This document shows positions 1 to 64,000 of a stretch of 64,000 nucleotides of DNA, one piece after another (positions within the stretch are counted from its first letter, which is position 1; each line of letters begins with the position of its first letter). Both the position numbers and the translations under genes were made by a program. Source of the DNA: Pseudobutyrivibrio ruminis (GTDB lineage Bacteria > Bacillota > Clostridia > Lachnospirales > Lachnospiraceae); the NCBI GenBank assembly GCA_015057305.1, contig SVES01000007.1, positions 32,991 to 96,990 of the forward strand. The letters run 5' to 3'. The notes beneath the pieces are model-generated. The model had not been told where the DNA came from and did not search any database. It worked only from the letters and a program-made list of their open reading frames with translations.

Positions 1-2
1 GC

Positions 3-476
3 TTTGAGAATACTCCTACGCTGGAATTTTTGTATCGCATTGATCAAACTATCAATATTCTTGGGGAGAAGACTACCGAAGCGACCCTGAGAGAAGCTGC
101 AAATAATATGGCGGAAAGTCTATCGATAGAGCTTATAGATTTCAGTGTATATGCAGATATTAAGACCACGCCACATAGATATCAGTATTTTTTAGAAATA
201 GGTAGAAATCCAAAGGGGTATTCAAACGATGTTATAAGAGAGACCCTTGAAAAGGAACTTCTAAAGCTTGCACCGGCGCTGAGAGACTTGGTGGATAGGG
301 GATTATGCCAGGTAATAAAGGTGAATTTTTTGCAACAGGATACATATTTGTTGTGGAGAGATATGGCTATATACAATGGAACGAATTCCAATCAGCTTAA
401 GCCTATACACATAATCAGAAATGAACAACAGAGAAAATTTTTCTTTGGACTGACAGAAAGTAGTAGCGAACCTTAA
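3..476 (+). CDS. C-terminal part of a GH3-type (auxin-responsive-promoter/acyl-amido synthetase-like) protein, truncated by the window edge
   Basis: Frame is open to the window edge (FENTPTLEFLYRIDQTINILGEKTTEATLREA...). 'FLYRIDQTINILGEKTTE' and 'YQYFLEIG' resemble the GH3 C-terminal domain. Confidence 0.7.
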   Translation, partial: FENTPTLEFLYRIDQTINILGEKTTEATLREAANNMAESLSIELIDFSVYADIKTTPHRYQYFLEIGRNPKGYSNDVIRETLEKELLKLAPALRDLVDRGLCQVIKVNFLQQDTYLLWRDMAIYNGTNSNQLKPIHIIRNEQQRKFFFGLTESSSEP

Positions 477-511
477 AGAATCGTAGGGTGTTTTCCTATA
501 GGAGAGTACAG

Positions 512-1639
512 ATGAGTAGAATTATTTTGAGGGCAGTAGGAGATAATCTTATTCAGGAAGCATTATATAAGGCTGCAAAAAATGAGGATGAGTATTTCTT
601 CGAAAATCAGTACTCTGAGATAACGACCCTAATAAAAGAGGCTGATATAGCAATTGTAGATCAGGAAACAATTCTAGTTGAAGATAGAAATGAGATTTCA
701 AATTTTCCCGCCTTTGGTACTCCTTTCGAGGCAGCAGATGCTTTGGTAAATGCAGGCTTTAATGTAATTATGCAGGGTACCAATCATGCATTGGACAAAG
801 GCTTTGATGGGATAACTGGTGATATCAAAATATGGAAGAAATATTTCGATAGGATAAAGCTAGTTGGAATATATGACAATAAGATGTCTGCTAAAGAAAT
901 CCCTATAATTGAAAAAAACGGGATTAAAGTTGCAATACTTAATTACACACAATCTCTTAATTTTCACAGAAAACCGTTTTTTAAATCCTATTGCGTCAAC
1001 ACAATGAAAGCAATAGACAAAGGCAAGATTCGTAGAGAAATTAAAAGGGCGAGAGAGCTTGCAGATGTGGTTGTAATATTACCTCATTGGGGCGTGGAAT
1101 ACCTGTATGAACCAGTACAGAGCCAAATAAAGTGGGCGGAATTTTTTGCAGAATGTGGTGCAGATTTAATTATTGGCACGCATCCTCACGTTCTCCAGTA
1201 TAAGGAAGATATAAAAACAAGTGATGGAAAATATGTGCCTTGCTATTTTTCACTTGGTAATTTTATATCAGCTCATATGAATTTGCGAGGTGTTGTGATA
1301 GGTGGTATGGCAGATGTTGAAATTGAGATGGACGACTCTCATAACATCAGCATTATCAGGAATGACATTATTCCTACAGTTACCCATACAGATAAAGATT
1401 TTAGCTTTTTTAAAGTGATTAAGCTTTCTGATTATACCAATGAATTGGCAGAAGAAAATGGCCTTCTAAAAATTATAAACACTCGATTCAATGACAATGT
1501 AGATGCTGACAAATTGCGTGATATATATAAGGACATTATGGAAAGAAGGGCTCTAGCGAAAAGCATGTTTAAAAGACCGTTAGATGTGACACTCTTTAAT
1601 TATTATATTATGAAACAGTCGCGCAAGAATAACAGTTAG
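512..1639 (+). CDS. CapA-family (poly-gamma-glutamate synthesis-like) metallophosphatase-fold protein
   Basis: Motifs AVGDN, GTNHALDKG, LPHWGVEY, GTHPHVLQ, YFSLGNF are typical of the PGA_cap/CapA family. ATG at 512 follows GGAG; the ORF-track start at 488 is an upstream GTG. Confidence 0.85.
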   Translation: MSRIILRAVGDNLIQEALYKAAKNEDEYFFENQYSEITTLIKEADIAIVDQETILVEDRNEISNFPAFGTPFEAADALVNAGFNVIMQGTNHALDKGFDGITGDIKIWKKYFDRIKLVGIYDNKMSAKEIPIIEKNGIKVAILNYTQSLNFHRKPFFKSYCVNTMKAIDKGKIRREIKRARELADVVVILPHWGVEYLYEPVQSQIKWAEFFAECGADLIIGTHPHVLQYKEDIKTSDGKYVPCYFSLGNFISAHMNLRGVVIGGMADVEIEMDDSHNISIIRNDIIPTVTHTDKDFSFFKVIKLSDYTNELAEENGLLKIINTRFNDNVDADKLRDIYKDIMERRALAKSMFKRPLDVTLFNYYIMKQSRKNNS

Positions 1640-1659
1640 TTTATCAGAAGGAGTAAGGT

Positions 1660-2751
1660 ATGGATTATAAGGTATCAGTTATTGTTCCAATGTATAAAGC
1701 TGAAAGGTTTATAGAACCAGCTATTAATGGTCTTTTAAATCAGACATTAAAGGAGTTAGAGGTTGTAGTTGTAAATGATTGCTCCCCAGATAATAGTCTA
1801 GAAATTTGTCAGAGGCTTTTTGGGGATAATGAAAGAGTTCAAATCCTTACTCAGTCTAAAAACATGGGTCCAGGAGAAGCCAGAAATACTGGAATAAAAG
1901 CTGCAAGAGGTGAATATATTGCCTTTGCAGATATTGATGATGGAGTTCTAAGGAATGCCTATGAGGAATTATATAGTTTGGCAAAAGAGAATGGAGATGC
2001 AGATGTAATTCACTCCACTGGGAACATTTTGCCTTTGGATAATAGTGACCCAGATGATATTTACACCGTTGATGAAAAATACTATTTACCTATTCCTAAT
2101 GATAGATTCGATGTTGCAACAGAAGTTAGAGTGCTTTCTGATGATTTGAATGAGAGATACGAAAAATGGAAGAATCATGCATATCATTGGAATTTAGGAA
2201 CAAAGCTTTTTAGAACACAGTTTTTAAGAGACAATGATATCCACTTTGGTGAAATAAGATTGTCCGAAGATATGGCATTTTGTTTTGAGGCGTTGTTTTT
2301 GGCAAAGACATATGTACTTAGTCCGAATAAATATTATTTGTATCGTATAAGCAACGTATCTATTTCAAGACGTGGATATACCACTGCATTTTTCAAAACC
2401 TCATGTCATGCTCTTTTTAACGTTTGTTCAATAGTCAAAAGGACAATGAAAAAAATAGATTATTTTAAAGAAAATCCTAAGAGCATGCAGGGTGTCTTTG
2501 AATATATGCTAGAAATTTTGGAGCAGGAATTTGTTATCCCTGTATATCAAAGTCTTGGCGAGGAAACAATACTTTCAGATGGACTATTTACAGAATTAAT
2601 GAAGGAACAATTTAAGGATAATGCCGACTATATGATGTACGCATTTTTTGAGCAGCATAGAAAATATCCACCAACAGTTAGTTCTGTGAGTCAGCTTACT
2701 GTGGATAATGTAAAAGCAATGATGGAAAAGAGAAAAGCGGACAGCAAATAA
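1660..2751 (+). CDS. Family 2 glycosyltransferase
   Basis: N-terminal VSVIVPMYKAERFIEPAINGLLNQTLKELEVVVVNDCSPDNS, typical GT-A/GT2. Confidence 0.85.
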   Translation: MDYKVSVIVPMYKAERFIEPAINGLLNQTLKELEVVVVNDCSPDNSLEICQRLFGDNERVQILTQSKNMGPGEARNTGIKAARGEYIAFADIDDGVLRNAYEELYSLAKENGDADVIHSTGNILPLDNSDPDDIYTVDEKYYLPIPNDRFDVATEVRVLSDDLNERYEKWKNHAYHWNLGTKLFRTQFLRDNDIHFGEIRLSEDMAFCFEALFLAKTYVLSPNKYYLYRISNVSISRRGYTTAFFKTSCHALFNVCSIVKRTMKKIDYFKENPKSMQGVFEYMLEILEQEFVIPVYQSLGEETILSDGLFTELMKEQFKDNADYMMYAFFEQHRKYPPTVSSVSQLTVDNVKAMMEKRKADSK

Positions 2752-2777
2752 GGAAAGGTTTAATAGAGTATACCTAT

Positions 2778-4532
2778 ATGAAGCTAATAATACGGTGCAT
2801 GAAACAAAAGGACAGAGTAATATCTGCTTTTATAGTATTATTTGTGATTGTTGAGGTCCTTTTGGAAACGAAAATACCAGTTGTCATGGGAGATATTTCT
2901 GCTCTTTTACAAAGCAAAACTATGTCCTTTGAGGATGTAAGAAGTAAAGGGCTTGAGATGATAACTTATGCCCTGTTTTCTTTTGTTGCGTCTTCAGTTG
3001 TGTGCTTTTTGCTTATCGACTTGGCATGTAGAGTAAGTCATGTACTTAGGGTGAAGGTTTTCGAGAAAATACTTGGTTTTTCTCTATCTGAAATATCTTC
3101 CTTTGGAACAGGTACTCTTATTTCCAGATGTAACAATGATATTGATACGGTGCAGGGCTTTGTAACCCAAAACTTTATAAATATTGTAAGGGCTCCAATA
3201 TTATTTATCATTGTTTTCTACAGACTTTCTTCATCTAATGGTGTATGGATTGCTATGTCCCTATTTGCTGTAGCAATTATGATTACACTTGTCTTTTTCA
3301 TGTTTATATCAATCGCCCCTCTTGTGAAAATAGGAAGCATAATAGGGGATAGAATGGTATCTGCTATTCATGAGCATATTTATGGTATTCGCCTTATTCA
3401 TTTAGGTAATAAATTTTCTTCCCAGGAAAAAAGCTATAACAAAATAAATAAAGAATCAGCCGATTTTTCAATAAAAGTTAAAAGAATTACCAGCTTTTTT
3501 TCTCCTTTTACAGGGATGATTATTTATGGATTAACTTTAGCAGTATATATATCTGGGGCATTTATAATGCAACATCATGAATTAAGTGACCAAACAGCAG
3601 ATTTTGCAGCTATGGTTTCGTATGTTTCATTTATTACTTTTTTGTTCAATGCCTTGGTAAATATAATACTGGTTGTTATGACCATTCCAAGTCTTTTAAA
3701 TGCGCAGAGACGACTTATTGAAGTTCTAGATCAAGAGAATTCTATTGTTGATGGTAGTTTTGAGGGAATACCCGACAGCGAAGGCAGTGTGGAATTTAGA
3801 AATGTTTCTTTTACATATCCAAGCTCAAGAGCGGATGCTATCAGTGACATTAGCTTCAAAGTAAAAAAAGGACAGACTGTTGCTATTATCGGAGGAACAG
3901 GATCAGGAAAGACTACCGTTTTAAATCTAATACTTAGGCTTTATGAGGCCACAAAGGGAGAAATACTTGTTGATGGAATCCCTGTTAAGGATTATAAACT
4001 AAAGGATTTAAGGAATAGAATAGGCTATGTGCCACAGCAAAACTATCTGTTTTCTGGGACAATTGCTGAAAATATAGGCTATGGGGAAAATGGTAGATTT
4101 AAGGCCACTATAGAGGAAATTGTAAAAGCAGCCCAAGTAGGTCAGGCAGATGCTTTTATTAGGGCCAAGGAAAAGGGCTACTATGAAGGTGTTCAAGCAG
4201 GCGGAACTAATTTTTCAGGAGGACAGAGACAACGACTTACTATATCACGAGCGCTGTGCCGTGATCCTGAAATATATGTATTTGATGATTCCTTTTCTGC
4301 TCTTGATTTTGAGACTGATGCCAAGCTAAGAAAGGCTTTAAAAAAGACCACAGCAGGGGCAACAGTAATAATGGTATCCCAGCGCATTGCAAGTGTAAGG
4401 GATGCAGATTTGATTCTTGTTATGGACAATGGCAGGATTGTAGGTTCGGGAACTCATGAGCAGCTACTTGAAGGATGTAGCGTATATAAAGAGATTGCAA
4501 TATCACAGAATCCTAAGGAGAAGGCTGTATGA
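2778..4532 (+). CDS. ABC transporter, fused permease/ATPase (exporter half 1)
   Basis: Walker A GGTGSGKTT, signature FSGGQRQRLTISRAL, Walker B IYVFDDSFSALD, N-terminal TM segments. Confidence 0.92.
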   Translation: MKLIIRCMKQKDRVISAFIVLFVIVEVLLETKIPVVMGDISALLQSKTMSFEDVRSKGLEMITYALFSFVASSVVCFLLIDLACRVSHVLRVKVFEKILGFSLSEISSFGTGTLISRCNNDIDTVQGFVTQNFINIVRAPILFIIVFYRLSSSNGVWIAMSLFAVAIMITLVFFMFISIAPLVKIGSIIGDRMVSAIHEHIYGIRLIHLGNKFSSQEKSYNKINKESADFSIKVKRITSFFSPFTGMIIYGLTLAVYISGAFIMQHHELSDQTADFAAMVSYVSFITFLFNALVNIILVVMTIPSLLNAQRRLIEVLDQENSIVDGSFEGIPDSEGSVEFRNVSFTYPSSRADAISDISFKVKKGQTVAIIGGTGSGKTTVLNLILRLYEATKGEILVDGIPVKDYKLKDLRNRIGYVPQQNYLFSGTIAENIGYGENGRFKATIEEIVKAAQVGQADAFIRAKEKGYYEGVQAGGTNFSGGQRQRLTISRALCRDPEIYVFDDSFSALDFETDAKLRKALKKTTAGATVIMVSQRIASVRDADLILVMDNGRIVGSGTHEQLLEGCSVYKEIAISQNPKEKAV

Positions 4533-6280
4533 AAGATAAAGCAATTTATATTGTAAGTAGAATGAAGGTTTTTTTTAAGCCATATTTCATTAAGTTTCTT
4601 GCTGTAATGATTATTGGAGGTTTGGGAGCCTTTTGTAACATTCTTCTTCCAAGTCAAATTGAAAAAATATCAGGAATAATCGAAAGCCAGATAGGACATG
4701 AATTAAATATGAATCTGCTTTTAAGATCTGGGATTACATGTGGTTTTATTATTATTGGAATGTTTATATGTAACTATGTATTTGGGTTCGGCATGGAGGT
4801 TTGCTCCCAGAGAATATCTGCAGATATTAGAAGCGCAATAAATACAAAGATTAATAAGATTTCCATGAAGCAGTTAGATCAGATGTCTGCTGGAGATTTG
4901 ATAGCTAATATGACTACAGATGTTAATACCATAAGCATAGCTATTTCACAATCATTAGGATTGTTATTTGCCAATGCTGTTATTTTAATCGGGGCAATAG
5001 TAGCCATGCTTTTAAAAAGTGTGCCGCTTGCAATATGTGTAATATCATTCACAGTATTAGGAGTTGTAATTAGTACCTTGGTTTCAGGAAGAACCATTTC
5101 AATGCGAGATGCACTTAGAAGGGAACAGGCAAACATTAACGGAATGGTGGATGAGTCCTTAAATGGATTCATGGTAATTCGTGCATATAATTCTGAGGAT
5201 GATATAATCGACACCTTTAGGTCTACAAGCGAAAGATACATGCTAAACCTTAAAAGGAGTCAATTTGTTACAGAAGAACTAACTCCAATTATGACAATGC
5301 TAAATAATCTAACCTATGTTGTTGTCTGCATAGTTGGAGCATACTTGATGGTTAGCGGCAGTAAAACAGTAACAATAGGTGTTATGATTGCATTTTTGTT
5401 ATATGCAAGAATGTTGGCAAATCCACTTACCTTTTTTGCTAGTGTCATAAATATGCTGGCTCTTACCATGGTTAATTGTCAAAAGATAATAAACGTACTT
5501 GATATGCCAGAAAATACTGATGAAGGTGTTGATGAAATATCAGGTGAACCTGGAGGTGTGGAATTCAAGGACGTGAGGTTTGGATACACCGATGACAAGG
5601 AAGTTATTCACGGATTTAATGCCGACATAAAGCCTGGAATGAAGGTGGCTATTGTTGGACAAACAGGAGCAGGAAAGACCACACTTGTAAATTTGCTTAT
5701 GCGTTTTTATGAGACGAACAGCGGGCAGATTTGTATAGATGGAACCAATATAAAGGACATTCCACGTGAGAGATTACATCAAATACTTGGAATGGTTATG
5801 CAGGAAAACTACCTTTTTAATATAAGCATCAGAGACAACATTAAATATTTTGCACCAGATGCCACTGAGGAGGAGCTTCAATCAGTTGTGGAAAAATGTT
5901 CTCTTGGACATTTTATAGAAACCTTGCCTAAGGGAATTGATACGATTTTATCAGAAGAGCTGGCGGTATCTTCTGGACAAAAACAGCTTATTTCAATTGC
6001 ACGAACCATGATAAAAAAGCCTAAGATACTGATTCTTGATGAAGCAACATCTTCAGTAGATACTAGAACGGAGCTTATGATACAAAAAGCCCTAGATGAG
6101 CTTTCAAAAGACCGCACAAGCTTTGTAATTGCTCACAGGCTTTCTACCATTAGAAATGCTGATGTTATATTCGTAATGCAGGATGGAGATATTGTTGAGA
6201 CTGGAAATCATGAACAGCTGCTAGCGAAAAATGGTATATATACAAGAATTTATAATAGTCAGTTTGAGACTGCATCTTAA
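4529..6280 (+). CDS. ABC transporter, fused permease/ATPase (exporter half 2)
   Basis: Walker A GQTGAGKTT, signature-like SSGQKQLISIARTM, Walker B ILILDEATSSVD. Overlaps the previous gene (ATGA). Confidence 0.92.
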   Translation: MKDKAIYIVSRMKVFFKPYFIKFLAVMIIGGLGAFCNILLPSQIEKISGIIESQIGHELNMNLLLRSGITCGFIIIGMFICNYVFGFGMEVCSQRISADIRSAINTKINKISMKQLDQMSAGDLIANMTTDVNTISIAISQSLGLLFANAVILIGAIVAMLLKSVPLAICVISFTVLGVVISTLVSGRTISMRDALRREQANINGMVDESLNGFMVIRAYNSEDDIIDTFRSTSERYMLNLKRSQFVTEELTPIMTMLNNLTYVVVCIVGAYLMVSGSKTVTIGVMIAFLLYARMLANPLTFFASVINMLALTMVNCQKIINVLDMPENTDEGVDEISGEPGGVEFKDVRFGYTDDKEVIHGFNADIKPGMKVAIVGQTGAGKTTLVNLLMRFYETNSGQICIDGTNIKDIPRERLHQILGMVMQENYLFNISIRDNIKYFAPDATEEELQSVVEKCSLGHFIETLPKGIDTILSEELAVSSGQKQLISIARTMIKKPKILILDEATSSVDTRTELMIQKALDELSKDRTSFVIAHRLSTIRNADVIFVMQDGDIVETGNHEQLLAKNGIYTRIYNSQFETAS

Positions 6281-6312
6281 TAACTTTTATAAAGGGAAAG
6301 GAGAAATGCATT

Positions 6313-9207
6313 TTGTTTTTTCTGGATGAATTTGAAAAACAGGTAATTACAAAAAAGGATTTCAAAGCCCTTACAGATGATTACGGGAAAAGAAGTGTGA
6401 CGTATAAACAGCTTGATAATCTTTCCAATAAAGTAGCCAACAAGCTTGTTTCAATGGGAGTAAAAAAGGGATCTTCCGTAATAATTATTCTCCCAAGAAT
6501 TGCTGAATATGTTGCTTGTGAAATTGCAATTTTTAAAATAGGCGCTGTTGTTGTTCCTCTTATTCCTGAGTATCCCAAGGATAGAGTGGAATTCATTGAA
6601 AAAGACAGTGATGCAGTGATTGTTATAAGGGAAAGCTTTTTTGATGGAATAGAGCTCTTTTCAGACGAGGAGGTAGTATGTGCTGATGCCAGTGATTCTG
6701 ATAGAGGAATGATTCTATATACATCAGGTTCTACAGGCAAGCCTAAGGGTGTGGTTTATACAAGATGCAATATAGATGCTCAGGTAATAAGAAAACTAGA
6801 AAATGTGAGAGATATTTCCCCACTTGTTTTTGCAGCCTCTGCAACTATGTCATTTTGCGTAACTGTGACAGAGTATTTTAGGACGCTAGCTATAGGAGGA
6901 CATGTACATATTATTTCTGACGAAGTTAGATCTGATTCTAGTAAGCTTTCAGACTACTATAAAGAAAATAATATCACCGCAGGATTTATTAGTCCGAGGA
7001 TACTTAAAAATTTTATATGTAAAAGTGAATGCTTAAAGCGAGTTTTTACTGCCAGCGAAAAAGTTGTAAATATTTATTCTCCTGATTTTGAAATAGTAAA
7101 CGCCTACGGACAAAGTGAAACAGTAGGTACTATTACTGAGTTTTTGATAGACAAAACCTATGACAATACCCCAATAGGGAAACCATTAAAAGGGATTGAG
7201 GCTATTGTTGTCAATCAGGAGGAAGAAGAGGTTTTAGATGGAGAGGAAGGCGAGATTTGTATTATTGGAAATTTGCCTTGTGAGTATAATAATCTGCCTG
7301 ACCAGACCAACCAGGTATTTAAAAAGCTTCCTGATGGTAGAGTTTTGATTCGTTCCGGTGATATAGGAAAAAAATTGCCTGACGGTAATTTGTTATATCT
7401 TAACAGAAATGACTGGATGATTAAGATTCACGGTCAAAGAGTAGAGCCAGGTGAAATAGAAACGGTTATGAATACTGTAGAAGGCATTACTGGTTCTATT
7501 GTGAAGGCCTTTGAAAATGAAGACGGAACGATGCTTTTATGTGGCTTTTTTACAGAGGCAAAGGCTGTAAGTCACGAAAACATAAAGGAAAAGCTAAAGT
7601 CAGCTCTTCCAGATTATATGATTCCTGGAGTCTTTGTAAAGATGGATGGTTTTCCTGTTAATGCCAACGGCAAAATTGCCAGAAAGGAAATTCAAAAGCC
7701 TGATTTAAGCACGCTCACTGTAGACTATGAAAAACCAGTAGGTGAAATAGAGGAAGCTTTATGTAATGCAATGGAGCAGCTTTTAAATATAAAAAGGATT
7801 GGACGAAACGACAATTTCCTAGAGCTTGGTGGCAATTCGTTAAATGCTGTTGCACTATGCTCACTTTGCAAAATAGAGTCTCTTGCTCCTCAAATTGTAA
7901 TGCTGGGGCAGACTCCTAAGAAAATAGCGGAGCTTTTAGCAGAAAATAGCTTTTATCCAAAGCCTAAGCTTACGGTTTCAAAGGAACTAAAAAAGGAATA
8001 TCCACTTTCTCATTCTCAGAAGTATCAGTATGAATTATGTAAAAAAAATGGAAAATCTATCGATTGTATTGATACAGTATATTTCTTTAAGCTGGACGAG
8101 GATGTTGATATTAAAAAGCTTAAAGCGTCAGTTGAAGCTACTGTAGATGCTCACACAATCTACAAATCACATATTGATATAGATAATAATAAGCTTATAG
8201 TAGATGAAGCTGTTTTCAAGGTAGAGGATGTAGCTATAAAGGGGCAAGATTTTGAGGAGTATAGAAAAAATATTTATAAAAGAAAGCGTAATCTAAAGAC
8301 TGATCCATTACTTGAAGCAAAGCTGCTTCATATAGACGATGGAAGAATCTACCTTTATATGAACCTGTGTCATCTTGTATATGATGGAAAAACTGTAAAC
8401 AACCTGCTTAAAGAGATTTCAAAAAGGTATAATAATGAACCTTATGAAACGGAGCGGGCCACAATATTTGACCTTATTGATAACGAATGTAGTATCAGTG
8501 AGGACAAGAAGCTTATAGAAGAAGCAAAAAAAGTATTTGCATCTTATTATGAGGGAGTGAAGCCTGCCTCGGTGTTTGAAGATGGAAAGAAATATGAGAC
8601 TGCATTTACAGTGAAGATTTTAGAAAAGGAAAGTCAAAGTGAAATAGATGATTTTCTTAAGAAAAACAGTATTTCTATTTTGACGCTGTTTCAGGCAGCA
8701 GCAGAAATTACCATAAGAAAAATGTTTAACCTGGAGGATTTCTGCTACATGAATGTTCATGATGGAAGAGGTAATCAGATTCTTGATAACAGTCATGGAG
8801 TTTTTGCCAAATCTGTATTTATACATTCTGGACAGGTAGAATACGACAAATTAAGTAGGTATTTCAAAGAAATAGAAAAGCAATATCAAAAGCTTGTGTA
8901 TTATGACATTGTTGACACATTTGAATTAGCATCAGAATATCCTCAAGTGATGTCAGGAATAACTCTAAATCTAAGGGACATAGGTGGGCTTTTCATTACT
9001 CTTGACGGGAAAAGGTTTTTTTCTGAATTTCTTGAAGAGATAAGTGAAGCGTACAAACCATTTACGGACTTTGATTTTATTATTAATAGATTTCCAAAGG
9101 GGTACGGATTTCTTGTTATTATCGCATCTACAAAGGTATCAAAGTCCTTTGCCGAGGAGTTTGTAAAGTGTTTTGAAGAAACAGTGCTTCATATTTTATT
9201 CAAATAG
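6313..9207 (+). CDS. Nonribosomal peptide synthetase, domains A-T-C
   Basis: A domain LYTSGSTGKPKGV, NAYGQSE, RSGDIGKKLPDG, NANGKIARKE; T domain DNFLELGGNSLNAV; C domain CHLVYDG. TTG start; the ATG at 6306 runs into a stop. Confidence 0.9.
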   Translation: MFFLDEFEKQVITKKDFKALTDDYGKRSVTYKQLDNLSNKVANKLVSMGVKKGSSVIIILPRIAEYVACEIAIFKIGAVVVPLIPEYPKDRVEFIEKDSDAVIVIRESFFDGIELFSDEEVVCADASDSDRGMILYTSGSTGKPKGVVYTRCNIDAQVIRKLENVRDISPLVFAASATMSFCVTVTEYFRTLAIGGHVHIISDEVRSDSSKLSDYYKENNITAGFISPRILKNFICKSECLKRVFTASEKVVNIYSPDFEIVNAYGQSETVGTITEFLIDKTYDNTPIGKPLKGIEAIVVNQEEEEVLDGEEGEICIIGNLPCEYNNLPDQTNQVFKKLPDGRVLIRSGDIGKKLPDGNLLYLNRNDWMIKIHGQRVEPGEIETVMNTVEGITGSIVKAFENEDGTMLLCGFFTEAKAVSHENIKEKLKSALPDYMIPGVFVKMDGFPVNANGKIARKEIQKPDLSTLTVDYEKPVGEIEEALCNAMEQLLNIKRIGRNDNFLELGGNSLNAVALCSLCKIESLAPQIVMLGQTPKKIAELLAENSFYPKPKLTVSKELKKEYPLSHSQKYQYELCKKNGKSIDCIDTVYFFKLDEDVDIKKLKASVEATVDAHTIYKSHIDIDNNKLIVDEAVFKVEDVAIKGQDFEEYRKNIYKRKRNLKTDPLLEAKLLHIDDGRIYLYMNLCHLVYDGKTVNNLLKEISKRYNNEPYETERATIFDLIDNECSISEDKKLIEEAKKVFASYYEGVKPASVFEDGKKYETAFTVKILEKESQSEIDDFLKKNSISILTLFQAAAEITIRKMFNLEDFCYMNVHDGRGNQILDNSHGVFAKSVFIHSGQVEYDKLSRYFKEIEKQYQKLVYYDIVDTFELASEYPQVMSGITLNLRDIGGLFITLDGKRFFSEFLEEISEAYKPFTDFDFIINRFPKGYGFLVIIASTKVSKSFAEEFVKCFEETVLHILFK

Positions 9208-9219
9208 AGGAGAGGGAAT

Positions 9220-12200
9220 ATGCAAAAGAAACCAAACACATTCAGAACAGCATTTGAAGAAAATGTAATTAAATACAAAGACAAAATTGCAGTGATAGAC
9301 CCTGATACCGGTGTAAGCCTTACTTATGAGCAGCTTGATATAGAGTCTCGTAGAATTGCTGCGAAGCTTAAGGAAGCAGGAGTAAAAAAGGGTGATGCCG
9401 TGGCGATTGTGCTACCACACAGTCTGGAATTCATTATGTCTATGCTGGCAGTAGCGAAGCTTGGAGCCGCATTTGCACCATTAAATGCAGCATATCCTAA
9501 GGATAGACTTCAGTACATTTACAATGATTGCAAGGCAAAGGTTATAATTACTCCAGATTATCTGAAGGATGTATCAGAATATACACCGATTTCGGAGAAC
9601 ACACCAATTGAGCCAAGTGATCCAGCGGTTTTAGTGTACACATCTGGTTCTACAGGAAACCCTAAGGGAGTGCTCCTTGATCACGATGCAATATTCGATA
9701 ATGCTGTTAGAAATCTGGACTTTGGTAACTTTAAAGAGACGGAAGTGGTTGGCCTTGGAGCACCGTTTTTCTTCATTGCAGGAGCAACCTTTATTTTCGG
9801 TGGATTGGTCTTTGGTGCAACCCATGTTCTCATTTCTATGGCTGCCATGCGTGATCCAGTCCGCCTTGCAACTCTTTTGGCAGAACAGAAGGTAACATAT
9901 ACGTTTATTAGTCCTAAGATGCTTAAGTATTTTAAGACAGCTCCTGGGTCAGTCTTAAGACTTGTTATGGCTGGTAGTGAACGCCTCTCAGGATTTTATT
10001 CAGATGAATTTGAGATTATAAATTGCTATGGAATGACAGAAACTTGCGGTGGCTGTCTGTCATTCTACTTAGATAAGGCTTATGACAATACACCAGTAGG
10101 TAAACCTTTGGGCGATATGAGGGCTTATGTTCTTGATGAAAATGGAAATGAGGTGGAGGAAGGAGAGCTTTGTCTGACAGGTAAGGTTGCAACCTGTTAT
10201 ATTAACAGACCTGAGGAAACAGCCAAAACCTTTGTTGAAAATCCTTTTATTGAAAAAGACGGTAATCCAAGAATGCTAAAAACTGGAGATTTGGTACGTC
10301 GGCTTCCTGATGGAAATATTCTTTATGTTAATCGTAAGGATTGGATGATTAAGATTAATGGTCAGCGTGTTGAGCCTGGAGAGATTGAAATCAAAGTTAG
10401 AGAAATAGAAGGAGTTAAAGATGCAGCTGTAAAGGACTTTACTGATAATACAGGTCAAACCTTTATTGTGGCTTATTACGTTGCTGACTCTCAGATGGAT
10501 GATGAAGTAATAAGAAAGGAATTAAGTAATAAGCTACCTGATTACATGGTACCTTCATTTTATGTATGGCTTGAAAGACTGCCAATTAATGCAAATGGTA
10601 AGCTTGACAGAAATGCACTAAAAAATCCTGATACTTCCGCAAAAAAAGCATCTTATGTGGCACCGGAAAATGAGCTTCAGGAAAAAATTGTAAAAGCTTA
10701 TGAGAAGGTTTTATTGCTTTCAAAAATAGGTATCGATGATGATTTTTTCTCTTTAGGTGGAGATTCCATTAGAGTAGTCATGCTGCAAAAGGCATTAAAG
10801 GATGAAGGAATTACTGTTGCAGCAAGTGATATTTTTGCAACACATACTCCAAGGGCTCTTTCGGCTGTAACTGGACAGCAATCAAAACTTGCAGCTTATA
10901 AAGGACATGATGCTGATTCATATCCTCTGACTCATGCTCAAATGAGTATTTATATGGATTGTCAGATGCCAGGTAAGGATACTGCCTACAATAATACAAT
11001 TGGATTGTTCTTACCTAACGAAAAAGATGGAACCAGGCTTTTAAATGCAGCTGATAAAGTGCTTAATAGTTATCCTGTTTTTATGTCAGCAGCAAGGCTT
11101 GTGAATGGGGTACCATCTTTAGTGCTACTTAAGGGTGAAAAGATTCAAGTTAAGCAGGTGTCAAGTGATGAGACAGATAGAAATAAACTTGTGGAAAGTG
11201 TCAATACACCATTTTCTTTAGAGGATGGTCCTCTTTGTCGAGGAGCAGTATTTACTACACCTGAAGGTTTGTTTTTAGTTTGCGTGGCACATCATATTGT
11301 AAGTGATGGTACTTCTATGTCTATTTTGGCAAATAATATTGCCGCAGCCTATAACGGTAAAGAGCTTGAAAGCGAGGATATGAGCAATTTCACACTGTCT
11401 CTTTATGAAGCTGAGCATAAAGAGGAGATGAAGGCCGATGAAGATATTTACCGAAAGATGTTAGAAACACTAGATGGAAACACCTCTCTGTTTGAAGATG
11501 AAGGCATTATATGTGAGGAAAATACTAATAGCTTAGGTGTATATCATACTACAGTATTTTCTCATAAGAGTGAGCTTTCAGGAGTACTTACAGATTCCCT
11601 GACTAAAAATGGTGTAACGGAATCAAGTCTTTTTATGACAGCTTATGCTTACACATTAGGACTACTGTGTGGTCAGAAGGATGTAGTATTCTTTGCAGGA
11701 GAAAATGGCCGTCATGACCCTGTGCTTATGAATACAGTAGGCATGCTTGTGCACAATATTCCTGTTTGTGTACACCTTGATGAAAAGAAGATAGGAATGG
11801 TTTTGGCAAAGGAAATACAGGAGCTTTTCCATGAGCTTGTTAGCCATGACAATGTGGATTATGCTTCTCTACTTAGTGAGTATTCTGTTAGCTCAGATAA
11901 TTTCTTTGTTTATCAAGGAGAAATGTTTGCAGGTGTTTCAATGGATGGCAAGAATATCCCTATGGAGCTCTTTGCTCCAAAGGATGCTATGAATCCATTA
12001 ACTTTACATGTAATCAAACAGGCAGATGGAGATTATTTCCTTGCTTTTGATTATGATGCAAGAAAATATAAAGAAGACACAATAAAGCGCATGGCTTCTT
12101 TGTTCATTCAGGTTGTGGAAGGCTTATGTAAGGAAGAAAAGCTTTCAGATATCAGACTTACAACTGATGATAATATTTTGGAAATGGATAATCTCAATGA

Positions 12201-15096
12201 TACAAAAAAGGATTATCCTGTTACCGATATAATTTCAATGTATAGAGAGGCAGTAGAAAACTATCCTGATAACAAGGCAGTTGTTTTTGGGGACAAGATT
12301 TTAACCTACCGACAGCTTGATGAAATAACAGAACGCCTTGCTGGATATTTGTGTTCAAAGGGCATAGGTAGAGGAAAGGTTGTTTCAATTCTTATACCAC
12401 GTTGTGAGTATATGCCAATAACTGCTATAGGTGTTCTTAAGACAGGTGCTGCCTACCAACCACTTGATTCAACCTATCCAACAGATCGTTTGACACTAAT
12501 GATGGAAGATGCAAATTGTGATTTGCTTATAGCTGAAGAAAGTTTACTGGAAAAAGTGCCTAATTATAAGGGGGATATACTGCTTATTAAAGATATCGAG
12601 ACGCTCCCAGCCTGCGACAGAATAAAGCCAAATCCTTCTCCAGAGGACTTGTTTATCTTGCTTTATACCTCTGGCTCCACTGGCGTGCCAAAGGGCGTAA
12701 TGCTTGAGCATAGAAACCTGGCTAACTTTGTGTGCTGGTATCAGGATTACTATGGATTTGATGCCACCTGTCGTATGGCCGCATACGCAAGCTTTGGCTT
12801 TGATGCTTGTATGATGGATATGTATGTTCCACTTACCGTAGGCGGTATGCTAATGATAGTGGAAGAAGATGTACGTTTGGATTTAAAGGCTATTGAGAAG
12901 CTATTTATAAAATGGGAAATTACTCACGCCTTTATGACTACTCAAGTAGGACGTCAGTTCTATTCAACTGCGAAGGTACCTTCCCTAAGATACCTTTCAA
13001 CAGGTGGAGAAAAGCTTGCAGCACTTACACTTAGACCGGAGGTTAATACCAAGCTTTGTAATGTCTATGGACCTACAGAGTGTTCAATTTTTACTACACT
13101 TGAACCTATCGAAAAGAATTATGAAAGAATTCCAATTGGTGGACCTATTTCAAATTACAAGTGTTATGTTGTGGATGAAAATATGCGACGCCTGCCACCT
13201 ATGGTTCCAGGAGAGCTTTTGATTGCAGGACGTGGTGTATCAAGAGGCTATTTAAATAGAGAAGACCTGACAGATAAAGCATTTGTGCCTAATCCATTTT
13301 CAAATGAAAAGAATTACCTACGAGTATATCATACAGGTGATGTTGTGCGGTTACTTCCAGATGGAAGCTATGACTTCGTTGGCAGAAACGACAGTCAGGT
13401 TAAAATTAGAGGTTTTAGAATTGAACTAAGTGAAATTGAAGCTGTAATACGTGAGTATCCAGATATTAAAGATGTTACCGTGCAAGCATTTGATAATGAG
13501 GGCGGTAGTGGAAAATTTATTGCAGCCTATATTGTTTCAGATAAAGAAATAGATATTACTTCTCTTCATGAGTTTATTGGTCAGCAAAAGCCTTATTATA
13601 TGATACCTGCAGTAACTATGCAGATTGATAGTATTCCGCTTAATCAGAACCAAAAGGTAAATAAGAAGGAATTACCAAAGCCAGTGAGAAAGGCCGTTGA
13701 AATTGTGCCTCCAGCAAGTGATATGGAACAATCTCTTTATGACATCTGTTCTGAAATCGTTAATTATGAAGAATTTGGAGTAACAGCTCCGCTTGAAGAA
13801 ATTGGCTTTACATCTTTGTCATACATAGAGCTGGCATCAAAGGTAATAGATGTGCTAGGAGTAGAATTAAAGCTTTCTGATTTGATGGCAGGAGGAACCA
13901 CAATACGAAGCTTAGCTGAGCTTGTGAGCAAAACTGAAACGGTATCAAAGAAAAAGACTGCCCATAAGGAGCGTTATCCGCTGGCTCCTCAGCAGTATTC
14001 GCTTACAGTTCCTAGTCCTACTGCTGATATGTACAGGGAATTTATCTTTACAGACCAGTGGCAAGATGCTGTTGCAATAAGAAGAACATTTGTAAATATT
14101 ATAAACAGCTTCCCATATCTATATACAACCTTTAGATTTGAGGATGGACAGTGGTATCAAATACCATATAAGGGTGAACTAATCACTGAAAGTGATATTC
14201 AAATTATTGAAAAGGAGCCTACAGAAAAAGAAATAGATGATTTCTGCTATTCATATGATATTAAAACAGCTGATAGACTGTTTGATTTGAACGTATATAA
14301 AGGTGAGAAGATTGTTGTATTACTTCATGTACACCATATTCTTATGGATCATGTATTTGTTGAAAAGTTTGTTTCTTACATAAGTAAGGCTTTAAGGGAC
14401 CCTGATTTTGCCCCAGCAGAACAGTCAGATTACTTTGAATACGCTGAAGAAAATGCTGTTACTCCAAAACCAGTAGAGGGTAAAGAACTTCATAGGGTGG
14501 AAAAAACTGAACTTGTACAGGGCGGTGTGGACATTAAGAAAATGAAGCCTGTAATGGATAAGTATAAGCTTCAGCCTGCAGAATATTTATTTGCTGTTTT
14601 AAGTCAGGCATATCTGGATGTGATGGGGCTTGACGTGGCTGTAATCCGCAATATATTTGGTGGTCGAAACGATGCCAGATATTTTGATACAGCAGGATAT
14701 TTCCCAATGGCCATTCCGGTTCCAGTAAAGAAGGATTCAGATATACTATCTCATGTGAAACATGATATTGTAAGCTCTATTGCACGAAGTCAACCTAAGG
14801 ATGACTATGGGTACAATGCACTTGTTAATCATGATTATGAGTGGCCATATATTACATTTAACTGCATGGAATATATTTCCCAGACAAAAGACTTCGAATT
14901 GATATCACTTTTAGATAAAAATCCAGTGGCTTCAGAGGAAATCAAGACTTTGACAAATCATATTAACTTTTTATGTTTCGTGGTTCCTGAAAAGGGAGCA
15001 GTTATAAATCTTAATTACGATCCGTCTACAATTGATGCAAAGAAAGCCCAGTCTATACTTGACAGGGTAATAGAAATTGCAAATTACTGGAACTAA
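9220..15096 (+). CDS. Nonribosomal peptide synthetase, domains A-T-C-A-T-C, no thioesterase or reductase domain
   Basis: A: VYTSGSTGNPKGV / NCYGMTE; T: DDFFSLGGDSIRV; C: AHHIVSDG; A: LLYTSGSTGVPKGVMLEHRNL / NVYGPTE; T: EEIGFTSLSYIEL; C: VHHILMDH. No GxSxG-type TE at the C-terminus. Confidence 0.92.
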   Translation: MQKKPNTFRTAFEENVIKYKDKIAVIDPDTGVSLTYEQLDIESRRIAAKLKEAGVKKGDAVAIVLPHSLEFIMSMLAVAKLGAAFAPLNAAYPKDRLQYIYNDCKAKVIITPDYLKDVSEYTPISENTPIEPSDPAVLVYTSGSTGNPKGVLLDHDAIFDNAVRNLDFGNFKETEVVGLGAPFFFIAGATFIFGGLVFGATHVLISMAAMRDPVRLATLLAEQKVTYTFISPKMLKYFKTAPGSVLRLVMAGSERLSGFYSDEFEIINCYGMTETCGGCLSFYLDKAYDNTPVGKPLGDMRAYVLDENGNEVEEGELCLTGKVATCYINRPEETAKTFVENPFIEKDGNPRMLKTGDLVRRLPDGNILYVNRKDWMIKINGQRVEPGEIEIKVREIEGVKDAAVKDFTDNTGQTFIVAYYVADSQMDDEVIRKELSNKLPDYMVPSFYVWLERLPINANGKLDRNALKNPDTSAKKASYVAPENELQEKIVKAYEKVLLLSKIGIDDDFFSLGGDSIRVVMLQKALKDEGITVAASDIFATHTPRALSAVTGQQSKLAAYKGHDADSYPLTHAQMSIYMDCQMPGKDTAYNNTIGLFLPNEKDGTRLLNAADKVLNSYPVFMSAARLVNGVPSLVLLKGEKIQVKQVSSDETDRNKLVESVNTPFSLEDGPLCRGAVFTTPEGLFLVCVAHHIVSDGTSMSILANNIAAAYNGKELESEDMSNFTLSLYEAEHKEEMKADEDIYRKMLETLDGNTSLFEDEGIICEENTNSLGVYHTTVFSHKSELSGVLTDSLTKNGVTESSLFMTAYAYTLGLLCGQKDVVFFAGENGRHDPVLMNTVGMLVHNIPVCVHLDEKKIGMVLAKEIQELFHELVSHDNVDYASLLSEYSVSSDNFFVYQGEMFAGVSMDGKNIPMELFAPKDAMNPLTLHVIKQADGDYFLAFDYDARKYKEDTIKRMASLFIQVVEGLCKEEKLSDIRLTTDDNILEMDNLNDTKKDYPVTDIISMYREAVENYPDNKAVVFGDKILTYRQLDEITERLAGYLCSKGIGRGKVVSILIPRCEYMPITAIGVLKTGAAYQPLDSTYPTDRLTLMMEDANCDLLIAEESLLEKVPNYKGDILLIKDIETLPACDRIKPNPSPEDLFILLYTSGSTGVPKGVMLEHRNLANFVCWYQDYYGFDATCRMAAYASFGFDACMMDMYVPLTVGGMLMIVEEDVRLDLKAIEKLFIKWEITHAFMTTQVGRQFYSTAKVPSLRYLSTGGEKLAALTLRPEVNTKLCNVYGPTECSIFTTLEPIEKNYERIPIGGPISNYKCYVVDENMRRLPPMVPGELLIAGRGVSRGYLNREDLTDKAFVPNPFSNEKNYLRVYHTGDVVRLLPDGSYDFVGRNDSQVKIRGFRIELSEIEAVIREYPDIKDVTVQAFDNEGGSGKFIAAYIVSDKEIDITSLHEFIGQQKPYYMIPAVTMQIDSIPLNQNQKVNKKELPKPVRKAVEIVPPASDMEQSLYDICSEIVNYEEFGVTAPLEEIGFTSLSYIELASKVIDVLGVELKLSDLMAGGTTIRSLAELVSKTETVSKKKTAHKERYPLAPQQYSLTVPSPTADMYREFIFTDQWQDAVAIRRTFVNIINSFPYLYTTFRFEDGQWYQIPYKGELITESDIQIIEKEPTEKEIDDFCYSYDIKTADRLFDLNVYKGEKIVVLLHVHHILMDHVFVEKFVSYISKALRDPDFAPAEQSDYFEYAEENAVTPKPVEGKELHRVEKTELVQGGVDIKKMKPVMDKYKLQPAEYLFAVLSQAYLDVMGLDVAVIRNIFGGRNDARYFDTAGYFPMAIPVPVKKDSDILSHVKHDIVSSIARSQPKDDYGYNALVNHDYEWPYITFNCMEYISQTKDFELISLLDKNPVASEEIKTLTNHINFLCFVVPEKGAVINLNYDPSTIDAKKAQSILDRVIEIANYWN

Positions 15097-15119
15097 CTAA
15101 GGTGCTGAAAGGGTAAACT

Positions 15120-17153
15120 ATGAAGAATTATGAATTGTCAGTAATAATACCTTTACATAATACAGACCTTACCATGTTTGCAAATTGTGTAAAGTCTCTT
15201 AAAAATCAGGAGCTTGGATTTGATAAAATTGAGCTTATTGTTGTGATGCATAACTGTAATGCTGAGACATTTGAAGGGGTGAGAAACCTACTTTCTGGCC
15301 CCGAAAATGTCATGCTTCTAGAGCTTAACAATGAGGTCCGCTCGCCATCAAGTCCTAGAAACTATGGTATAGATAAGGCAACAGGAGATTACATTACATT
15401 TTTGGATGCAGATGATATGCTTACCCCTGAATGCTTAAGGCTTTCCCTTAAGTATATAAAGGAATCTGGTGCTGATGTTTGCCATTTTAGAAAAAAGCTT
15501 TTGTTTGAGACTGAGAATCCTGTTTTTGTTAATGAACTTGAACTTTGGGATCACACTCAGGAAACCATAGTGGTGGATCGCAATACCTGGAATGAGCATG
15601 AGCTTTTTGCAGGCGCATGGGGTATGTCCACAGGAAGACTATACAGAAGAAAGCTTCTTATTGATAACAATCTAAAATTCGATGAGAGTATAAAGTTTGC
15701 TGAGGATTATCATTTTGTAATTGGCGTGTATGCTAAGGCAGATAAAATCTGTCTTGCACCTCAGCTTATTGGTTACATCTACTATGTAAATGGCGGTTCT
15801 TTAGTACAGACAACATCCATAACAGAAGAACGCTTGCTTGACTATGTTTCAGGCTTTAAGAAGGTATTTGACCGAGGTTTAGAAGCTGGATTCTGGATGA
15901 GTGAAACAATGGGTTCCCTAATGCTTATCATCATCAACTGGATGTTCGGCTGTAAGGATTTATCAGATGAAGGAAGAAAAAAACTAAAGGAGCTTATGGA
16001 ACCATACATCCGAAGCTTTTCACCAATACCTCCTTCAAAGCAATATACAGGTGGCAGAAATGACAGAATAAACACCATGTTAATTAAGTATATCTTAAGG
16101 GAAGAACCTCCTATATATACTTTTATAGAAAGAGGAGATGAGGGCGAAGGACATACTGCTATTGATAAACAAAAGGATGCGCTTGCAAGAATTATGCGAA
16201 ATGGAATCAAAAGCGACTATTCAAGGCATTATGGCTTTACGGAAATTGCCACTATTGAGGAGTATCAAAAGAGACTGCCAGTTTCAAACTATGAATCCTA
16301 TTATCCTATGATACGACTTACTTTTGAGATGGCAGAAAGGGGAATCTTTACTGACAATGATATTATTTCCTATGCTGTTATAGATGAAAAGAATAATCGC
16401 ATCCCTATTACATATAAGGCAATAGTGCCATATATTCATGGTTTAAGACGGCTACTTGGCTGTTGTAAGACATTTGTTTTGTCAGAGGCACTTCCTTTTG
16501 AAGGCTCAAAACTTACCTTGGATAACAAATACACTAATTCAATTTTTGGCATAATGCTAAAGGAATATTTGGCAGAGGCTGAAAGCTTCGGTTGTGGTTA
16601 TTCCAGCTTTACAACACCTAAGGAATATTTATTTCCAGAGAAGGTCTGTGATATGACTATTATGCGGTGGGTATTTGCTTTAAAGGATAGGGATGTAGAA
16701 ACCATATTTTCACCTGATAGCAAGACCCTTTCACTTAGAAAAAAAGAGCTTAAGGATAATTGGCAGGCTATATGCAAGGAAATAGAAAAGTCCGATGTAG
16801 AAAGGGCTAATGAACTAAGAAAGATATTTGAATCTCAGGAAGATATTTCATTTAATATGCTTTGGCATAAGCTTAAAAGGGAAATTTGCTGGGATATGGA
16901 ATACTATTTTGATGAGTACGCTCTTTATGGAAAAATCAATGAAGATGGCTACATTGTACTTGATCTGGATAATGTTTTTTATGAGTTTTATAAGCCGGGG
17001 GAGGATGTATTTTACACAGTGGCAGGTATTTCGAAAGAAGAGGAGTATCATGTGCTAATAAGTAATCTATGTGGACTTTACCGGTTTGATACAGGTTTAT
17101 CTGTAAGATGTTTTGATGTTAACGACCAAAGTGTGGTTGTAAAAATAATCTAA
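15120..17153 (+). CDS. Fusion protein: N-terminal GT2 glycosyltransferase plus C-terminal GH3-like domain
   Basis: Residues 1 to about 300 are GT2-like (LSVIIPLHNTD...FLDADDMLTPE). The C-terminal half resembles GH3: RNGIKSDYSRHYGFTEIATIEEYQKRLPVSNYESYYPMIRL...FYEFYKPGED...EEYHVLISNLCGLYRFDTGLSVRCFDV. Confidence 0.75.
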   Translation: MKNYELSVIIPLHNTDLTMFANCVKSLKNQELGFDKIELIVVMHNCNAETFEGVRNLLSGPENVMLLELNNEVRSPSSPRNYGIDKATGDYITFLDADDMLTPECLRLSLKYIKESGADVCHFRKKLLFETENPVFVNELELWDHTQETIVVDRNTWNEHELFAGAWGMSTGRLYRRKLLIDNNLKFDESIKFAEDYHFVIGVYAKADKICLAPQLIGYIYYVNGGSLVQTTSITEERLLDYVSGFKKVFDRGLEAGFWMSETMGSLMLIIINWMFGCKDLSDEGRKKLKELMEPYIRSFSPIPPSKQYTGGRNDRINTMLIKYILREEPPIYTFIERGDEGEGHTAIDKQKDALARIMRNGIKSDYSRHYGFTEIATIEEYQKRLPVSNYESYYPMIRLTFEMAERGIFTDNDIISYAVIDEKNNRIPITYKAIVPYIHGLRRLLGCCKTFVLSEALPFEGSKLTLDNKYTNSIFGIMLKEYLAEAESFGCGYSSFTTPKEYLFPEKVCDMTIMRWVFALKDRDVETIFSPDSKTLSLRKKELKDNWQAICKEIEKSDVERANELRKIFESQEDISFNMLWHKLKREICWDMEYYFDEYALYGKINEDGYIVLDLDNVFYEFYKPGEDVFYTVAGISKEEEYHVLISNLCGLYRFDTGLSVRCFDVNDQSVVVKII

Positions 17154-17168
17154 TTGGAGGGATTTACA

Positions 17169-18521
17169 ATGAAGGTAGTAGTGTATGGCACAAGCTCATC
17201 AGTGGGCTTTATAAGATTTGTAAATGAGTTTACAGCTATTCCAAACATGAATGAACAGTGGCAGAGGATACGCAAACATTTTGATGGCTATGAATTTACT
17301 ATTGTCACAACTATGGGGGCTGCATCACATTTAGTTGACTATGATGAAAATAAAAAAGAAATTGCACCAGATGGTGTTAAGCTGATTGTTCTTCCACCTA
17401 CTGCTGACACAGATACTTATGTTGAAACCATTAGAAAGGAAGCTCCATCCATAGCAATCGCTGCCTCATATTTTGGCGGGTCTGTGGACTGGGAGACATT
17501 AAAGGACGCTCTTATTGCCGAGGAATTAAAAAAGGTTGGAATAAAAGCTGTTAGCAATTCTTTGTTTGCGGCAGAAACCTTTTTTGATAAATGGACTACT
17601 CATAATGTACTTAGGGAAAAGGGATTTCCAGTTGCAAAAGCTACCCATATTCCTGCGGTATATCAGAAATTAGCAAAAGAAAATCCGGCACTTTTTTCTA
17701 ATGTGTATTTGGATTTAGCTTTTCACAGGATTAGGGAAATGGAATTTCCAGTAATCGTGAAGGCGGCTGGTGCATCAGGCTCCAGTGGTATATTTGTAGC
17801 AAAGAATTTTGAAGAAGCAAAAGAAGACATTTTATCCCGTGATGACTCTTCAGATTTGATTATTGAGGAGATGCTTAAAGGAGAGCAGTTCGGAACCGAG
17901 ATTCATGGAACAAAAGGCAACTACACTATACTCCCACCGTTTAAATGCAAGCTTGATGAAAGGGGGGTGTTAGATCCGCAAATCAAAGTGAAGATTGGAC
18001 CTATAACAGACGAAAAATATAGAATTGAAGAGCTTCGCTCTATGCTTAGACGACTTGCAGAGGAAATGGGTATAGAAGGCTGTGCACAGGTTGATCTTGC
18101 ATTTGATGGTGATAAATGGAGCATTATTGAAGTTAATCCTAGAATATCTGGAATGACTGCTGCCTCAGCAGCACTTGAAAGTCGCTATGCGCTGGAGGTT
18201 GTTATAGAGTCATGCCTGGATGAAGGGATTAATTATGATATGCCAAAGATTCTAGAAAAATGTATTTCCTTTGGTACTATTATAGAATCATATGATGATA
18301 TAGACAAAATGAAGACAGAACCACATGTAAAATATATGGAAAAAGGTTCGCCGCTGTTCTTAAATTCTGACAAGAAAATATACACAGCGAACATCATTTT
18401 AGGTGGCTTTGAAAATTATGCTGAAATGGCACAAGAAATTGAAAGATTACATAAGTTTTACCCAACAGTTATTAACGAACTAACGGTCCTTTATGCAAAA
18501 GAAATAGCTAATCATAACTAG
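17169..18521 (+). CDS. ATP-grasp ligase-like protein
   Basis: FPVIVKAAGASGSSGIFVAKNFEEA...LIIEEMLKGEQFGTEIHG...EVNPRISG, ATP-grasp fold. ATG 17169 follows TTGGAGGG. Confidence 0.8.
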   Translation: MKVVVYGTSSSVGFIRFVNEFTAIPNMNEQWQRIRKHFDGYEFTIVTTMGAASHLVDYDENKKEIAPDGVKLIVLPPTADTDTYVETIRKEAPSIAIAASYFGGSVDWETLKDALIAEELKKVGIKAVSNSLFAAETFFDKWTTHNVLREKGFPVAKATHIPAVYQKLAKENPALFSNVYLDLAFHRIREMEFPVIVKAAGASGSSGIFVAKNFEEAKEDILSRDDSSDLIIEEMLKGEQFGTEIHGTKGNYTILPPFKCKLDERGVLDPQIKVKIGPITDEKYRIEELRSMLRRLAEEMGIEGCAQVDLAFDGDKWSIIEVNPRISGMTAASAALESRYALEVVIESCLDEGINYDMPKILEKCISFGTIIESYDDIDKMKTEPHVKYMEKGSPLFLNSDKKIYTANIILGGFENYAEMAQEIERLHKFYPTVINELTVLYAKEIANHN

Positions 18522-18540
18522 TATTACAGAGGGGCAATCA

Positions 18541-19890
18541 ATGAAAAGAATAGTTTTATTTTCAAGCAATAGTAAGCATAGAGATAAGAGTAGTAATTGT
18601 ACCGTATATCCGAAGTGGGCTAACCAGTGGGATGAGGTGGCTGCTCGATATAGTGACTATGAAATATGGCTTGTAGTGCAACTAAACGGTAGATATTTCT
18701 TAGATATAAATGATGGAGAATTGGTAAAAGAGCCAGAGAAAATCCATTTAAAGATTCTTCCTATGGAGGCTAAGCTAAAGGAGTTTATTCAGGCTATTGC
18801 AGAATTAAAACCAGATATTGCAATAGCTATGCCAGGTCCCGTAAGTGGGTATGACTGGAATGGCATTAGGGATGCAGGAATTGCAGAAGGTCTCAGAAAT
18901 CTGGATATTGAAACTATATGCTATTCTGCTGAGACAGCAATGAATTGCTTTGATAAATGGAGAACACACCAGATTCTAAAGGCAAATGGTTTTAGGATAC
19001 CAAATGCACTATATCTTCAACATGAATTATTTACATCTACTAAGCTTGATGCTGTATCCACAGGGAATGTGTACCAAGAACATATTCTTTGGGAAGTGGA
19101 GAATATGGAGATGCCTGTGGTTATTAAGAGCACTACAGGTTCTTCTTCCATGGGAATCCATGTGGCAAAGGATTTTGAGGATGCAAAAAATTATCTTCTT
19201 TCAGAAGAGCTGGTAGAAGATGTTTTAATTGAGCAATTCTTAGATGGTGAGGAATATGGCGCTGAGGTACATGGTTACAAGGAACATTATGTAGTTTCGC
19301 CACCATATAGAATATTCAATACCGTTAAAGGTCAGCTAAATGATCCTCTTGGTGCCACTACCTTGAAATATGGACCTGTCTTAGATGAAAAACTGCATAT
19401 AGAGGAATTGAGAAGCGAGCTTAAAAGAATGGCTGATATCATGGAATTTGCTGGCATTATGGAAATTGATTTAGTGTTGGTAAAAGGTGAATGGTATATT
19501 CTTGAAATCAACAACAGATGGTCTGGGCTTACAACACTTATTACAGCATCTCAGGATAGATATCCTTACGAAGTTTATATCAATCAGGCAGAGGATGAAT
19601 GTCAGTATCTAAATGATGTCAAGAATCTAAAATATGCTCTTCAATTTAAAATGAAGGAAGCTGATAGAAAAACGTTGGAGAATATTTCTGCTGAACCTGG
19701 TATGAAAAGTGTTATCCAGTATGATGTAAGACTACCGGGAAAAGAACCATTTTCCTTTAACGACGCAGTAATGGGGGGATATGATAGCATTGGTGGTCTT
19801 ATAACAGGATTTGAAGCCTTAGCAAGTAAGTATTCGGCGCAGATACTAGAAGGTCTAGTTCAGGCACTTAAGGAAAAGGAAGGATTATAA
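18541..19890 (+). CDS. ATP-grasp ligase-like protein, paralog of the preceding gene
   Basis: MPVVIKSTTGSSSMGIHVAKDFEDA...VLIEQFLDGEEYGAEVHGYKEHY...EINNRWSG, co-linear with 17169-18521. Confidence 0.8.
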   Translation: MKRIVLFSSNSKHRDKSSNCTVYPKWANQWDEVAARYSDYEIWLVVQLNGRYFLDINDGELVKEPEKIHLKILPMEAKLKEFIQAIAELKPDIAIAMPGPVSGYDWNGIRDAGIAEGLRNLDIETICYSAETAMNCFDKWRTHQILKANGFRIPNALYLQHELFTSTKLDAVSTGNVYQEHILWEVENMEMPVVIKSTTGSSSMGIHVAKDFEDAKNYLLSEELVEDVLIEQFLDGEEYGAEVHGYKEHYVVSPPYRIFNTVKGQLNDPLGATTLKYGPVLDEKLHIEELRSELKRMADIMEFAGIMEIDLVLVKGEWYILEINNRWSGLTTLITASQDRYPYEVYINQAEDECQYLNDVKNLKYALQFKMKEADRKTLENISAEPGMKSVIQYDVRLPGKEPFSFNDAVMGGYDSIGGLITGFEALASKYSAQILEGLVQALKEKEGL

Positions 19891-19894
19891 GCTA

Positions 19895-20710
19895 ATGGAT
19901 AATAGCAGGGCAGTTTTATTTGAAAAGGTGCAAAACGCAAGAGACTTGGGAGGTATTATTATCGGTGATAGTCAGATAAAGAGAGGAAAGCTTCTTAGAT
20001 GCGCATCCCTTTCAAATGCTACTGGTGAAGATATTTTAAAGCTTCAAAAGGAATATAACCCTGCTTATGTGGTAGATTTTAGGATGAACCATGAAACAGA
20101 ACAAAGCCCTGATCCTAAGATTCCAGATACATTAAACTATTCTATTCCTGTTTTAGAACTGGAAAATGTACCAGGCCATAAAGCTGACTTCTTTTCACAT
20201 AAAAAAGAAACAAGTGATAGTAGATTACAAAAGCTTATAGAGTTGACAAAATCAGGACTACCAGATGAAAGACTTTACTTATTATTCCTACATTCCGAAA
20301 GGGGAAAGAAGGCTTATACAACTTTTTTCAATTTATTAATACAATTGCCCGAGGATAAGGGTATGGTATGGCATTGTAAGGATGGTAAGGACCGCACAGG
20401 TATAGCTGCCATGCTGTTGCTTTCTGCGCTAGGTGCATCGAATGATGTAATCATGGAGGATTATCTTTTAACCAATAAGCAAAATGAGAAGCCACTATCA
20501 GAATTACGCCATAAGCTTGATGGAGTAGATATTCCAGAAAGTCAGAAGGAAATAATACTATTTATTTCTGGAAGCGTATATGAGCGCTATTTATTATCAG
20601 CCATTAACTGGCTTAAGGAAAATTATGGTGGAGCGTTAGGTTACCTTTCCAAGGAATGCATGGTAGATGAAGCTGCTGTTAGAAAGCTGAAAGAAAAGTT
20701 TCTTGTATAA
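19895..20710 (+). CDS. Tyrosine/serine protein phosphatase-like (Y_phosphatase3 type)
   Basis: ARDLGG...VVDFRMNHE...VWHCKDGKDRTGIAAMLLL (CX5R P-loop). Confidence 0.82.
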   Translation: MDNSRAVLFEKVQNARDLGGIIIGDSQIKRGKLLRCASLSNATGEDILKLQKEYNPAYVVDFRMNHETEQSPDPKIPDTLNYSIPVLELENVPGHKADFFSHKKETSDSRLQKLIELTKSGLPDERLYLLFLHSERGKKAYTTFFNLLIQLPEDKGMVWHCKDGKDRTGIAAMLLLSALGASNDVIMEDYLLTNKQNEKPLSELRHKLDGVDIPESQKEIILFISGSVYERYLLSAINWLKENYGGALGYLSKECMVDEAAVRKLKEKFLV

Positions 20711-20712
20711 AT

Positions 20713-21333
20713 ATGGACGAAATTATTAGTTTTAAAAACACAAAAGTTAATCTTAAACTTGCTGATGATATAGAGTCTATTACAGAAAAGGATTTTGATG
20801 AAATGCTTGATAGACTGCCAGATTGGCAAAGAAAAAAGGCTCTTTCATATTATTTTTTTCCGGATAGAGTTTTATCTGCAAAATCCTTTTTATTGTTGGA
20901 AGAGCAGTTAAAAGAATGCTATGGGATAACAGGAAATATTGAGTTTGAATACGAACAAAAAGGAAAGCCCATATTAAAAGAAAATCGTGATGTTCATTTT
21001 AATATAAGTCATTGTAAAAAGGCTATTTTAACAACGGTATCTACTACACCTGTGGGGTGTGACATAGAAGAAATCCCAGCTGAATTAAATATGAATATAT
21101 GCAATTATTCTTTTAATGAAAATGAATTAAAGGAAATTTTAAATGGGGATAATCCGTGTGTGGAATTCGCAAGGCTTTGGACAATGAAGGAAGCTTTTGT
21201 AAAACTTACAGGAGAGGGAATAACTGAAAACTTACCTAATCTTTTTAGTGAAGACGTCATTAACCGTATTAGTTTTAAAACTAAGGTTTATGAAGAAAAG
21301 GGTTACGTATATACGGTTTGTGTATGGAGATAG
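20713..21333 (+). CDS. 4'-phosphopantetheinyl transferase, Sfp type
   Basis: HFNISHCKKAIL...PVGCDIEEI...ARLWTMKEAFVKLTGEGI. Confidence 0.88.
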   Translation: MDEIISFKNTKVNLKLADDIESITEKDFDEMLDRLPDWQRKKALSYYFFPDRVLSAKSFLLLEEQLKECYGITGNIEFEYEQKGKPILKENRDVHFNISHCKKAILTTVSTTPVGCDIEEIPAELNMNICNYSFNENELKEILNGDNPCVEFARLWTMKEAFVKLTGEGITENLPNLFSEDVINRISFKTKVYEEKGYVYTVCVWR

Positions 21334-21371
21334 TGTAAATTCGATAGTTGTTTCATAAAAAAGGAGGCAAC

Positions 21372-21607
21372 ATGAGAAAAAATTATCTTGATAATATTCG
21401 ATTTTCTACAGTATTTATAGTTTTAATTTATCATGTAATTTATTTTTACAAAACTCTGGACTTCCTGTTTGGCTAATCTACGTGTTGGCAATTGCTGGAA
21501 CGTTTGTACTTTCATTTGCATTATATGAAATTCTACATCGGATTCCGGTGCTGAGATTTATTATCTTTGGAATTAGAAAAAAGAAAATAAAAACAAAAAT
21601 AAAATGA
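21372..21607 (+). pseudogene. Internally deleted acyltransferase-3 family relic
   Basis: MRKNYLDNIRFSTVFIVLIYHVIYFYKTLDFLFG* matches the acyltransferase-3 N-terminus. The +1-shifted frame continues TGLPVWLIYVLAIAGTFVLSFALYEILHRIPVLRFIIFGIRKKKIKTKIK*, an acyltransferase-3-like C-terminus. Confidence 0.65.
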
Positions 21608-21698
21608 ATATTTTGTGATAATACACACATACTGTAAATGTAGGTATATAATTAGATAGTGAATTCTAATACACAAATTTTTATAGTGGGGTGAAATT

Positions 21699-23555
21699 AT
21701 GAACAGAGAACAAAGAAGAGAAGCTATAAAAGAGCGGTTGGACGAACAATTGACTGATGAACAAAAAGAAAATTTAGGAGCTATTGCAAAGATAGCTGAG
21801 AACAATAAAGGCAATTTTTTTCAGTCAATTTCCTTTCAAAATGGTCTGATTTATGCATTGATTCTTGTTGCTTTCATTATTTATGCCGTAGTAACTAATA
21901 GAGCCATGGCATCTAATGTAGCTACTGCAACAACAGCTAGCACAAATCAATCTGAATTAATGGCAGAAGAATCAGCTTTAAGGCAGGACACCATTGGAGC
22001 TGCAGGTCAGATAAATGCCCTAATCGGAATGGCATCTATTGATTATCAATTCACAGATGATAATTTTGCAGAATTAGATGGATATATTGCTGATATCAGT
22101 TCACATTTGGACTATATAGATGGAAGTATTCTAGTTACACAACTACCTGATGGTCCTCAGCTGGCAGGAGATTTAAGAGCTTCGGTTGAAGCCTGGGTAG
22201 AAAATGTTAAACAGGAAGAGGAATACATTAAATCCCACAATGCAGCAATGGCTCAAAGCTATTGGGCAGCTGATTATACTGAAAACTATAATAACATGGT
22301 GGCTCAATTTGATAATGTAGAGACTGGTATAAATAGTCTTGCAGACGGACTTGGCGCATACTTAGAAAGGCAGGAGTCAGAGGCTGCCAGAACTGGTTAT
22401 ATAATTCTTGTATTAGTAGTAATTATGATAGTTATAAGCTTTTTGCTTAGCTTCTTTAGAATTAATAAGACAATACTTGGCATATCCTATGAGCTACAGG
22501 CAATCATCAATAATATTAATAAAGGTAAGGGTGATTTGACTGCTCGTATTAATACCAAGACTAAAACAGAGCTTGCTATGATTTCAGATTGTATAAATCA
22601 ATTCCTTGGAACCTTGCAGGGGGTTATCAAGGATGTTAAAGAGGGTGCTACAGTTCTTACATCTTCTTCTGATAGTGTTATTATCAAGATTCAAAGCGCA
22701 AGCGACAATGTAACAAACACATCTGCAGCTATGGAGGAGCTTGCAGCTTCTATGGAAAATGTGGCTACAACTGCTGGTGACTTAAACGATAGACTTTCAC
22801 TTGTAAAAGAGGCTACAGATGCCATTGACGAACAGGCCAAGGCTGGCGCTGAAAAAGCAGATGAAATCAAACATGAGGCAGATGCTATAAAGAAGGAAGC
22901 AAATGCCAAGAAAGAAAACACTGGCGCAAAAATGGAAGAACTTTCTAGAGTTCTTGAGGAGTCTGTTAAGGAGTCAGAACAGGTTAATCAAATTAGTGAG
23001 CTTACAAATGATATTCTTGATATTGCAAGCCAAACCAACCTGCTAGCGCTAAATGCTTCTATCGAGGCAGCAAGAGCTGGAGAAGCTGGAAAGGGCTTTG
23101 CAGTAGTTGCAGATGAAATCAGTACACTTGCTGCAAACTCAAGAGATACAGCAGGAAATATTCAGGAGATTTCAGCAAAGGTTACAACTGCTGTTAAATC
23201 ACTTTCGGACAATGCAATTCAAGTTATTGATTTTATCAATCAGAATGTATTAGCTGATTATGATGCATTTGTAGATACTGGTGCCAAATACGAAAATACA
23301 GCCACAATGATAGATGAAATGCTATCAACCTTCACTGATAAGGCTAACAACCTCAATAGTGTAATGACTGAAATGGCTGACAGAATTGAAAGCATTTCAA
23401 ATTCTGTAAATGAAAGCTCAAATGCAATTAGCATGTCGGCTACAGCTACTACGGAGATTGTTGGAGAAATCCAAGGAATCAATGATGCAATGGATCAAAA
23501 CAACAATGTAACCAAGCAGCTTAATGCAAGTACTCAAAAATTTGAGATTGTGTAA
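21699..23555 (+). CDS. Methyl-accepting chemotaxis protein
   Basis: Two TM segments around an extracellular helical domain; hairpin signature [38 protein letters not shown]. Confidence 0.93.
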
Positions 23556-23562
23556 ATGATAC

Positions 23563-23653
23563 GCCTCTTGTTACGGCAACAAGCCTTAGTGATTCTTCGC
23601 TCACCTAGAATGGTTCGCTTAAGAATCCTAAGAGCTTGTTTCCTACAAGAGGC
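23563..23653. repeat. Long imperfect inverted repeat (about 90 nt hairpin) just after the MCP stop codon
   Basis: GCCTCTTGTTACGGCAACAAGC-CTTAGTGATTCTT aligns with the reverse complement of the right arm, GCCTCTTGTAGGAAACAAGCTCTTAGGATTCTT. Confidence 0.7.
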
Positions 23654-23798
23654 TTAAGTTTTGCCCAATCTTAAGATAGCGTGTTACCTACTTGAGGCTT
23701 AGATTTTGCCAATTTTACGGAAGACTTGTATTTTGCCAAAAAGACGGCTATAATTTACTTTATCACTTTTAACCACTAAAGTAACGGAGGACATAAAC

Positions 23799-24776
23799 AT
23801 GAAGAAAGAAATATCCAAGCTTTTAGAAGTTAGGGAAAGCGTTAGGGTTGTTGATGCAACCTTGCGTGACGGGGGGTTAGTAAACGATTTTTATTTTACA
23901 GATGAATTTGCAAAGGCTCTCTATTTAACTAATGTAAAGGCTGGGGTTGACTATATGGAAATGGGCTATCGCGCTGACAAAGAGCAGTTCGACGTGGACA
24001 AATTCGGCCCATGGAAATTTTCTTCAGATGAATATATTAGAAAAATTGTTGGCGAAAATGATACCGATTTAAAGCTTGCTATTATGGCTGATGTTGGCAG
24101 ATGTAATTACAAGGAGGATATTCATCCTAAGGCTGAAAGTCCAGTAGATTTAATTCGTGTGGCAACATATCTTCATCAATTGCCAGGAGCAGTTCAGATG
24201 ATTGAGGATGCCTACAAGAAGGGCTACGAAACCACCTGCAACATAATGGCTATTTCCACAGCCTCAATGGAGGACATCAAATCAGCACTGGAAATTGTTT
24301 GTCAAACCCCAATTTCATGTATATATATTGTGGATAGCTATGGCTCTCTTTACCCAGAGCAGACAGAAAGAATTGCAGACATGTATTTTGAAATTGCATC
24401 AAAGCACGGCAAGAGAGTAGGTATGCACGCCCACGACAATCAAAAGCTTGCCTTTGCAAATACAATAGAAGCTGTTGGTGACAATGTGGACTATTTGGAT
24501 GCAACCTATTGCAGCATGGGTAGAGGCGCTGGCAACTGTGCAATGGAACTGCTTTTGGGCTTCCTCAAAAACCCTAAATACAAGGAGAGATACGCTATCA
24601 AGTTTGTAGAAGATTACATGATGCCTCTTAAGGAGCAGGGCGTAGTTTGGGGCTACGATATGCAGTACCTTACAACAGGCTTGCTTAATCAGCATCCTCG
24701 TACTGCAATTGAATTTACAAAGCAGGGCCGCAAGGATTATTTCGCATTTTATCAAGAGATGCAGAATATGGATTAA
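23799..24776 (+). CDS. DRE-TIM (HMGL-like / 4-hydroxy-2-oxovalerate aldolase-like) metallolyase
   Basis: VVDATLRDGGLVNDF, MGYRADKEQF, GMHAHDNQKLAFANTIEA. Confidence 0.75.
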   Translation: MKKEISKLLEVRESVRVVDATLRDGGLVNDFYFTDEFAKALYLTNVKAGVDYMEMGYRADKEQFDVDKFGPWKFSSDEYIRKIVGENDTDLKLAIMADVGRCNYKEDIHPKAESPVDLIRVATYLHQLPGAVQMIEDAYKKGYETTCNIMAISTASMEDIKSALEIVCQTPISCIYIVDSYGSLYPEQTERIADMYFEIASKHGKRVGMHAHDNQKLAFANTIEAVGDNVDYLDATYCSMGRGAGNCAMELLLGFLKNPKYKERYAIKFVEDYMMPLKEQGVVWGYDMQYLTTGLLNQHPRTAIEFTKQGRKDYFAFYQEMQNMD

Positions 24777-24853
24777 ATGAATGACTTTGTGTCAAAATTA
24801 TGTTATCATATCTAGGCGAATAATAATTAATTAGGGGGTTGTAACAAATAGTT

Positions 24854-24940
<87 letters not shown>

Positions 24941-24972
24941 CTTAATCTACGGCTATAACTATACATATTTTA

Positions 24973-25011
24973 AGCAACACTTTAGGAATACCCTAAGGTG
25001 TTGCTTTTTTT
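24973..25011 (+). terminator. Strong intrinsic terminator upstream of the amidase gene
   Basis: AGCAACACTTTAGG-AATAC-CCTAAGGTGTTGCT followed by T7. Confidence 0.9.
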
Positions 25012-25042
25012 GTTACAAAAAAAGGAGTGAAATGTTGTTTCA

Positions 25043-25873
25043 ATGAAAAAGCTATTGAAAATATCCATTAGCATCTCCTTGCTTTGTCTGCTTGCCATAT
25101 TATTTGTATGGATTATTCGCGAAAGTTCTAACAATACAACTGAAATAACATCAGATACAAGTGAAACTATACCTGAAACTATACATGAAGTGTCTACAGA
25201 GACTGAACCTGAAATAGACAATAGTGACTATACAATCGTGATAGATCCAGGTCATCAGGCTGCTGCCAATTGGGAGGAGGAGCCTATAGGACCAGGGGCA
25301 AATGAAACAAAGCCAAAGGTTGCACCAGGAACTAAAGGCGTATCCACAGAAGTCCCTGAGTATCAGCTTACACTTGATATTTCACTAAAATTGCGAGATG
25401 AGCTAGTGGCTAGAGGTTATCAGGTAATCCTGCTTCGTGAAACAAATGAGGTGGATATTCCAAATTCTAAACGGGCAGAGCTTGCAAACCAGGCTAATGC
25501 AGATGCCTTTATTAGAATTCATGCCAATGGTTCGGAAAATAGTGAAGATACAGGCGCTATGACCATATGTCAGACCAGGGATAATCCTTACAATTCTGCT
25601 ATTTATGAACAATGCTACAGCTTATCGGAATGCATTTTGGATGCTTATGTAAAATCCACTGGCTGCAACAGGGAATATGTCTGGGAGACAGACACCATGA
25701 GCGGTATCAACTGGTGCCAGGTGCCAGTTACTATAGTAGAAATGGGATATATGACAAATCCCCAAGAGGATGAAATTATGCAAACTCCTGAATACCAGGA
25801 AAAGATGGTTCAAGGAATTGCTAATGGTATAGAAAATTTTTTCAAAAAGGAGAATGAAAAAAATGGCGACTAA
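25043..25873 (+). CDS. N-acetylmuramoyl-L-alanine amidase (Amidase_3) with N-terminal membrane anchor
   Basis: IVIDPGHQAA...GVSTEVPEYQLTLDISLKLRDEL...FIRIHANGSEN...VPVTIVEMGYMTNPQED. Confidence 0.9.
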   Translation: MKKLLKISISISLLCLLAILFVWIIRESSNNTTEITSDTSETIPETIHEVSTETEPEIDNSDYTIVIDPGHQAAANWEEEPIGPGANETKPKVAPGTKGVSTEVPEYQLTLDISLKLRDELVARGYQVILLRETNEVDIPNSKRAELANQANADAFIRIHANGSENSEDTGAMTICQTRDNPYNSAIYEQCYSLSECILDAYVKSTGCNREYVWETDTMSGINWCQVPVTIVEMGYMTNPQEDEIMQTPEYQEKMVQGIANGIENFFKKENEKNGD

Positions 25874-26282
25874 TGAATCACAAGTGGCTAGAAAAATTAT
25901 GGAAGGAGAGCAAAGCTTATCTGAAATTGATGCATCAGTAAAGGCACTTGAAACAGCAATTGGGAAAAGATATGTTGAAAAGCATTTAGCTGACGCTACT
26001 GTAGAGGCTGACTATCAGGAAGAAATTACTAGAATCAAGGAACTGCTTACAGAAAAGGAAGAGATAGAAGTCAGGATTCTTGCTTTTAAGGGAAAGAGAA
26101 AATGTGACGCCTGCAAATCTGTTATTGATTTAAGCAGCATGTTTTGTAACAGATGCGGCACAAAGCTGGAACAGGTTGATTTTGAAAGAATTATCGGCGG
26201 ACAGATTTGCCCAAGCTGTGGCAGCATTATTGGAGAGGGGGTTAAGTTCTGCACTAATTGTGGAACTCAGCTTATAAAGTAG
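25863..26282 (+). CDS. Coiled-coil protein with two C-terminal zinc-ribbon motifs
   Basis: CDACKSVIDLSSMFCNRCGTKL and CPSCGSIIGEGVKFCTNCGTQL. Confidence 0.8.
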   Translation: MATNESQVARKIMEGEQSLSEIDASVKALETAIGKRYVEKHLADATVEADYQEEITRIKELLTEKEEIEVRILAFKGKRKCDACKSVIDLSSMFCNRCGTKLEQVDFERIIGGQICPSCGSIIGEGVKFCTNCGTQLIK

Positions 26283-26300
26283 ATTTAAGGAGGATGATAT

Positions 26301-27038
26301 ATGTACTGCGTAGGATGCGGAAAAGAGATTGAGGATGGACTAAAGTTTTGTCCTTACTGCGGAAAGACTCAAATTGATGAAAATGAGGAGAAGAAAACTT
26401 TTGGGAAAGAGCCTGAGGCTAAAGTTAATTTAGATAATTTAACAGGTGCTTTTTCAGAGCTAAAGGTAGGAGAGCCTGATGTTATCGCTAGTGATGATGA
26501 GGTCTTTGTTGATAGTGATGAGGTAAAGATAGAGTCATTAGGTAATGGATGGATTAAAAACCTTGTATTATCACATGGGCTCAATAAAAATGCTATGATT
26601 CTTACGAATAAGAGATTATATTTCCAAGGAAAAGCATTTAAAAAAGGTAGATTTATAAAGACTGAGCAGATTGTTAATGTGGAGGATGTTACTGGAGTTT
26701 CTACGGAATTTATGACCCCGATTGTTGGTTTGATTGTATGTGGACTATTATTAATTATTAATTTTTTATATTTGACGCAATTAGAATTTTATTTATTAGT
26801 GTACTTATTAGGTATGGCAGTAACTTTTAGTAGTTTTATCATAAATGCTTTGAAATTATTATTAATTGCTGTATTCATATTTCTTCTATTAACACGAAAA
26901 GCCTTCCTAAAAATCGACTATGCTGGTGGCTACATTCTATTTGAGCTAAAGAATTCAAATCGTCATAGAGCACCTGGCTTTATCAAGTCGCTAAACAAAG
27001 TAAAGGACAAACGTAAAGCAGAGCTTTCATGTAAATAA
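26301..27038 (+). CDS. Zinc-ribbon membrane protein with a possible PH/GRAM-like segment
   Basis: MYCVGCGKEIEDGLKFCPYCGKTQ; 'MILTNKRLYFQGKAFKKGRF' resembles bacterial PH-like segments; hydrophobic helices follow. Confidence 0.7.
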   Translation: MYCVGCGKEIEDGLKFCPYCGKTQIDENEEKKTFGKEPEAKVNLDNLTGAFSELKVGEPDVIASDDEVFVDSDEVKIESLGNGWIKNLVLSHGLNKNAMILTNKRLYFQGKAFKKGRFIKTEQIVNVEDVTGVSTEFMTPIVGLIVCGLLLIINFLYLTQLEFYLLVYLLGMAVTFSSFIINALKLLLIAVFIFLLLTRKAFLKIDYAGGYILFELKNSNRHRAPGFIKSLNKVKDKRKAELSCK

Positions 27039-27056
27039 TATTTTGGAGGATGATAT

Positions 27057-29510
27057 ATGTACTGTAAAAAATGTGGAAAGCAGTATCCAGATGACGTAAA
27101 GTTCTGCGGAGACTGTGGTATTCCATTGGAAAAGGAAGAAGCTTCGCTTTTAAAGCAGCTTCCTCTTAAAATAATAATTCCGGCAGCAGCTGCTGTATTA
27201 GTTGCTGCTTTTGGTGTAGGCGCATTTTTGCTTACAAATAAAAAGGACGAATCTACTGCAAAAAAGGATGACACCAAAACCGAGGCTTCAGTAGAGCAGG
27301 AAATCGATTCTACAACTCAGCTTGCAAACACTATTGCAAGCCTAAACAGCGGTGACTATCAAATGGCTACTATTGATGTGTTTGCTGAAAACTATTCCCC
27401 AGCCCCAAGTGACGAAACTGCCGTTTGGGACAAAACTCTTTTCTATGCTCTAGAAGGCTATGGGGATGAGGGCGGTTACGTAAATAAAAACAATTGTAAC
27501 CTTATTAGAAAGCAGCTAAAAAATGCAGCTACTGGAAATATAATCCAGTATGAGATTTATCTGAACCCTAATTCGGGCAATCCTAATAAAATCGTCAGTA
27601 TTGAAAATGTGGAATCTGGCATAGATGTCATGGAATACTATTATACAGAGGATGGCAAAATCAACTTTATTTTCATGTATTCCACTGACAATTACGTGAC
27701 CACCTATGCTACACCAGACAAGGATGGACAGCGCTTCCTATTTAACAATGATGCGCTCTGCACCTGGCGTTTCATATTAGATGGTGGAATTGCAAACTTT
27801 GTTCATGGTCAAAATGAGGCAGACAGACTAAAGGATAGTTATCATTCTAACGAGATTTTTCTTTATTCAGATTTGAGTGATGAGCAAAAGAATCAGGTCA
27901 ATACATATGAAAAGCAGATGATAAATGCTGCCTACAACACCCTAAATGGAGTAATGGCTGCTGATGGTGTGGCTACTATTTCAGGCTTGGCTGTAGATTC
28001 AAACGGCAATGCTTTACCAAATGCTAAAATCCAGCTCCTTGCAGATGATAAAACAACCGAACTTTTCAGCTGCACTACAGATGATGCTGGGGCATATAAT
28101 ATATTGGTTCCTATTGCAGATTACAACTATAATATTTCCGTAAGCTATGATGGATGCTTGCCTTGCAGCATTTATGACATTCTTATTAATGCTTCAAATA
28201 TTGAGGCTTATCCGGATACTGCCTATATGATTCCTGAAAGCGATTCTGAAGCAGAAGTACAGCTCACTCTTGGTGACGCTGCAAATTATGCTGAGGATGG
28301 GGAGACTCTCAAGCGTTTATCTAATGCAGTTATAAATGTAAGAGCTGGTATCAACAACAAGCTTGGGGATATTCTATACACCTTTAATTCAGACGAAAAT
28401 GGTTACAGCGCAATGTCTGTCAAGGCTGGTGTTTACACTATCGAAGTCCAGGCTACTGGTTACGAGAGCATGTATTACACTGTTGTATCCAATCCTACAG
28501 TTGGTACTTCAAGCTATTCCTTCTATGCAGCTCCGGAGCTTGCCGAAGGACAGCTGGCAGTGGTACTCACCTGGGGCGAGACTCCTAACGATTTGGATTC
28601 TCACCTATTCACCTCATCAGGAAGTGACACTCAGCAGGTTTGGTATTCCAACAGATCCGACGATTATGGCAATTGGCTTGATGTGGATGATACTTCCTCT
28701 TATGGTCCTGAGACAATTACTATCAGCCAGTTTGATGCATCAAAATATTACAAATACTGTGTAGTAGACTTTACAAACTCTGGTGCTGGCAATACCAACT
28801 CTACCGAAATGTCATACTCTGGAGCCAATGTCAGCGTTTACAACAACAATGGACTTATCGCCTCCTACAACATGCCTAAGAACGTAAACGCCCTGGTTTG
28901 GGAGGTTTTCGAAATTCGAAATGGCGTAGTTTCACCTATACAGCGATACTACAATAATAACTCTGTGGAGAATAATTATTGGTGGGACGGTAATAATGAT
29001 TCTGATTGGGCACAGGCGTATTTGGATTTGTTGAATAGTAAGACGGAAGGTGATTTTACAGGTGGTGATGAGAAAGAATTTGTTATGACAAAGTTACTTT
29101 ATTGCTCAAATGATAACCCTCCAGTGTTGTGTATTAATGTATATGATTATGATTATATGCGTGCCTATAGTAATATATATACTCCTAGTGATATCAATAG
29201 CGGTGAACCAAGCTTATATTTAGAAGGTTCGTATATGCATTTCTTTTCAATTAATTGGAATGGGAATGATTATTTTTTGAAAAGCTTTTGTGGACATTCT
29301 TATTCTGCAATTAGTTTATACCAAATTGAAAATGAATCTTTAGTATGTGTTGGGGATGGAGATGGTGATTCAAGTACTTCTGAATATTCTGGAGATTTTT
29401 CGCCATCAGAATTTGAGGAAATTTTAAACTGTGAAATAATAGATAACGAATTTAACAATGAATGTTCAATTGATGAAATGAAGGATTATTTGCGTGGATT
29501 GATAAATTAA
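27057..29510 (+). CDS. Zinc-ribbon, single-TM protein with large extracytoplasmic region containing carboxypeptidase-regulatory/CnaB-like and YfaP-like segments
   Basis: MYCKKCGKQYPDDVKFCGDCGIPL; TM PLKIIIPAAAAVLVAAFGVGAFLL; ISGLAVDSNGNALPNAKIQLLADD; VVLTWGETPNDLDSHLFT. Confidence 0.75.
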   Translation: MYCKKCGKQYPDDVKFCGDCGIPLEKEEASLLKQLPLKIIIPAAAAVLVAAFGVGAFLLTNKKDESTAKKDDTKTEASVEQEIDSTTQLANTIASLNSGDYQMATIDVFAENYSPAPSDETAVWDKTLFYALEGYGDEGGYVNKNNCNLIRKQLKNAATGNIIQYEIYLNPNSGNPNKIVSIENVESGIDVMEYYYTEDGKINFIFMYSTDNYVTTYATPDKDGQRFLFNNDALCTWRFILDGGIANFVHGQNEADRLKDSYHSNEIFLYSDLSDEQKNQVNTYEKQMINAAYNTLNGVMAADGVATISGLAVDSNGNALPNAKIQLLADDKTTELFSCTTDDAGAYNILVPIADYNYNISVSYDGCLPCSIYDILINASNIEAYPDTAYMIPESDSEAEVQLTLGDAANYAEDGETLKRLSNAVINVRAGINNKLGDILYTFNSDENGYSAMSVKAGVYTIEVQATGYESMYYTVVSNPTVGTSSYSFYAAPELAEGQLAVVLTWGETPNDLDSHLFTSSGSDTQQVWYSNRSDDYGNWLDVDDTSSYGPETITISQFDASKYYKYCVVDFTNSGAGNTNSTEMSYSGANVSVYNNNGLIASYNMPKNVNALVWEVFEIRNGVVSPIQRYYNNNSVENNYWWDGNNDSDWAQAYLDLLNSKTEGDFTGGDEKEFVMTKLLYCSNDNPPVLCINVYDYDYMRAYSNIYTPSDINSGEPSLYLEGSYMHFFSINWNGNDYFLKSFCGHSYSAISLYQIENESLVCVGDGDGDSSTSEYSGDFSPSEFEEILNCEIIDNEFNNECSIDEMKDYLRGLIN

Positions 29511-29723
29511 GTAAGCAATTTAGTATTAAATTATAAAAATTGAATATTACAAATTGATAGAATCAATGCTTAGCTTTAGAAATGATAATTTAGGAAAAAC
29601 AATATCTAACAATATCAAAAATGCCGAAGGAATTATCATAATGAGTATTCCGAATGTGATAAAGAGACTATAGAAAGCATTGCCCGATGCTTAAAGGAAG
29701 ATAGCTATTCAAGTTTAACTGGT

Positions 29724-29984
29724 ATGATTGGGGGTGTATCAATTATAATAGCTATTATTTCGGTATTGATTTCTGTTGTTTCATTGGCCGTTACATTGTT
29801 TAATCCAATTGATAATAGTGTGGCGCGCACTGTGTCAATAATACTAACGATTTCAATGATTGCTTTAGTTGGATTCTTAATAAGACTTACTTTACGAATA
29901 AAAAAAGTGGCAGATGAAAATGCCAAATTACGTAATGAAGAATTGACTGTCATTATTAATGTAGCTCCACAAAATACAAAGTAA
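29724..29984 (+). CDS. Small two-TM hypothetical protein, possibly a remnant of a longer ORF
   Basis: 86 aa with two hydrophobic helices. The same frame extends upstream without a good ATG (…DKETIESIARCLKEDSYSSLTGM). Confidence 0.4.
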   Translation: MIGGVSIIIAIISVLISVVSLAVTLFNPIDNSVARTVSIILTISMIALVGFLIRLTLRIKKVADENAKLRNEELTVIINVAPQNTK

Positions 29985-29995
29985 AATCTATCGTT

Positions 29996-30030
29996 GGATG
30001 CCATTCTGTTTTTCTTAAACAGGGGCATCC
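29996..30030 (+). terminator. Hairpin/terminator after the small membrane ORF
   Basis: GGATGCC-att-CTGTTT-ttctt-AAACAG-g-GGCATCC. Confidence 0.55.
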
Positions 30031-30035
30031 ATTTC

Positions 30036-30369
30036 TTTCAACCCTGAATTTGTTGCACTAATGAATTTCATTGAATATAATCAAAGTAGAGGGGATGAAT
30101 CAAGTAATCCAAACCTATCAAAGATTATTAGTCGCGTTTCACAAGTGAAAGCCAGTGAGGAAGTCGGGGTGAAATATATGCAGAAATGGGAAGAAGAAGC
30201 CATCATCAGAGCTGAAGGTAAAGAAGAAGGTAGAGAAGAAGGTAGAGAGGAAAACATGATTAATAGTATTACCCAATTAATGAAAAATCTTAAATGGACT
30301 TCAGACCAAGCCATGGAAGCCCTAGGCATTCCAAAATCAGACTACAAAAAATACGCAGATAAACTTTAA
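30036..30369 (+). pseudogene. 5'-truncated duplicate of the Rpn-family nuclease C-terminus; ORF from ATG 30061
   Basis: Nearly identical at DNA level to 31054-31418, starting at TGAATTTGTTGCACTAATGAATTTCATTGAATATAATC and diverging in the EGREEGREE segment. Confidence 0.75.
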
Positions 30370-30392
30370 TCTACATCATTACACTAAATAAA

Positions 30393-30423
30393 TTTTGCCG
30401 CAACGCAGGTTGCGGCTTTTTTA
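30393..30423 (+). terminator. Intrinsic terminator after the duplicated C-terminus
   Basis: GCCGCAAC-GCAG-GTTGCGGC-TTTTTT. Confidence 0.85.
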
Positions 30424-30554
30424 TAAGCTCAAATCACCCAAACATTTAATTTCAGACATATATCACATTTTGTTTTTACATATTGACAACATATCCAATG
30501 GTTACTATAATACATTTCATCAATAAAGTGTGGGAAAAAGATAGAAAAGAGGAT

Positions 30555-31418
30555 ATGAAATTGAAAACCCTACAGGAACTAACACTTTTGGACAAATTTT
30601 TATTTGATGAAGCCATGGAGGACAGAGAAACCTACGAAGCATTACTTAGGATTATTCTAGGAAATGAAGCTTTGACCTTGCTTACAGAATCCCAGACCGA
30701 AAAAGAATTTAGAACAGCCCCATGGTTGCGTTCTATCAGAGTAGATGTTTACACAATGGATGAATCCACCATTTACAGCACTGAGATGCAAAAGGAGTGG
30801 AGAAAAGACTTAATAAAGCGAACTCGCTATTATCAAGCGCTGATAGATTCATCTTTATTAGAACCAGGTGAGATAAATTTCAATTCAATCAAAAATACCA
30901 CAATCATAATGATTATGCCTTTTGATTTGTTTGGACTAGATAAATATGTCTATACCTTTGAGGCAACCTGTGTCGAAGAACCATCTCTTAAGCTTACTGA
31001 CGGAGCAAGGCGAATATTCATAAACACCCATGGAAAAAATGGTGAGGATTTCAGTCCTGAATTTGTTGCACTAATGAATTTCATTGAATATAATCAAAGT
31101 AGAGAGGATGAATCGAGTAATCCAAACCTATCAAAGATTATTAGTCGCGTTTCACAAGTGAAAGCCAGTGAGGAAGTCGGGGTGAAATATATGCAGAAAT
31201 GGGAAGAAGAAGCCATCATCAGAGCTGAAGGTAAAGCAGAAGGCTTTGAGGAAGGCATAGAAAAAGGCATACAAAAAGGCATAGAAAAAGGTAAGGAAAA
31301 TACAATCCTTAATAATATTACCCAATTAATGAACAACTTGAAACTAACCTCAGACCAGGCCATGGAAGCCCTAGGCATTCCAAAATCAGACTACAAAAAA
31401 TACGCAGATAAACTTTAA
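30555..31418 (+). CDS. Rpn-family (PD-(D/E)XK) recombination-promoting nuclease / putative transposase
   Basis: LTLLDKFLFDEAMEDRETYEALLRIILG...VDVYTMDESTIYSTEMQKE...KRTRYYQALIDSSLL; EGK/EKG repeat tail. ATG 30555 follows GAGGAT. Confidence 0.8.
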   Translation: MKLKTLQELTLLDKFLFDEAMEDRETYEALLRIILGNEALTLLTESQTEKEFRTAPWLRSIRVDVYTMDESTIYSTEMQKEWRKDLIKRTRYYQALIDSSLLEPGEINFNSIKNTTIIMIMPFDLFGLDKYVYTFEATCVEEPSLKLTDGARRIFINTHGKNGEDFSPEFVALMNFIEYNQSREDESSNPNLSKIISRVSQVKASEEVGVKYMQKWEEEAIIRAEGKAEGFEEGIEKGIQKGIEKGKENTILNNITQLMNNLKLTSDQAMEALGIPKSDYKKYADKL

Positions 31419-31486
31419 TCTACATCATTACACTAAATAAATTTTGCCGCAACATCAGTTGCGGCATTAATAAATTGGTTCAGTTT

Positions 31487-31840
31487 TTAATCAACTTTTA
31501 AATCTAGCAATTTTGTAGCATAAACAGAAATCCTCTTTATCTGGGCATCATCTAAATCAGATAGCCTTTTCACTAAATCAAAAAATGTAGGATTGTTATT
31601 TTTATCTATTACGATTTTATCAGGCGCAATTTCATCAGTTTTTCCAGTAAGATAATCCACTGACGTCCCGAAGCATTGTGCAATAACCTCTAATGTTTGC
31701 ACTGATGGAGTCCTTTCGCCGTATTCATACCTACTGTAGCCGATTTTTGATAAATTCAATCGGCGAGAGGCCTCAGCCTTTGTAATGCCAAGCTGTTCTC
31801 TAGCAGCAGTGATGCGTTCTGAAATAATGTTATCTGACAT
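31487..31840 (-). CDS. XRE-family HTH transcriptional regulator
   Basis: ITAAREQLGITKAEASRRLNLSKIGYSRYEYGERTPSVQTLEVIAQCFGTSVDYLTG. Confidence 0.9.
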   Translation of the reverse strand: MSDNIISERITAAREQLGITKAEASRRLNLSKIGYSRYEYGERTPSVQTLEVIAQCFGTSVDYLTGKTDEIAPDKIVIDKNNNPTFFDLVKRLSDLDDAQIKRISVYATKLLDLKVD

Positions 31841-31905
31841 AAATAATCTCCTAATAAACGAAAGATATTTGTTAAGCAGCTTTTGAAAGCTGAATTTATC
31901 AATAG

Positions 31906-33063
31906 CTATTTTACAGCATTTATAATTACATCGGCAATATTAGCCCATGTATGTCGATTTGTTGCAATCTCAAACCCATTTTGGGCTATTTTTTTGAGAT
32001 TGCCAACATCTGAAAGGGCGGAATCAGCTATCTGAGTTACCCCCGCAATGTCCTCTAAATCATAGAATAGTATGTTTTCCATATCTGAATATTCACTACG
32101 TAAAAGCGTAGTAGGATCCGTTAGAGCCACGGCTCCGTTTAGCTGGGCGGAAAAAACTCTGTCATGACTACCCGCTTTAAAATTAGGCATAATATTAACA
32201 CAAATTTTTGCCTTAGAAAAAACTGTAAATGTGAGATTAAAAGGAATTTCCCGGTGGATGGTTGCGTGGTGTAAATCAAGCTCATCCCATAGTCCTCCAA
32301 ATAAATCTAGCTTATGCTCACACTTGTCTAAAGCGCAGATCAGATTCTTTCGATTTACACAACGAACATAAGTATCTGCTAAATAAAATGTTTGTGTGTG
32401 GAGTGGTAAATCTGAATTAATATAATCGTAGATTTCGTTTCTTGCCAGGGCTTCCACTGCATTTTCAATAGTAAGGCTGCTGTCAGCCATCATCATATCG
32501 ATTAATTCTTTAATGTTATCCCTTAGAAAATCCGGTAATTTCATAATAGCAGCTTCGATTCTAGTAGGATCTGTGTAGGTTCCTGTCATAAGAATATCAT
32601 ATGGACGCTTATCAAATGCCTCCCAATCAATTTTGTCCTGTCCAAAGGCAAGCTCGCCTGTCATAGGAGTCACGTTGACGCTTTTAATATGAGGATAGTA
32701 CTTTAGGATATAGTCTTTATGATTAGAATCCAGGCATATTACATGGAAATTGGAAAGCTTGTTTTTCAATGAATCGTGGTGATAAAGTGGATGGTCTAAA
32801 ATAATATCAAAAAATGGGGCATCAATATGGTCAAGAAAAAATGAATCATCATCCATTAATGCCCGTGGAAGGTCAGAGTTAAAATCTATAATTGCATCGA
32901 AATTTTGGCCTATATAGTCCTCTAAATCATCTAGAGAATCCTCATCTACTTTGAAATATTCAACCTCATGTCCAAGCAATCCTAATGCCTTGCCTAAGGA
33001 GTCACCAAAATAAAGATATGAGTTATAGCAAACAGTTTTCATTTCAAATATTAAAAATTTCAT
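31906..33063 (-). CDS. CgeB-like glycosyltransferase
   Basis: C-terminal KAKICVNIMPNFKAGSHDRVFSAQLNGAVALTD...ENILFYDLEDI, typical CgeB / DUF3880 layout. Confidence 0.7.
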   Translation of the reverse strand: MKFLIFEMKTVCYNSYLYFGDSLGKALGLLGHEVEYFKVDEDSLDDLEDYIGQNFDAIIDFNSDLPRALMDDDSFFLDHIDAPFFDIILDHPLYHHDSLKNKLSNFHVICLDSNHKDYILKYYPHIKSVNVTPMTGELAFGQDKIDWEAFDKRPYDILMTGTYTDPTRIEAAIMKLPDFLRDNIKELIDMMMADSSLTIENAVEALARNEIYDYINSDLPLHTQTFYLADTYVRCVNRKNLICALDKCEHKLDLFGGLWDELDLHHATIHREIPFNLTFTVFSKAKICVNIMPNFKAGSHDRVFSAQLNGAVALTDPTTLLRSEYSDMENILFYDLEDIAGVTQIADSALSDVGNLKKIAQNGFEIATNRHTWANIADVIINAVK

Positions 33064-33161
33064 GTGACCTCCCGCAAATTCAAAGAATCTTCATAAATTA
33101 TTTTAGCATATCAATAGCCTGCTATGTTATACTTTTAAAAAGAGATAACTAGGGGGAGAGC

Positions 33162-33818
33162 ATGATTAAAGCGGCAGCATATAATTGTGAAGCATTACAA
33201 AATCCCTTCATCTTTGATGAAGTGTACAATTTCATTAGCCCTCAGCGCAGGGAGCATGTGGATGAGGCAAAGACTCTCAAGGGAAAGTGTGAGAGGTTAG
33301 GTGCTGCTCATCTTCTTGAAAAGCTTCTTTGGGAAAATCATATTCAAAGGCCTTATGTTTATTCCACCACTTCACAGGGTAAGCCAATTTTTATACAGCC
33401 TAAGAATGTATACTTTAGCATTTCTCATTCAAATTTTTTCGCGGTTGCAGCAATTTCAGATAAACCTGTGGGTATTGATGTGGAGAAAATCCGTCCATAC
33501 GATAGAGATTTGGTGAAACGGTTTTTTACGAAATCTGATTTTGAATATCTTGAGTCAATTAAGAAATCTGAGGTCAATAAAAAATTTACTGAGGTATGGA
33601 CCTTTAAGGAGGCTACCTGCAAAATGATGGATAGACCATTGATGCAGATTTTACAATGGATTGATTACAGTGAATACTGCGATTTTGAAAAGGGCAAGAT
33701 TGATTGGACTAAGCAGGGCTTTGAGTTCAGAGATTTCTACATCACTCTTTGCTATGAGGATAAGAGGCAGCCTATTCAAATGGGACTGTATAATCCGTAT
33801 GATGGCAAGTATTATTAA
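33162..33818 (+). CDS. 4'-phosphopantetheinyl transferase (second copy in window)
   Basis: VYFSISHSNFFAVAAISDKPVGIDVEKIRPYD...EVWTFKEATCKM. Confidence 0.82.
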   Translation: MIKAAAYNCEALQNPFIFDEVYNFISPQRREHVDEAKTLKGKCERLGAAHLLEKLLWENHIQRPYVYSTTSQGKPIFIQPKNVYFSISHSNFFAVAAISDKPVGIDVEKIRPYDRDLVKRFFTKSDFEYLESIKKSEVNKKFTEVWTFKEATCKMMDRPLMQILQWIDYSEYCDFEKGKIDWTKQGFEFRDFYITLCYEDKRQPIQMGLYNPYDGKYY

Positions 33819-33936
33819 ATATAGATTTTAGTGGTTTTTCATCCTTGTACTAATAAAAAGATTGTGATAAAATCTATTACAGTTTCGTACTTCAAAGTAT
33901 TAAAGTGCTTTGAAAATTTGTTTTTAGGAGAGTTTT

Positions 33937-34437
33937 ATGGAGTCTAAAAAAGTTCTTTCTATTTTAGTAGAGAATACACCAGGTCTTACAAGCCGCATTT
34001 CAGGCTTATTTTCTCGTAGGGGATATAATATTGACAGCTTCTCCGCAGGAGTTACTGCTGATCCAAGATATACCCGAGTGACAATAGTTACCCATGGGGA
34101 TGATATGATTCTAGAGCAAATAGAAAAGCAGGTTTCCAAGCTTACAGAGGTTGTTGATCTTAAGGTATTAGAGCATGGTCTATCTGTAAAGAGAGAACTT
34201 ATGCTTGTGAAAATATCTGCTAGAAACAGCGATAGACAGGATGTTCTCACAATAGTTGAGATTTTCCATGGAAAGGTTGTAGATGTTACACATGATTCCA
34301 TGATTCTGGAAGTTACAGGAAATCAGGATAAGCTTGAAGCATTTATAGATATGCTTGGTGACTACGATATTCTTGAGCTGGCACGTACAGGTCTTACAGG
34401 ACTTACTCGTGGCTCGGAGGATGTAGTTATTTTATAA
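33937..34437 (+). CDS. ilvN: Acetolactate synthase small subunit
   Basis: ACT domain VLSILVENTPGLTSRISGLFSRRGYNIDSFSAG; followed by ilvC. Confidence 0.95.
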   Translation: MESKKVLSILVENTPGLTSRISGLFSRRGYNIDSFSAGVTADPRYTRVTIVTHGDDMILEQIEKQVSKLTEVVDLKVLEHGLSVKRELMLVKISARNSDRQDVLTIVEIFHGKVVDVTHDSMILEVTGNQDKLEAFIDMLGDYDILELARTGLTGLTRGSEDVVIL

Positions 34438-34448
34438 ATTAAAAGTAG

Positions 34449-35489
<1,041 letters not shown>

Positions 35490-35502
35490 GATAATAAAAT
35501 GA

Positions 35503-35548
35503 GCCACCCGTAGCTTCCAGGATTTGAAAGTAGCGGGTGGCGTTTTTT
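35503..35548 (+). terminator. Intrinsic terminator after ilvC
   Basis: GCCACCCG...CGGGTGGC followed by GTTTTTT. Confidence 0.85.
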
Positions 35549-36371
35549 ATGCTTCACGGAAGTTTTTATTACGGAAGAATTTGTATAGGTGAGAGGAAAT
35601 CTTGATTTCTGTATATATATCTGCGTATTCTCGAGGGGTGAATTCGGTAATATAGTTTACAGGAAATGATTTTGTCATTCCACGGGATTTACACAAGTCA
35701 ACAGCCTTGTTGTATGCAATGGCTGCAGTGGCTTCGTTGTTATAACGACCTACTATAAAATCACCATTCAGGTGGATTTTTGCAGCATATACCACCTTGC
35801 CTCTTTTTTCTTCTTTATACACTCCGTGATATTTGTTTACAACTATTATATTGGAATAGCGATAATCGTTCTCATCCCCATTGGCAAATAAATAATCTCG
35901 ACCCTTTACGCTGTAGGACTTAATTCCATATCTGCCTAAGATGTTATACTGCATACCATAGTCTGTAACAAACATGTGGGAGCCACGCATTTGGATTTTG
36001 TGGCTGGAATAATAAAATAGATCATCGTTATCAAATTTCAATATTGTATTTTGGTCTATGTAGTATAAAAAATAGTTTTTTTGAAGGTAGATAGGATTTT
36101 TAATATAGATACGATTATCCCTGAAATTTATTAGTGATACACATTTTTCAAATGATAAATAATTAACTTCCTTTTGACAGGAAAGGATGGTGCTGGAATC
36201 ATCCCTGATAATTTGCCAAGCCTCATTATATGCTGTGGCACATTCATCTTCATTGTCAAAGCTGCCTAAGCTGATGTGTTTTCCGTTGTAGGTTATATTT
36301 CCACGATAATAAACAGTTCCATTTTTTTTAGTTGCTTTGAATACACCAGGTTTCATATATTTTGCCTCCAA
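35547..36371 (-). CDS. Protein with two AP2-like DNA-binding domains and a degenerate HNH-like middle segment
   Basis: GVFKATKKNGTVYYRGNITYNGKHISLGSFDNEDECATAYNEA and HGVYKEEKRGKVVYAAKIHLNGDFIVGRYNNEATAAIAYNKAVDL. Confidence 0.65.
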   Translation of the reverse strand: MEAKYMKPGVFKATKKNGTVYYRGNITYNGKHISLGSFDNEDECATAYNEAWQIIRDDSSTILSCQKEVNYLSFEKCVSLINFRDNRIYIKNPIYLQKNYFLYYIDQNTILKFDNDDLFYYSSHKIQMRGSHMFVTDYGMQYNILGRYGIKSYSVKGRDYLFANGDENDYRYSNIIVVNKYHGVYKEEKRGKVVYAAKIHLNGDFIVGRYNNEATAAIAYNKAVDLCKSRGMTKSFPVNYITEFTPREYADIYTEIKISSHLYKFFRNKNFREA

Positions 36372-36446
36372 TTATCCTTACAATGATTATTTTACACTTT
36401 TGAGATGCAAAAAGGTTTGAAAATTTAGTGAATTAAAGGAATAGAT

Positions 36447-37178
36447 ATGAAAGATAAAGAGATAGCTTTTAGTAAAAATATTTTTGTAGAGGGATTACGT
36501 GATGGTTTTCCCATTGGATTAGGATATTTTGCAGTTTCATTTTCCCTTGGAATATTTGCCAAAAAAGTAGGCGCTAATGTGGTTCAGGGAATTGTTAATT
36601 CATTTCTAAATCATGCCAGCGCTGGTGAATATGCAGTATATTCTTTAATAGGGGCAGGAGCTAGTTATATAGAAATGGCTATTATGACCCTTGTGGTTAA
36701 TGCCAGATACTTACTTATGTCTACTGCTTTAAGTCAAAAAATTCATCCAAAGACTCCATTTATTCACAGGCTATTAATTGGATTTCATGTGACCGATGAA
36801 CTTTTTGCAATCTCAATAAAAAGACCAGGTTATGTGAATCCCTTTTATTGCTACGGTGCTTTTCTAATAGCAGTATTAGGCTGGTGCTTAGGTACAGCTG
36901 CTGGAATTGTAGCAGGAGGGGTACTTCCTATTAGGGTTGTCAGTGCCTTTTCTGTTGCCTTATATGGTATGTTTTTAGCTTGCATTATGCCCACTGCCAG
37001 AAAAAACAGGGTGGTTGCATTTGCTATTATAGTATGCTTTGTTATGAGTTATCTGGCATCGGTTCTGCCAGGCATTTCTCAAATTAGCAGCGGAACGAGA
37101 ACCATAATACTTACTGTGGTAATAGCCTCTGTTTTGGCTGTTTTGTTTCCTCATGATGAAAATGTGCAGGAAGAATAG
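36447..37178 (+). CDS. azlC: AzlC-family branched-chain amino acid exporter subunit
   Basis: GLRDGFPIGLGYFAVSFSLGIFAKKVG...MALVVNARYLLMSTALS-like region; followed by AzlD-like gene. Confidence 0.85.
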   Translation: MKDKEIAFSKNIFVEGLRDGFPIGLGYFAVSFSLGIFAKKVGANVVQGIVNSFLNHASAGEYAVYSLIGAGASYIEMAIMTLVVNARYLLMSTALSQKIHPKTPFIHRLLIGFHVTDELFAISIKRPGYVNPFYCYGAFLIAVLGWCLGTAAGIVAGGVLPIRVVSAFSVALYGMFLACIMPTARKNRVVAFAIIVCFVMSYLASVLPGISQISSGTRTIILTVVIASVLAVLFPHDENVQEE

Positions 37179-37193
37179 GAAAAGGATAAGAAT

Positions 37194-37502
37194 ATGAATC
37201 ATAATATTTACATTTACATATTAGTGGCTGGGCTGGTGAGCTTTATTATAAGAGCACTTCCAACAACTATTTTCAGAAAGCCAATAAAAAATAAATTCAT
37301 AAAATCTTTTTTGTACTATGTGCCTTTTGTTACCTTGGCGGTAATGACTTTCCCAGCAATTATTGAGGCTACTCAAAGCAAGCTTGCAGGAGTATTGGCT
37401 CTTATTTGCGGAACGATTGCTGCATGGTTTAATCAAAGCTTGTTTAGAGTGGCAGTTATATGCTGTGTTGTTGTATTTGTAGTTGAGCTTGTATTAGTGT
37501 AA
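37194..37502 (+). CDS. azlD: AzlD-family branched-chain amino acid exporter subunit
   Basis: 102 aa membrane protein, FIIRALPTTIFRKPIKNKFIKSFLYYVPFVTLAVMTFPAI. Confidence 0.85.
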   Translation: MNHNIYIYILVAGLVSFIIRALPTTIFRKPIKNKFIKSFLYYVPFVTLAVMTFPAIIEATQSKLAGVLALICGTIAAWFNQSLFRVAVICCVVVFVVELVLV

Positions 37503-37540
37503 AATTAATCAGGATTTTATATTTGGGAGAATTAAAAGTA

Positions 37541-38407
37541 ATGATTGAAATAAAACATGAATACAATGCGGCATTAGTACAAAGCATCAAAGCTACCTAT
37601 AAAGGTGTAGGTTTTCCTGATATTGATATGTATGGAAGAAACGATGCCACCAGTATTATCACAATTAAGGATGATACTATTAGAGAAGTTATCAAAAATG
37701 AAGATGGCGTATTTAAGGATGTACAGGTTAGTTTTAGTGACATTAAAAGAACAATTACTAAAGCTGATTTTATGTTTTTAGAAACAGGAGATTATACATT
37801 TGTAGTCTATTTAAATGGCTTTGTTTCTGGAGATGCTGATGCTCTAAAGGAATGTATAAAAAAAGCTGAAAATATTTCAAAAGCTGAAAAGAAAAAATTA
37901 GTTAATTCTGAAAAGGGAGATAGAAAAGAAGCGAAGAACTATTATAAAGAATTAAGAGAAAAGAATGGAAATCATGGCAGAGTACCACTGGGACAACGAT
38001 TTAGAATCCCTATTACCTTTGGACTTGTTGGAATGATTTTTAATCTTATTGATATGCTTGATCCATTGTATGGAGCAGCCTTTTCTCCAAATTTTGGTAT
38101 AAATAGTTTGCTGGGATGTTTGATTAGTGGTTTGGCATTTTTTATTTTCGGATTCTTTTTTATTTTCTTTAGAATATGGTTTGTGAATCAATCTGAAAGA
38201 AAACAAATTATATCAATTGTCTTATTTCCAATTACAGTGGCTGTATTTGCAATTATAGGCATAATAGGGGCATTGCCATATATTATTCATCTTTTTATAT
38301 ATGGGGATGAAAGCTATAGGCTTCCATCAATTATTAATGTAGCAGTTAAAATAGCATTTGTAATAGTTATAGTATTACTGATTGCTTTATTTGCATTTTT
38401 ACTGTAA
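37541..38407 (+). CDS. Hypothetical protein with cytoplasmic N-terminal domain and about three TM helices
   Basis: Long ORF; C-terminal hydrophobic helices. No family recognised. Confidence 0.6.
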   Translation: MIEIKHEYNAALVQSIKATYKGVGFPDIDMYGRNDATSIITIKDDTIREVIKNEDGVFKDVQVSFSDIKRTITKADFMFLETGDYTFVVYLNGFVSGDADALKECIKKAENISKAEKKKLVNSEKGDRKEAKNYYKELREKNGNHGRVPLGQRFRIPITFGLVGMIFNLIDMLDPLYGAAFSPNFGINSLLGCLISGLAFFIFGFFFIFFRIWFVNQSERKQIISIVLFPITVAVFAIIGIIGALPYIIHLFIYGDESYRLPSIINVAVKIAFVIVIVLLIALFAFLL

Positions 38408-38511
38408 TTACACTCCAAGCTGTGATAAATAATAGTTGCTAACAATGGCTTTAAAGGTTTATAATCTTTAAAGTCTATTATTATGTAATTTAACACCTTT
38501 GGAGGTTCATC

Positions 38512-39390
38512 TTGCTAGATAAATTAGAGAAAAAAATAGGAAAATACGCTATTCGAAATCTTACCGTTTACTTACTTATAGGATATGCAATTGGATATCT
38601 TTTAGAGTTTGGTCAGAAATATACTGGAGTTCCATATATTAGCTATCTTACACTAGAACCATTTAAGATTATCCATGAACTACAGATATGGAGACTTTTT
38701 ACCTGGGTAGTGATTCCACCTAATGTGAGCATTATTTGGGCACTATTCATGTTTTTATTGTATTATCAATTGGGCGGAAGCTTAGAAAACACCTGGGGTT
38801 CCTTCCGCTTTAATGTCTATATTTTTGGTGGAATTTTGTTCACTATAATTGGAGCATTTTTGACCTATGGATTATATGGATTGCTGTATGGTATATTTCC
38901 AATGGGTATTGGAAGCGTGGTTAGTACCTACTATATTAACCTGTCGATTTTCCTTGCATTTTCCATGTATTTTCCAGATATGCAGTTACTTTTATATTTT
39001 ATAATTCCTGTAAAAATGAAGTGGCTGTCCATATTTTATATTGTAATTATTGGCTATGAAATTTTAGCAGATTTTATCTCTGGCGCTTGGCCGGCAGCAG
39101 TGCCTATTATTGCCTCATTGTTGAATTTTTTGATTTTCTATCTTTCAACAAGAAATTATCGCAGATTTGATCCTAAGGAAATCCATAGGAGAGCAGAATT
39201 CAAACGTCAGGCAACACCGCCTCGCACTCAGTATAGAGATGGCTCACCTATTGCCAGACATAAGTGTGCAGTTTGTGGGCGCACTGAAATTTCAAACCCT
39301 GAGCTTGAGTTTAGGTTCTGTAGTAAATGTAATGGCAATTACGAGTACTGTAGTGATCATTTATTTACACACAGTCATATTAAAAATTAG
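38512..39390 (+). CDS. Rhomboid-like-fold membrane protein with C-terminal zinc-binding motif
   Basis: Six hydrophobic segments; C-terminal HKCAVCGRTEISNPELEFRFCSKCNGNYEYCSDH. TTG start after GGAGG. Confidence 0.65.
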   Translation: MLDKLEKKIGKYAIRNLTVYLLIGYAIGYLLEFGQKYTGVPYISYLTLEPFKIIHELQIWRLFTWVVIPPNVSIIWALFMFLLYYQLGGSLENTWGSFRFNVYIFGGILFTIIGAFLTYGLYGLLYGIFPMGIGSVVSTYYINLSIFLAFSMYFPDMQLLLYFIIPVKMKWLSIFYIVIIGYEILADFISGAWPAAVPIIASLLNFLIFYLSTRNYRRFDPKEIHRRAEFKRQATPPRTQYRDGSPIARHKCAVCGRTEISNPELEFRFCSKCNGNYEYCSDHLFTHSHIKN

Positions 39391-39415
39391 TAGAAATACG
39401 AAGGGATAATTAGAA

Positions 39416-41086
39416 ATGAGCGAAGAAGTTGTAAGCAAAAATTTTATTGAACTTGAAATTGATAAGGATTTAAGAGAGGGTGTATATGATCATGTGTGTA
39501 CCCGTTTTCCACCAGAGCCTAATGGTTATCTACATATAGGTCATGCTAAGTCAATTCTTTTAAACTATGGACTTGCTAAAAAATATAACGGGGAGTTTCA
39601 TATGAGATTTGATGATACAAATCCTACTAAGGAAAAGGTGGAGTTTGTAGATTCAATAAAGGCTGATATTAAGTGGCTTGGTGCTGATTGGGGGGAGCAT
39701 TTGTATTTTGCCTCTAACTACTTCGACAGAATGTATGAAGTAGCTGTTGATCTCATCAAAAAGGGCCTGGCTTATGTTTCAGACCTTTCTGCAGAGGAAA
39801 TGAGACAGTACCGTGGAGATTTTGAGCATCCAGGAAAGGATGACCCTAATCGTAACCGTTCAATTGAAGAAAATCTTCAGATGTTCGAGGACATGAAAAA
39901 TGGTAAATACGAAGATGGTAGCCACACCCTTAGAGCAAAAATAGATATGGCTTCACCTAATATTAATATGAGAGACCCTATTCTCTACAGAGTTGCTCAT
40001 ATGACACATCATAATACAGGGGATAAGTGGTGCATCTACCCAATGTATGACTTTGCACATCCTTTGGAGGACGCCTTTGAAAATATAACACACTCTATCT
40101 GTACACTGGAATTCGAGGATCATAGACCTCTTTACGATTGGGTTGTTAAGTCAGCTGGCTTTGCAAATCCTCCACGTCAGATTGAGTTTGCAAAGATGTA
40201 TCTTACCAATGTTGTTACTGGCAAAAGATACATTAAGAAATTAGTTGAAGATGGTATAGTTGATGGCTGGGACGATCCACGTCTTGTATCTATCGCAGCA
40301 TTACGTAGACGCGGCTTTACTCCAGAATCTATTAGAAAGTTCGTTGAGCTTTCAGGGGTTTCCAAGGCTAATTCTTCATCTGACTATGCAATGCTTGAAT
40401 ATTGCATCAGAGAGGATCTTAAGACCAGCCGCAGTCGTGTAATGGCAGTACTTGATCCAGTTAAGCTTGTTATTGACAACTATGACAGTGATGAGGTTGA
40501 ATGGCTTGATGCTCCAAACAATCTTGAAAACCCTGAGCTTGGCAGCAGAAAGGTTCCATTTGGTAAGGAGCTATATATTGATAGAGAGGACTTCATGGTT
40601 GAACCTCCTAAGAAATATTTTAGATTGTATCCAGGAAACGAAGTTCGCCTTATGAATGCATACTTTGTTACATGTACAAGCTATGAAACAGATGAAGACG
40701 GCAAAGTTACCTGTATCCATTGTACCTATGACCCAGCTACCAAGGGAGGAGATAGCCCTGACGGTCGCAAGGTTAAGGGAACAATCCACTGGGTTGCGGC
40801 TGCTACAGCTGTTAAAGCTGAGGTTCGTCTATATGAAAACATTGTGGATGAAGAAAAAGGAGTGTATAATGAGGATGGTAGTTTAAATCTTAACCCAAAT
40901 TCATTAACAGTTCTAAAGGATTGTCTCGTTGAGCCATCTCTTAAAGATGCTAAGGCATATGATAGCTTCCAGTTTGTTAGACAGGGATTCTTCTGCGTTG
41001 ACGCAAAGGATTCTAAGGAAGGAGCCCTTGTATTTAACAGGATTGTATCCTTAAAGAGCTCATTTAAATTACCTACTAATAACTAA
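39416..41086 (+). CDS. glnS: Glutaminyl-tRNA synthetase
   Basis: [44 protein letters not shown]; class I Glu/Gln synthetase. Confidence 0.95.
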
Positions 41087-41117
41087 TAATAGTAACCTAA
41101 CAGAAAAGGATTACATC

Positions 41118-41963
41118 ATGAATTTATTATCAGGAATGGAAAAGTTTGGCTTTTCAATGGATGGAGAGCTAGATATTTTGGCTGATGAGAAGCCTAAAAA
41201 AGATGATTCGGTCGCTAAGAAGGCTGCGCCGGTAGTTAAACAAGAAAAGGATTTTATAATAGATAAAAAGGTCAGATGCCCAGTTTGTGACAAGGAATTT
41301 CCTATAAAGGCGGTTCTTACCACAAAGCTTAAAAGACTTGAACCAGACTTCGATTTGCGTCCAAATTATGAGCATGTTGATAAATGTAAGTACGATTTTA
41401 TGTCTTGCCCAAATTGTGGTTATTCTGCACTTGATACCACTTTTGCCAAGATTGATACTGCTAGAGTGAAGCTTATTCGTGCAGAATTTTGCCCTAGCTT
41501 TAAGCCTCAAAAGGAAGAATTACAGGAGACTTATTCTTACGAGTATTCAATCGAGAAGTTCAAGCTGGCATTGATTTGTACTATGAAAAAGCGTGCCAAA
41601 ATGTCTGAAAAGGCTTATGTTTGTCTCAAGATAGCATGGTTACGTCGTGCACAATTAAAGGAGCTTGAGGGAAATAAGGATGCGGATCCAAAGGTAGTTG
41701 AGCTTGTTAAAAAAGAGTATGATGGCTTTTATGCTCAGGCTTATGAAGGCTTTATGAAGGCTATTTCTCAGGAGACTCCACCATATTGTGGAATGTCTTC
41801 AGAGGCAGTAGAATTCATGTTGGCGAATATGTCTGTATACTACAAGAAATATGATGCTGCTATGAAAATCATTGCAAGACTTATTCAGTCTCCTAGCACA
41901 AACAGAAAGATTAAGGATAAATGTGTAGAGCTTAAGGAACAGATTATAGCAGAGCAAGGCTAA
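41118..41963 (+). CDS. DUF2225-family protein
   Basis: Zinc-binding CPVCDKEFPIKAVLTTKLK...DFDLRPNYEHVDKCKYDFMSCPNCGYSA. Confidence 0.8.
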   Translation: MNLLSGMEKFGFSMDGELDILADEKPKKDDSVAKKAAPVVKQEKDFIIDKKVRCPVCDKEFPIKAVLTTKLKRLEPDFDLRPNYEHVDKCKYDFMSCPNCGYSALDTTFAKIDTARVKLIRAEFCPSFKPQKEELQETYSYEYSIEKFKLALICTMKKRAKMSEKAYVCLKIAWLRRAQLKELEGNKDADPKVVELVKKEYDGFYAQAYEGFMKAISQETPPYCGMSSEAVEFMLANMSVYYKKYDAAMKIIARLIQSPSTNRKIKDKCVELKEQIIAEQG

Positions 41964-41971
41964 TTGATTTA

Positions 41972-42017
41972 ATGAACTGCCAATAGGTCAAATCTCCTAC
42001 ATGGCAGTTCTTTTTTG
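41972..42017 (+). terminator. Intrinsic terminator
   Basis: GAACTGCCA...TGGCAGTTC followed by TTTTTT. Confidence 0.8.
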
Positions 42018-42025
42018 AGGTTATT

Positions 42026-42982
42026 ATGAATTGGATAAAATATTCTATAAATACAACAACAGATGCTGAGGATTTTGTCAGCGCAATGTTAATGGAGCTT
42101 GATATTGTTTCAGTTGAAATAGAGAACAATGTTCCTGTTTCTGGTGAAAAACAAGGTGGAGAATTTAAGGAACTTCAGCCAGATTTACCAGAAGATGATG
42201 GTAGCTCAAAGGTTTGCTTTTATCTGGGAGAGGACGAAGACCACGAAAGCAAAATCTCAGAAGTCAAAGCAGCACTTTCAGAGCTTAAAAAAACTATGGA
42301 TATTGGTCTTGGAACAATTGACACATCTATTACAAAGCAGGAGGATTGGATTAATAATTGGAAGCAATTCTTCAAATCCTTCTACATAGATGATATTTTA
42401 ATCAAACCTACATGGGAAGAAATCACAGAAGCTGATAAAGATAGAATAGTAATAGAAATTGACCCAGGTGTATCCTTTGGCACAGGAAAGCATGAGACTA
42501 CTCAGCTATGTATTAGACAGCTAAAGAAATACCTTAAAGAGCAGGACGAAATACTTGATATTGGCTGTGGCTCTGGTATACTTTCTATCATTGCAAATAA
42601 GCTTTTGGACGGAAAATGCCATTTGGTTGGCACAGATATAGATGAAGATTGTATTGCCTCTACCTATGAGAATTTTGCAGTTAATAATATTCCTAATGAT
42701 GCTGGGGATTTTTATGTTGGAAATCTCACAGAGGACAAGGCTTTACAGGATAAAGTAGGATATGGTAAATACGATATTGTAGTTGCTAATATTCTGGCAG
42801 ATATTATAATTGGTATGGCGCCAGCCATTTATCCAACACTAAAAGAAGGCGGAATATTTATTTCATCCGGAATTATTAATTTTAAAGAAGATGAAGTAAA
42901 GCAAGCTCTTGAGAAGGTTGGTCTTACTATTGTAGAAATTAATCATCAGGGAGAGTGGGTGAATATCACCGCTCGTAAATAA
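42026..42982 (+). CDS. prmA: Ribosomal protein L11 methyltransferase
   Basis: IDPGVSFGTGKHETTQLCIRQL...DEILDIGCGSGILSI...VVANILADII. Confidence 0.95.
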   Translation: MNWIKYSINTTTDAEDFVSAMLMELDIVSVEIENNVPVSGEKQGGEFKELQPDLPEDDGSSKVCFYLGEDEDHESKISEVKAALSELKKTMDIGLGTIDTSITKQEDWINNWKQFFKSFYIDDILIKPTWEEITEADKDRIVIEIDPGVSFGTGKHETTQLCIRQLKKYLKEQDEILDIGCGSGILSIIANKLLDGKCHLVGTDIDEDCIASTYENFAVNNIPNDAGDFYVGNLTEDKALQDKVGYGKYDIVVANILADIIIGMAPAIYPTLKEGGIFISSGIINFKEDEVKQALEKVGLTIVEINHQGEWVNITARK

Positions 42983-42985
42983 ATT

Positions 42986-43714
42986 ATGCAGCAAATATTT
43001 GTTAATGAAAGTCCAGTAAATGATAGATTCGAGATTTTTGGAGATGACATGCATCATCTTGCCAGGGTGGTGCGCATTAAAAAAGCCGAGATACTTAGAG
43101 TTTCTACCTTGGAAGGCAATAATTATCTTTGTCAGGTAGAGAATATCACCGATGATTCCTTGATTATTAAAATCAATCAAGAAGTTCCTTCTACTGAGCT
43201 TTCTAATAAAATATATCTTTTCCAGGCTGTCCCAAAGGGAGACAAAATGGAAACGATTATTGAAAAATGTGTTGAGCTTGGGGTATATGAAATTATCCCA
43301 GTGGAAATGAAAAATTGTATAGTCAAGCTTGATGATAAGAAAAAGAAATCAAAACTAACACGTTTTCAGACTATTGCAGAGACTGCTGCAAAGCAATCAA
43401 AGCGCTCTATTATTCCACAGGTTCATGAGTTTATGACCTTTAAGGAAGCCTATAATTATGCAATAACACTTGATAAGGTATTGCTTCCATATGAAAGCAA
43501 AAACGGCATGGCTGCTACCTATGAGCTTCTTGATTCTATTGAAAAAGGGGATAGCATAGGGGTTTTTATAGGACCCGAGGGAGGCTTTGATTCATCTGAA
43601 ATCGAAATGGTTAAGGACAGCTGTAGCATCATATCTTTAGGAAGACGTATTTTGCGGACGGAAACAGCTGCCATATGTACACTTAGTATGTTGATGCTTA
43701 AATGCGAGGAATAA
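42986..43714 (+). CDS. rsmE: 16S rRNA (uracil1498-N3)-methyltransferase
   Basis: DMHHLARVVRIK...GDKMETIIEKCVELGV...FIGPEGGFDSSEIEM. Confidence 0.93.
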   Translation: MQQIFVNESPVNDRFEIFGDDMHHLARVVRIKKAEILRVSTLEGNNYLCQVENITDDSLIIKINQEVPSTELSNKIYLFQAVPKGDKMETIIEKCVELGVYEIIPVEMKNCIVKLDDKKKKSKLTRFQTIAETAAKQSKRSIIPQVHEFMTFKEAYNYAITLDKVLLPYESKNGMAATYELLDSIEKGDSIGVFIGPEGGFDSSEIEMVKDSCSIISLGRRILRTETAAICTLSMLMLKCEE

Positions 43715-43715
43715 A

Positions 43716-44870
43716 ATGATTTATTTTGATAATTCTGCTACCACCAGATGCTCTGATGGTGCAATGAAAATAATGCAGGAATGTTTACAGGAAAATTTTG
43801 GCAACCCTTCCTCATTACATAAAATGGGCTTCAAGGGCAAGGATTATTTAAAGGCTTCTAGAGATACCATAGCGGGAATCCTAAAATGCCAACCCAAGGA
43901 AATCTACTTTACAAGCGGAGGTACAGAGGGAAACAATCTTGCTATCAAAGGTGGTGTATATGCAAAAAGGCGTAAGGGCAATCATATAATTACCACCAAA
44001 ATAGAGCATGCCAGTGTTATCAATCCTATTAAGGCACTGGAAAAAGAAGGCTTTGAAGTAACTTATATTGGAACAGATGAATATGGAGTTATAGATTTAG
44101 AACAATTAAAAAGTGCCATTAGAGAAGATACAATTTTCGTTTCTATCATGATGGTGAACAATGAAATTGGAAGTATTCAGCCTGTTGCAAAGGCTGCTGA
44201 AATTGTTAAAAAAGCTAATCCTGATATTTTGTTTCACACAGATTGTATACAGGCCTTTGGCAAAATGGAACTATGCCCTAAAAAATTAGGAGTTGATTTT
44301 CTGACAGTCAGTGGGCACAAAATTCATGGCCCAAAGGGTTCAGGTTTTATTTATATTAAAGAATCTATATTTAATATTATGGTCCCTCAGATTTTAGGTG
44401 GTGGTCATGAGAGAGGTATGCGTTCAGGCACGGAAAATGTCCCTGCTATTGCAGCCCTTGGTGTGGCGGCAAAGGAAGCATACGATAAGCTTGACGTAAA
44501 TAGAAAGCACATGTATGCTATGAGAGCAAGACTTATAGATGGATTGACTGGGATAGATGGTGTCACTGTAAATGGATATCATGATGAAAGTGGTGCTCCT
44601 CACATCGTCAGTGTTTCCATTAAGGGAAATCGCACTAGAGCACAGGTTATACTCAATGCTTTACAGGATGACTACGATATATATGTGTCTGCTGGTTCAG
44701 CTTGTTCATCAAACAAACCAGCCATTAGCGAAACACTTAAAGCTATAGGTCTTGAAAAGGATTTACTAGAAAGAACTATACGATTTAGCTTTTGTCCAGA
44801 AAACACCATAGAGGAAGTTGATGGGGCAATAGCAGCACTTAAGGAACTTGTTCCTAAAATGGTTTTATAA
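43716..44870 (+). CDS. Cysteine desulfurase (NifS/IscS family)
   Basis: MIYFDNSATTRCSD...FTSGGTEGNNLAIKG...SGHKIHGPKGSGFIYI...SAGSACSSNKPAIS. Confidence 0.93.
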   Translation: MIYFDNSATTRCSDGAMKIMQECLQENFGNPSSLHKMGFKGKDYLKASRDTIAGILKCQPKEIYFTSGGTEGNNLAIKGGVYAKRRKGNHIITTKIEHASVINPIKALEKEGFEVTYIGTDEYGVIDLEQLKSAIREDTIFVSIMMVNNEIGSIQPVAKAAEIVKKANPDILFHTDCIQAFGKMELCPKKLGVDFLTVSGHKIHGPKGSGFIYIKESIFNIMVPQILGGGHERGMRSGTENVPAIAALGVAAKEAYDKLDVNRKHMYAMRARLIDGLTGIDGVTVNGYHDESGAPHIVSVSIKGNRTRAQVILNALQDDYDIYVSAGSACSSNKPAISETLKAIGLEKDLLERTIRFSFCPENTIEEVDGAIAALKELVPKMVL

Positions 44871-44883
44871 GAAGGAAGATAAT

Positions 44884-46065
44884 ATGACATATCAAGCATT
44901 TTTGATTAAATATTCAGAGATTGGTGTAAAGGGTAAGAATCGATATGTTTTCGAGGACGCTCTTGTTCGCCAGATTAAAAGAGCCCTTGACAGCGTTGAG
45001 GGACATTTTATCGTAAAGAAGCAAAGCGGAAGAATATTTATTTCTGTAGAGGGTGAATACGATTATGATGAAGCTGTAGATGCTCTGCAGCATGTGTTTG
45101 GAATCAGTGCAATTTGCCCTACTGTAGTTGTACCAGATGAAGGCTTTGATAAGCTTGCTGAGGCTGTTATAAAGTATGTGGATGAGGAATTTGAAGACAA
45201 AAATTTCTCTTTCAAGGTTATGGGTCGCCGTGCTAACAAGCAGTATCCTATGACATCTATGGAAGTGGCTTCTGAAATAGGTGCCAGACTTCTAGAGGCT
45301 TTTCCTGAGCTGAGTGTAGATGTACATCATCCAGATAGAATAATCTATGTAGAAGTAAGAGAGAATATGGCTATTTATTCTACTGAAATTCCAGGACCAC
45401 ATGGTATGCCCGTAGGCACAGCTGGTAAGGCTATGTTACTTCTTTCAGGAGGAATCGATTCTCCAGTTGCAGGCTATATGATTTCAAAGCGTGGTGTTAC
45501 ACTTTCAGCTACATATTTCCATGCACCTCCATACACATCAGAGCAGGCAAAGCAAAAGGTTGTGGATTTAGCGAAGCTTGTTGCTAAATATTCTGGTCCT
45601 ATTGATTTACATATTGTTAATTTTACAGATATACAGCTATATATCTATCAGCAATGTGCCCATGAGGAGCTTACAATTATCATGCGCCGTTACATGATGC
45701 GCTTGGCAGAGCATTTTGCAAAGGAAAACGATTGCATTGGGCTTGTAACAGGGGAGTCTATAGGCCAGGTAGCAAGTCAGACAATGCAGTCTCTTAACTG
45801 TACAAATGCTGTATGTTCATTGCCTGTATACAGACCTCTTATTGCATTCGATAAGCAGGATATTGTTGATATTTCTGAAAAAATTGATACCTATGAGACT
45901 TCGATTTTGCCTTACGAAGATTGCTGCACTATATTTGTAGCCAAGCATCCGGTTACAAAACCAAAGCTCGAGGCCATTGAAAAGCATGAGCATCTATTAG
46001 ATGAAAAGATTGACGAATTGATGCAACAGGCTATTGATAGTGTCGAGGTTATAAAAGTAAGATAA
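44884..46065 (+). CDS. thiI: tRNA 4-thiouridine synthase
   Basis: KYSEIGVKGKNR; LLSGGIDSPVAGYMISKRGV; LPYEDCCTIFVAKHP. Confidence 0.95.
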   Translation: MTYQAFLIKYSEIGVKGKNRYVFEDALVRQIKRALDSVEGHFIVKKQSGRIFISVEGEYDYDEAVDALQHVFGISAICPTVVVPDEGFDKLAEAVIKYVDEEFEDKNFSFKVMGRRANKQYPMTSMEVASEIGARLLEAFPELSVDVHHPDRIIYVEVRENMAIYSTEIPGPHGMPVGTAGKAMLLLSGGIDSPVAGYMISKRGVTLSATYFHAPPYTSEQAKQKVVDLAKLVAKYSGPIDLHIVNFTDIQLYIYQQCAHEELTIIMRRYMMRLAEHFAKENDCIGLVTGESIGQVASQTMQSLNCTNAVCSLPVYRPLIAFDKQDIVDISEKIDTYETSILPYEDCCTIFVAKHPVTKPKLEAIEKHEHLLDEKIDELMQQAIDSVEVIKVR

Positions 46066-46068
46066 AAA

Positions 46069-46096
46069 ATGAGCTTTGCTTTAACGCAAAGCTCAT
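46069..46096. terminator. Bidirectional hairpin between convergent thiI and HPr-like gene
   Basis: ATGAGCTTTGC-TTTAAC-GCAAAGCTCAT. Confidence 0.65.
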
Positions 46097-46124
46097 AATT
46101 ATTACACCTTTAGAAAGGATTGAA

Positions 46125-46355
46125 TTAAACAATATAATCCTTTAATGTTGACATAACATCCTCAGCATCACCCTCAGCGTGTACTGTAAGGTCGATAGGC
46201 TTAGATAAATCAAGGGAGAAAATACCCATGATAGACTTAGCATCGATTACATAACGTCCGCTAACAAGATCAAAATCATAGTCAAACTGGCTAATTGTGT
46301 TAACAAAAGACTTTACCTTGTCAATTGAGTTAAGAGAAATTTGAACTGTTTTCAT
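46125..46355 (-). CDS. HPr-family protein lacking the active-site His (Crh-like)
   Basis: MKTVQISLNSIDKVKSFV...VIDAKSIMGIFSLDLSKPIDLTVHAEG. KSIMG (Ser46 site) present; GxHARP His15 motif absent. ORF-track start is further upstream. Confidence 0.75.
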   Translation of the reverse strand: MKTVQISLNSIDKVKSFVNTISQFDYDFDLVSGRYVIDAKSIMGIFSLDLSKPIDLTVHAEGDAEDVMSTLKDYIV

Positions 46356-46474
46356 TCTGCTTGCCTCCTCCAAAGATTTTTATTTAAAATTATACTAAAA
46401 CAACGGTTGGCAAAAGTCAATAAAGTCTTAGATTTTTCAATATTTTTAAACATATTTTAGAAAGGTTTATATTA

Positions 46475-47794
46475 ATGAAAAAAGCAGCATTACATAATCT
46501 TGGTTGCAAGGTTAATGCATATGAAACTGAAGCAATGGAAGAGCTTCTCAGAAAAGATGGCTTTGAAATAGTAAGCTTTGATGATAAGGCTGATGTTTAT
46601 GTTATAAATACCTGCTCTGTCACAAACATAGCTGATAGGAAATCCCGGCAAATGATTCATAAATGTAAAAAACTTAATCCAAATGCATGCGTTGTTGCCG
46701 CAGGCTGTTATGTTCAGAATTTTGGCAAGGACGTAGCAGATGAGCTGGGAGCAGATATTATTCTTGGAAACAATAAGAAGAATGATTTAGTGCCTAAGGT
46801 TCATGAATTTTTTGCTTCCATAGATAGAGAAAAACCAATACTTGATTGGTATGATATCAATGATGGAAGTGTTGATTATGAGGATATGATAATTGAAAAA
46901 GATTCGGAGCACACTAGAGCTTTTGTAAAGGTTCAGGATGGTTGTAATCAGTTTTGCACATACTGCATTATTCCATTTGCACGAGGAAGAATAAGAAGTC
47001 GCCAAATACCTGATGTTGTAAAGGAAATTACTGGTCTTGCAAAGGCAGGCTATAAAGAGGTGGTAATCACTGGAATTCATCTTAGCTCCTTTGGCAGTGG
47101 CACAGAGTTTAATCTTGCAGATTTATTAGAGGCAGTTGAAAAAATTGACGGTATAGAGCGTATTAGAATGGGTTCATTGGAACCACAAATCGTTACAGAG
47201 GATTTTGCAAAAAGAGTATCGGCTCTTTCAAAGATTTGCCCTCATTTCCATTTATCTCTACAGTCAGGTTGTGACAGCGTGCTTACTCGAATGAACAGAA
47301 AATACACAGCTGCAGAATATACAAAGGGCGTGGAAATTCTTAGAAAATATTTTGATAACCCTGCAATCACAACAGATATTATAGTTGGCTTCCCTGGGGA
47401 GACAGAAGAGGAATATAACACCACATTAGCTTATGTTGATGAAATTAGGTTTGCTGAGCTGCATGTATTTGCATACTCTAAGAGAAAAGGTACTCGAGCA
47501 GCCACAATGCCTAATCAGATTACAAATGCTGTTAAAAAGGAAAGAAGCTCAAAGTTAATTGCTCAGGGCAATAAGGAAAGTGAGCTTTTTAAAAAATCCT
47601 ATATGGGCAAGTGGGTAGAAGTGTTGTTTGAGGAAAAAATCAAGATTGATAATAAGGATTATTACGTAGGCTTTTCTAGAGAATATATTAAATGCATAAT
47701 TCTTGCAGAAGACAAAGATTTATCAAATCAAATATTATCTGTAAAGGTCACAAAATTTACACCAGATTATGAGTACTTGATTGTTGAAATTTAA
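46475..47794 (+). CDS. mtaB: tRNA ms2t6A37 methylthiotransferase
   Basis: NLGCKVNAYETEAM; QDGCNQFCTYCIIPFARGRIRSR (CxxxCxxC radical SAM). Confidence 0.92.
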   Translation: MKKAALHNLGCKVNAYETEAMEELLRKDGFEIVSFDDKADVYVINTCSVTNIADRKSRQMIHKCKKLNPNACVVAAGCYVQNFGKDVADELGADIILGNNKKNDLVPKVHEFFASIDREKPILDWYDINDGSVDYEDMIIEKDSEHTRAFVKVQDGCNQFCTYCIIPFARGRIRSRQIPDVVKEITGLAKAGYKEVVITGIHLSSFGSGTEFNLADLLEAVEKIDGIERIRMGSLEPQIVTEDFAKRVSALSKICPHFHLSLQSGCDSVLTRMNRKYTAAEYTKGVEILRKYFDNPAITTDIIVGFPGETEEEYNTTLAYVDEIRFAELHVFAYSKRKGTRAATMPNQITNAVKKERSSKLIAQGNKESELFKKSYMGKWVEVLFEEKIKIDNKDYYVGFSREYIKCIILAEDKDLSNQILSVKVTKFTPDYEYLIVEI

Positions 47795-47862
47795 GCCTTT
47801 GTATATTAATATTAATTTAATAGATTCTTAGTGTGGGATATTTTTATTAATACGAGGTTGAT

Positions 47863-48129
47863 ATGGCAGATTTAAGTAACACACAATATTTTAAAGTTCA
47901 AAAAGAAAATCCCGTTGGGGTTAAGGACGTAATTGAGCAGGTTTATAGTGCTTTATCAGAAAAGGGGTATAATCCTGTTAATCAGATTGTGGGATACATT
48001 ATGTCTGGTGATCCTACTTACATTACTAGTCATAATAATGCTAGAAGTCTTATTATGAAAGTTGAGCGTGATGAACTTGTAGAGGAGCTACTCAAAGAGT
48101 ATATTGAAAGCGAAAGTTGGAATAAATAA
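47863..48129 (+). CDS. IreB-family regulatory phosphoprotein (DUF965)
   Basis: [38 protein letters not shown]. Confidence 0.93.
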
Positions 48130-48551
48130 TGGGTGGCAGAATACTTGGGCTTGATTATGGCACAAAAACAGTTGGGGTCGCGATTAGTGACCCTTTACTT
48201 TTGACTGCTCAGGAATTGGAAACTATTACTCGAGAAAGGGCTAGCGCCCTTAGACACACCTTAGTTCGAATCAAGGAGTTATGTCAGGAGTATGAAGTAA
48301 GTGAAATCGTCCTTGGTTATCCTAGAAATATGGATGATACAGAGGGCTTTCGTTGCCAGGACACCCTTGAATTTAAGGCTCTACTGGAAAAGCGAGTAGA
48401 CATTCCAATCACTTTAATTGATGAGCAACTTACTACCGTATATGCTGATGAGATTTTAGAGGAATCAGGAGTGGCCAAAAAGGACAGAAAAAAATATATT
48501 GACCAGATTGCTGCTGCCATTATTCTTCAAGAATATCTTGACAACAAATAA
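48129..48551 (+). CDS. ruvX: Holliday junction resolvase-like RuvX/YqgF
   Basis: GGRILGLDYGTKTVGVAISDPLLLTAQ...DEQLTTVYADEIL. Confidence 0.93.
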   Translation: MGGRILGLDYGTKTVGVAISDPLLLTAQELETITRERASALRHTLVRIKELCQEYEVSEIVLGYPRNMDDTEGFRCQDTLEFKALLEKRVDIPITLIDEQLTTVYADEILEESGVAKKDRKKYIDQIAAAIILQEYLDNK

Positions 48552-48590
48552 GATTGATATATGAAAAGCTTAGTTTGATTAGGAGATTTT

Positions 48591-48854
48591 ATGGATTCTA
48601 TTATTTTATCAGGTGCTGATGGCGAAGAGTTAGAGGTTTATATTTTGGAGGAGACCCAGCTTTCAGGAAATAAATATTTACTTGTTTGCGACAGCGAAGA
48701 TGAAAATGAAGATAGCAATGCTTTTATTTTGAAAGAAGTAACTGAGGATGGTTCTGATGTTGTCTACGAAATGGTAGAGGACGACGTAGAATTTGACGCA
48801 GTTGCAAAACTATTTGAAGAGTTAGTTGGCGACGATGCTGACATTGATTATTAA
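48591..48854 (+). CDS. DUF1292 protein
   Basis: Acidic 87 aa protein in the ireB-ruvX-DUF1292 context; 'DGEELEVYILEETQLSGNKYLLV'. Confidence 0.85.
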   Translation: MDSIILSGADGEELEVYILEETQLSGNKYLLVCDSEDENEDSNAFILKEVTEDGSDVVYEMVEDDVEFDAVAKLFEELVGDDADIDY

Positions 48855-48875
48855 AAAGATATAGGAGGTTTATTT

Positions 48876-50552
48876 TTGAAAAAGAAAACTGAAAATACGG
48901 CTGAAAGGCTAAAGATAATTCCACTTGGAGGTCTTGAGCAAATCGGCATGAATATTACTGCCTTTGAATACAAGGACAGTATTATTGTGGTGGATTGCGG
49001 ACTTTCATTTCCTGAGGATGATATGCTGGGCGTAGATCTGGTTATTCCAGATATAACATATCTCAAGGAGAATCAAGATAAGTTAAAGGGCTTTTTTATT
49101 ACTCATGGTCATGAGGATCATATAGGAGCAATTCCTTATGTATTTCACGAGCTAAATGTTTGCCCTATTTATTCTACCAAGCTTACAAACGGCTTAATTG
49201 AGCATAAGCTTGAAGAACACAGAATGCTTACAAAGGTTAAGCGTAAGGTTGTTAAATATGGAACACATATTAATGCAGGTGATTTCAGAGTAGAATTTAT
49301 TCGCACAAACCATAGTATTCAAGATGCTGCGGCACTTGCAATATATTCGCCAGCTGGAATTGTTGTGCATACTGGAGATTTTAAAGTTGATTACACTCCA
49401 GTTTATGGTGATCCAATTGATTTACAGCGTCTTGGAGAGATTGGCAAGAAAGGCGTTTTAGCACTTATGTGTGATTCTACAAATGCAGAACGTCCTGGTT
49501 TTACTGCTTCAGAAAAGACAGTAGGTAAAACAATTGATTCTATTTTTGCAGACAATGACAAGACTCGTATTATCATTGCCACCTTTGCATCAAATGTTGA
49601 TAGAGTTCAGCAGATTATTAACTCAGCAGACAAATATGGAAGAAAGGTGTGCGTGGAAGGTCGTTCCATGGTAAATACCATAGAAACTGCATCTAAGCTT
49701 GGATATTTACAAATACCTGACAACACACTTATTGATATTGAGTCACTAAAGTCATATCCAGATGAAAAAATCGTTCTTGTTACAACTGGTTCACAGGGGG
49801 AGTCAATGGCTGCCTTGTCTCGAATGGCAAATGGCACTCACAAGAAGGTTCAGATTAAACCAGGCGATATGATTGTATTTTCATCTCATCCAATTCCTGG
49901 AAACGAAAAGGCTGTATCCAATGTAATCAATGATTTGACCATGCGTGGTGCCCAGATTGTTATGCAGGATGTGCACGTTTCAGGACATGCTTGTGCAGAG
50001 GAAATAAAGCTTATTTATTCTCTTGTTCGTCCACAGTTTGCAATTCCTGTCCATGGTGAATACAAGCATTTGGTTGCCCAGGCCAAGATTGCAGAATCCT
50101 TAGGATGGGATCATGACCATATAAAAATTATTCGCTCAGGTGATGTTTTAGAGCTTGGAGATAATTATTCTAAAATCGCAGGACATGTTCATACTGGAGC
50201 TATCATGGTTGATGGTATTGGTGTCGGTGATGTTGGTAATATCGTTCTTCGTGATAGACAAAAGCTCGCTGAGGATGGAATTATAATTGTTGTACTTACC
50301 TTGGATAGTTCCTCAGGTACTGTTTTAGCTGGACCCGATATCGTTTCAAGAGGTTTTGTATACGTTAGGGATTCAGAGGATTTAATGGAAAGTGCAAGAG
50401 CCGTCCTTAATGATACTGTTCAGAATCTTGAGGAGAAGAGTATTACTGATTGGAATAAGATTAAATCAGATATTAGAGATAATCTTTCTGATTTTGTTTG
50501 GCACGAGACTGGCCGTCGCCCTATGATAATTCCAATTATAATGGAAGTATAA
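48876..50552 (+). CDS. rnj: Ribonuclease J
   Basis: IPLGGLEQIGMNITAFEY; THGHEDHIGAIPYV; VHVSGHACAEEIKLIYSLVRPQFAIPVHGEYKHL. Confidence 0.94.
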   Translation: MKKKTENTAERLKIIPLGGLEQIGMNITAFEYKDSIIVVDCGLSFPEDDMLGVDLVIPDITYLKENQDKLKGFFITHGHEDHIGAIPYVFHELNVCPIYSTKLTNGLIEHKLEEHRMLTKVKRKVVKYGTHINAGDFRVEFIRTNHSIQDAAALAIYSPAGIVVHTGDFKVDYTPVYGDPIDLQRLGEIGKKGVLALMCDSTNAERPGFTASEKTVGKTIDSIFADNDKTRIIIATFASNVDRVQQIINSADKYGRKVCVEGRSMVNTIETASKLGYLQIPDNTLIDIESLKSYPDEKIVLVTTGSQGESMAALSRMANGTHKKVQIKPGDMIVFSSHPIPGNEKAVSNVINDLTMRGAQIVMQDVHVSGHACAEEIKLIYSLVRPQFAIPVHGEYKHLVAQAKIAESLGWDHDHIKIIRSGDVLELGDNYSKIAGHVHTGAIMVDGIGVGDVGNIVLRDRQKLAEDGIIIVVLTLDSSSGTVLAGPDIVSRGFVYVRDSEDLMESARAVLNDTVQNLEEKSITDWNKIKSDIRDNLSDFVWHETGRRPMIIPIIMEV

Positions 50553-50553
50553 A

Positions 50554-51201
50554 ATGATTGTAGACGAAAGATATACCACATACTTAAATAGTCTGTATCC
50601 TGACCTTTCCCCGGTCTTAAGTGATATCAGGCGGGAGGCATTAGAAGCCTTTGTCCCAATCATCAGAGATGAAACAGTAAATCTGCTTCGGACTTTGATT
50701 AAAATGAATAGGCCTAAGAATATTCTTGAGGTTGGTGCCGCAGTAGGATTTTCATCCTGCATTATGGCTGAAGCAGCTGGAAAAGCTGCAAAAATTACCA
50801 CCATTGAAAACTATGAGCCAAGGATACCAATCGCAATGGCCAATATCAAAAAGGCTGGCAAAGAAAAGCAAATCACTCTTATTGAAGGTGATGCCATTGA
50901 TGTTCTACCAACCTTGCAAGGTCCCTATGATTTTATATTTATGGATGCAGCCAAGGGGCAATACATTAATTTTTGGCCCGATATAAAAAGGCTGATTTCT
51001 GATGGAGGTATTGTAGTTACAGATAATGTGCTACAGGATGGAGATATTATTGAATCTCGTTATGCAATCGTAAGGCGAAATCGTACAATTCATAAAAGGA
51101 TGAGAGACTACCTTTATGAGTTGACTCACGACAAGGATTTTGTTACCACTATATTGCCATTGGGGGATGGAGTTAGTATTAGTGTGAAAGGAATAAAATG
51201 A
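50554..51201 (+). CDS. O-methyltransferase (TrmR/YrrM-like)
   Basis: ILEVGAAVGFSSCIMAEA...DFIFMDAAKGQYINFWP...VVTDNVLQDG. Confidence 0.9.
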   Translation: MIVDERYTTYLNSLYPDLSPVLSDIRREALEAFVPIIRDETVNLLRTLIKMNRPKNILEVGAAVGFSSCIMAEAAGKAAKITTIENYEPRIPIAMANIKKAGKEKQITLIEGDAIDVLPTLQGPYDFIFMDAAKGQYINFWPDIKRLISDGGIVVTDNVLQDGDIIESRYAIVRRNRTIHKRMRDYLYELTHDKDFVTTILPLGDGVSISVKGIK

Positions 51202-52424
51202 GAGAAACAGAATTACTAGTTCCAGCCAGCAGCCTGGAAGTTTTAAAGGTTGCTGTTATTTATGGAGCTGATGCAGTTTATATTGGTGGTGAAGTTTATG
51301 GGCTTAGAGCAAAGGCTAAGAACTTCTCCAAAGAGGATATGATTGAAGGCATAAGGTTTGCCCATGAACATGGGGTAAAGGTTTATGTTACAGCAAATAT
51401 TCTTGCACACAATGGTGATTTGGAAGGTGTTAAAGAATACTTCAAGGAGCTTAAGGAAATTAAGCCAGATGCTCTTATTATTGCAGACCCTGCAGTTTTC
51501 ATGCTTGCAAAGGAGATTTGCCCAGAAATTGAACGTCATGTTAGCACACAAGCCAACAACACTAACTATGGCACATATAAATTCTGGTATGAGCTTGGAG
51601 CAAAGAGAGTTGTATCTGCAAGAGAGCTTTCTTTAGAGGAAATCAAAGAAATCCGAGCAAATATCCCTGATGATTTGGAGATTGAAACATTTATTCATGG
51701 TGCAATGTGCATTTCATATTCGGGAAGATGCCTGCTTTCTAATTATTTTACAGGTAGAGATGCCAATCAGGGGGCTTGTACACATCCATGCCGTTGGAAG
51801 TATTCAGTTGTTGAGGAACAAAGACCAGGGGAATATCTTCCTGTATACGAAAATGAACGAGGCACATATATTTTCAATTCCAAAGATTTATGTATGATTG
51901 AGCATATTCCAGATTTGCTTTCTTCAGGAATAGATAGCTTTAAAATAGAAGGCCGAATGAAAACCGCTCTCTATGTCGCCACTGTTGCAAGAACATATCG
52001 GAAAGCTATTGATGATTGCAAGGAATCCGAGGAAAAATATTTGGCTAACCTAGCTTGGTACAAGGATCAGATTTCCGCGTGCACTTATCGTCAATTCACC
52101 ACAGGCTTTTTCTATGGCAAACCATCAGAGGAATCTCAGATATATGATAATAATACATATAATATTGGCTACACATATTTGGGAATTGCTGAAAATGTTA
52201 CTTCTGATGGATTTTTCGAAATTGAGCAGAGAAATAAATTTTCAGTTGGCGAAACTATTGAAATTATGAAGCCAAACGGAGATAATATAGAGGTAAAAGT
52301 TCTTGAGATAAAGAATGAAGCTGGGGAGAGCATGGAATCATGTCCTCATCCAAAGCAAAAGCTTTTTATTAAGCTTTCTATTGCACCAACTGATTTCGAT
52401 ATCCTAAGACGTAAGGAAGCATAA
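51198..52424 (+). CDS. Peptidase U32 family protein
   Basis: ELLVPASSLEVLKVAVIYGADAVYIGG; ETFIHGAMCISYSGRCLLSNYFTGRDANQGACTHPCRW. Confidence 0.93.
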   Translation: MRETELLVPASSLEVLKVAVIYGADAVYIGGEVYGLRAKAKNFSKEDMIEGIRFAHEHGVKVYVTANILAHNGDLEGVKEYFKELKEIKPDALIIADPAVFMLAKEICPEIERHVSTQANNTNYGTYKFWYELGAKRVVSARELSLEEIKEIRANIPDDLEIETFIHGAMCISYSGRCLLSNYFTGRDANQGACTHPCRWKYSVVEEQRPGEYLPVYENERGTYIFNSKDLCMIEHIPDLLSSGIDSFKIEGRMKTALYVATVARTYRKAIDDCKESEEKYLANLAWYKDQISACTYRQFTTGFFYGKPSEESQIYDNNTYNIGYTYLGIAENVTSDGFFEIEQRNKFSVGETIEIMKPNGDNIEVKVLEIKNEAGESMESCPHPKQKLFIKLSIAPTDFDILRRKEA

Positions 52425-52442
52425 AGTTACGAGGAGAAAACG

Positions 52443-53498
52443 ATGGCAGATAGTAAATATGTGGCTTATGTAGGTACCTACACTCATGAAACTAGTGTTG
52501 GTATATATGTTTATGATGTTAATCCTGACACAGGAGTTTTAGTTGAAAGAAGCGTTGCTCCTATCAATAATCCGTCAGATATTATTAATTCAAAGGATAA
52601 CAAATTCCTTTATTCCATTGCAGATGAGGGTGTTGCCTCTTTCAGGATTCTTGAAAATGGTGACCTTGAAAAGATTAATCAGGAATGGGTTGGCGGCATG
52701 AGAGGTTGTAATCTTTGCGTTGACTCACAAAACAGATTTTTATTTGTAGCTGGATATCATGATGGTCGTGTTACAATGATGAGGCTAAATAAGGATGGCT
52801 CTATTGCAGGTATTGCTGATGGTATATTTCACCAGGGCATTGGTAAGTCGGTGGCTGATAGACCACTATATCCACATTGTACTTGTGTAGAGCTTACCAA
52901 GGACGAGAAATTCCTTTGCGTTGTCGAAAATGGTTTACATCAGATTAAGATATATGAAGTTGACTATGAACTGGGCAAGCTTCGCTTAGTGGATATTGTT
53001 AGATGTTCAATGGGCTCAGCTCCACTGAAAATGAAATTTTCTCAGGATGGCAAGTATGCTTATGTCATAACAGAAATGTCAAATGAGATTTTAGTATATG
53101 ATTATCATATTATTGATGGTCATCCTGATTTTGAAAACATACAAACAGTATCATTGCTGGTAGGCGTTGACGAGGAAATTAGTACTGGTACTAATATAAA
53201 ATTTGGTGAGGATGATAAATTCCTCTATGCCAGTGTGGATGGACTTAATGCAGTTTGTATGTATGAGAGAGACCCTAAGACTGGTAAGATTAAATATTTC
53301 TCACATAGCTTTATCAGCGGAGATTATCCAAAGAGCTTTGCTATTCTTCCAAAGGATAAATATTTTGTTTCATTAAACCATGATACAAATGAAATACGAA
53401 GCTTTACTATTGATAAAAAGGCTGGACATTCTTTGATGCAGAATCCGCCAATCAAAATTGCTAAGCCTAATAGCATTATTATTGTAAAAATAAAGTAA
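52443..53498 (+). CDS. Lactonase-family beta-propeller protein (6-phosphogluconolactonase-like)
   Basis: YVAYVGTYTHETSVGIYVYDVNPDTG; LYPHCTCVELTKDEKFL. Confidence 0.85.
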   Translation: MADSKYVAYVGTYTHETSVGIYVYDVNPDTGVLVERSVAPINNPSDIINSKDNKFLYSIADEGVASFRILENGDLEKINQEWVGGMRGCNLCVDSQNRFLFVAGYHDGRVTMMRLNKDGSIAGIADGIFHQGIGKSVADRPLYPHCTCVELTKDEKFLCVVENGLHQIKIYEVDYELGKLRLVDIVRCSMGSAPLKMKFSQDGKYAYVITEMSNEILVYDYHIIDGHPDFENIQTVSLLVGVDEEISTGTNIKFGEDDKFLYASVDGLNAVCMYERDPKTGKIKYFSHSFISGDYPKSFAILPKDKYFVSLNHDTNEIRSFTIDKKAGHSLMQNPPIKIAKPNSIIIVKIK

Positions 53499-53567
53499 CA
53501 GTTTGCTTTGAATATTGTTAGTGATTAGGGGCTGCTAAGACAGCCCCATTTTATTTAGGAGGATTGT

Positions 53568-54662
53568 ATGGCAGGTTCAACTTTTGGAAACTATATTAAA
53601 ATCACTACTTGGGGAGAATCACATGGCAAGGCACTTGGCGTTGTTATAGATGGTTTTCCAGCAGGCTTGAAGCTTTCCGAACAGGATATACAGCTTTATC
53701 TGGATAGGAGAAAACCAGGACAGTCTAAATTCACTACAGCTAGGGCTGAGGGAGATGAAGTTGTAATTTTATCAGGAGTTTTTAACGGTGTTACAACTGG
53801 TACACCTATATCCTTGATGGTTGAAAACAAAGACCAACATTCTAAGGATTATGGTAATATTGCAACCACCTTTAGGCCTGGTCATGCAGATTATGGTTTC
53901 ATAGAAAAATATGGAATCAGAGACTATAGAGGTGGCGGCAGATCATCTGGAAGAGAGACTATAGGTCGTGTGGCTGCTGGTGCTGTTTGTGCTAAATTAT
54001 TGCAGGAGCTAGGTGTTACTGTATGCGCCTATACAAAATCAATTGGTGATATTAAAATATACGATTTTGATTTATCTGAAAGAGATAACAATCCTTTGTG
54101 CATGCCAGATGCCAATGCAGCTAAGAAAGCAGAGGAATACCTAGAGGCCTGCATGCTTAACAAGGATAGTGCTGGAGGAACAGTGGAGTGTTTGATTTCT
54201 GGTGTTCCAGCAGGTGTAGGAGAGCCAGTTTTTGACAAGCTTGATGCCAAGCTTGCTGGGGCTCTTGTTTCCATTGGAGCTGTTAAAGGCGTGGAGATTG
54301 GCGATGGTTTTGCTGCAGCCAAAACCGTTGGAAGTATTAACAATGACAAGTTTAAAATGGAAAATGGAAATGTTACTAAGCTAACAAATCATAGCGGAGG
54401 AATCTTAGGAGGTATTTCTGACGGTGATGACATAATTGTCAGATGTGCAATTAAGCCAACACCATCTATTTCACAGCCCCAGAAAACTGTTAATGAGCAG
54501 CATGAGGATGTTGAAATAGAGATTCATGGAAGACATGATCCAGTTATTGTGCCTAGGGCTGTAGTTGTTGTTGAGGCTATGTGCGCAATTGCTGTTTGTG
54601 ATGCAATGCTAGGACATATGACCGATAGAGTTGATTATTTAAAGGAGTTTTATAAAAAGTGA
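53568..54662 (+). CDS. aroC: Chorismate synthase
   Basis: GNYIKITTWGESHGKALGVVIDGFPAG; RDYRGGGRSSGRETIGRVAAGA. Confidence 0.97.
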   Translation: MAGSTFGNYIKITTWGESHGKALGVVIDGFPAGLKLSEQDIQLYLDRRKPGQSKFTTARAEGDEVVILSGVFNGVTTGTPISLMVENKDQHSKDYGNIATTFRPGHADYGFIEKYGIRDYRGGGRSSGRETIGRVAAGAVCAKLLQELGVTVCAYTKSIGDIKIYDFDLSERDNNPLCMPDANAAKKAEEYLEACMLNKDSAGGTVECLISGVPAGVGEPVFDKLDAKLAGALVSIGAVKGVEIGDGFAAAKTVGSINNDKFKMENGNVTKLTNHSGGILGGISDGDDIIVRCAIKPTPSISQPQKTVNEQHEDVEIEIHGRHDPVIVPRAVVVVEAMCAIAVCDAMLGHMTDRVDYLKEFYKK

Positions 54663-55795
54663 AGTACGAGTTATTAAAGACTGAGGGCATGGCGAAGCGT
54701 GGTAGATTTCACACGGTTCATGGAGTTATAGAGACTCCAGTATTTATGAATGTAGGTACCGTGGCAGCTATAAAAGGCGCTGTTTCCACTGACGATTTGC
54801 GTCAGATAAAGACCCAGGTAGAGCTTTCTAATACATATCATTTGCATGTTCGTACAGGTGACAAACTAATAAAAGAGCTTGGAGGTCTGCACAAATTTAT
54901 GGCATGGGACAAACCGATTCTTACAGATTCTGGTGGGTTTCAGGTATTCTCATTAGCTGGCATCAGGAAAATAAAAGAAGAGGGCGTCACCTTCAATTCT
55001 CATATTGATGGTCGCAAAATTTTTATGGGGCCAGAGGAATCAATGCAGATTCAATCAAATCTTGGCTCAACAATTGCAATGGCATTTGATGAGTGTCCTC
55101 CAGCACTTGCCGAGCGTAAATATGTAGAAGATTCTGTGGCAAGAACAACTAGATGGCTATATCGCTGCAAGGATGAAATGAATCGCCTTAATTCTTTAGA
55201 AGATACTATTAATAAGGAGCAGCTTTTATTTGGTATAAATCAAGGTGCTATTTATAACGATATCAGAATTGAGCATGCAAAAGCTATATCGGAGCTTGAT
55301 TTGCCAGGCTATGCAGTTGGTGGATTAGCTGTAGGAGAGAGCCATGAGCAGATGTATGATGTGCTTGATAATGTAGTGCCATATTTGCCACAAAACAAAC
55401 CAACTTACCTTATGGGAGTTGGTACACCAGCAAATATTTTAGAGTCTGTAGAGCGTGGTATAGATTTCTTTGATTGTGTTTATCCTAGTAGAAACGGTCG
55501 TCATGGGCATGTCTACACTAACCATGGCAAGCTTAATCTTTTTAACCAAAGGTTTGAAAAGGATATGAGACCAATCGAAGAAGGCTGTGGTTGTCCAACA
55601 TGTCGTACCTATTCAAGAGCTTATGTACGCCATCTCTTAAAAGCAAAAGAAATGCTTGGAATGAGACTTTGTGTACTTCATAATCTTTATTTCTACAACA
55701 CTATGATGGAAGAAATAAGGGATGCTTTAGACGCAGGTGTTTTTGCAACCTACAAGAAGAACAAGCTATCTTCAATGGAGGCTGGTGAAGAATAA
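54659..55795 (+). CDS. tgt: tRNA-guanine transglycosylase
   Basis: VHGVIETPVFMNVGTVAAIKG; LTDSGGFQVFSL; GCGCPTCRTYSRAYVRHLL. GTG start overlaps the aroC stop. Confidence 0.97.
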   Translation: MKYELLKTEGMAKRGRFHTVHGVIETPVFMNVGTVAAIKGAVSTDDLRQIKTQVELSNTYHLHVRTGDKLIKELGGLHKFMAWDKPILTDSGGFQVFSLAGIRKIKEEGVTFNSHIDGRKIFMGPEESMQIQSNLGSTIAMAFDECPPALAERKYVEDSVARTTRWLYRCKDEMNRLNSLEDTINKEQLLFGINQGAIYNDIRIEHAKAISELDLPGYAVGGLAVGESHEQMYDVLDNVVPYLPQNKPTYLMGVGTPANILESVERGIDFFDCVYPSRNGRHGHVYTNHGKLNLFNQRFEKDMRPIEEGCGCPTCRTYSRAYVRHLLKAKEMLGMRLCVLHNLYFYNTMMEEIRDALDAGVFATYKKNKLSSMEAGEE

Positions 55796-55907
55796 ATCTT
55801 AAATTATTATTAAATGATTTATTTTCCTTGCAAGCTATAGATTATTTATGTAAAATATTTTTCAGTGACTGACCTATAACGGTCAATAATTAGGAGGAAT
55901 AATTTAA

Positions 55908-56219
55908 ATGGAAGCAAATAATTCAATAGTATTAGTAGTATGGGTGGTTGTACTTTTCGCATTCATGTACTTTTTCATGATTCGCCCACAGCAAAAGGAA
56001 CAAAAAGAGAAGTCAGCTATGATGGCTACACTTGCAATTGGTGATACAATTCTTACCACATCAGGATTTTACGGTGTAATCATTGCTATTCAGGATGACA
56101 CAGTAATCGTTGAGTTTGGTAGTGACAAGCATTGTCGTATACCTATGACAAAGGCCTCTATCGCACAGGTTGAAAAGCCTGAGGATGCAGTAAAGGCTAC
56201 AGAAGAAAAAGCAAAATAA
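55908..56219 (+). CDS. yajC: Preprotein translocase subunit YajC
   Basis: Single TM then FFMIRPQQKEQKEKSAMMATLAIGDTILTTSGFYGVI. Confidence 0.95.
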   Translation: MEANNSIVLVVWVVVLFAFMYFFMIRPQQKEQKEKSAMMATLAIGDTILTTSGFYGVIIAIQDDTVIVEFGSDKHCRIPMTKASIAQVEKPEDAVKATEEKAK

Positions 56220-56233
56220 ATAATGAACTATCG

Positions 56234-56260
56234 GGACTGGCTAATGCCAGTCCTTTTTTT
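56234..56260 (+). terminator. Intrinsic terminator after yajC
   Basis: GGACTGGC-TAAT-GCCAGTCC-TTTTTTT. Confidence 0.92.
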
Positions 56261-56261
56261 G

Positions 56262-56362
56262 CCTGAATTCTTTTGTTATTGTAGTAATCTATATGCCAGC
56301 CTTGATCGGAATGAAAAATAAGTCCTTTAACCGAAGGAAATTTTATTTTGTCAACTACTTCT
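56262..56362 (-). mobile_element. Short relic of an IS3-family (IS150-like) OrfB transposase
   Basis: Minus strand encodes EVVDKIKFPSVKGLIFHSDQGWHIDYYNNKRIQ, resembling the IS3 OrfB DDE segment (…GLIFHSDQGxQY…). Confidence 0.65.
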
Positions 56363-57208
56363 TTTATTTCGCAAGAACTCTGATCCCTTATCAAGCAGAG
56401 CTTTGGTAGAAGCCACAGGGTGGGTGAATTTTGCAATGTGTCTAAACTGGCCACGCTGAGTCTCGGTTGCATTGAGTATCCATTGCTTAACTGCTTCGGT
56501 AGAAATCTGTTCTTTTATTTCTGCAATCTTTTCAGCTGTCAGCTCTATTTTTACAAAGGCAGCTTCCTTTCGGACGGCGGCCTTCTCAATTTTGGCGACT
56601 TTGGCTTCAACGCGGTTTGCCTGCCAGGTCTCTATTCGCTCGGCCATCTGGTTGTTGATTTGTTCATTAATTCTCTCAAAATCCTTGGCAAAGGTGGTAA
56701 GTGCTGAAACAGTAAGAGCCATATCCATGCCGAATAAAAACATAAATACTAGGGCGATTAATTCTATTAGATTTTGAGGAATGTAGCTAATGGAATTAAC
56801 TATCGGTGGGATAATAAACTGTGTAACAATGATTCCTGCAATGCCAAAGCAGGCAGTAAAAATTAGGCATACACGACCATTAATATTAAGTGGCATGTCT
56901 GAATAATCCCACCATCTGGCGTGAAACTTTTTTTCTAAAATATAAGAAGTGGAATATTCCAGGAAAAAGGAACCAATAGAGCAACCTAAAAATATTGAAA
57001 AATAGGATGCATTTTGTAATGTATCAAATGGCAAATCAATAAATATTATTTGGGCCAATGTGGCTCCAACTCCGTAGAGGGGTATGCAGGGACCGTACAA
57101 AAAACCACGGTTCTGCCAAGACTTTTCCCGGATAGTACAATAACAGGTCTCATATATCCAACCTAAGAAGCTATATATTATGAATAAAACAAAATATTTG
57201 CTAAGCAT
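56351..57208 (-). CDS. Putative ABC transporter permease family (CmpB-type) membrane protein
   Basis: MLSKYFVLFIIYSFLGWIYETCYCTIREKSWQNRGFLYGPCIPLYGVGA...ILEKKFHARWWDYSDMPLNINGRVCL. GGGGGAA upstream of this ATG. Confidence 0.85.
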   Translation of the reverse strand: MLSKYFVLFIIYSFLGWIYETCYCTIREKSWQNRGFLYGPCIPLYGVGATLAQIIFIDLPFDTLQNASYFSIFLGCSIGSFFLEYSTSYILEKKFHARWWDYSDMPLNINGRVCLIFTACFGIAGIIVTQFIIPPIVNSISYIPQNLIELIALVFMFLFGMDMALTVSALTTFAKDFERINEQINNQMAERIETWQANRVEAKVAKIEKAAVRKEAAFVKIELTAEKIAEIKEQISTEAVKQWILNATETQRGQFRHIAKFTHPVASTKALLDKGSEFLRNKRSS

Positions 57209-57389
57209 AATTATTCCCCCAAACTTAATAAAAATAGTATAATTAAAAAGCAATAATATTAAAAGAGAAGTAATTACCAAATTTTTGAAAAAATGGCTTA
57301 AATAAAGATATTATTTAGGCTTGAAAAGGATAAGTAGCTATGATATACTTCAAATGTTGCGAAACATCCTTCGTAAATAAAAAGCCTAT

Positions 57390-57644
57390 ATGGGAGGCAT
57401 TATGGAAACATTAAAATTAGTTCTTATAATATTATTGATTATTATATGTGTGGCACTCACAGTTATTATTCTATTCCAAGAGGGAAAGCAGAACGGTTTA
57501 GGTTCTTTATCGGGTCAGCAGTTTGATTCATATTGGAGCCGCAATAAGGGACGTTCTAGAGAGGGCTTACTTGTAAAGCTTACAAGTGTATGTGTTATTC
57601 TTTTCTTTATCCTTTCTGCTGTACTTAATATTGGAAGCTTTTAA
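57390..57644 (+). CDS. secG: Preprotein translocase subunit SecG
   Basis: IILLIIICVALTVIILFQEGKQNGLGSLSG...; upstream of rnr. Confidence 0.93.
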   Translation: MGGIMETLKLVLIILLIIICVALTVIILFQEGKQNGLGSLSGQQFDSYWSRNKGRSREGLLVKLTSVCVILFFILSAVLNIGSF

Positions 57645-57696
57645 TTTAGATTTTAGATTTGCCACCCGATAGGGTGGCTATTTTTTTAGGAGGTTT

Positions 57697-59952
57697 ATGA
57701 AAGAATTCGATAGACAAAAGCATTTTTTAATGGATGTTTTTAAGAGCCAAGCATATATTCCAATGAAGAAAAAGGATTTGGAAATATTACTTGATGTTGA
57801 AAAGGATAAAAGAGAAGAGTTCGCTCAGGTTTTAAAGGAACTTGTTGAGGAAGGGCAAGTTGAGATTACCAAGCGTGGTAAGTATCAGATTGCTGAGAAT
57901 CGACCTAAGTTTGTTAAGCTAAAGGACCATCGCTCAAAGAAACCTACTAAGGCTGAGACTTCTATTAGAAAGCAGTCTCTTAACGAGGTGGCAAGGAAAG
58001 CAAATAAGCCAAGCAATAAAGACGTTGAGCCAGATATTATTGGGCGTTTTATTTCCCATAAGGATGGTTACGGCTTTATAGAAGTTGAAGGTTCAGAGGA
58101 AGATTATTTTGTTGGCAGGGATAATACAGGCTTTGCCATGCAGGATGATACAGTTGCAGCCGTGCTTACCTTTGGAGCTCCAGGCAAGCGTCAGGAAGCA
58201 AAGGTCATTAGAATAATTACTCATGGCTTTTCTGATGTTGTAGGAACATATGAGAAGAACCCTAGCTTTGGGTTTGTAGTAGCAGATAGCAACAAATTAG
58301 ATAGAGACATCTTCATCCCTGCCGGCAAGGATATGGGAGCTGTGTCTGGACACAAGGTTGTATGCCACATAGAGGATTACGGTGATGATAGTCACAAGCC
58401 TGAGGGAGTTATTACTGAGATTATTGGTCATAAAAATGATCCAGGCGTAGACATTATGTCTATAGTAAAAAGCTTTGGCATAGATACTGAGTTTTCTGAC
58501 AAGGTTTTAAAGCAGGCTACAAATGTTGCTAAGCCAGTATCTGAAGCAGATATGGCGGGACGTAATGATATACGAGAAAAGGTGGTTATCACGATAGATG
58601 GAGAAGACACTAAGGATATTGATGATGGCGTTTCTCTTGAAATGGATGGAGAAAACTATATCTTAGGTGTGCATATTGCTGATGTTACAAATTATGTACA
58701 GGAATCCTCAGCCTTGGATGTGGAAGCATTAAAACGAGGTACATCGGTATATCTTGCTGACAGAGTTATCCCTATGTTGCCCCATACACTTTCAAATGGT
58801 ATGTGTTCCTTGAATGAAGGAGAAGATAGACTGGCTTTATCTTGCATTATGAAGTTTTCACCTAAGGGTGAGCTTATTGATCATGATATTTGCGAATCTG
58901 TAATTAATAGTAATCACCGCATGACTTATACTGATGTCTATGCCATAATGACTGGTGATGAAGCTACAAGAAATCGCTATGCAGATATTTCTGAGATGGT
59001 TGATAATATGTACAAGCTATCCCAGATTCTCAGGGCAAAGAGAAAAAAGAGAGGGGCAATCGACTTTGATTTTCCTGAGACACATATTTTAATAGACGAA
59101 AATGGAAAGGTGGCAGGTCTTGTTCCATATGAGAGAAATGATGCTCATAAGCTTATAGAGGATTTTATGCTTGCAGCTAATGAGACTGTTGCAGAGCATT
59201 TTTCACTTATGGAATCTCCATTTGTGTATCGTGTTCATGGGGCACCAGATCCAGAAAAAATACAAGGTTTGGCTAGATTTTTGGGAGCATGTGGCTATAG
59301 CTTAAAGGGAAATAAAGATAGTATTCATCCAAAGGAGATTCAAAAGATGCTAGAATCACTTGCAGGCCATGAGGATGAAGCAGTTATTACCAAAATGACA
59401 CTACGTAGCATGCAACAGGCTAAATATGATACTGAATGTAAGGGACACTTTGGACTTGCGGCTGAATACTACTGTCATTTCACTTCTCCAATTAGAAGGT
59501 ATCCTGATTTGCAGATACACCGCATTATTAAGGACCACTTGCGAGGACGTATGAATGAGAGAAAAATTTCTCATTACGAAAGTATTTTGCCTCAGGTGGC
59601 TATGGAGACAAGTAAGCTTGAACGGAGAGCAGAAGAGTGTGAGCGTGAGGTTGATAAGCTGAAAATTGTTCAATACATGCGTCAGTATATTGGACAACAG
59701 TTTGAGGGAAGTATTTCATCCATTACTGGTTGGGGAATGTATGTAGAGCTTGAAAATACAGTAGAAGGACTTGTTCATGTATCCACTCTTTATGATGACC
59801 ATTACGATTTCATTGAAGAGAATCTTACCCTGGTAGGAGAGCGTACAGGCCGTACATTTAAACTGGGTCAACCTGTTACCGTAATCCTGGATTCCGTAGA
59901 TGAAAACGCCCGAACAATCGATTTCGTTTTAGAAGAGTTTCAACGTTTCTAA
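57697..59952 (+). CDS. rnr: Ribonuclease R
   Basis: TIDGEDTKDIDDGVSLE; YCHFTSPIRRYPDLQIHRII; C-terminal S1 domain. Confidence 0.96.
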   Translation: MKEFDRQKHFLMDVFKSQAYIPMKKKDLEILLDVEKDKREEFAQVLKELVEEGQVEITKRGKYQIAENRPKFVKLKDHRSKKPTKAETSIRKQSLNEVARKANKPSNKDVEPDIIGRFISHKDGYGFIEVEGSEEDYFVGRDNTGFAMQDDTVAAVLTFGAPGKRQEAKVIRIITHGFSDVVGTYEKNPSFGFVVADSNKLDRDIFIPAGKDMGAVSGHKVVCHIEDYGDDSHKPEGVITEIIGHKNDPGVDIMSIVKSFGIDTEFSDKVLKQATNVAKPVSEADMAGRNDIREKVVITIDGEDTKDIDDGVSLEMDGENYILGVHIADVTNYVQESSALDVEALKRGTSVYLADRVIPMLPHTLSNGMCSLNEGEDRLALSCIMKFSPKGELIDHDICESVINSNHRMTYTDVYAIMTGDEATRNRYADISEMVDNMYKLSQILRAKRKKRGAIDFDFPETHILIDENGKVAGLVPYERNDAHKLIEDFMLAANETVAEHFSLMESPFVYRVHGAPDPEKIQGLARFLGACGYSLKGNKDSIHPKEIQKMLESLAGHEDEAVITKMTLRSMQQAKYDTECKGHFGLAAEYYCHFTSPIRRYPDLQIHRIIKDHLRGRMNERKISHYESILPQVAMETSKLERRAEECEREVDKLKIVQYMRQYIGQQFEGSISSITGWGMYVELENTVEGLVHVSTLYDDHYDFIEENLTLVGERTGRTFKLGQPVTVILDSVDENARTIDFVLEEFQRF

Positions 59953-60091
59953 CGTATATGAGATATTCAAAGAAGTAAAAATAGCTTGTAGTTGACAAGC
60001 TATTATATTTCTTAAGCGGAGCTTTTTATGCGGAGCGTAGAAATCATAATGCTTGTCAGCGTAACAAGCGAGCGAAAGACTAGGAGATTAT

Positions 60092-60565
60092 TTGATTATG
60101 AATAAAGAAGGACGTAAATTAATTGCTAATAATAAAAAAGCTTATCATGAATATTTCATGGAAGAGGAGTACGAGGCAGGCATAGAGTTACACGGAACAG
60201 AAGTAAAGTCTATGCGAATGGGCCAGTGCTCCATTAAAGAAGCTTTCGTGCGTATAGATAATGGCGAGATGTTTATTTATCAGATGCATGTAAATCCTTA
60301 TGAGAAAGGGAATATTTTTAATCGTGATCCACTTCGTCCACGTAAGCTTTTGTTACACAAATCAGAGATTAACCGCCTTTTAAGTAAGATTAAAGAAAGT
60401 GGATATACTATTGTTCCTCTTGAGGTTTATCTTAACAATGGTCTTGTTAAGGTAAAGATTGCCCTTGCAAAAGGTAAAAAGCTTTATGATAAGAGAGCAG
60501 ATATTCAGAAAAAGGATTTAAAAAGAGAAGCGGAAAGAGACTTTAAGGTAAGGAATTTGCGATAA
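60092..60565 (+). CDS. smpB: SsrA-binding protein
   Basis: NKKAYHEYFMEEEYEAGIELHGTEVKSMRMGQCSIKEAF; KGKKLYDKRADIQKKDLKREAERD. Confidence 0.98.
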   Translation: MIMNKEGRKLIANNKKAYHEYFMEEEYEAGIELHGTEVKSMRMGQCSIKEAFVRIDNGEMFIYQMHVNPYEKGNIFNRDPLRPRKLLLHKSEINRLLSKIKESGYTIVPLEVYLNNGLVKVKIALAKGKKLYDKRADIQKKDLKREAERDFKVRNLR

Positions 60566-61119
60566 TGAAAATAATACTTGCATCAAACTCGCCACGTAGG
60601 AAAGAACTGTTAGAGCAGGTGGGAATTGAATTTGAGGTAATGTCCTCAGATGTGGATGAGATAACAGATAAGACAGCACCAGCAGATGTTGTTATGGATT
60701 TAAGCCGTATAAAGGCTGAAGCAATTGCAAGAAATAATAAAGGTGTTGTAGTTCTTGCGGCTGATACAGTAGTAGCTTATAACGGACAGATTCTTGGAAA
60801 ACCAAAGGGGGAAGCTGATGCCTTTAAAATGCTAAAGCTTCTTTCAGGAAAAGCACATCAGGTATTTACAGGTGTGACTATTGTGGATGAAGCTGGTGAA
60901 AGTAATTCGTTTTTTGAGTCCACGGATGTTTTAATGTATGAAAACTCTGACGAACTACTCAAAAAATATATTGCTACTGGTGAACCTATGGATAAAGCTG
61001 GAGCTTATGGAATCCAGGGTAAGGGGGCAGTCCTTGTAAAAGAAATAAAGGGGGACTACAATAATGTTGTAGGGTTACCTTTATCAAGGGTTTGCAAAGA
61101 GTTAAATTTTGAACTGTAA
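60565..61119 (+). CDS. maf: Maf-family nucleoside triphosphate pyrophosphatase
   Basis: ILASNSPRRKELLEQVGIEFEV; VLAADTVVAYNGQILGKPK; GEPMDKAGAYGIQGKGAVLV. Confidence 0.95.
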   Translation: MKIILASNSPRRKELLEQVGIEFEVMSSDVDEITDKTAPADVVMDLSRIKAEAIARNNKGVVVLAADTVVAYNGQILGKPKGEADAFKMLKLLSGKAHQVFTGVTIVDEAGESNSFFESTDVLMYENSDELLKKYIATGEPMDKAGAYGIQGKGAVLVKEIKGDYNNVVGLPLSRVCKELNFEL

Positions 61120-61171
61120 GTTCATTGATTTTTATTGAGAAACCTTTATAATAATATATGCTTTTGATTAT

Positions 61172-61510
61172 GGGCCTGTCATGGTTTCGACAGGGGTCAT
61201 GCAGCGGAAGAAGCGAGTCCCACGGTAATGGGTTAAATGGCCAAAATTAAAATTAAACGCTGAAGATAATTTAGCATACGCTGCCTAGTTGCGGCAGTCT
61301 GACCTAGGGCACCTACACCTTAGGACCCAGACTTCGACTCTGTAGGAAACGACACTATCAAAGCTTTGAGATGGTGGGCGTATCATGAAGCTACTAAAGC
61401 ATGTATCTTGTTTGTAAGAGCCATGTGGAGGGAATGTTAAATTACAAACTACACTCGTAGAAGGGCCGGGAATTGGCTTTTGGACACGGGTTCGACTCCC
61501 GTCAGGTCCA
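61172..61510 (+). ncRNA. ssrA: tmRNA; predicted tag (A)EDNLAYAA encoded at 61259-61288
   Basis: 5' GGGCCTGTCATGGTTTCGACAGG; 3' GGGTTCGACTCCCGTCAGGTCCA; acceptor ends pair (GGGCCTG/CAGGTCC); tag GCT GAA GAT AAT TTA GCA TAC GCT GCC TAG. Confidence 0.96.
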
Positions 61511-61532
61511 CTATTTATTAAGGGGGGAGATT

Positions 61533-62630
61533 ATGAATAAAAAAGTATTTGCTTTATTTGCTAGTTCTTTGATTCTTTTATCTGCATGTGGTACTAATAA
61601 TACTGCAGCTTCTAATTCAGTTGAGCTTTCAAACAATAATGAGACAACTGAAAAAGCTGAGGATGCTAGTACACAGGCGGATATAGAAATTTCCAATAGT
61701 CTATTTTCTATTACAATTCCAGCAGAGTTTCAGGATATTTATGATTCAGAAGTTACTGATGACAAAATAACTATTTATCATAAGGAATATAAGGAAGCAG
61801 GCTTTGGTGGCATGGCATTTACTATTTGGGCAAGACCTTTTCCTTCAGAGATGGCTGGTGGCCCATATGTAAAGCAAGGAGAGCTTACAGATGCTGATGG
61901 AAATAAGTATGAAGTGATGCTTGGTTTTGCTACTGAGCTTCAGTGGGATATGGAAGAATCAGAAGAAATGCCAGAGGATTTTGCTAAGCTTTCAGGTATA
62001 GGCTATGAGGTTGCTGAAAATATTACTGGTGTTAATGGTGCAACCTATGTCTATGGCGCTGGAACTTCAGGCGAAGACTTATATAGCGATATAGTGGATT
62101 TATACAAAAAAGCAATAGATGAGGGCTGGGATGCTTCTAAATACGAAGAAAATAACATGAGCCCTGAATTTTATAATCTATCTTTGGAGGGGGCAAATAA
62201 TATTGGCTTTGCATATTATGATACTGATAAAGATGGAATAGATGAGCTTTTTGTTGGCACAATCAAGGATGATGAGCTTAATGGTGCAATATATGATATT
62301 TACACTATGGTGGATGGTGTCCCTACACACGTAGTCTCAGGAACGGCACGTGACAGATATTTTGTTTATATGGGTAGCTTCATTGTAAATGAGTATTCAG
62401 GTGGTGCCATGGAAAATGGCAAAGTTGTTTATGCCTTAGAATCAAACTCAACCGATATGGTATATCAGTGGGCTACAAAATATGATGCATATGAAAATGA
62501 AGAAGAACCATGGTTCATTAGTTACACTGAAGATGAATGGGAAAATGTTACTGAGGATGAATATCTTAGTAGAGAAGCCCCAGCTGAAGATTACACTCAG
62601 TTAACTTTTACTTCTTTAGCTGATTTATAA
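61533..62630 (+). CDS. Putative lipoprotein
   Basis: MNKKVFALFASSLILLSACGTNNT lipobox. The ORF-track start at 61473 lies inside ssrA. Confidence 0.8.
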   Translation: MNKKVFALFASSLILLSACGTNNTAASNSVELSNNNETTEKAEDASTQADIEISNSLFSITIPAEFQDIYDSEVTDDKITIYHKEYKEAGFGGMAFTIWARPFPSEMAGGPYVKQGELTDADGNKYEVMLGFATELQWDMEESEEMPEDFAKLSGIGYEVAENITGVNGATYVYGAGTSGEDLYSDIVDLYKKAIDEGWDASKYEENNMSPEFYNLSLEGANNIGFAYYDTDKDGIDELFVGTIKDDELNGAIYDIYTMVDGVPTHVVSGTARDRYFVYMGSFIVNEYSGGAMENGKVVYALESNSTDMVYQWATKYDAYENEEEPWFISYTEDEWENVTEDEYLSREAPAEDYTQLTFTSLADL

Positions 62631-62670
62631 ATTTTGAAATATAAATTAATAACTTTCGTTATATTTAACA

Positions 62671-62704
62671 AAAATTCCGTTCTGAATTGAACGGAATTTT
62701 TTTT
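62671..62704 (+). terminator. Intrinsic terminator
   Basis: AAATTCCGTTC-TGAATT-GAACGGAATTTTTTTT. Confidence 0.85.
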
Positions 62705-62746
62705 AATGATAAAATTTTTTTTAAAAGTAGGGAGACTAATTTCATT

Positions 62747-63883
62747 ATGGGTAAATATAGAAGAAACATGTCTGAAAGTGAGCGCAGAGCATATCGTAAG
62801 CGCAAAAGACTTCTTAGAAAAATCCAAGTATATTCTGAAATAGGAATTATATCTATTGCAATAATTGTAGCTGGGGCGTTAATCCTTTCCCATGGTAAAG
62901 GAAAGGATAATTCTATTACTGTAGCTGCTGAGGAACAGGCTAATACTGAGCAGGAAGCAGAAAGTGAAGATGCTCAGGAGGAAAGCAAGGGCTTAAAAAT
63001 ATCATCTTCAAAATCCCAGGCTGAGGAAACCGAGACAGAAGATGCTTCAGCGGCAGAACAGGAAGCTACTGCAACATACTCTGCAAAAGAGGCTGAAAGT
63101 GTAACAGAAATAAGTGGTGATGTAGTCAGCTCCAATGCCATATTAATTAATAATGATACTAAGGAAATTGTTGCAACAAGAAATGCATATGACAAAATCG
63201 TGCCAGCTTCAATGACTAAGGTAATGACCATACTAGTAGCAGCAAATCATATTACTGAAGAACAACTGGACGAGGTCATACCATTGTCCCATGAAGCAGT
63301 GGATTATTCATATGCTGGTGGTGGCTCTACCTCTGGTTTTGTGGAAGACGAGCAGGTGACTATCAGGGATCTTTTCTATGGGACGATTCTGCCGTCAGGT
63401 GGTGATGCGGCGGCGCAGCTTGCAATATATTTGGCAGGGGATGTAGATAGCTTTGTTGAAATGATGAATGAAGAAGTGTCTGCCCTTGGTTTGACAAATA
63501 CTCATTTTACAAACCCTGTGGGCTTTTATGATGATAATCACTACAGCACACCATATGAAATTTCGATTATTATGATGGCTGCACTGGATAATGAACTTTG
63601 TAAAGAGGTGCTAACCACAAAGGTATACAATTCATCAGCGACAGATGTTAATCCAGAGGGAATTACTATATCTAACTGGTTTCTTAGAAAAATTGAAGAT
63701 AAAGATATCGGTGGCGAAATCGGCGGAGCTAAAACAGGATTTGTCAATGAGTCTGGAAACTGCGCTGTTAGCTCTATGGTATCGACTTCAGGCACAGAAT
63801 ACATATGTTGCACTGCCAATTCAACCTCATCCTGGAGATGTATTTACGACCATGTAGATATTTATAAAGCCTATACCAATTAA
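62747..63883 (+). CDS. Serine-type D-alanyl-D-alanine carboxypeptidase (PBP5-like)
   Basis: SxxK PASMTKVMTI; GGGSTSGF region; KTG in GGAKTGFVNESGNC. ATG 62747 follows GTAGGGAG. Confidence 0.9.
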   Translation: MGKYRRNMSESERRAYRKRKRLLRKIQVYSEIGIISIAIIVAGALILSHGKGKDNSITVAAEEQANTEQEAESEDAQEESKGLKISSSKSQAEETETEDASAAEQEATATYSAKEAESVTEISGDVVSSNAILINNDTKEIVATRNAYDKIVPASMTKVMTILVAANHITEEQLDEVIPLSHEAVDYSYAGGGSTSGFVEDEQVTIRDLFYGTILPSGGDAAAQLAIYLAGDVDSFVEMMNEEVSALGLTNTHFTNPVGFYDDNHYSTPYEISIIMMAALDNELCKEVLTTKVYNSSATDVNPEGITISNWFLRKIEDKDIGGEIGGAKTGFVNESGNCAVSSMVSTSGTEYICCTANSTSSWRCIYDHVDIYKAYTN

Positions 63884-63896
63884 ATAAATCAGACAT

Positions 63897-63928
63897 AAAA
63901 AAATCCCTTGTTAATTACAAGGGATTCA
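63897..63928 (+). terminator. Hairpin/terminator after D,D-carboxypeptidase
   Basis: AATCCCTTGT-TAATT-ACAAGGGATT. Confidence 0.55.
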
Positions 63929-64000
63929 GAGTGTAGACAAAGAAGATGCTGCAAAACTAAGTTTTGCAGCATCATTTCCTTTTTTCTAAGATTATATTTT

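Follow-up and report, generated by a model that had tools for sequence, protein, structure and literature searches.

Introduction

The closest known relatives of the protein analysed here are the GH3 acyl acid amido synthetases, among them plant JAR1/AtGH3.11 and AtGH3.12/PBS3 and bacterial OlsH. The three GH3 motifs have been published for JAR1 as SSGTSQGRPK, YGSSE and GLYRYRLGD, and in OlsH the counterpart of the second Ser in motif I is essential for activity, as seen with S115A (PMC12493201). In the GH3 reaction cycle, the C-terminal domain pivots by 180 degrees (PMC11253546). A further point of comparison is given by the TarS-like GT2 glycosyltransferases, in which a GT2 catalytic domain is followed by a non-catalytic C-terminal half.

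We analysed a gene in a 64,000-nucleotide stretch of Pseudobutyrivibrio ruminis DNA (contig SVES01000007.1, hereafter the window), whose product resembles both groups. The N-terminal and middle domains of the GH3 synthetases (PF03321, PF23571) are homologous to the window protein, and the core residues P387, W582, E622-F623, G652 and Y654-R655 are common to both. In contrast to those synthetases, the window protein has lost motifs I-III, lacks the C-terminal domain and is fused behind a GT2. It has the TarS-like order of a GT2 catalytic domain and a C-terminal half that is probably non-catalytic; it differs from TarS in that its accessory part descends from an adenylating ligase and in that its setting is an NRPS cluster. 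In the searchable literature, outside which most subscription journals lie, we came across neither a pseudoenzyme branch of the GH3 family nor a GT2-GH3 fusion. The fusion marks a set of Lachnospiraceae clusters, so far uncharacterised, whose products appear to be exported, glycosylated acyl- or peptidyl-compounds.

Domain organization of the fusion protein

The gene is an uninterrupted reading frame with an ATG start on the forward strand, and it codes for a single protein of 677 residues with the following parts.

15120..17153, +, GT2-pseudoGH3 fusion gene, 677 aa (intact reading frame; Pfam GT2 and GH3)
15120..15839, +, GT2 domain, residues 1-240 (PF00535 match at residues 7-124, E 9.9e-19; best PDB matches are GT2 enzymes, e.g. 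5tze)
15405..15416, +, GT2 DXD motif D96-A97-D98-D99 (D96, D98 and D99 invariant in 12 fusion proteins)
15702..15707, +, GT2 acidic pair E195-D196 (invariant in 12 fusion proteins)
15840..16139, +, linker region, residues 241-340 (diverges more than the GT2 half in close pairs)
16140..17150, +, pseudo-GH3, residues 341-677, N-terminal and middle GH3 domains without the C-terminal domain (Pfam; AtGH3.12 alignment)
16371..16406, +, lost GH3 motif I, Y418-P429, YAVIDEKNNRIP against GH3 SSGTxGxxK-IP (alignment)
16902..16931, +, lost GH3 motif II, YYFDEYALYG; the Glu of [SA]SE is Tyr600 (alignment)
17073..17111, +, lost GH3 motif III, GLYRFDTGLSVRC; the Asp of YRxGD is Leu660 (alignment)

An earlier note, made from the sequence alone, had assigned the N-terminal half to GT2 and called the C-terminal half GH3-like, and both assignments hold. 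The GT2 half keeps its catalytic residues, with the class features of a DXD motif and a downstream acidic pair. Its best PDB match is 5tze/5tz8; 5tze is TarS, a GT2 enzyme whose C-terminal part has an accessory role. In the C-terminal half, PF03321 (the GH3 N-terminal domain) matches residues 347-569 with E 4.1e-16, PF23571 (GH3_M) matches residues 614-668 weakly (22.3 bits, against a cut-off of 23.6), and a Pfam search of the window protein gave no match to PF23572 (GH3_C). A profile built from the GH3 half of the window protein and its relatives retrieves every plant GH3 of known structure from the PDB (10 distinct sequences, E 4e-46 to 6e-39). The homology is therefore not due to chance, and the GH3 assignment is secure at the level of sequence. 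AlphaFold models of the GH3 half and the whole protein, with only two sequences as input, had a mean pLDDT of 41.6 and 35.2, respectively.

We also considered a frameshift or assembly artefact. This was rejected, since an independent metagenome-assembled genome, L003 (labelled Blautia), shows the same architecture, losses and neighbours.

The GH3 half lacks the elements of adenylation

The motifs were read from a joint alignment with plant AtGH3.12 and about 45 bacterial GH3s. The segment YAVIDEKNNRIPIT, noted earlier as a degenerate phosphate loop, aligns on motif I LSSGTSGGAQKMMP; in aligned form the window protein reads SYAVID---EKNNRIP and has no SSGTxGxxK. At motif II, YxSSE is absent and a Tyr occupies the position of the Glu, and directly before it the window protein has a 20-residue in-frame deletion relative to L003. 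The tail GLYRFDTGLSVRCFDV, which had been taken as a GH3 hallmark, is indeed motif III, but with its Asp replaced by Leu, so that GLYRYRxGD has become GLYRFDTGL. No intact ATP loop emerged at any of the three motifs after proper alignment.

The loss thus extends further than the single loop first noticed, to three motifs and the entire C-terminal domain. Only 13 residues follow motif III before the stop codon, and the next gene has its own GGAGG ribosome site and an ATG at 17169. A GH3_C remnant hidden downstream of the reading frame was rejected, as there is no space for it before that gene. Across the fusions, the ATP-site residues vary while GH3 core residues stay (F373, P387, Y394, P429, A563, W582, E622, F623, G652 and R655). 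The sequence shows that neither the mobile C-terminal domain nor any of the three nucleotide motifs is left in the GH3 half of the window protein, and we infer that this half very probably cannot adenylate a carboxylate.

A single fused clade in Lachnospiraceae

A search for the GT2-GH3 architecture in other genomes, which the earlier note had proposed, recovered it from a dozen other Lachnospiraceae genomes, and the fusion genes used here are uninterrupted reading frames. The closest is that of L003, with 61% identity over the whole protein and with neighbouring NRPS, ATP-grasp and phosphatase genes arranged as in the window. The other carriers are G052 (two copies), G187, G190, G135 (L029:9434-12016), G529, G652, G712, G704, G454, G505 and G638. 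The family label comes from NCBI ranks for L003 and, for the other genomes, from kinship labels that place them in the window's family. In G241, GT2 and GH3 are adjacent separate genes, the GH3 being partly degenerate, and in G023 the GH3 part lies at a contig edge.

The fusion is present in at least 5 of 299 genomes sampled across the family, with few candidates per genome scored. It was found in 3 of the 29 genomes of the window's own genus; its distribution is therefore patchy. In a sample of 391 genomes of the class, no match outside Lachnospiraceae had a reading frame that could hold the fusion, and a plasmid collection contained no relative of the GH3 half. The two fusions of G052 (L025:6368-8923 and L025:10945-13506) are divergent members of one cluster, separated by two ordinary GT2 genes. 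Another cluster with a GT2-GH3 fusion also encodes a protein of 687 aa whose single chain has two GT2 domains (L026:3569-5632).

We compared 11 distinct fused proteins with 45 standalone GH3 rows, which include a few duplicates. The second Ser of motif I is present in 1/11 fused and 43/45 standalone rows, the standalone exceptions being one Thr and one row whose reading frame starts after motif I. The motif III Asp is present in 1/11 against 45/45, and the motif II Glu in 6/11 against 45/45. Fisher p values for fused versus standalone motifs, 2e-8 and 3e-10, ignore shared ancestry and are descriptive only. The sole fused protein with both the motif I Ser and the motif III Asp is that of G135. 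The comparison confirms that the degenerate ATP site is a clade-wide property of the fusions, G135 excepted, that reaches beyond the window protein.

In the maximum-likelihood tree, all fused GH3s together with those of G241 and G023 form one clade with 100/100 support. The window GH3 half is nearest to L003 and then to one of the two G052 copies (G052a), and G135 is among the deepest branches. Five fused proteins are without the C-terminal domain (window, L003, G454, G505 and G638); a tree that holds these together, as a single loss would, is rejected (AU p 0.0037), and the domain was lost at least twice in the fused clade.

G135 and the G241 pair belong to the same clade as the window protein and likewise combine GT2 with GH3 close to an NRPS-type gene. 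Unlike the window protein, G135 keeps the three motifs and the C-terminal domain, and G241 has the halves as separate genes. The family runs from an intact fused ligase (G135) through a partly degenerate split pair (G241) to fusions that are dead but full-length and to dead ones that also lack the C-terminal domain, and this graded series makes the loss of chemistry and the gain of a new role directly testable. The most parsimonious account is that a working GH3 was fused once and then lost its ATP site. Read from the aligned family, motif loss is shown to be old and to be shared within one GT2-GH3 fusion lineage of Lachnospiraceae. The ancestor was probably a bifunctional enzyme for glycosyl transfer and GH3 amide synthesis, as still seen in G135, and the ligase half probably died later in the other lineages.

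Purifying selection on the GH3 half

Among the window-type truncated fusions, G505 and G638 are the one close pair, and their dN/dS amounts to 0.028 for the GH3 half and 0.027 for the GT2 half (Nei-Gojobori; approximate, since dS is near 1). For G529 and G712, the values are 0.106 and 0.055, respectively. These ratios show that the presumably dead GH3 half is under purifying selection in the close pairs. Between the window and L003, synonymous sites are saturated and the GH3 halves are 57% identical in amino acids.

With G052a as outgroup, the unique changes in window and L003 number 32:18 in the GH3 half and 14:25 in the GT2 half (Fisher p 0.011). From this relatively faster change and the 20-residue loss, the GH3 half may still be eroding in the window lineage. 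The divergence of the two halves is weakly correlated (Spearman 0.31), which we do not take as co-evolution.

Genomic setting of the fusion

The fusion gene is one of 13 genes that form a co-directional run, with small gaps between them. The run begins with a STAS-APH protein and a standalone GH3, and its parts in the window, with the fusion between the NRPS and ATP-grasp genes, are as follows.

3..476, +, C-terminal end of the standalone GH3 (567 aa), an early gene of the run (PF23572, E 9.4e-14)
488..1639, +, PGA_cap-type protein (PF09587, E 5.5e-55)
1660..2751, +, second, ordinary GT2 (PF00535, E 8.4e-32)
2778..6280, +, two MsbA-like ABC half-transporters, 2778-4532 and 4529-6280
6313..15096, +, two NRPS genes, A-T-C and A-T-C-A-T-C (HHxxxD motifs)
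17169..19890, +, two ATP-grasp ligases (the first with its ATG at 17169 behind GGAGG, the second at 18541-19890)
19895..20710, +, tyrosine-phosphatase-family protein (PF13350, E 1.9e-50)
20713..21333, +, phosphopantetheinyl transferase, last gene of the run (PF01648, E 2.9e-12)

The last NRPS gene (9220-15096) ends in a condensation-type domain (HHILMDH), and no thioesterase was found in either NRPS gene. With such an ending and no thioesterase, the NRPS may hand its product over to an external acceptor. Scans for promoters and terminators gave no clear excess over shuffles. Genes for paired ABC half-transporters, further GT2s and membrane acyltransferases recur at other fusion loci, as do NRPS-type genes, and every fusion neighbourhood examined has NRPS or condensation-like genes nearby.

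Candidate roles of the GH3 half

That the GH3 half might be a non-catalytic module had been one suggestion of the earlier note, and this reading has good support, as the loss is common to a fused family that is monophyletic and under purifying selection. We hold with middling confidence that the protein is a GT2 with a GH3-derived pseudoenzyme half that acts as a non-catalytic acceptor-binding module. In such a protein, the GT2 half would transfer a sugar, and the GH3-derived half would no longer make acyl-adenylates and would serve the GT2 instead. Most likely, the former acyl-acid/amino-acid-binding fold would hold or present the acceptor to the GT2 active site. The acceptor would be an acyl- or peptidyl-bearing intermediate from the neighbouring NRPS or condensation-type enzymes, and the glycosylated product would leave through the paired MsbA-like ABC transporter. 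We argue for acceptor binding from the ancestry of the GH3 half and its gene neighbours, and the adjacent GT2 and GH3 genes of G241 fit a GT2-GH3 complex. The recurrence of the fusion across Lachnospiraceae suggests that a dead enzyme has been kept as a helper of a sugar transferase in peptide-making clusters.

The same neighbours also bear on a docking or scaffold role, in which the dead GH3 half would position the GT2 on the assembly line and leave the small-molecule acceptor untouched. Its binding partner would be the terminal condensation domain, a condensation-like protein or a carrier protein; we regard this role as possible but rather unlikely. Only 24 bases separate the end of the terminal condensation domain from the fusion gene, an NRPS gene abuts the fusion in L003, and condensation-like proteins adjoin it in G052, G187, G190, G529, G712 and G454. 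Moreover, conservation at the domain level without catalytic residues is the pattern of a scaffold too. However, gene adjacency is not contact, and the condensation-like neighbours, a recurring family of 390-445 aa with an H-x-x-D-like motif, have no significant Pfam match and resemble the condensation domain of the operon weakly (hhalign E 3e-4, probability 39%).

A repurposed active site, the other suggestion of the earlier note, found no support in residue conservation. Here the GH3 half would catalyse acyl transfer from a pre-activated acyl-carrier or acyl-CoA donor, for which ATP motifs are unneeded. The GH3 fold binds acyl acid and amine, as is established for plant GH3s, the clusters hold carrier proteins, with a phosphopantetheinyl transferase in the window operon as well, and the half is under purifying selection. 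Against this, no set of polar residues conserved in the fused but not the standalone GH3s was seen in the comparison, and this speaks against a rebuilt catalytic site; only a few positions are conserved specifically in the fused proteins (e.g. D366, L400, T431 and D468), and they form no evident catalytic set. The repeated loss of the C-terminal domain also speaks against this reading, which we consider improbable. We give as little credence to the more specific version in which the GH3 half, after fusion, became an ATP-independent partner that joins carrier-borne acyl or peptidyl groups to the sugar product; if true, it would add a novel type of acyl-transfer module to NRPS-type clusters.

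The GH3 half could instead act, as a regulator or a structural partner, on the active-type GH3 whose gene lies about 15 kb upstream in the same operon, a reading that we find highly improbable. That protein, the one ending at 476, is a 567-aa GH3 (L004:17764-19467) that lies mostly upstream of the window and has all three Pfam GH3 domains and intact motifs. It falls in a different part of the GH3 tree from the fused clade, and the separate clades also exclude a recent duplication of it as the source of the GH3 half. An active and a pseudo-enzyme side by side, as the earlier note had imagined, therefore describe this operon as far as sequence can tell, but not a general working pair. In G052, G187 and G190, no GH3 other than the fused one exceeds the Pfam cut-off (genome completeness 99% for G190 and 75-84% for G052 and G187), and in G505 and G638 only the fused GH3 matches in a profile search; an obligate active-pseudo pair is not general for this reason.

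It is most improbable that the GH3 half is a functionless, decaying remnant on its way to being lost. The progressive loss of the motifs, then of the C-terminal domain and then of 20 more residues in the window protein would fit such decay, as would its relatively faster change in the window lineage. On the other hand, purifying selection is equal and strong on both halves in G505/G638, the GH3 halves of the window and L003 are still 57% identical despite saturated synonymous sites, and the fusion frames are uninterrupted.

An ATP-using ligase with a non-canonical nucleotide site has next to no likelihood, for although the motif III Arg is still present, as are several core residues, all three motifs have gone and most lineages differ in the residue found at each position, which points to relaxed constraint and not to a new fixed motif.

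Further genes of the fusion clusters

The PGA_cap protein at 488-1639 has the lasso peptide epimerase model MslH as its best NCBIfam match, far under the cut-off. A fusion of a STAS domain with an APH-type kinase domain stands beside a GH3 or GT2-GH3 gene in two genera (L004:16537-17730 and L027:9363-10529). Members of the 390-445-aa family, whose motif is of the H-G-x-x-D type, were seen at L025:5011-6324, L026:14737-16059, L027:13146-14462, L027:4531-5829, L071:12044-14676, L072:11739-15671, L073:16314-17642, L086:17477-18649 and L087:10631-13265; they are possibly distant condensation/acyltransferase-fold proteins. Finally, tandem pairs of standalone GH3 genes occur in other families of the class (G763:C21:19262-22622, G729:C7:48519-51879, G800:C1:3058685-3061935 and G890:C1:2620062-2623301).
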